DNA of 20,776 bases from a virus, in the IMG/VR virus record IMGVR_UViG_3300037294_000094, positions 1 through 20,776 of that record. One strand, given 5' to 3'. Positions 1-20,776 of the stretch are shown here, one piece after another (position 1 is the stretch's first letter; every line of letters begins with the position of its first letter). The position numbers were made by a program, and so were the translations under genes. Below the pieces are notes generated by a model. The model did not search any database. It was given only the letters and a program-made list of their open reading frames with translations, and was not told where the DNA came from.

Positions 1-3000
1 ATTAAACAATTGTTTAGTACCGCTACCGGAACAGTGACCCAAACATTATACTACTACTGGGTTAAAAATAAAGCAGTAACTCCTTCTAACATGCCCGGCA
101 GAAATAGATCTGCAGCAGAAGTTGCAACCTTAATTGCATCACCTGCAGGTACCGGCACTGCATTTATAGCCTTAGTTGCAAGCGATAAATTTTTAGCATA
201 CAACTTTGATTCTATTATTAGATCAAGCACTGCATTATTAAACTTTAAATATAAAACTGATATCACTAATTCTATTCCTGTACACAGCGAATATCAGTTG
301 TTGTCTGAAGGAGTTGCTTCTAGTTTGCCAACAAAGAAATTAGAAGATAAATGGATTGACAGTTTGATAGGCTACGATGCGGTCGGAAACAGAGTACCCG
401 CCAGTAACTTACCAGCAAAACAAAAATATGGCGTATCATTTAGACCACGTCAGAGCATGTTTGTTGATAAGAGTGCAGCTCTTAAAATAGCAGTCAACAG
501 AATTAATACTATTTTAAATCAACAGGCATTTGCAACATTAATTGATTTTACAAATTTAAATCTTACTGATGCAGTTCCTAATGCTGTGTTAAATCTATAT
601 GATACTGTAGTAGACACTGAACTAGATTTACAAAATGTAGGAACAGTAAGAACCAAGAGAGCTATATTATATGCTAATTTAGTGAACGGTGAATTAGATA
701 CAATCGACATCATTGATCCTGGATTTGGATATAAAGTAATTCCTCCAGTAGTTATATCAGGTGACGGCACAGGTGCAACCGCAGCCGTTACATTAGATAA
801 CCAAGGTAGAGTAACGGCAGTCACTATTACTGCGAGAGGAAAAAAATACAGCAATATAACCTCAACAGTTAGATATTTTTCTGTATTAGTTAATGCAGAT
901 ACTACTATCAACAACTTCTGGAGCATTTACTCTTGGGATAATGTGCGCAATGTATTTTTTAGAAGTCAATCTCAAGCATTTGATACCACTAGATATTGGG
1001 CATACACCAACTGGTGGATGGCTGATTATTCTATAGACACTAGAATTACAAGAGAATTATTAAATGTATACAATGAAGAATTATATACAATACTAGTTGG
1101 CGACCTCACAAGAATTAAAGAATACGGTTCAGGAGGCTGGGCAGTATTTGAAAAAGTTTCAGATACCGCTGATACTTTCTTAGATCGATTTATGCTTGTT
1201 GGTAGAGAAAACGGAACCATCCAACTAAGTGCATCATTATATGATACTACTATCTTTGGAATTGGATTTGATAATACTCAGGCATTTGACGATACCAACT
1301 ACGATCTTAATAATTCTGCAGAAATGCGAAATATTTTTAAAGCAGTCAAAGAGGACATCTTTGTCAGTGACTACGCTGTAGAATGGAATAATATATTCTT
1401 TGCCTCTATGCGTTATATACTGTCTGAGCAAACTTATGTAGACTGGATGTTTAAAACCAGTTTCCTAAATGCAACACACAATGTTGGAGAATTAGCAAGT
1501 CCGCCAAATTACAGAAACGATAATTTATCAAACTACCAAGATTATATCAATGAAGTAAAACCGTATAGAACTACTGTTAGAGAATATGTAAGTCGATATA
1601 ACACTCCAGAGGCATACGGATCTGCATTGACAGATTTTGATTTGCCTGCAACATATTCAAAAGCAGATGGTAAAGTAGTTCCTATTACTGCCAATCGTAG
1701 CGAGTTAGATGCCTATCCTTGGAAGTGGTGGACAGATAACAACAGTTATTCTATTGTTGAAATAACAGTCTACGATCAAGGTACACAATACACTACTCCG
1801 CCTACTGTGTTAATCACAGGCAATGGCACAGGAGCAACAGCTCAAGCATATATTTCTAACGGTAAAGTTTCAGGAATTGTAGTATTAACCAGCGGTACCG
1901 GTTATACATTTGCTCCTGTAATTACATTAGTTGGCGGCAATCCTTCCGGAGCAACAACTGCCAAAGCAGTTTCAATAATTGGAAACACTGCGGTAAGAAC
2001 ATTTAATGTTGGAGTTAAATTTGATAGAATTACCAAAGACGGAATTTACAATTCTTACACACAGTCTGAAACATTTACCGCCAACGGATTAACATCAGTA
2101 TTTGAATTATCGTATGCACCTACCCGTAATAAAATTAATATTTCAATAACAAAAAACAATCAGCTGGTATTAAATGGAGATTATACATTAACTTTGTATT
2201 ATTCAACATCGGATAGTTATTCGTTGTTAAGAGGAAAAATTATTTTTAACGCAGCACCTGTTGCTGGAGATATCATCACAGTACTATATGACAAAAATAT
2301 AGAATTGTTAGATGCTGTAAATCGTATTGATCAAAATTATAATCCAACTTCAGGAATGATTGGCAAAGAATTAAATCAACTAATGACTGGTATAGACTTT
2401 GGTGGAGTACAAATTCAAGGTACAACATTTGATGTAACTGGTGGATGGGATGCATTACCTTGGTTTACTGATAACTGGGATAGCGTAGAAGCAAGTTCCG
2501 ACTACTATAATGTCTGCGATGGCAGCACCGGAGTAGTAACATTGCCTTATGTTCCTGCCGCTGGTCAAGAATTGAACATTTACATCAAAAGAGCTGGGCA
2601 AACTGCGTCTACTAGAATAGACGATCCTAATTACACCGATGCGTGGGACTCAACCTCAGCTGTAAATCCCAACGCTCAAATGCCAACATTTATAGGCGAC
2701 GGCGTAACTAGTGATGTAGAAATTGCACAATATATTCAAACTAATGTAGGTGACATTTTAATATTCCGTCCTATAGAAAGTGACGGTTCAGTAACTATTA
2801 CCGACGAACAGTTATTAGACACACAAATTAGTGGCGGTACATTATCATCCATCGATAGTGCATATATTACTGCGACTGGAGCCGCAGCAGAGGACATTAC
2901 AATTAACGGTGGTACATTTACAAGTCCAGCATATGTTCCTGCTCCTGAAGAAAATGTCCCAGGCCAAGTGCTGGATAGTGTATCTATCAAAGTGTACAAC

Positions 3001-4980
3001 AACACAGTTTCAGGTGCAGCTACATTGCAGTCTAAAATCTCTGAAAGCAATGGCGTTGATACAGTATACACTATCGGACAGCAGGTATTAGAAAATAATT
3101 CAGTGTTGGTATACGTTGACAAAATTAAACAAACTGATTACATTTTAGATTTAGAAAATTATAATGTTGAATTTAACTCATCACCTGTATCCGGATCAAT
3201 AATTGAAATATTATCAGTAGGTATTGGCGGCTTGGGAATTTTAGATTATCAAGAATTTGTCGCAGACGGCACTACTAATTTATTTTTAACCAATGCAAAT
3301 TTTGATTACACTTCTTCTATATTTGTAACAGTAAATGGTGAACAGTTAGATACTGGATTTACAAATAGCACAGATGTAGTAGATGCAGTTGGTCGAACAT
3401 TGGTACAATTTGGGTTTACTCCTGAATTAGGTGATATTACCAAGATTGTTTGTTTTGAAGCAGCAAGTGATGTTGATTCATCCGGCGTACCAATTGTTAA
3501 TATTAATACTCAAACTGTATATTTTGAAGGAAGCACACGCAGTTTTGACCTAACTAATTTTGTTAATCTGACTAGAGGGTCTGCAAGAAATTCTATGATC
3601 GTTGAAGTAGCAGGTACTGTATTAAAAGGTTCGGACACTACATATACAATTTATAACGGTACAAACAATGTATTCACATTAGGTCTTGATCCTTTTGAAA
3701 CCCCTGGTAGTATTTTGCCAAGTAATATACGAGTTTTTATCAATAACATTGATGCAGTATTTATTACTGATTATGTATTTGACGGTCCTACAAAGATTCT
3801 AACAATTTATCCAACTAAATTGACCGTTGGTGATATTATTAAAATTCAAAACGATCTTAGAGCAGAATACACCGTTGTTGATAGCAATCTTGTAATTGCA
3901 GATTCTGTAGATATAACTTCAGTTGATGAACTATCTAACACAGAAGTGAACATTACTTGGTTCGGAGAATACCCGTCATTAGATGTTGTATCCGATGAGA
4001 GAGCCGGAGGCCGAGTACAATATCAATTATCAAGAACTCCAATTTCAGCAAGTTACGTTTGGGTCTATAAAAACGGACAGCGCCTAACTCAAGATGTTGA
4101 TTATTATGTTTCCTTGCCACGAGGAGTGGTATATCTTAATATAGATAGTACTGCTGAAGATGATATTAAGACACTAAGTTTCTCTAGACAAATCTTTAAA
4201 CTGCCAAGTGCTTATGAAATTCATAAGGACATGTTAAATGTATATCACTTTAACAGATTTGCCAAAGGTGAGATCAAATTAGCATCAACTTTGAATTATT
4301 ATGATACCACGTTGACTGTTGATAATGCTGACACATTATCAGATCCAATAGCTAGCAGAAATATTCCAGGTGTTGTTTGGATATCTAGTGAACGTATCGA
4401 ATACATGACTAAAGTTGGTAATGTTTTAGGACAGCTAAGAAGAGGAACTCAGGGTTCTCCAATAGGGGAAGTTTACAATGTTAACACCGCAGTTGTTGAT
4501 ATCGGACCTCAAGACACTATTCCCTACAACGAAACACAAGACAGAGCAGATTTCTACAGTGACGGTAGCTCTGTATTAATTGGACCGTTAGAATATGTGC
4601 CTGCCCAAGGTGTCCGCAGTGGTATTTGGTACAGAGACACTATTCCTACAGAATACGGTCCTTGCGACCAAATTGAAGTGTTTGCAGGTGGTCGCAGATT
4701 ACGTAAAGATCCTGTTGATATTTGGGTAGAAGCAAACGGTGCATATAGTCCTGCTGCTGACGAGACTGCAGAAGCAGAATTTTCAGTAGACGGCGCAGCA
4801 GCATACATTCGCTTAACAGAGCCGCTAGTAGCAGGAACTAGAGTAACAGTGATCAAGAGAACAGGTAAAACATGGTATGATAGGGGTGCAGCGACTGCAA
4901 GTGCAGGGGCTACATTGCTTGATAATACAAGTGCTATTGCTAAATTCATTGCGCAGAAGAGCACGTCTATACCTGAATAA
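1..4980 (+). CDS. Giant virion structural protein (tail/baseplate type), 5'-partial
   Basis: The frame is open from the first base of the window with no stop before it, so the true start lies upstream; the TTG at 10 is not a convincing start. At least 1,659 codons are present. Numbering from the TTG, two copies of a glycine-rich beta module (G-x-G-Y, then PP-x-V-x-I-x-G, then GTGATA) lie near residues 232-289 and 583-643. Between and after them are many short beta modules of the type 'adG-t-x-F-L ... V-x-V-n-G ... P-x-x-G-D-I-I', common in phage fibre and tail proteins. Near 1455-1485 there is a W-I-S-S-E-R-I-E-Y ... Q-L-R-R-G-T segment known from phage structural proteins. The central DYINEVKPYR-type segment resembles very large structural proteins of marine T4-like phages. 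The last three bases are TAA, four bases before the next ATG. A virion role is well supported by composition and context; the exact location in the particle is not. Confidence 0.8.
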   Translation: MKQLFSTATGTVTQTLYYYWVKNKAVTPSNMPGRNRSAAEVATLIASPAGTGTAFIALVASDKFLAYNFDSIIRSSTALLNFKYKTDITNSIPVHSEYQLLSEGVASSLPTKKLEDKWIDSLIGYDAVGNRVPASNLPAKQKYGVSFRPRQSMFVDKSAALKIAVNRINTILNQQAFATLIDFTNLNLTDAVPNAVLNLYDTVVDTELDLQNVGTVRTKRAILYANLVNGELDTIDIIDPGFGYKVIPPVVISGDGTGATAAVTLDNQGRVTAVTITARGKKYSNITSTVRYFSVLVNADTTINNFWSIYSWDNVRNVFFRSQSQAFDTTRYWAYTNWWMADYSIDTRITRELLNVYNEELYTILVGDLTRIKEYGSGGWAVFEKVSDTADTFLDRFMLVGRENGTIQLSASLYDTTIFGIGFDNTQAFDDTNYDLNNSAEMRNIFKAVKEDIFVSDYAVEWNNIFFASMRYILSEQTYVDWMFKTSFLNATHNVGELASPPNYRNDNLSNYQDYINEVKPYRTTVREYVSRYNTPEAYGSALTDFDLPATYSKADGKVVPITANRSELDAYPWKWWTDNNSYSIVEITVYDQGTQYTTPPTVLITGNGTGATAQAYISNGKVSGIVVLTSGTGYTFAPVITLVGGNPSGATTAKAVSIIGNTAVRTFNVGVKFDRITKDGIYNSYTQSETFTANGLTSVFELSYAPTRNKINISITKNNQLVLNGDYTLTLYYSTSDSYSLLRGKIIFNAAPVAGDIITVLYDKNIELLDAVNRIDQNYNPTSGMIGKELNQLMTGIDFGGVQIQGTTFDVTGGWDALPWFTDNWDSVEASSDYYNVCDGSTGVVTLPYVPAAGQELNIYIKRAGQTASTRIDDPNYTDAWDSTSAVNPNAQMPTFIGDGVTSDVEIAQYIQTNVGDILIFRPIESDGSVTITDEQLLDTQISGGTLSSIDSAYITATGAAAEDITINGGTFTSPAYVPAPEENVPGQVLDSVSIKVYNNTVSGAATLQSKISESNGVDTVYTIGQQVLENNSVLVYVDKIKQTDYILDLENYNVEFNSSPVSGSIIEILSVGIGGLGILDYQEFVADGTTNLFLTNANFDYTSSIFVTVNGEQLDTGFTNSTDVVDAVGRTLVQFGFTPELGDITKIVCFEAASDVDSSGVPIVNINTQTVYFEGSTRSFDLTNFVNLTRGSARNSMIVEVAGTVLKGSDTTYTIYNGTNNVFTLGLDPFETPGSILPSNIRVFINNIDAVFITDYVFDGPTKILTIYPTKLTVGDIIKIQNDLRAEYTVVDSNLVIADSVDITSVDELSNTEVNITWFGEYPSLDVVSDERAGGRVQYQLSRTPISASYVWVYKNGQRLTQDVDYYVSLPRGVVYLNIDSTAEDDIKTLSFSRQIFKLPSAYEIHKDMLNVYHFNRFAKGEIKLASTLNYYDTTLTVDNADTLSDPIASRNIPGVVWISSERIEYMTKVGNVLGQLRRGTQGSPIGEVYNVNTAVVDIGPQDTIPYNETQDRADFYSDGSSVLIGPLEYVPAQGVRSGIWYRDTIPTEYGPCDQIEVFAGGRRLRKDPVDIWVEANGAYSPAADETAEAEFSVDGAAAYIRLTEPLVAGTRVTVIKRTGKTWYDRGAATASAGATLLDNTSAIAKFIAQKSTSIPE

Positions 4981-4983
4981 ATA
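4976..4983 (+). promoter_or_regulatory. Possible T4-type late promoter box (AATAAATA)
   Basis: The 8-mer differs at one base from the T4 late -10 element TATAAATA. It sits at the junction between the giant structural gene and the next start, and its 11-base context AATAAATACAT recurs exactly at 13021-13031, also in a gene junction. If it works like T4 late promoters, RNA would begin near 4989, so the ATG at 4985 would be off the transcript and the in-frame ATG at 5012 would be used. One-mismatch boxes also occur by chance in this AT-rich DNA. Confidence 0.35.
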
Positions 4984-4984
4984 C

Positions 4985-5146
4985 ATGATGATGGAGTCAA
5001 ACGAGAATAAAATGCCGCAAAATCAAGAAAAAAATACACCTGCCCAGGAAGCTCGCCCTAATGAAACAGGCGGGTTTCACTTTGAAGGGCACATCAAGAT
5101 CTGGGATCCAGAGTCAGCAGAAGTTTATATTGACAAACGAGCATAG
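4985..5146 (+). pseudogene. Truncated 5' fragment of a virion structural gene (interrupted by the homing endonuclease gene)
   Basis: This short frame encodes 53 residues from the ATG at 4985. In-frame ATGs at 4988, 4991 and 5012 are alternatives, and 5012 is the better one if the late box at 4976 is used (weak GAG at 5003). The end of the peptide, FEGHIKIWDPESAEVYIDKR followed by Ala and a stop, matches the start of the complete protein at 5786-6400 at 12 of 19 positions with several conservative changes. It ends exactly where the downstream protein continues with N-A-I-H-Y. This fits an original gene broken at that codon by the endonuclease gene that begins two bases after the stop. It is probably a remnant, but the reading frame and residues are well kept, so a made peptide or a joined product cannot be excluded. 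Confidence 0.6.
5081..5094 (+). repeat. Left copy of 14-base direct repeat flanking the endonuclease gene
   Basis: TTTGAAGGGCACAT occurs here and at 5822-5835, 741 bases apart. Over the 60 bases that start at the repeat the two copies agree at about 41 positions (my hand count). They encode the shared FEGHIKI peptide and mark the re-encoded start of the target gene. Confidence 0.8.
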
Positions 5147-5147
5147 A

Positions 5148-5801
5148 ATGAATATATTTAAACCTACACATCTATATATTAAACAACATTCTGTTACAGG
5201 TATGTATTATTTTGGTAAGACTACTCGTTCTGAAAAATTTCTTTTAGAAAAATATAACGGCAGCGGCAAGCACTGGAGTAACCATTTAAAAAAGCACGGA
5301 TCCGAATCTGTAAAAACAATATGGTATGAATTATTTAACGATATTGATGAGTTGACGGAATTTGCGTTGTTCTTTAGCGAAGAGATGAATATAGTAAAAT
5401 CAAAAAAATGGGCAAACGAAAAGGTTGAAAATGGATTAGGCGGGAGCAGTATTGGGAGACCTGGATGGATACCGGCAGATTCTACTAGAGAATTATGGAA
5501 AAAACAAAGAACAGGTCGAATTACGAAAGATTCAACAAAAAAGTTAATGAGTGAACAGCGATCTGGTAATAAAAATCCGTTTTATAATAAAATTGATAAG
5601 GAACATCCATTGTATGGTTTTAAACATACCGAAGAGGAAAAACAAAATAGATCGTTGCGTGCTTCTAAACAATTTAAAATTACCTCTCCTGCCCACGAAG
5701 AATTAATCGTCATCAATTTAACTAGATGGTGCAAAGAAAATAATATAAATTACTTTACAGTATATAATCAATTAAAGGGATGGAAATGTCAACTAATTTA
5801 G
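5148..5801 (+). CDS. GIY-YIG family homing endonuclease (free-standing, mobile)
   Basis: The ATG at 5148 gives 217 residues; the in-frame extension to 5061 is only a shifted reading of the upstream structural fragment. Residues 9-11 (LYI) and 20-23 (YYFG, then KT) form a GIY-YIG signature, followed by Y-N-G-S-G-K-H-W at 36-43 as in phage GIY-YIG endonucleases. E71, in an acidic helix, is a candidate for the metal-binding glutamate. About 139-175 (NKNPFYNK, then HPLYGFKHTEEEK) resembles NUMOD3-type DNA-binding repeats. About 190-211 (NLTRWCKENNINYFTVYNQL) resembles a C-terminal helix-turn-helix of the same enzyme group. Such enzymes cut phage genomes lacking the insert and spread the gene by repair. 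It lies inside a structural gene whose start is duplicated on both sides. Its stop overlaps the next start by 16 bases, suggesting translational coupling. The Shine-Dalgarno site is weak (GAG at 5139). Family assignment is firm; activity is not shown. Confidence 0.85.
   Translation: MNIFKPTHLYIKQHSVTGMYYFGKTTRSEKFLLEKYNGSGKHWSNHLKKHGSESVKTIWYELFNDIDELTEFALFFSEEMNIVKSKKWANEKVENGLGGSSIGRPGWIPADSTRELWKKQRTGRITKDSTKKLMSEQRSGNKNPFYNKIDKEHPLYGFKHTEEEKQNRSLRASKQFKITSPAHEELIVINLTRWCKENNINYFTVYNQLKGWKCQLI
5744..5751 (+). promoter_or_regulatory. Weak candidate late promoter inside the endonuclease gene end (TATAAATT)
   Basis: Seven of eight bases match the T4 late box. RNA would begin near 5757, ahead of the ribosome site AAGGG at 5775-5779 and the ATG at 5786. 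Similar one-mismatch boxes appear inside other genes here (17763, 11719, 17528), so position is the only support. Confidence 0.25.
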
Positions 5802-6400
5802 TAGAAAAAACAATGACCACATTTGAAGGGCACATTAAAATATATGATCCCGAGACCAAAGAAATTTTTTGTGATCGTAAAAATGCCATTCACTATGAAA
5901 ATATGTCAGTGGCAATGGTACAGAGTTTAAGTAATCAAGGTCAAGGAACTGTACATCAAATGGTGTTTGGAACCGGCGGCACTATTGTTGATCCTACCGG
6001 ATTGATTACTTACTTGACTCCAAATACTATTGGTATAAACTCAAGTTTGTACAACCAAACATATAGTAAAATTGTCGATCAAAATTCTAGCTCTAATACA
6101 GATCCAGTTAGAAACAAAATGGAAGTTAGACACATCAGTGGTGCTACTTACAGTGATATTTTAATTAGTTGTTTATTAGATTATGGTGAGCCTTTAGATC
6201 AACAGGCGTTTGACAATTCTGTAGATATGAACGGTAACTTTGTATTCGACGAACTAGGATTAGTTAGTTATAGTCCGAGCGGAACTGGCAAATTATTAAC
6301 TCATGTAGTGTTCCACCCTGTACAGAAATCATTAAACAGATTGCTTCAAATTGATTATACAATTCGAGTACAGAGCTTAACCGGTTTTACAGGAGCTTAA
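5786..6400 (+). CDS. Phage virion structural protein (complete, re-encoded N-terminus)
   Basis: The ATG at 5786 is chosen because AAGGG at 5775-5779 lies six bases before it; the ATG at 5780 is too close to that site, and 5813 (MTTFEGH) is a further option. The product is 204 residues. It carries IHYENMSVAM, then a glycine-rich V-F-G-T-G-G-T-x-V-D-P-T-G segment, S-S-L-Y-N-Q-T-Y-x-K-I-V-D, SDILISCLLDYGEP, and a C-terminal PVQKSLNRLLQIDYTIR. I recognise this pattern from structural proteins encoded beside tail genes in marine T4-like phages, but cannot place it in the virion. Its first 20 or so residues repeat, with different codons, those of the truncated fragment at 4985-5146. It is followed within four bases by the first tail fibre gene and its end holds that gene's ribosome site, so it belongs to the late tail operon. 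Confidence 0.7.
   Translation: MSTNLVEKTMTTFEGHIKIYDPETKEIFCDRKNAIHYENMSVAMVQSLSNQGQGTVHQMVFGTGGTIVDPTGLITYLTPNTIGINSSLYNQTYSKIVDQNSSSNTDPVRNKMEVRHISGATYSDILISCLLDYGEPLDQQAFDNSVDMNGNFVFDELGLVSYSPSGTGKLLTHVVFHPVQKSLNRLLQIDYTIRVQSLTGFTGA
5822..5835 (+). repeat. Right copy of 14-base direct repeat flanking the endonuclease gene
   Basis: Identical to 5081-5094. It encodes the FEGH stretch of the intact structural protein and lies just after the endonuclease gene. Confidence 0.8.
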
Positions 6401-6403
6401 TAG

Positions 6404-8515
6404 ATGCCATATACCGTTAATTTTACAGATAGTGCAAATAAGACTCCTATTACAGTATTTGATAACACTTCAAATACAGATACAAGTATAACATTTCCAG
6501 GCCGTAATGTAACAGGATACGGACAGATTATTGCAGAAAACTTTCTTTCTCTATTAGAAAATTTTGCATCATCAACGGAACCAGTTAATCCAACTGAAGG
6601 GCAACTTTGGTACGATAGTAACAACGGTGTTATGATGATATGGGACAACACTAGTTGGAAAGCTGCCTCTGGTATTCAAAAAGGACCAACAGAACCTGCT
6701 ACTGAAGCCAGCAAGATTGGTGAATTGTGGGTCGACACTACTAACCAGCAGTTGCGAATTTTTACAGGTACTAGATGGTTATTAGTTGGTCCTGCTGAAA
6801 GTTCAGTAGACGGACTAAGATATGGTCCAGTGGTTGAAAGTGTTTCAGATTCTGATAACATAACACGATATATTTTAACATTCTATATTGCAGATATTCC
6901 TGTTATTATTTTCTCAAAAGATAGTTTTACTCCTAAGGTTATTATTTCTGGATTTGATATTGTTAGATCCGGAATCAATATGGCCGCCCCAACTACGTCC
7001 GGCGAAATTGAGAACTTCATTGGCGGATTTCTCCCTTCGGTATATGGTACAGCTAAAAACGCCGATGCTCTTAATATAGGCGGTGTTGAAGTTGCAGCTG
7101 GTAAATTTTTAAGATCAGACATTACTAATACTACCGACTTCGGGATCAACGTTAGAAATAATAATGGATTAATCATCGGAGTTGACGGCACATTTAATGT
7201 TGGAACCACTGCAACTAGTGCAAAAATTTACAACTCTGCTGCTGGTAGCTCAATCGATCTCCAAACCAACCGCAATGGTATTCCTGCAACTATTTTACGA
7301 GTAGTTGGTAACACTATTGGTATTAATCAAGCAACTCCGTCAGAAGCATTGGATGTAGACGGGAATATTAAATCTACAGGTGCAGTAATTGTTACAGATG
7401 TTACTGCAAGTACTAACCTAAATAACGGTAGTATTAGAACATTAGGCGGCATTTCGATTACTAAGAATCTATTAGTTGGTGATGGAGCAAGTATAACAGG
7501 AACACTTCAAACTAACATAATACAACCAAGTGTAACCGATGTACACGATCTAGGTACAAGTTTAAAACGTTGGAATACGGTAAGAGCAAAAACTATTGTA
7601 GCTGACACAATCCAAGGTGTGCTAGATGGCAGCATTAGCGGGAACGCAAACACCGCAACAAGTTTAAAAAATATAACAACTTTTCAAATGTCAGGAGACA
7701 TCGTTAGTCCAACAGTATCATTTGATGGACAAACTGGTAGTTATACTAAAATTTTTAATACTACATTAACTTCTAATATTATTTCTGGCAAAAGTGATCC
7801 GTTTCCAAACATATCTAAAAAGACAGATTATGTATTAACCTATCGTGCTAGTGAATCTTCAGCAGCATCATCAGGACTGTTAAAACAAACAAGAGACACA
7901 TTTATTGCTGACTTAGGAATCCCGCTAGGTGCAATGCTTCCTTATGCAGGCTCTGATGCACCTTACGGATTTTTACTGTGTGACGGATCTGAAATTGAAA
8001 GAGCTAAGTATCCAGATCTATACGATATTGTTGGAACAACATATAACGGCACAATATCATTATTAGGAGTTAATACTTACAGACTTCCTGATTTACGAGG
8101 TAGGATGCCGCTCGGTAAAGATAATATGGACAACGGCGGAACTGTTCCTGTAGTTACTGGTGGTTTTGTTGATGGCGGTGGCGGCACTGCTGCTCGTGTA
8201 GCAGACATCAAGGCACAGACTCTTGGCGGAAGTGCAGGTCAAAGTTCCGCTACCTTAACACTGGCGAATTTACCTGAACATAGTCACTCACTAAGTTCTG
8301 GAAGACAAGACTATGCTGCGGTAGCAGTTACAACAACTATTGATCCAGAAGCAACTACTGGTCTAGGACCAACTGCACCAGGACAAGCACAATATTTAAA
8401 AGACTCTGGAGGCATTAAAAAACCAACAGGAACTACACTAAGTACCCCAGTGGGTATTATGAATCCTTATCTAACAATTAATTATATTATTAGATCAGGT
8501 CCCCCGGTATTTTAA
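6404..8515 (+). CDS. Tail fibre protein with C-terminal tail-collar domain (fibre paralogue 1)
   Basis: AGGAG at 6391-6395 is eight bases before the ATG. The 703-residue protein begins with the module shared by four fibre genes here: GYG at 38-40, LLENFA about 49-54, then G-Q-L-W-Y-D at 66-71 and G-E-L-W-V-D at 106-111. The middle is low-complexity beta repeat with ALDVDGN and DLGTSLKRWNTVRA segments typical of phage fibre shafts. The C-terminal part, from about residue 505, is a phage tail collar domain: IPLGAMLPYAG, GFLLCDGS, then YRLPDLRGRMPLG. It continues with HSH at 626-628, like the metal-binding H-x-H of T4 short tail fibre gp12, and ends with NPYLTINYIIRSG. The likely role is a trimeric receptor-binding or short tail fibre. 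It is the only one of the four with a collar domain. Which T4 gene it replaces is not certain. Confidence 0.85.
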   Translation: MPYTVNFTDSANKTPITVFDNTSNTDTSITFPGRNVTGYGQIIAENFLSLLENFASSTEPVNPTEGQLWYDSNNGVMMIWDNTSWKAASGIQKGPTEPATEASKIGELWVDTTNQQLRIFTGTRWLLVGPAESSVDGLRYGPVVESVSDSDNITRYILTFYIADIPVIIFSKDSFTPKVIISGFDIVRSGINMAAPTTSGEIENFIGGFLPSVYGTAKNADALNIGGVEVAAGKFLRSDITNTTDFGINVRNNNGLIIGVDGTFNVGTTATSAKIYNSAAGSSIDLQTNRNGIPATILRVVGNTIGINQATPSEALDVDGNIKSTGAVIVTDVTASTNLNNGSIRTLGGISITKNLLVGDGASITGTLQTNIIQPSVTDVHDLGTSLKRWNTVRAKTIVADTIQGVLDGSISGNANTATSLKNITTFQMSGDIVSPTVSFDGQTGSYTKIFNTTLTSNIISGKSDPFPNISKKTDYVLTYRASESSAASSGLLKQTRDTFIADLGIPLGAMLPYAGSDAPYGFLLCDGSEIERAKYPDLYDIVGTTYNGTISLLGVNTYRLPDLRGRMPLGKDNMDNGGTVPVVTGGFVDGGGGTAARVADIKAQTLGGSAGQSSATLTLANLPEHSHSLSSGRQDYAAVAVTTTIDPEATTGLGPTAPGQAQYLKDSGGIKKPTGTTLSTPVGIMNPYLTINYIIRSGPPVF

Positions 8516-8527
8516 TTAGGTAAAAAC

Positions 8528-10342
8528 ATGGCATATCAAATTAACAAAACAGACGGAACAATTGTAGCAACAGTAGCTGACGGACAAGTGGATACGTTAT
8601 CCACTGATCTTACTCTTATTGGAAAAAATTATAGTGGGTTTGGCGAAGCATTAAATGAAGATCTTGTAAAGCTCTTAGAAAATTTTGCCAGCACCTCAAC
8701 CCCTACTCATCCAATTAGAGGGCAGATTTGGTTTGATACATCGGAAAATAAATTAAAAGTCTACAATGGTATAAGTTTTGTTCCAGTTAGTTCTGCAACT
8801 ATTTCTAATACACAACCTGACACGCTGGCTATTGGTGACTTATGGTTTGATAATACAGCAGCTCAACTTTACTTTTTTGACGGAACTAGTCCAATTTTAT
8901 TAGGTCCTGCTTATTCATCGACACAGGGACTAAGCGGATTAAAAGTTGAAAGTATTTTAGATACATTGAATCAAACTAAAGTTATAACTTATTTTTATAA
9001 CAACGGTATTTTATTAGGAATTTTTGCCAAAGATAGCTTTACTCCTAAAACAGATATTGTAGGGTATACCGGAAGCATTGAACCAGGGTTTAACGCCGGA
9101 ACATTACCAGGAATTAAATTTAATGTAACATGTACTAATGCCGAGCAACTAGGTGGAACGCCAGCAACTACATATGTTAGATCCGACACTTCAAATGCTA
9201 TTAATGGTCAATTGAGAATTACAACAGACTTAGGTATCGTTGTAGGATCGGCCGGACAAATGAGTTTGTATGTTACAGCAGGCGACATTTATATGTCTAA
9301 TTCTTCAACAGATAAAAGTCTAATATTAAACGTCAGAAAAGGCATTACACAAGAAAATGCCATTGCTATTAATGCTGCTAACAGAGTAGTTTCATTATAC
9401 GACGGATATATAGATAGCGTAACGAATGTAGGTGGAGACCTAATAGTTACCGGAAACTTAACAGTAGAAGGCTCGACTACTACTCTTAACACAACAGAGT
9501 TGATTGTTGAAGATAAAAATATTGTCATTGCTAGTGTTGACTCTCCAACTAATACAACAGCGGACGGTGCCGGCATTACAATTAAAGGCACCACCGATAA
9601 AACAGTCTTGTATTCAGAATCAGACAATTGGTTGGACATATCTGAAACCGTTAATCTAGCATCCGGTAAAGCTATATACATTGGTGGAACATTGGTCATT
9701 GACGGAACTAGTTTAGGTTCGACAATAACTAGTATTCCGGGTGTCACTTCTTTCGGTACACAAACAGTGATTAATATCGGTTCCGGTATCCCGGCAATAC
9801 CTCAACTGAGATTAGAGGAACATCGAATTTCTACAGTATCGAACAATTATGATATTGAGTTATATCCAGATGGAACCGGCAACATTGTATTAAATGACAC
9901 AGCAAGAATTACTAATATAGCTAATCCAATAAATCAACAAGATGCATCGACTAAAGAATATGTTGACAATGTTGTTGAAACTCGATCTTTAGTTTTTAGT
10001 ACTGATTTATCAGATGCTAAATCGAATACTTATATTATTAACAACATATTAAATAATCTTGCTCCACCTGGAGAGTTTAGATCAGGGACTATTGCTAGAA
10101 TTTTATGCACAATTAATACAAACTCAACAACAACGTTTAATATTAATTCGTTGCCCCCTACAGTTAATACATCACAGTTTTTAACAAGTATGAGTGGAGA
10201 CACGTCGTTAGCAGTAATCGGATTATCATTTCCTTCTGCCACGTTGTCTGCTCCTATTCTATCGACTACTCGAATTATTAAAGAGTTTAGACTTAATATT
10301 GGTGTTTGGCTATGGCAGTCAGATACTTTATTACCCCCATGA
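8528..10342 (+). CDS. Tail fibre protein (fibre paralogue 2)
   Basis: AGG at 8518-8520 precedes the ATG by seven bases. The 604-residue product has the shared N-terminal module: GFGE near 37, LLENFA near 49, G-Q-I-W-F-D near 64 and G-D-L-W-F-D near 105, then an LGPAYSSTQG segment. About residues 300-336 hold GGDLIVTGNLTVEGSTTT and LIVEDKNIVIAS, followed by DGAGITIKGTTDKT; this block recurs in shaft regions of cyanophage-type fibres. Near 472-482 DASTKEYVDN is a motif common just before fibre tips. The final 120 or so residues are unlike those of the other three fibres and I do not recognise them; they may be the receptor-binding tip. It is separated by 20 bases from the next fibre gene, whose ribosome site lies in that gap. 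Confidence 0.8.
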   Translation: MAYQINKTDGTIVATVADGQVDTLSTDLTLIGKNYSGFGEALNEDLVKLLENFASTSTPTHPIRGQIWFDTSENKLKVYNGISFVPVSSATISNTQPDTLAIGDLWFDNTAAQLYFFDGTSPILLGPAYSSTQGLSGLKVESILDTLNQTKVITYFYNNGILLGIFAKDSFTPKTDIVGYTGSIEPGFNAGTLPGIKFNVTCTNAEQLGGTPATTYVRSDTSNAINGQLRITTDLGIVVGSAGQMSLYVTAGDIYMSNSSTDKSLILNVRKGITQENAIAINAANRVVSLYDGYIDSVTNVGGDLIVTGNLTVEGSTTTLNTTELIVEDKNIVIASVDSPTNTTADGAGITIKGTTDKTVLYSESDNWLDISETVNLASGKAIYIGGTLVIDGTSLGSTITSIPGVTSFGTQTVINIGSGIPAIPQLRLEEHRISTVSNNYDIELYPDGTGNIVLNDTARITNIANPINQQDASTKEYVDNVVETRSLVFSTDLSDAKSNTYIINNILNNLAPPGEFRSGTIARILCTINTNSTTTFNINSLPPTVNTSQFLTSMSGDTSLAVIGLSFPSATLSAPILSTTRIIKEFRLNIGVWLWQSDTLLPP

Positions 10343-10362
10343 TAAATTTAGGAGCGACATAG

Positions 10363-12657
10363 ATGTCATATATTATTAACAAATTTAACGGCGAACAGTT
10401 GATAGTTCTACAAGATGGAACTATTGATACTACCACTAGTCTTAATCTAGTGGGTAGAAATTATGTAGGATATGGCGAAGCACAAAATGAAAATTTCGTG
10501 TTCATGCTAGAAAATTTTGCCAATCCTAGTCCTCCATCAAGACCGCTGCAAGGTCAAATTTGGTTCAGTACTGCTGATAATTCTGCCAATGTGTATGATG
10601 GAACAGCATGGGGTCCAATTGGCAATGCAACGTTGAGTCCTACTGCCCCAATCACAGCCAACAACGGCACGCTATGGCTAGATACCAATGCCGATCAATT
10701 AAAAATTTATACAGGTACCGATTGGGAATTAGTAGGCCCTGAAGCAGTTGCAGAATTTGGAACCACACGAGCTAGGTCTATATCAGTTGACGACTCGTTG
10801 GGAAATCCTAAACCGATAATTATTATAGAAACCGACGGAGTCCCAATGGCTATCTGCTCGTCAGAAGCATTTACTATCAATACTGGATTTTCAATTACTG
10901 GATTTAGCAATGGTTTGATATCGGGAATTAATTTATCAAATACATCTAAAATAAACGGTAGTATTACCGGCAATGCACCTACTGCAGACAAGCTATTAAC
11001 TGCTAGATCTATTAACGGCGTTCCGTTTGACGGAACTTCGAATATCACACTTAGTGCATCTACTACCAATCCGTTAGTAAGCGGTACTTATATTTTAGGA
11101 AATGATTTCAACGGAAGTGTAGCAACAACTTGGTCGGTCGATGCTACTTCGTCAAATGTTATCGGAAAAGTTGTTGCTAGAAATAGTGTAGGTGGATTTT
11201 CCGCTGGACAAATTACAGCATCATTTGTTGGAGAGTTAACAGGAAATGTAACTGCAACTTCCGGATATAGTTCTTTTAATGAAGTAAGAGCAACAACATT
11301 TGTTGGAGCTACCTTAACAGGAACTGCCAATGCTGCAAATCAATTGGCAAATACTCGTAAAATTAACGGAGTTAACTTCAATGGTACTAGTGATATTACT
11401 ATTACTTCCGCCGCAGCAACACTAACAGGTAACACCCTGGCACCAACTGTTGCATTATCAAGTTTAACATCAGTTGGGACTCTTACTGCATTAGCAGTAG
11501 CAGATGCTGGTATAGATGTAGGATCAGCTAGTCAATTAAAAATGTTTGTTGATGCTAGCACTCCGACTATTAGGTCAGCTACCGGTACTCTAAATTTTGA
11601 TATGGGCAGTACAGGGCCTGATGTTTCGTTTGTCAATGCAACACGATCGTTGTCCTTAGGAGGCCCGAATGCTCCTGCAATCATTGGTGATAATACTACC
11701 AACCTTGGCATAGCTGGTTATAAATTTAATAATGTCTATGCAAATAATTTTGTAGGCAATGCAGATACTGCAACCTTGGCAACTAGTTCTAATAATTTAG
11801 TAGGCGGCGGCAGCGGCGCACTACCTTACCAGTCAGCAATTGGAACAACATCAATGTTAGGCTTAGGCGCAGACGGCTACGTTCTAAGAGCAAGAACTGC
11901 TGGACCAACATGGGAAGCATTAAGCTACGAACAATTGAACAAAGGTAGTTATGTTAATATGATTAACACATCTACCACAGGCAACGTAAGCTCCTATAGT
12001 TCGTCAATTCCGGTAACAATCAGTGTTGATGCTACAAGCGCAAACACTGTAAGCAAAGTAGTTGCTAGAGATAGCAGCGGCAATTTTGCAGCAGGAACAA
12101 TCACTGCTAATTTAGTAGGTGCTGTTACAGGTGCTGTTACAGGTAATGCATCCACTGCATCAAGTTTACAAACAGCAAGAACTATCAATGGTGTGAGTTT
12201 CAACGGAACTACTAATATCACAGTACCTGCATTAGATGCATCAAAGGTGCCGTTAGCCGGCGGCTCTATGTCAGGATACCTAACACTAGTTGGCAGTCCT
12301 GTATCCACTAATCACGCCGCCACTAAATCCTATGTAGATACACAAGTAGCCGGCGTGACTAACTTTACAGCTATATCAGGAAATACGATCTACAGCACTT
12401 CGGGATTTACTAATCAAGTAGGATCATTCAATAACGGTGCTAACTTTTTTGATGTATTTCCTCCAAGTGGTAAGACTATGAGCAATCTAGTAGCATTTGT
12501 GCCAAGTATTGCAGTGATACATTTTGCTGGCGGAGTTAATGCCGATGACAGCATGCGGTGTACATGGAGTAACTTAGGCGATAGAATTAGAGTTTATGTT
12601 CAAAATACTGAACAACGATCAACACCTGCCGCAAACTATATGGCAATTTGGAGTTAA
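10363..12657 (+). CDS. Tail fibre protein (fibre paralogue 3)
   Basis: AGGAG at 10350-10354 lies eight bases before the ATG. The 764-residue product starts with the same module (GYGEAQNENF near 36, G-Q-I-W-F near 64, G-T-L-W-L-D near 102). The shaft has three copies of a T-A-R-x-I-N-G-V-x-F-x-G-T-x-N-I-T unit near residues 213, 330 and 604, and two copies of a V-x-K-V-V-A-R-x-S unit, so it has grown by internal duplication. ATKSYVD near 653-660 precedes a C-terminal tip of about 100 residues of unknown fold ending in AANYMAIWS. Bases 12121-12144 are an exact 12-base tandem duplication. Its end carries the ribosome site of the small gene that follows. Expected to be a trimeric surface fibre; target unknown. 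Confidence 0.8.
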   Translation: MSYIINKFNGEQLIVLQDGTIDTTTSLNLVGRNYVGYGEAQNENFVFMLENFANPSPPSRPLQGQIWFSTADNSANVYDGTAWGPIGNATLSPTAPITANNGTLWLDTNADQLKIYTGTDWELVGPEAVAEFGTTRARSISVDDSLGNPKPIIIIETDGVPMAICSSEAFTINTGFSITGFSNGLISGINLSNTSKINGSITGNAPTADKLLTARSINGVPFDGTSNITLSASTTNPLVSGTYILGNDFNGSVATTWSVDATSSNVIGKVVARNSVGGFSAGQITASFVGELTGNVTATSGYSSFNEVRATTFVGATLTGTANAANQLANTRKINGVNFNGTSDITITSAAATLTGNTLAPTVALSSLTSVGTLTALAVADAGIDVGSASQLKMFVDASTPTIRSATGTLNFDMGSTGPDVSFVNATRSLSLGGPNAPAIIGDNTTNLGIAGYKFNNVYANNFVGNADTATLATSSNNLVGGGSGALPYQSAIGTTSMLGLGADGYVLRARTAGPTWEALSYEQLNKGSYVNMINTSTTGNVSSYSSSIPVTISVDATSANTVSKVVARDSSGNFAAGTITANLVGAVTGAVTGNASTASSLQTARTINGVSFNGTTNITVPALDASKVPLAGGSMSGYLTLVGSPVSTNHAATKSYVDTQVAGVTNFTAISGNTIYSTSGFTNQVGSFNNGANFFDVFPPSGKTMSNLVAFVPSIAVIHFAGGVNADDSMRCTWSNLGDRIRVYVQNTEQRSTPAANYMAIWS
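12121..12144 (+). repeat. Exact 12-base tandem duplication in fibre gene 3
   Basis: GCTGTTACAGGT occurs twice in a row and encodes AVTG-AVTG in the fibre shaft. Being a multiple of three, changes in copy number would keep the frame. Confidence 0.9.
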
Positions 12658-12658
12658 T

Positions 12659-13015
12659 ATGCACTACGTATGTATTGAAGATAATGTAATTGTTAGTATT
12701 TTAGGATATGCACCCAATGTGCCAGACACTGTGTCTGTTGTTGAAATCAGTGACGCCGATGCTGAATTAATAACGGCACAAACGTCGTATTTTGATCTAG
12801 TAACTAAAACAGTTAAAGCAGTCGATGCTAGTGTAACAGCACAAAAAACTCAAGATTTAGCCAATGCCGAACAACTTGAATTTTTAAGAAGCACTGATTG
12901 GCAAATTCTACGTCATCTACGTCAACAAACACTAGGACAGACTACAACTTTAACAGATGCAGAATTCCTAACATTAGAACAACAGCGAGCAGATGCTGCG
13001 GCTTCTATAATTTAA
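12659..13015 (+). CDS. Small tail-fibre-associated protein, possible assembly chaperone
   Basis: The ATG at 12659 is chosen over the in-frame one at 12596 because GGAG at 12650-12653 is five bases ahead, and because the upstream extension only overlaps the fibre gene. The 118-residue product starts MHYVCIEDNVIVSILGY and ends with a helical segment (EFLRSTDWQILRHLRQQ, then LTDAEFLTLEQQRADAAASI). This S-T-D-W-x-x-x-R-H ... L ... E-F-x-x-L ... Q-R pattern resembles C-termini of phage tail fibre assembly proteins. It follows the third fibre by one base and comes before the fourth, the usual place for a fibre chaperone. The match is by pattern only, so the function is tentative; a minor virion protein is the alternative. 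Confidence 0.6.
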   Translation: MHYVCIEDNVIVSILGYAPNVPDTVSVVEISDADAELITAQTSYFDLVTKTVKAVDASVTAQKTQDLANAEQLEFLRSTDWQILRHLRQQTLGQTTTLTDAEFLTLEQQRADAAASII

Positions 13016-13020
13016 AAAGT

Positions 13021-13028
13021 AATAAATA
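13021..13028 (+). promoter_or_regulatory. Probable T4-type late promoter box (AATAAATA)
   Basis: One mismatch to TATAAATA, placed in the 40-base gap between the small gene and fibre gene 4. RNA would start near 13034, leaving GGAG at 13041-13044 and the ATG at 13056 on the transcript. The 11-base string AATAAATACAT is identical to that at 4976-4986, which supports a functional element. Confidence 0.5.
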
Positions 13029-13055
13029 CATTAAATGGGCGGAGTTTAATATAAT

Positions 13056-14861
13056 ATGGCATATCAAGTTAATAATTTTAATGGCGGGTTCCTAGTAAAT
13101 GTAGCAGATGGAACTATCGATACTACTACAGATCTACGATTTGTTGGTAAAAACTATGCAGGTTACGGAGAAATTCAAAACGAAAATTTCCTACACCTTA
13201 TGGAAAATTTTGCAAATACCACAGCTCCGCCTAAAGTTGTTGCAGGACAAATTTGGTATGATAGTGCAAATAAAAAACTTCGATATTACGATGGATCGCA
13301 ATTTAAAGTAGCCGCAGGCGCACAGGTCAGCGCTACTGCTCCTGGTGGATTGACTACTGGCGATTTTTGGTGGGATACTTCTGCTAAACAATTATACACA
13401 TGGAACGGAACAGACTACACATTAGTTGGCCCAGTTTCTAGCCCAGACTTAGGTACTTCTATTATCAGTGCAGCAGTAGTAAAAGGCACAGTAGGTACAT
13501 CGTTTGGCCCGCACACTGTATTAAAAGTAATCGCTGATGATAAAACTATTGGCATTTTTAGTAAGACTGAATTTACTATTGACAATGCACAAAATCCTAT
13601 TGAAGATTTCACAGTTGTTAAAAAAGGATTTACTTTAGCTAAGTCACAAACTGGTGTATCAACTGACAGTTATGCCATGTGGGGAACTGCTCAAAATTCC
13701 AATCAGCTTGGCGGATTTAACGCTGATCAATACATTAGAGTTGGTGATAATTCTTTTGTTAGTGAAGTTGCGTTTAGAGACCCCGGATTTCAAGTAGGCG
13801 ATGGTAACGATTTAAGAGTCCGTATTGAAAATGGTGACGAAGCTGTAATAGAAAATCGACTAGGTAATCCTATTACTTTTAGGATCACAGTAACCGAAAC
13901 GACAGACGAACGAGATATTGCAGTTATTCAATCCACCGGACTAGTTCCGGGTAACGACAACGTTTATACGTTAGGTACTGCATTATCGAGATGGAATAAT
14001 GTCTATGCCGCTACAGTTACCGGTAACGTAACTGGTAATGTCACTGGTACCGTAACTGGTAACTTAACTGGTAATGTATTCGCATCTGACAGTCAAATAC
14101 TGATAAACGCTGCTACTAACCAGATTGGATACGCCGGCGCAACTATTGTAGGTACCCTGACTGGATCTGTAACAGGTTCCGCAGCAACCGCTACTAACGC
14201 TAGCAAATTAAGTGATTTAGAGCCATCCGCAGCAGTACCGGGATCTGCAATTGCTACTATTCCTGTTAGAGATGCAACAGGCAACATATATGCTAACCAG
14301 TTTGTTGGTATTGCAGATAAAGTTGATAGAACATTTATTGATAAAACCGATGCAGTCTCAGATCCAGCTTGGTCAGATGCTACTGCAAGTACAAAATATA
14401 GAACAGCAAGATTAAGTGCAACTGCATACAGTATTGCGGCACGTGATTCTAGTGGTAATATTACTGCTACTATTTTTAACGGTACTGCAACCGCGGCTCG
14501 TTATGCCGACCTTGCAGAAAAATATCTAACAGACAAAGAATACGAACCAGGAACAGTGGTATCCGTTTGCGAGCATCCGGAACATGAAGTCGAAGCATGC
14601 AGTGTAGGACAACTTGCTATCGGTGTGGTGAGTACTAATCCAGCATTTATGATGAACAAGGATCTAGAAGGCGGTACCTATATTGCACTTAAAGGTCGAG
14701 TTCCTTGCAAAGTCGAAGGTGCAATTAAGAAAGGCCAACGATTAGTCGCTGGTTCAAACGGATCAGCTGTAGCAGCAAATAATTCAAACGATGTATTTGC
14801 AGTAGCATTAGAATCAAACTTAGACACTGGTGTTAAAACAATAGAAGTGTTGGTATTATAA
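13056..14861 (+). CDS. Tail fibre protein with possible self-processing C-terminal domain (fibre paralogue 4)
   Basis: GGAG at 13041-13044 lies 11 bases before the ATG, and a late promoter box precedes it. The 601-residue product has the shared N-terminal module (GYGEIQNENFLHLMENFA near 36-53, G-Q-I-W-Y-D near 64, G-D-F-W-W-D near 104). DNVYTLGTALSRWNNVYA near residue 300 leads into a V-T-G-N repeat (five 12-base units) and a SVTGSAATATNA shaft. From about residue 485 (YLTDKEYEPGTVV, AIGVVSTNPAFMMN, then RVPCKVEGAIKKGQRLVAGS) there is a compact C-terminal domain widely found at phage fibre ends, similar to domains grouped with intramolecular chaperone or peptidase G2 types. Three cysteines lie in this domain (VSVC, EAC, VPC). 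Autocleavage is possible but not shown; no catalytic residue could be assigned by eye. Confidence 0.8.
   Translation: MAYQVNNFNGGFLVNVADGTIDTTTDLRFVGKNYAGYGEIQNENFLHLMENFANTTAPPKVVAGQIWYDSANKKLRYYDGSQFKVAAGAQVSATAPGGLTTGDFWWDTSAKQLYTWNGTDYTLVGPVSSPDLGTSIISAAVVKGTVGTSFGPHTVLKVIADDKTIGIFSKTEFTIDNAQNPIEDFTVVKKGFTLAKSQTGVSTDSYAMWGTAQNSNQLGGFNADQYIRVGDNSFVSEVAFRDPGFQVGDGNDLRVRIENGDEAVIENRLGNPITFRITVTETTDERDIAVIQSTGLVPGNDNVYTLGTALSRWNNVYAATVTGNVTGNVTGTVTGNLTGNVFASDSQILINAATNQIGYAGATIVGTLTGSVTGSAATATNASKLSDLEPSAAVPGSAIATIPVRDATGNIYANQFVGIADKVDRTFIDKTDAVSDPAWSDATASTKYRTARLSATAYSIAARDSSGNITATIFNGTATAARYADLAEKYLTDKEYEPGTVVSVCEHPEHEVEACSVGQLAIGVVSTNPAFMMNKDLEGGTYIALKGRVPCKVEGAIKKGQRLVAGSNGSAVAANNSNDVFAVALESNLDTGVKTIEVLVL
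14016..14075 (+). repeat. Five-unit 12-base tandem repeat in fibre gene 4
   Basis: Units follow GTNACTGGTAAY with small changes: starts at 14016, 14028, 14040, 14052 and 14064. They encode V-T-G-N, V-T-G-N, V-T-G-T, V-T-G-N, L-T-G-N. The period is a multiple of three, so slippage would lengthen or shorten the shaft without a frameshift. Confidence 0.9.
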
Positions 14862-14862
14862 T

Positions 14863-15756
14863 ATGAGCGGCTCAGGATCACAAATTGCAGCTTCTGATTT
14901 TGTAACCATACAAGATAAAGCGCAATCTTTATTAGGAACAGGGTCAACAACTCGAGGCTATGGACAACCGGTCCAGTCAGCCGATGTATTTGCTGGCAAC
15001 GAAATTACCAAAGCTCAATGGGATTTTTTAAGATACGACATTGTAAATATCAGACTTCACCAAGACGGTGTATTACCTAATATTGTCACTGTTAATGTTG
15101 GAGATGTCATTGGATACGGAGCAGGTTCCCCTAATACAAATTATGATACTTTATTAGAAACAGCGATAGCAAACCGATTTCAAATTGCGCAAAGTCAATC
15201 AGTAGTTGCTAATAAGGGGACAGCGACTACTTCGTCGTCTTGGTCAGCAAGTGCGACCATGGAATTAACTATAACTTTTGCAAATTCAAACGATGCTAGA
15301 TATTTTTTCAACAGCGGCGGAAAAGTAAGAATAACCCCAACACTAACAGGCGGCAACGGAACGGCACAAGTAAATGCCTGGACTAATTTTTTAACCAGTG
15401 TAGGTACACAATCGTTTGGCGCCGCCAATGTTCTATCAAATTATTACACACTAACGAATTCTTATCAAACATATTATCAGAATTCGTTGTCAACTCCGTA
15501 CTCTGCAAATAATATTAACTTATCTGCCAAAACTAACGTGGCCGATAACTCATCAGGAACTGCAACAATATTGTATTTAAAAGTAACATTAAATGATGCA
15601 TACGTAGACGTAAATCCTAGCCCTCCTGGCGATTTAGTAAACGGCACATTATCACTATCCATAGACGAATTAAAAGCCACAGGTGCGCTAATCCCCTCCG
15701 GAACATTTGTTATCACTAGTCCGTCCTACTCGCTTTCTAGTATAACACTATCATAA
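14863..15756 (+). CDS. Putative virion protein, tandem paralogue A
   Basis: The ATG follows the stop of fibre gene 4 by one base; no clear Shine-Dalgarno site is seen, so it may depend on coupling. The 297-residue product shares a clear pattern with the next gene: an N-terminal helix (I-x-x-K, then G-x-G-S, then GYGQ), W-x-x-L-R-Y-D-I-x-N-x-R-x-H-Q-x-G-x-L-P, then Y-D-T-L, a central ARYFFNSGG-x-V-R-x-T, W-x-x-L-x-S-x-G-T-Q-S-F-G, and a beta-rich end with D-x-Y-V-D. Low charge and Ser/Thr/Asn richness suit a virion surface protein. I have seen this family only as uncharacterised proteins in tail regions of T4-like phages; no enzymatic motif is visible. A minor tail, fibre-tip or decoration protein is likely. 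Confidence 0.65.
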   Translation: MSGSGSQIAASDFVTIQDKAQSLLGTGSTTRGYGQPVQSADVFAGNEITKAQWDFLRYDIVNIRLHQDGVLPNIVTVNVGDVIGYGAGSPNTNYDTLLETAIANRFQIAQSQSVVANKGTATTSSSWSASATMELTITFANSNDARYFFNSGGKVRITPTLTGGNGTAQVNAWTNFLTSVGTQSFGAANVLSNYYTLTNSYQTYYQNSLSTPYSANNINLSAKTNVADNSSGTATILYLKVTLNDAYVDVNPSPPGDLVNGTLSLSIDELKATGALIPSGTFVITSPSYSLSSITLS

Positions 15757-15774
15757 AAAGTTAAATAGAACACT

Positions 15775-16713
15775 ATGGCTGTCAACGATAAAATTAAATT
15801 TTCTGATTATAATAACATCCGATCTAAAGTAGAAGGTATTATGGGCTCGGGATCTGTTAATAGTGGGTACGGTCAATCTTTAGTAAGCTCTGCAGTTGCA
15901 GATGGTAATACTGTAACTATTAACGAATGGGCAAATTTAAGATACGATATTATCAATGCCCGGGTACATCAAACAGGATCATTACCATCTCCTGTTGCAG
16001 TTGTGGAAGGTAACACAATAAGATATAGTGCTGTTGATGCACCAGTTACTACATATGACACACTTGCAAATTCCGTAGTAACTGATAAATTTACAGTAGG
16101 TGCAGGTCAATTTGCAACCAATGTTCCTAGTGATCCGTCAACACGTACCGGAAGTTGGGTCAGTTCGCTATCGTGTACTGTACAGTTTTATTGGGCAAAC
16201 GCAACTCAAGCAAGATACTTTTTTAATTCCGGTGGCCAAGTAAGAGTTACTGCAAGTCGCAGCGGCGGAGTATCTAGCCAACAAAATACTTCATGGACAT
16301 CGTTGTTGAGTTCTACAGGCACACAGTCGTTTGGAGGAAATAATCCTGGAACCGGCACTAGTCCTGCTACTGGAACTAATTGGTATAGATGTACTAACTC
16401 TTTCCGAACATACTATTCTGCAAGTTCTTCTAGCCCGTATGGTAGTAATTCTTATCAATTACAATCTCGAACAGTAGATGTAGCAAGTAATGCATCCGGA
16501 ACATCAGCTAGTGGTGAAATTCGAGTACTCTTTACAGACGGATATGTCGATCCTGGCCCACTTGGCCCACCATTTACAACTGATGTTGTTGACGGTACAA
16601 TTAGCGTTTCAGTTGATTTAATATATGCTACTGGTATTTTGTATCCTACCGGATTTGGAAATTTTACTGTAACTAGACCAACTGTTGCTATTAGCAGCAT
16701 TACTGGCTCTTAA
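15775..16713 (+). CDS. Putative virion protein, tandem paralogue B
   Basis: This 312-residue product is a diverged copy of the preceding gene: GYGQ, LRYDIINARVHQTGSLP, TTYDTLANSVV, ARYFFNSGGQVRVTASRSGG and STGTQSFGGNN line up in order. It has an extra glycine/threonine-rich loop after the last of these (GNNPGTGTSPATGTN) that copy A lacks. The 18-base gap before the ATG has no clear ribosome site and only a poor promoter-like TTAAATA, too close to the start to serve. Its stop is followed by the 57-base gap with the late promoter, so it probably ends the fibre transcription block. Same role as copy A is expected: virion surface or tail tip. Confidence 0.65.
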   Translation: MAVNDKIKFSDYNNIRSKVEGIMGSGSVNSGYGQSLVSSAVADGNTVTINEWANLRYDIINARVHQTGSLPSPVAVVEGNTIRYSAVDAPVTTYDTLANSVVTDKFTVGAGQFATNVPSDPSTRTGSWVSSLSCTVQFYWANATQARYFFNSGGQVRVTASRSGGVSSQQNTSWTSLLSSTGTQSFGGNNPGTGTSPATGTNWYRCTNSFRTYYSASSSSPYGSNSYQLQSRTVDVASNASGTSASGEIRVLFTDGYVDPGPLGPPFTTDVVDGTISVSVDLIYATGILYPTGFGNFTVTRPTVAISSITGS

Positions 16714-16737
16714 TCACTCACCTCAAAAAACATACGC

Positions 16738-16745
16738 TATAAATA
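16738..16745 (+). promoter_or_regulatory. T4-type late promoter (exact TATAAATA)
   Basis: An exact match to the T4 late -10 element in the largest intergenic gap of the window, correctly oriented for the operon at 16771 onward. With T4 spacing (box at about -13 to -6) RNA would begin near 16751, inside the loop of the hairpin at 16742-16761, leaving GGAG at 16762-16765 on the message. Its presence implies a phage sigma-like late factor and sliding clamp system elsewhere in the genome. Confidence 0.75.
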
Positions 16746-16761
16746 ATGTACGCACATTATT
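16742..16761 (+). promoter_or_regulatory. Perfect 8-bp hairpin overlapping the late promoter and abutting the ribosome site
   Basis: The arms AATAATGT (16742-16749) and ACATTATT (16754-16761) are fully complementary with loop ACGC. The right arm ends one base before GGAG (16762-16765). Only RNA read through from upstream would contain both arms; RNA begun at the late promoter would lack the left arm. Confidence 0.6.
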
Positions 16762-16770
16762 GGAGATTGT

Positions 16771-17115
16771 ATGGACAAGAGACTGCAAGCAGCGTTAGAT
16801 TTTTCTAACTATCAACAAACATTCGCAATCAAACGTAAGACCCTTAAAGAAAAAATTGAAGCCAAACTAACCTATGGGTTTAATGGCGGGCTGTTTCGCA
16901 TTGATAAAAATTTATTAACTTTTGTAGAAGTGATCTCCGCAAAGAGATCTAATGGAGTTGTACTAATGGATGCAAATGACAATCCAATTTTAATAGACGA
17001 TCTAGAAGCGTTCAAAGATGAAATTTTTAGTAGATATTTTGAAGCCACTAACGAATACTACGAACAATACCAGCAATTGAAAAAAAGCAGATCTGTAGAA
17101 AAGTTAATTGCATAA
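16771..17115 (+). CDS. Small conserved phage protein of unknown function
   Basis: GGAG at 16762-16765 is five bases before the ATG. The 114-residue product is highly charged and mostly helical: an N-terminal helix with many lysines (KRKTLKEKIEAKL), a centre N-G-G-L-F-x-I-D-x-x-L-x-T-F-V-E, then V-V-L-M-D-A-N-D-N-P-I, and a C-terminal F-E-A-T-N-E-Y-Y-x-x-Y-x-x-L-K-K-S-R-S. I recognise this pattern from short uncharacterised proteins of T4-like cyanophages, but no function is known to me. It is the first gene of the operon that then runs into glycosyltransferases; its stop shares one base with the next start (TAATG). No signal peptide or membrane segment. Confidence 0.65.
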   Translation: MDKRLQAALDFSNYQQTFAIKRKTLKEKIEAKLTYGFNGGLFRIDKNLLTFVEVISAKRSNGVVLMDANDNPILIDDLEAFKDEIFSRYFEATNEYYEQYQQLKKSRSVEKLIA

Positions 17116-17975
17116 TGACAACAGGTATTTTAGTCTATGCACATAACAGTCGATCGTTAGATTATGCTCTGATGTCGTTGATAGCCGGCGGCCTTGCCAA
17201 AAAAAATCTCAATGTCCCTGTGTCGTTAGTAACGGATCCTTCGACTGTAGAATGGATGAGAGAATCTAACATTTTAGAAAAAGCCACATCTGTATTTGAA
17301 AATTTAATAATAGTAGAAAGACCTATCACTGACAATCAGCGCAAATTATGTGATGGTAAAAATGAATCAATGGTACCATTTGTAAATTCAAATAGAGCAA
17401 GCGCCTACGATTTAACACCGTATGATAGAACACTGTTAATAGACAGTGACTACTTTATTTTTTCGAACAGATTATCCGAATATTGGAACATTGACGACGA
17501 TGTTCTAATAGGTCAAAGTATAAATGATATATACTCCGGTGATCGACTAGGCTATAATGATCGATATATTTCCGAAGTAGGAGTTAAGCTATATTGGGCC
17601 ACTACTGTAATGTTTAGCAAAACGCCACATGCTAAAACGTTTTTTGACACAGTAAATTTTGTAAAAGAAAATTACAAGCATTACGCAGATATTTTTAGAT
17701 TTGATAATCGTCAGTATAGAAACGATATTGCATTTAGTGTTGCAAAACATATATTAGATGGCTTTATAAATCTAGACTCCGGTAAATTGCCTCCAGTGCT
17801 AACCGCATTAGATAAAGATATATTAGCCTCAGTAGAGGGTAACAAATTAACATTTTTGATATCAACTCCATTAGGCGAAAAATATATTCCAGCGTCGATT
17901 ACCGACACTGATATACACATAATGAATAAGCAGAGTATTATTAGATACGGATCGCAGCTATTGGAGATGATATGA
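17115..17975 (+). CDS. Glycosyltransferase-like protein (GT-A fold, DxD), copy 1
   Basis: The start overlaps the previous stop (TAATG). The 286-residue product has an N-terminal beta-strand and helix (GILVYAHNS, then YALMSLIAGGLAKK) and S-L-V-T-D, as in sugar-nucleotide-binding Rossmann-like folds. RTLLIDSDYFIF follows, with D110-S-D112 as a metal- and nucleotide-sugar-binding DxD motif. A later stretch, YWATTVMFSK, fits the acceptor-side strand seen in GT8-like enzymes, and D-T-D-I-H-I-M-N near the end could supply a metal-binding histidine. Length suits small GT-A enzymes. The sugar and acceptor cannot be told. Likely cytoplasmic; placed directly after tail genes in the same late operon, so it may modify virion proteins or host glycans. 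No membrane segment is seen. Confidence 0.65.
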   Translation: MTTGILVYAHNSRSLDYALMSLIAGGLAKKNLNVPVSLVTDPSTVEWMRESNILEKATSVFENLIIVERPITDNQRKLCDGKNESMVPFVNSNRASAYDLTPYDRTLLIDSDYFIFSNRLSEYWNIDDDVLIGQSINDIYSGDRLGYNDRYISEVGVKLYWATTVMFSKTPHAKTFFDTVNFVKENYKHYADIFRFDNRQYRNDIAFSVAKHILDGFINLDSGKLPPVLTALDKDILASVEGNKLTFLISTPLGEKYIPASITDTDIHIMNKQSIIRYGSQLLEMI

Positions 17976-18811
17976 GTTTTGGATATCTACTAGTTGTATC
18001 AGAACATGAGTCTGTTGATTATTTAAAATTAGCCTACGGACTTTCCCTAAGCATTAAAAATACTCAACGTGAAGGGTACGATAAAGTTGCTCTTGTAATT
18101 GACAATAAAGAAAAGTTATTAGGGTTAACAAGCTCATGGGTATTTGATCACGTCATTGAATGGAATCAAGAAACATTTTGGGACGGCCGTAGTTGGATGG
18201 ATCAGCTAACACCGTTTGACAACACAGTATGTCTCGACGTTGATATGTTGTTCACAGAAGATTACAGTCATTGGGCCGAATACTTTATTGAAAACTCAGA
18301 ACTTTACATTGCTAATAAAACCTATACCTATAGAGGCGAGGTAATCACCGGTGATTATTACCGACGCACATTTACAAAAAATAATTTGCCTAACCTGTAT
18401 TCACTGTATACTTTCTTTAAAAAGGACAGTAAGCTAGCAGAAGAATTTTTTGAGCTCGGTAGACAAATTATTAAAAACCCAGTTGAATTTAGTAATTTAT
18501 TTTTATCAGAACACAAGCCAAAAGTTGTAGGTACAGACGAAGCATTTGCCCTAGCTGCAAAACTTTTAGATATAACTGATGTCATTGCTTATCCTCTAGA
18601 GTTTCCTCGCATAGTGCATATGAAACCTATGGTACAGAATTGGCCATGGCCCGCCGACACATGGAGCGACCACGTGGGCTTTTATCTTAATCGCTACGGT
18701 AAATTAAAAATAGGAAATTATCAACAAAATGGCATCGTGCATTATGTTGAAAAAAATAAAATCGACGATGAAATGATTAATATCTTAGAGGAAATAGCAT
18801 GGAAAAAGTAA
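17972..18811 (+). CDS. Glycosyltransferase-like protein (GT8-type, DxD), copy 2
   Basis: The ATG overlaps the previous stop (ATGA) with GGAG at 17963-17966, five bases ahead. In the 279-residue product, YLLVVSEHESVDYLKLAYGLSLSI is the N-terminal strand and helix, and NTVCLDVDMLF carries the DxD motif (D89, D91). GTDEAFALAAKL fits the later acidic helix of GT8-like enzymes. RIVHMKPMVQNWPWP resembles the C-terminal H-x-x-x-K-P-W region that binds metal and diphosphate in GT8 proteins. These four elements in order make a glycosyltransferase call sound; donor and acceptor are unknown. It shares fold but little direct sequence with its neighbour. Its end overlaps the next gene by 13 bases. Confidence 0.7.
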   Translation: MSFGYLLVVSEHESVDYLKLAYGLSLSIKNTQREGYDKVALVIDNKEKLLGLTSSWVFDHVIEWNQETFWDGRSWMDQLTPFDNTVCLDVDMLFTEDYSHWAEYFIENSELYIANKTYTYRGEVITGDYYRRTFTKNNLPNLYSLYTFFKKDSKLAEEFFELGRQIIKNPVEFSNLFLSEHKPKVVGTDEAFALAAKLLDITDVIAYPLEFPRIVHMKPMVQNWPWPADTWSDHVGFYLNRYGKLKIGNYQQNGIVHYVEKNKIDDEMINILEEIAWKK

Positions 18812-19416
18812 TTGATTTTGACAAGTGGATCGAAAACTTTCAGCTACCAAAAATTGAATACGTTGCAGTATACGATCCGTTTACCGGTGATGTAAAAAGC
18901 GTAGGTCCATCTTACGCTTTTTCTGCTGAAGAATACACTGTACCTGTTGATACTGAAACTGCTGAAAGAATTATTGATGCAGAAATTAAGATTCATAATT
19001 GTCAGGTAGATGTTAATTCTAATAAATTAGAAATTGCCGAAATTAAAAACTTAACAACTATAGACGATGTATTACATCGTATTATTTCTGTTGAACATTC
19101 TGATATAGAAATCCCTGATGTGTATATTAGTTATTTGTCTAACACTAAAACTCTAAAGATCCAACTGTCTGAAGCATTAGGCGGCACTAAAAAAATTAAA
19201 AAAGAATTTAAATCTAGAAAAATTGTATGGGATGGCAACGCAGAAATGAATTTTCTAATCACTGAATACAATGATCCTAATTTGACTTTTGAAATGTTTT
19301 CTGTTAAAATTAACGAACTAATAGGTAAAACTAAAATTATCAAAAATATTGATTACAATAAATTTAGTGTATATACTAGACGCCTATTTAAAAATTATGT
19401 AATTGAGTATAAATGA
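18799..19416 (+). CDS. Phage protein of unknown function
   Basis: GAGG at 18788-18791 lies seven bases before the ATG, which is inside the end of the glycosyltransferase gene. The 205-residue product begins IDFDKWIENFQLPKIEYVAV, then Y-D-P-F-T-G-D-V-x-S-V-G-P-x-Y-A-F. The middle has L-E-I-A-E-I-K-N-L-T-T-I-D-D-V-L-H-R-I-I and the end is lysine-rich (KKIKKEFKSRK, KTKIIKNIDYNK). No catalytic motif, signal peptide or membrane helix is visible. The YDPxTGxVxxVG start loosely resembles that of fibre-associated small proteins, but this is a short match. Since it sits between two glycosyltransferase genes with overlapping ends, a role in the same process is possible. I do not recognise a characterised family. 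Confidence 0.6.
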   Translation: MEKVIDFDKWIENFQLPKIEYVAVYDPFTGDVKSVGPSYAFSAEEYTVPVDTETAERIIDAEIKIHNCQVDVNSNKLEIAEIKNLTTIDDVLHRIISVEHSDIEIPDVYISYLSNTKTLKIQLSEALGGTKKIKKEFKSRKIVWDGNAEMNFLITEYNDPNLTFEMFSVKINELIGKTKIIKNIDYNKFSVYTRRLFKNYVIEYK

Positions 19417-20312
19417 AAATAATTGAATTTGATATTATCTTTTTAAGTTATGACGAACCTAATGCTGATTTGCATTACGCTGATCTGTGTAACAAGGTAC
19501 CTTGGGCAAAACGTGTCCACGGCGTAAAAGGCAGCGATCATGCTCACAAGGCCGCCGCTAATCTGAGCGAAACGGAGTGGTTTGTTACTGTGGATGCTGA
19601 TAATATTGTTGACAAGAAATTTTTCAACATTGATCTAGACATGAGTGATCCCAAGATACAAGTATACGGTTGGTGCGGCAAAAATACAATCAACGGCCTA
19701 CGGTACGGCAACGGTGGGTTAAAAATTTGGAACAAACAATTTGTACTTGGCATGCAGACTCATGAAAATAGTACAAGCGATAGAGCACAGGTTGACTTTT
19801 GTTGGGAAGATGGATATCGTAACTTCCCCTTGACATTTAGTGAAAGCATTATCACCGGTAATGCATTTCAAGCATGGCGAGCAGGATTCCGAGAGGGTGT
19901 TAAAATGACCCTGTTGGATGGTGTAAAAGTGCCACCTCAAGAAATTAAACAACGAATCTGGTGGCATAATATTCATAGATTACGTATGTGGTCAACAGTG
20001 GGTGCTCATGAAGAAAATGGCTCGTATGCAGTGCTTGGTGCTCGTATGGGCACTTGGATGACCAACTGCACCGACTGGAATTATGTGGATGTTAGAGATT
20101 TTGAAATATTAGGAAATATATACCAAGAACAGGTCAATCACGAAACGGTTCAGCATGATATAACAGTGTTGGGAACACAGCTTAAAACACAATTGGGACT
20201 TGATTGGCCGTATCTAGATGCACAACAAAGTAAGTTTACGTTGGATTTATATAACGAAACAATGAACCTTAACGATACTTATTTCAAGATGTCGGTGCCT
20301 GCAAATGTATGA
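19413..20312 (+). CDS. Family 2-like glycosyltransferase (DADN motif)
   Basis: The ATG overlaps the previous stop (ATGA). The 299-residue product starts with FDIIFLSYDEPNADLHYADL and continues W-A-K-R-V-H-G-V-K-G and AHKAAANLSETEWFVTVDADN; D61-A-D63-N64 is the DxD-type metal site of GT-A enzymes. YGNGGLKIWNK and the later FREGVKMTL and W-x-x-x-G-A-H-E-E-N-G-S-Y segments are seen in glycosyltransferase-like proteins of T4-like marine phages. No membrane segment. Its first 65 residues align with the first 60 of the next gene, which suggests a duplicated domain. Substrate unknown. The enzyme is probably soluble and made late with the tail genes. Confidence 0.7.
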   Translation: MKIIEFDIIFLSYDEPNADLHYADLCNKVPWAKRVHGVKGSDHAHKAAANLSETEWFVTVDADNIVDKKFFNIDLDMSDPKIQVYGWCGKNTINGLRYGNGGLKIWNKQFVLGMQTHENSTSDRAQVDFCWEDGYRNFPLTFSESIITGNAFQAWRAGFREGVKMTLLDGVKVPPQEIKQRIWWHNIHRLRMWSTVGAHEENGSYAVLGARMGTWMTNCTDWNYVDVRDFEILGNIYQEQVNHETVQHDITVLGTQLKTQLGLDWPYLDAQQSKFTLDLYNETMNLNDTYFKMSVPANV

Positions 20313-20776
20313 TATTTTTTATGTTAGCAACGCAGCGGGCAATGATGCAGATTGGAACAAAATAAAGTCTAATTATCCGTTCGCCCAGCGTTTATCGAAT
20401 ATAAAAACATACGAGCAAATTCGGTCTAAATGTTTCACAAAAATGTTTTGGGTTATTTGGGACGATGTGGATCTGTTCACGACATTTAATTTATTAGAGT
20501 ATACTACTGATGAGTGGGACAATATGTATGTTCACGTGTTTCGTAATGGTGAACACTATGACGGTATTTGTTTGTTTCCTAAGAACATCACAGTGTCAAA
20601 AAAAGAATTTGATTATAGATTTTTTAGCAATAAAAAAGACATTGATATAATTGCAAGTACTCCCAAACAATACAACATATACCATATAGATACATATGAC
20701 GAGTATGTAACGGCTGTAAACACTACCAGCTCAAATATGTTTTGGGCAGTATGGAACGATGTTACAATAGATAGTA
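20305..20776 (+). CDS. Degenerate glycosyltransferase-like repeat protein, 3'-partial
   Basis: This frame stays open to the window edge (157 codons), so no stop is present and its length is unknown. The ATG at 20305 overlaps the previous stop by eight bases; the nearby ATG at 20309 is rejected because it stops after 18 codons. The start, YDIFYVSNAAGNDADWNKIK then P-F-A-Q-R-L, aligns with FDIIFLSYDEPNADLHYADL then P-W-A-K-R-V of the preceding enzyme. Where that enzyme has VTVDADN, this one has MFWVIWDDVDL (47-57). The segment recurs as MFWAVWNDVTI at 145-155, 98 residues on, so at least two modules are present. The change of DxD to WDD/WND suggests altered or lost catalysis. Possible roles are a scaffold or acceptor-binding subunit or a glycan-binding protein; none is proven. 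Confidence 0.6.
   Translation, partial: MYDIFYVSNAAGNDADWNKIKSNYPFAQRLSNIKTYEQIRSKCFTKMFWVIWDDVDLFTTFNLLEYTTDEWDNMYVHVFRNGEHYDGICLFPKNITVSKKEFDYRFFSNKKDIDIIASTPKQYNIYHIDTYDEYVTAVNTTSSNMFWAVWNDVTIDS

Follow-up and report, generated by a model that had tools for sequence, protein, structure and literature searches.

The window analysed here, a virus record of 20,776 bases taken at its full length, raises the question of how a virion gene came to be preceded by an endonuclease gene and by a short reading frame that resembles its own start. Behind a giant ORF that is open at the window's 5' edge and stops at 4980, a 53-codon ORF, an endonuclease gene and a complete baseplate-type gene follow one another at 4985-6400. 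A sequence-only reading had recognised this row of short ORF, endonuclease and re-encoded main-gene start, which we confirmed, and had explained it by an endonuclease that split a gene whose lost start was then rebuilt with new codons. We propose instead, as the probable explanation, that an endonuclease cassette occupies the junction of a short gene and a main gene and spreads together with the 5' end of the latter, and that in the window's ancestor it turned one gene into a split one. The same arrangement was found in three other contigs, each from another metagenome, so it is not an assembly artefact.

The short upstream gene (4985-5146, plus strand, 53 aa) translates as MMMESNENKMPQNQEKNTPAQEARPNETGGFHFEGHIKIWDPESAEVYIDKRA, followed by the stop. 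It consists of a Pro/Gln/Glu-rich stretch with an RPNETGG motif, then the beta-hairpin sequence GHIKIWDPESAEVYIDKR and the end RA-stop. The earlier claim that it ends at DKR was right in naming the site where the intact copy continues with NAIHY, but its true last residues are DKR-Ala-stop. This KRA-stop end is conserved among short genes, which finish with ..(E/D)(K/T/G)R(A/G/S)-stop and most commonly with ..CGAGCATGA; at the commonest junction, the two genes share an ATGA, in which the short one stops and the main one starts. The window's short gene was assigned by its profile match to the short genes of 40 endonuclease-free loci and by the common ..CGAGCA-stop end. In the last 29 codons of the short genes there are 0.18 nonsynonymous versus 0.57 synonymous differences per site, and between the window and contig L001 dN is 0.04 and dS 0.34. 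These rates indicate that the short gene is a maintained small gene under purifying selection. What had been taken for a fragment is thus a gene and no debris.

One base past the TAG of the short gene (5144-5146) lies the ATG of a free-standing GIY-YIG homing endonuclease gene (5148-5801, plus strand, 217 aa), assigned from NUMOD3, GIY-YIG and PHROG 314 matches. Its NUMOD3 motif, a DNA-binding element at residues 123-149 (5514-5594, plus strand) behind the nuclease domain, was found by Pfam profile search with an E of 4e-7 and 30.2 bits versus a cut-off of 20.4. The GIY-YIG match is weak (E 0.0027; 18.4 bits, under the Pfam cut-off of 22.6), and residues 15-212 match PHROG 314 'homing endonuclease' with an E of 1.5e-12. 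The structure model has a mean pLDDT of 55 and is confident only in the C-terminal ~45 residues. The protein is 100% identical in the three other contigs (L001, L082 and L083), the last two of which were added by a search with the endonuclease as query, and it was not found in 11 one-gene records nor in the record of the empty-site relative L150, some of these records being fragments. The features of mobility are present: the site is fixed, the endonuclease is variable among relatives and the flanks are co-converted. An intein was rejected, since the endonuclease frame has stops at its ends and does not continue in phase into the gene pieces on either side. A 51% relative of the enzyme was also seen at an unrelated locus of two contigs (L084, 164-766; L085, 1645-2247), between unrelated genes, where its end overlaps the ATG of the next gene in a 3' layout like that of the window.

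The complete main gene (5780-6400, plus strand, 206 aa) belongs to the baseplate-type virion protein family PHROG 11259 (6e-71), and it starts inside the endonuclease's final codons (5780 versus 5801), with candidate ATGs at 5780, 5786 and 5813. Its second start (residues 1-34; 5780-5881, plus strand), whose CDRK end precedes NAIHYEN, re-encodes the hairpin as FEGHIKI.DPE...E...D. The repeat reported earlier is therefore real, although our count is 12/20 residues identical to the short ORF and 34/54 hairpin bases (0.63). Relatives of the main protein occur in the jumbo phages Phosso, Atu_ph07, RaK2, CBB and PA5oct, where they adjoin baseplate and tail genes, and the annotation of the PA5oct relative carries virion mass-spectrometry evidence. 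No PDB relative was found by sequence search. The structure model (pLDDT 83, with 64 relatives as input) forms two beta strands at residues 8-34, the re-encoded part, and gave VIA Z scores of 9.9 with an HFTV1 tail protein, 7.7 with phiKZ gp139, 7.0 with phi812 and A511 gp105 and 6.0 with the T4 baseplate chain 5hx2_B, with a Foldseek E of only 0.05. The model suggests a baseplate wedge fold.

Further downstream, we noticed four tandem tail-fibre-like genes (6404-8515, 8528-10342, 10363-12657 and 13056-14861) with a common N-terminal module (VGKNY..GYGE..NENF..LLENFA..GQIW) and differing rear parts, the first of them containing a tail collar domain. Two adjacent paralogue-like genes follow at 14863-15756 and 15775-16713, alike in their N-terminal and ARYFFNSGG motifs, and genes that by eye look glycosyltransferase-type adjoin the fibre genes at the right end of the window (17115-20776).

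Since the short ORF stops where the body of the main gene continues, splicing or ribosome bypass might join both pieces during expression, with the middle part as an intron or a hop. We consider this very improbable. The main gene already has a complete start of its own, a search of 4800-6600 gave no Rfam match with E up to 1 (group I/II introns included), and elsewhere the same short gene has no insert behind it, the two genes overlapping or standing a few bases apart.

How the locus looks in relatives bears on whether an intact gene was split. In the first similarity scan, the gene was uninterrupted in 79/79 other loci, the sole split being that of L001, and uninterrupted relatives read ...PNETGGFHFEGHIKIFDP..DKR-NAIHYENMSV. 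After two more scans, 203 loci were sorted with the short-gene profile; the rows counted were 119 with one long gene, 40 with two genes and no endonuclease, 24 others lacking the short gene and 10 with two genes and an endonuclease. In a tree of the main-gene body, calculated with the first 15 residues left out, the window and L001 fall within 53 rows, 51 of them one-gene (support 98/90), and this set lies inside 59 rows, 57 of them one-gene (support 100/98). As the sequence-only reading had expected, relatives lacking the insert in the window's clade thus possess one uninterrupted gene that corresponds to the fragment plus the body, and no endonuclease-free two-gene locus was found in the 59-row clade. 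The 40 endonuclease-free loci in which the short gene accompanies a complete main gene belong to other clades. Such loci were what the sequence-only reading had named as refuting it, and they mean that this insertion did not in itself create the two-gene form. The idea that an endonuclease split a gene is supported for the window by its one-gene clade, but it does not account for the two-gene form.

One-gene and two-gene forms interleave across the tree with 9 changes, so that an old two-gene state may have persisted in the window's lineage. According to the corresponding alternative, the pair of short and full gene is ancestral, the endonuclease settled in a ready junction, and in the one-gene relatives a deletion running from one hairpin-coding stretch to the other, similar one later fused the two genes. 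The spread of endonuclease-free two-gene loci across the tree speaks for it, as do the conservation of the KRA-stop end and the ATGA overlap, the presence in single genes of the short gene's PNExxG extension fused to the body, and three endonuclease-bearing loci (L138, L161 and L176) that are clearly in two-gene phages. However, with no endonuclease-free two-gene locus in the window's clade, an ancestral pair requires many parallel fusions there, and we rate this alternative as rather unlikely. At its junction, the window has CGAGCAT like the two-gene loci, versus CGN-AAYGCN in one-gene relatives. In one further two-gene locus (L099, 2668-3000), a 353-base gap without long ORFs and an altered NSINFEN were seen. 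The gap is possibly the scar of a lost endonuclease; as a decayed endonuclease gene it was rejected, having no significant sequence match to the enzymes.

Evidence that the cassette moves together with its flanks came from comparing occupied loci with one another. The window and L001 are 84% identical across 4 kb, but in a transferred block of 815 bases (5096-5910, plus strand) they differ by one mismatch, at 5703, versus 81.5% and 83.8% identity in the flanks. This block runs from the end of the short ORF through the entire endonuclease gene into the main gene, where it covers the second start and ends 28 bases past the start of the NAIHYEN codons. A second block, in the pair L210/L213 and numbered from the endonuclease ATG, shows zero mismatches between +403 and +797 and crosses both the main ATG (+637) and NQIHYEN (+720), while beyond it mismatches are dense on the right and far left and the flanks are about 0.7-0.9 identical. 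The first tract indicates that the end of the short ORF travelled as one block with the endonuclease and the main gene's new start, and the second likewise links endonuclease and start; transferred tracts can also arise from ordinary recombination. L212 and L213, which are ~99% identical, dip to 86% at +709 to +809, just behind NQIHYEN, and there L213 resembles L210, an apparent small conversion patch on the 3' side of the endonuclease.

A comparison of an empty with an occupied site shows what such a visit would leave behind. The body proteins of L150 (empty) and L138 (occupied) are nearly identical, and both loci agree through ..AAACGAGCATGATTC / ..GAGAAACGAGCATGATTC and again from CATTACGAAAATATCAGTAT. 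Between these stretches, L138 contains an endonuclease, which starts at the position of the ATG of the L150 main gene, followed by a foreign main-gene start. The hairpin identity of this pair is 0.37 versus 0.854 in the body, a value under all 28 control pairs, which indicates that the main gene start was replaced outright in L138. The donor of the window's own cassette was not found, the nearest hairpins by DNA being those of ordinary one-gene relatives with an identity of 0.74.

The junction is occupied by an endonuclease also in Atu_ph07, L109/L110, L138, L161, L176 and L210-L215. These belong to at least four tree-separated lineages, which points to at least four separate arrivals. The enzymes of the window, L138, L161 and L176 form one family (34-37% to the window's), and those of Atu_ph07 and L109 share mainly their rear half with the window enzyme; the Atu_ph07 enzyme matches LEM-3_GIY-YIG with 29.8 bits, over the cut-off, and that of L109 matches SegE_GIY-YIG under the cut-off. 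In the isolate Atu_ph07 (MF403008.1, 1627-3061), a 42-aa piece, a GIY-YIG endonuclease and the full gene follow one another. There, the endonuclease is annotated as hypothetical and the arrangement is absent from the annotation. Phosso, its sister phage, has one uninterrupted gene.

The explanation given earlier for the second start was that the endonuclease entered an intact gene and that the lost N-terminus was rebuilt with new codons selected against the cleavage site. The one-gene state of the sister phages agrees with it, and so do the target codons. In the window's lineage, KR before NAIHYEN has become RK (DRK-NAIHYEN), a swap seen in 1/183 endonuclease-free loci, and the other four endonuclease-bearing lineages have N-Gln or N-Ser in place of the N-Ala present in 180/183 endonuclease-free loci. 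The target codons are hence altered in 5/5 endonuclease-bearing lineages, in a comparison that is post hoc and uncorrected for shared ancestry. Apart from the three endonuclease-bearing relatives, a scan for the DRKNAIHYEN pattern returned only L091, which is a distant phage of the two-gene type and has no endonuclease. Immunity to its own putative enzyme fits the altered codons and is circumstantially suggested by them. Against a rebuilt start, the two-gene form is widespread without endonuclease, and the divergence of the window's start is about that of normal relatives. Compared with the hairpins of L002 and L003, the window's second one has an identity of 0.67-0.70, which is ordinary for its body divergence (22nd and 31st percentile of controls), and over the four best body matches it lies at the 7th-31st percentile. 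This test, which drew on 4700 endonuclease-free pairs, does not bear out the window's start as a divergence outlier, so divergence does not demonstrate a special recoding; L138 is such an outlier, and L161 and L176 are mildly so. As an imported start accounts for new codons without selection, a two-gene junction brought in from elsewhere fits better than rebuilding, which we hold to be distinctly improbable.

We thus favour the spread of a cassette, which may be pictured as follows. A free-standing GIY-YIG gene would inhabit, in jumbo-type phages, the junction between the short gene with its KRA-stop end and the main baseplate gene, and its cassette would also bring the start codon and hairpin of the main gene. 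The putative enzyme presumably cuts the hairpin/NAIHYEN-coding stretch of phages without endonuclease, and repair from the donor would copy the endonuclease and the donor start jointly, in line with the observed identity tracts spanning both. In a normal two-gene recipient, this would swap the main gene start, from the state of L150 to that of L138. The window's ancestor had one long gene, to judge from its place in the tree, and would have ended up with short gene, endonuclease and full gene, and the donor was probably a two-gene phage, because the window's junction is like that of two-gene loci. Both the short and the main gene would stay functional, as suggested by the amino-acid constraint on the former and the completeness of the latter. 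With both parts functional and the main gene starting within the endonuclease's end, the cost to the phage would be little. A wider idea, which we put forward as doubtful, is that recurring endonuclease visits switch this virion gene between one-gene and two-gene forms in jumbo phages, that free-standing hairpin peptides become genes in this way, and that the endonuclease-free two-gene loci are scars of invasion.

Several known systems resemble this locus in part. T4-type phages contain free-standing seg and mob endonucleases, such as mobE in nrdA (Aeh1) and mobA beside gene 60 (PMC2988022). The seg genes are likewise free-standing GIY-YIG genes in or beside a conserved gene, the ATG of mobE abuts the upstream stop (UAAUGA) as it does here, and translational coupling, co-conversion of flanks and split coding regions are common to both (PMC2988022). 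In mobE and mobA, however, both halves yield one protein, (PMC2988022), whereas at our locus nothing is missing from the downstream gene, whose start is re-encoded within it, and the piece upstream is maintained as a gene of its own that also exists without endonuclease. HEG islands sit at recombination boundaries between phages and, as here, place endonuclease genes next to structural genes at the edges of exchanged DNA; they are large and carry T5orf172/HNH enzymes, in contrast to the ~0.8 kb, the GIY-YIG enzyme and the one recurrent junction of our case (PMC10448857). In the open-licence literature, we did not find a phage virion gene whose 5' end was replaced and whose displaced piece lives on as a gene.

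The nearest parallel in logic comes from mobile ORFs in fungal mitochondria, which import a foreign gene end, a replacement C-terminus in atp6 of Allomyces and in atp6, atp9, cox2 and nad3 of Glomus (PMC3630166). There too, the endonuclease moves with a foreign end of its target gene and the displaced native end lies beyond, and the window-type cassette would work like such an ORF, with no claim of the same lineage. In the fungal genes, it is the 3' end that is replaced, and the displaced native end is unexpressed in atp6 and cox2 (PMC3630166); here, the gene belongs to a phage baseplate, its 5' end is the one replaced, and selection still acts on the upstream piece. Since the phage locus offers both empty and occupied sites, several enzyme lineages and a cultured phage (Atu_ph07), it becomes testable how a virion protein can have its start rewritten by a selfish gene, and whether new small genes arise in the process. 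To the replacement-end homing genes of the literature consulted, which are those of fungal mitochondria and concern the 3' end, this locus would add a recurrent case in phages, at the 5' end.
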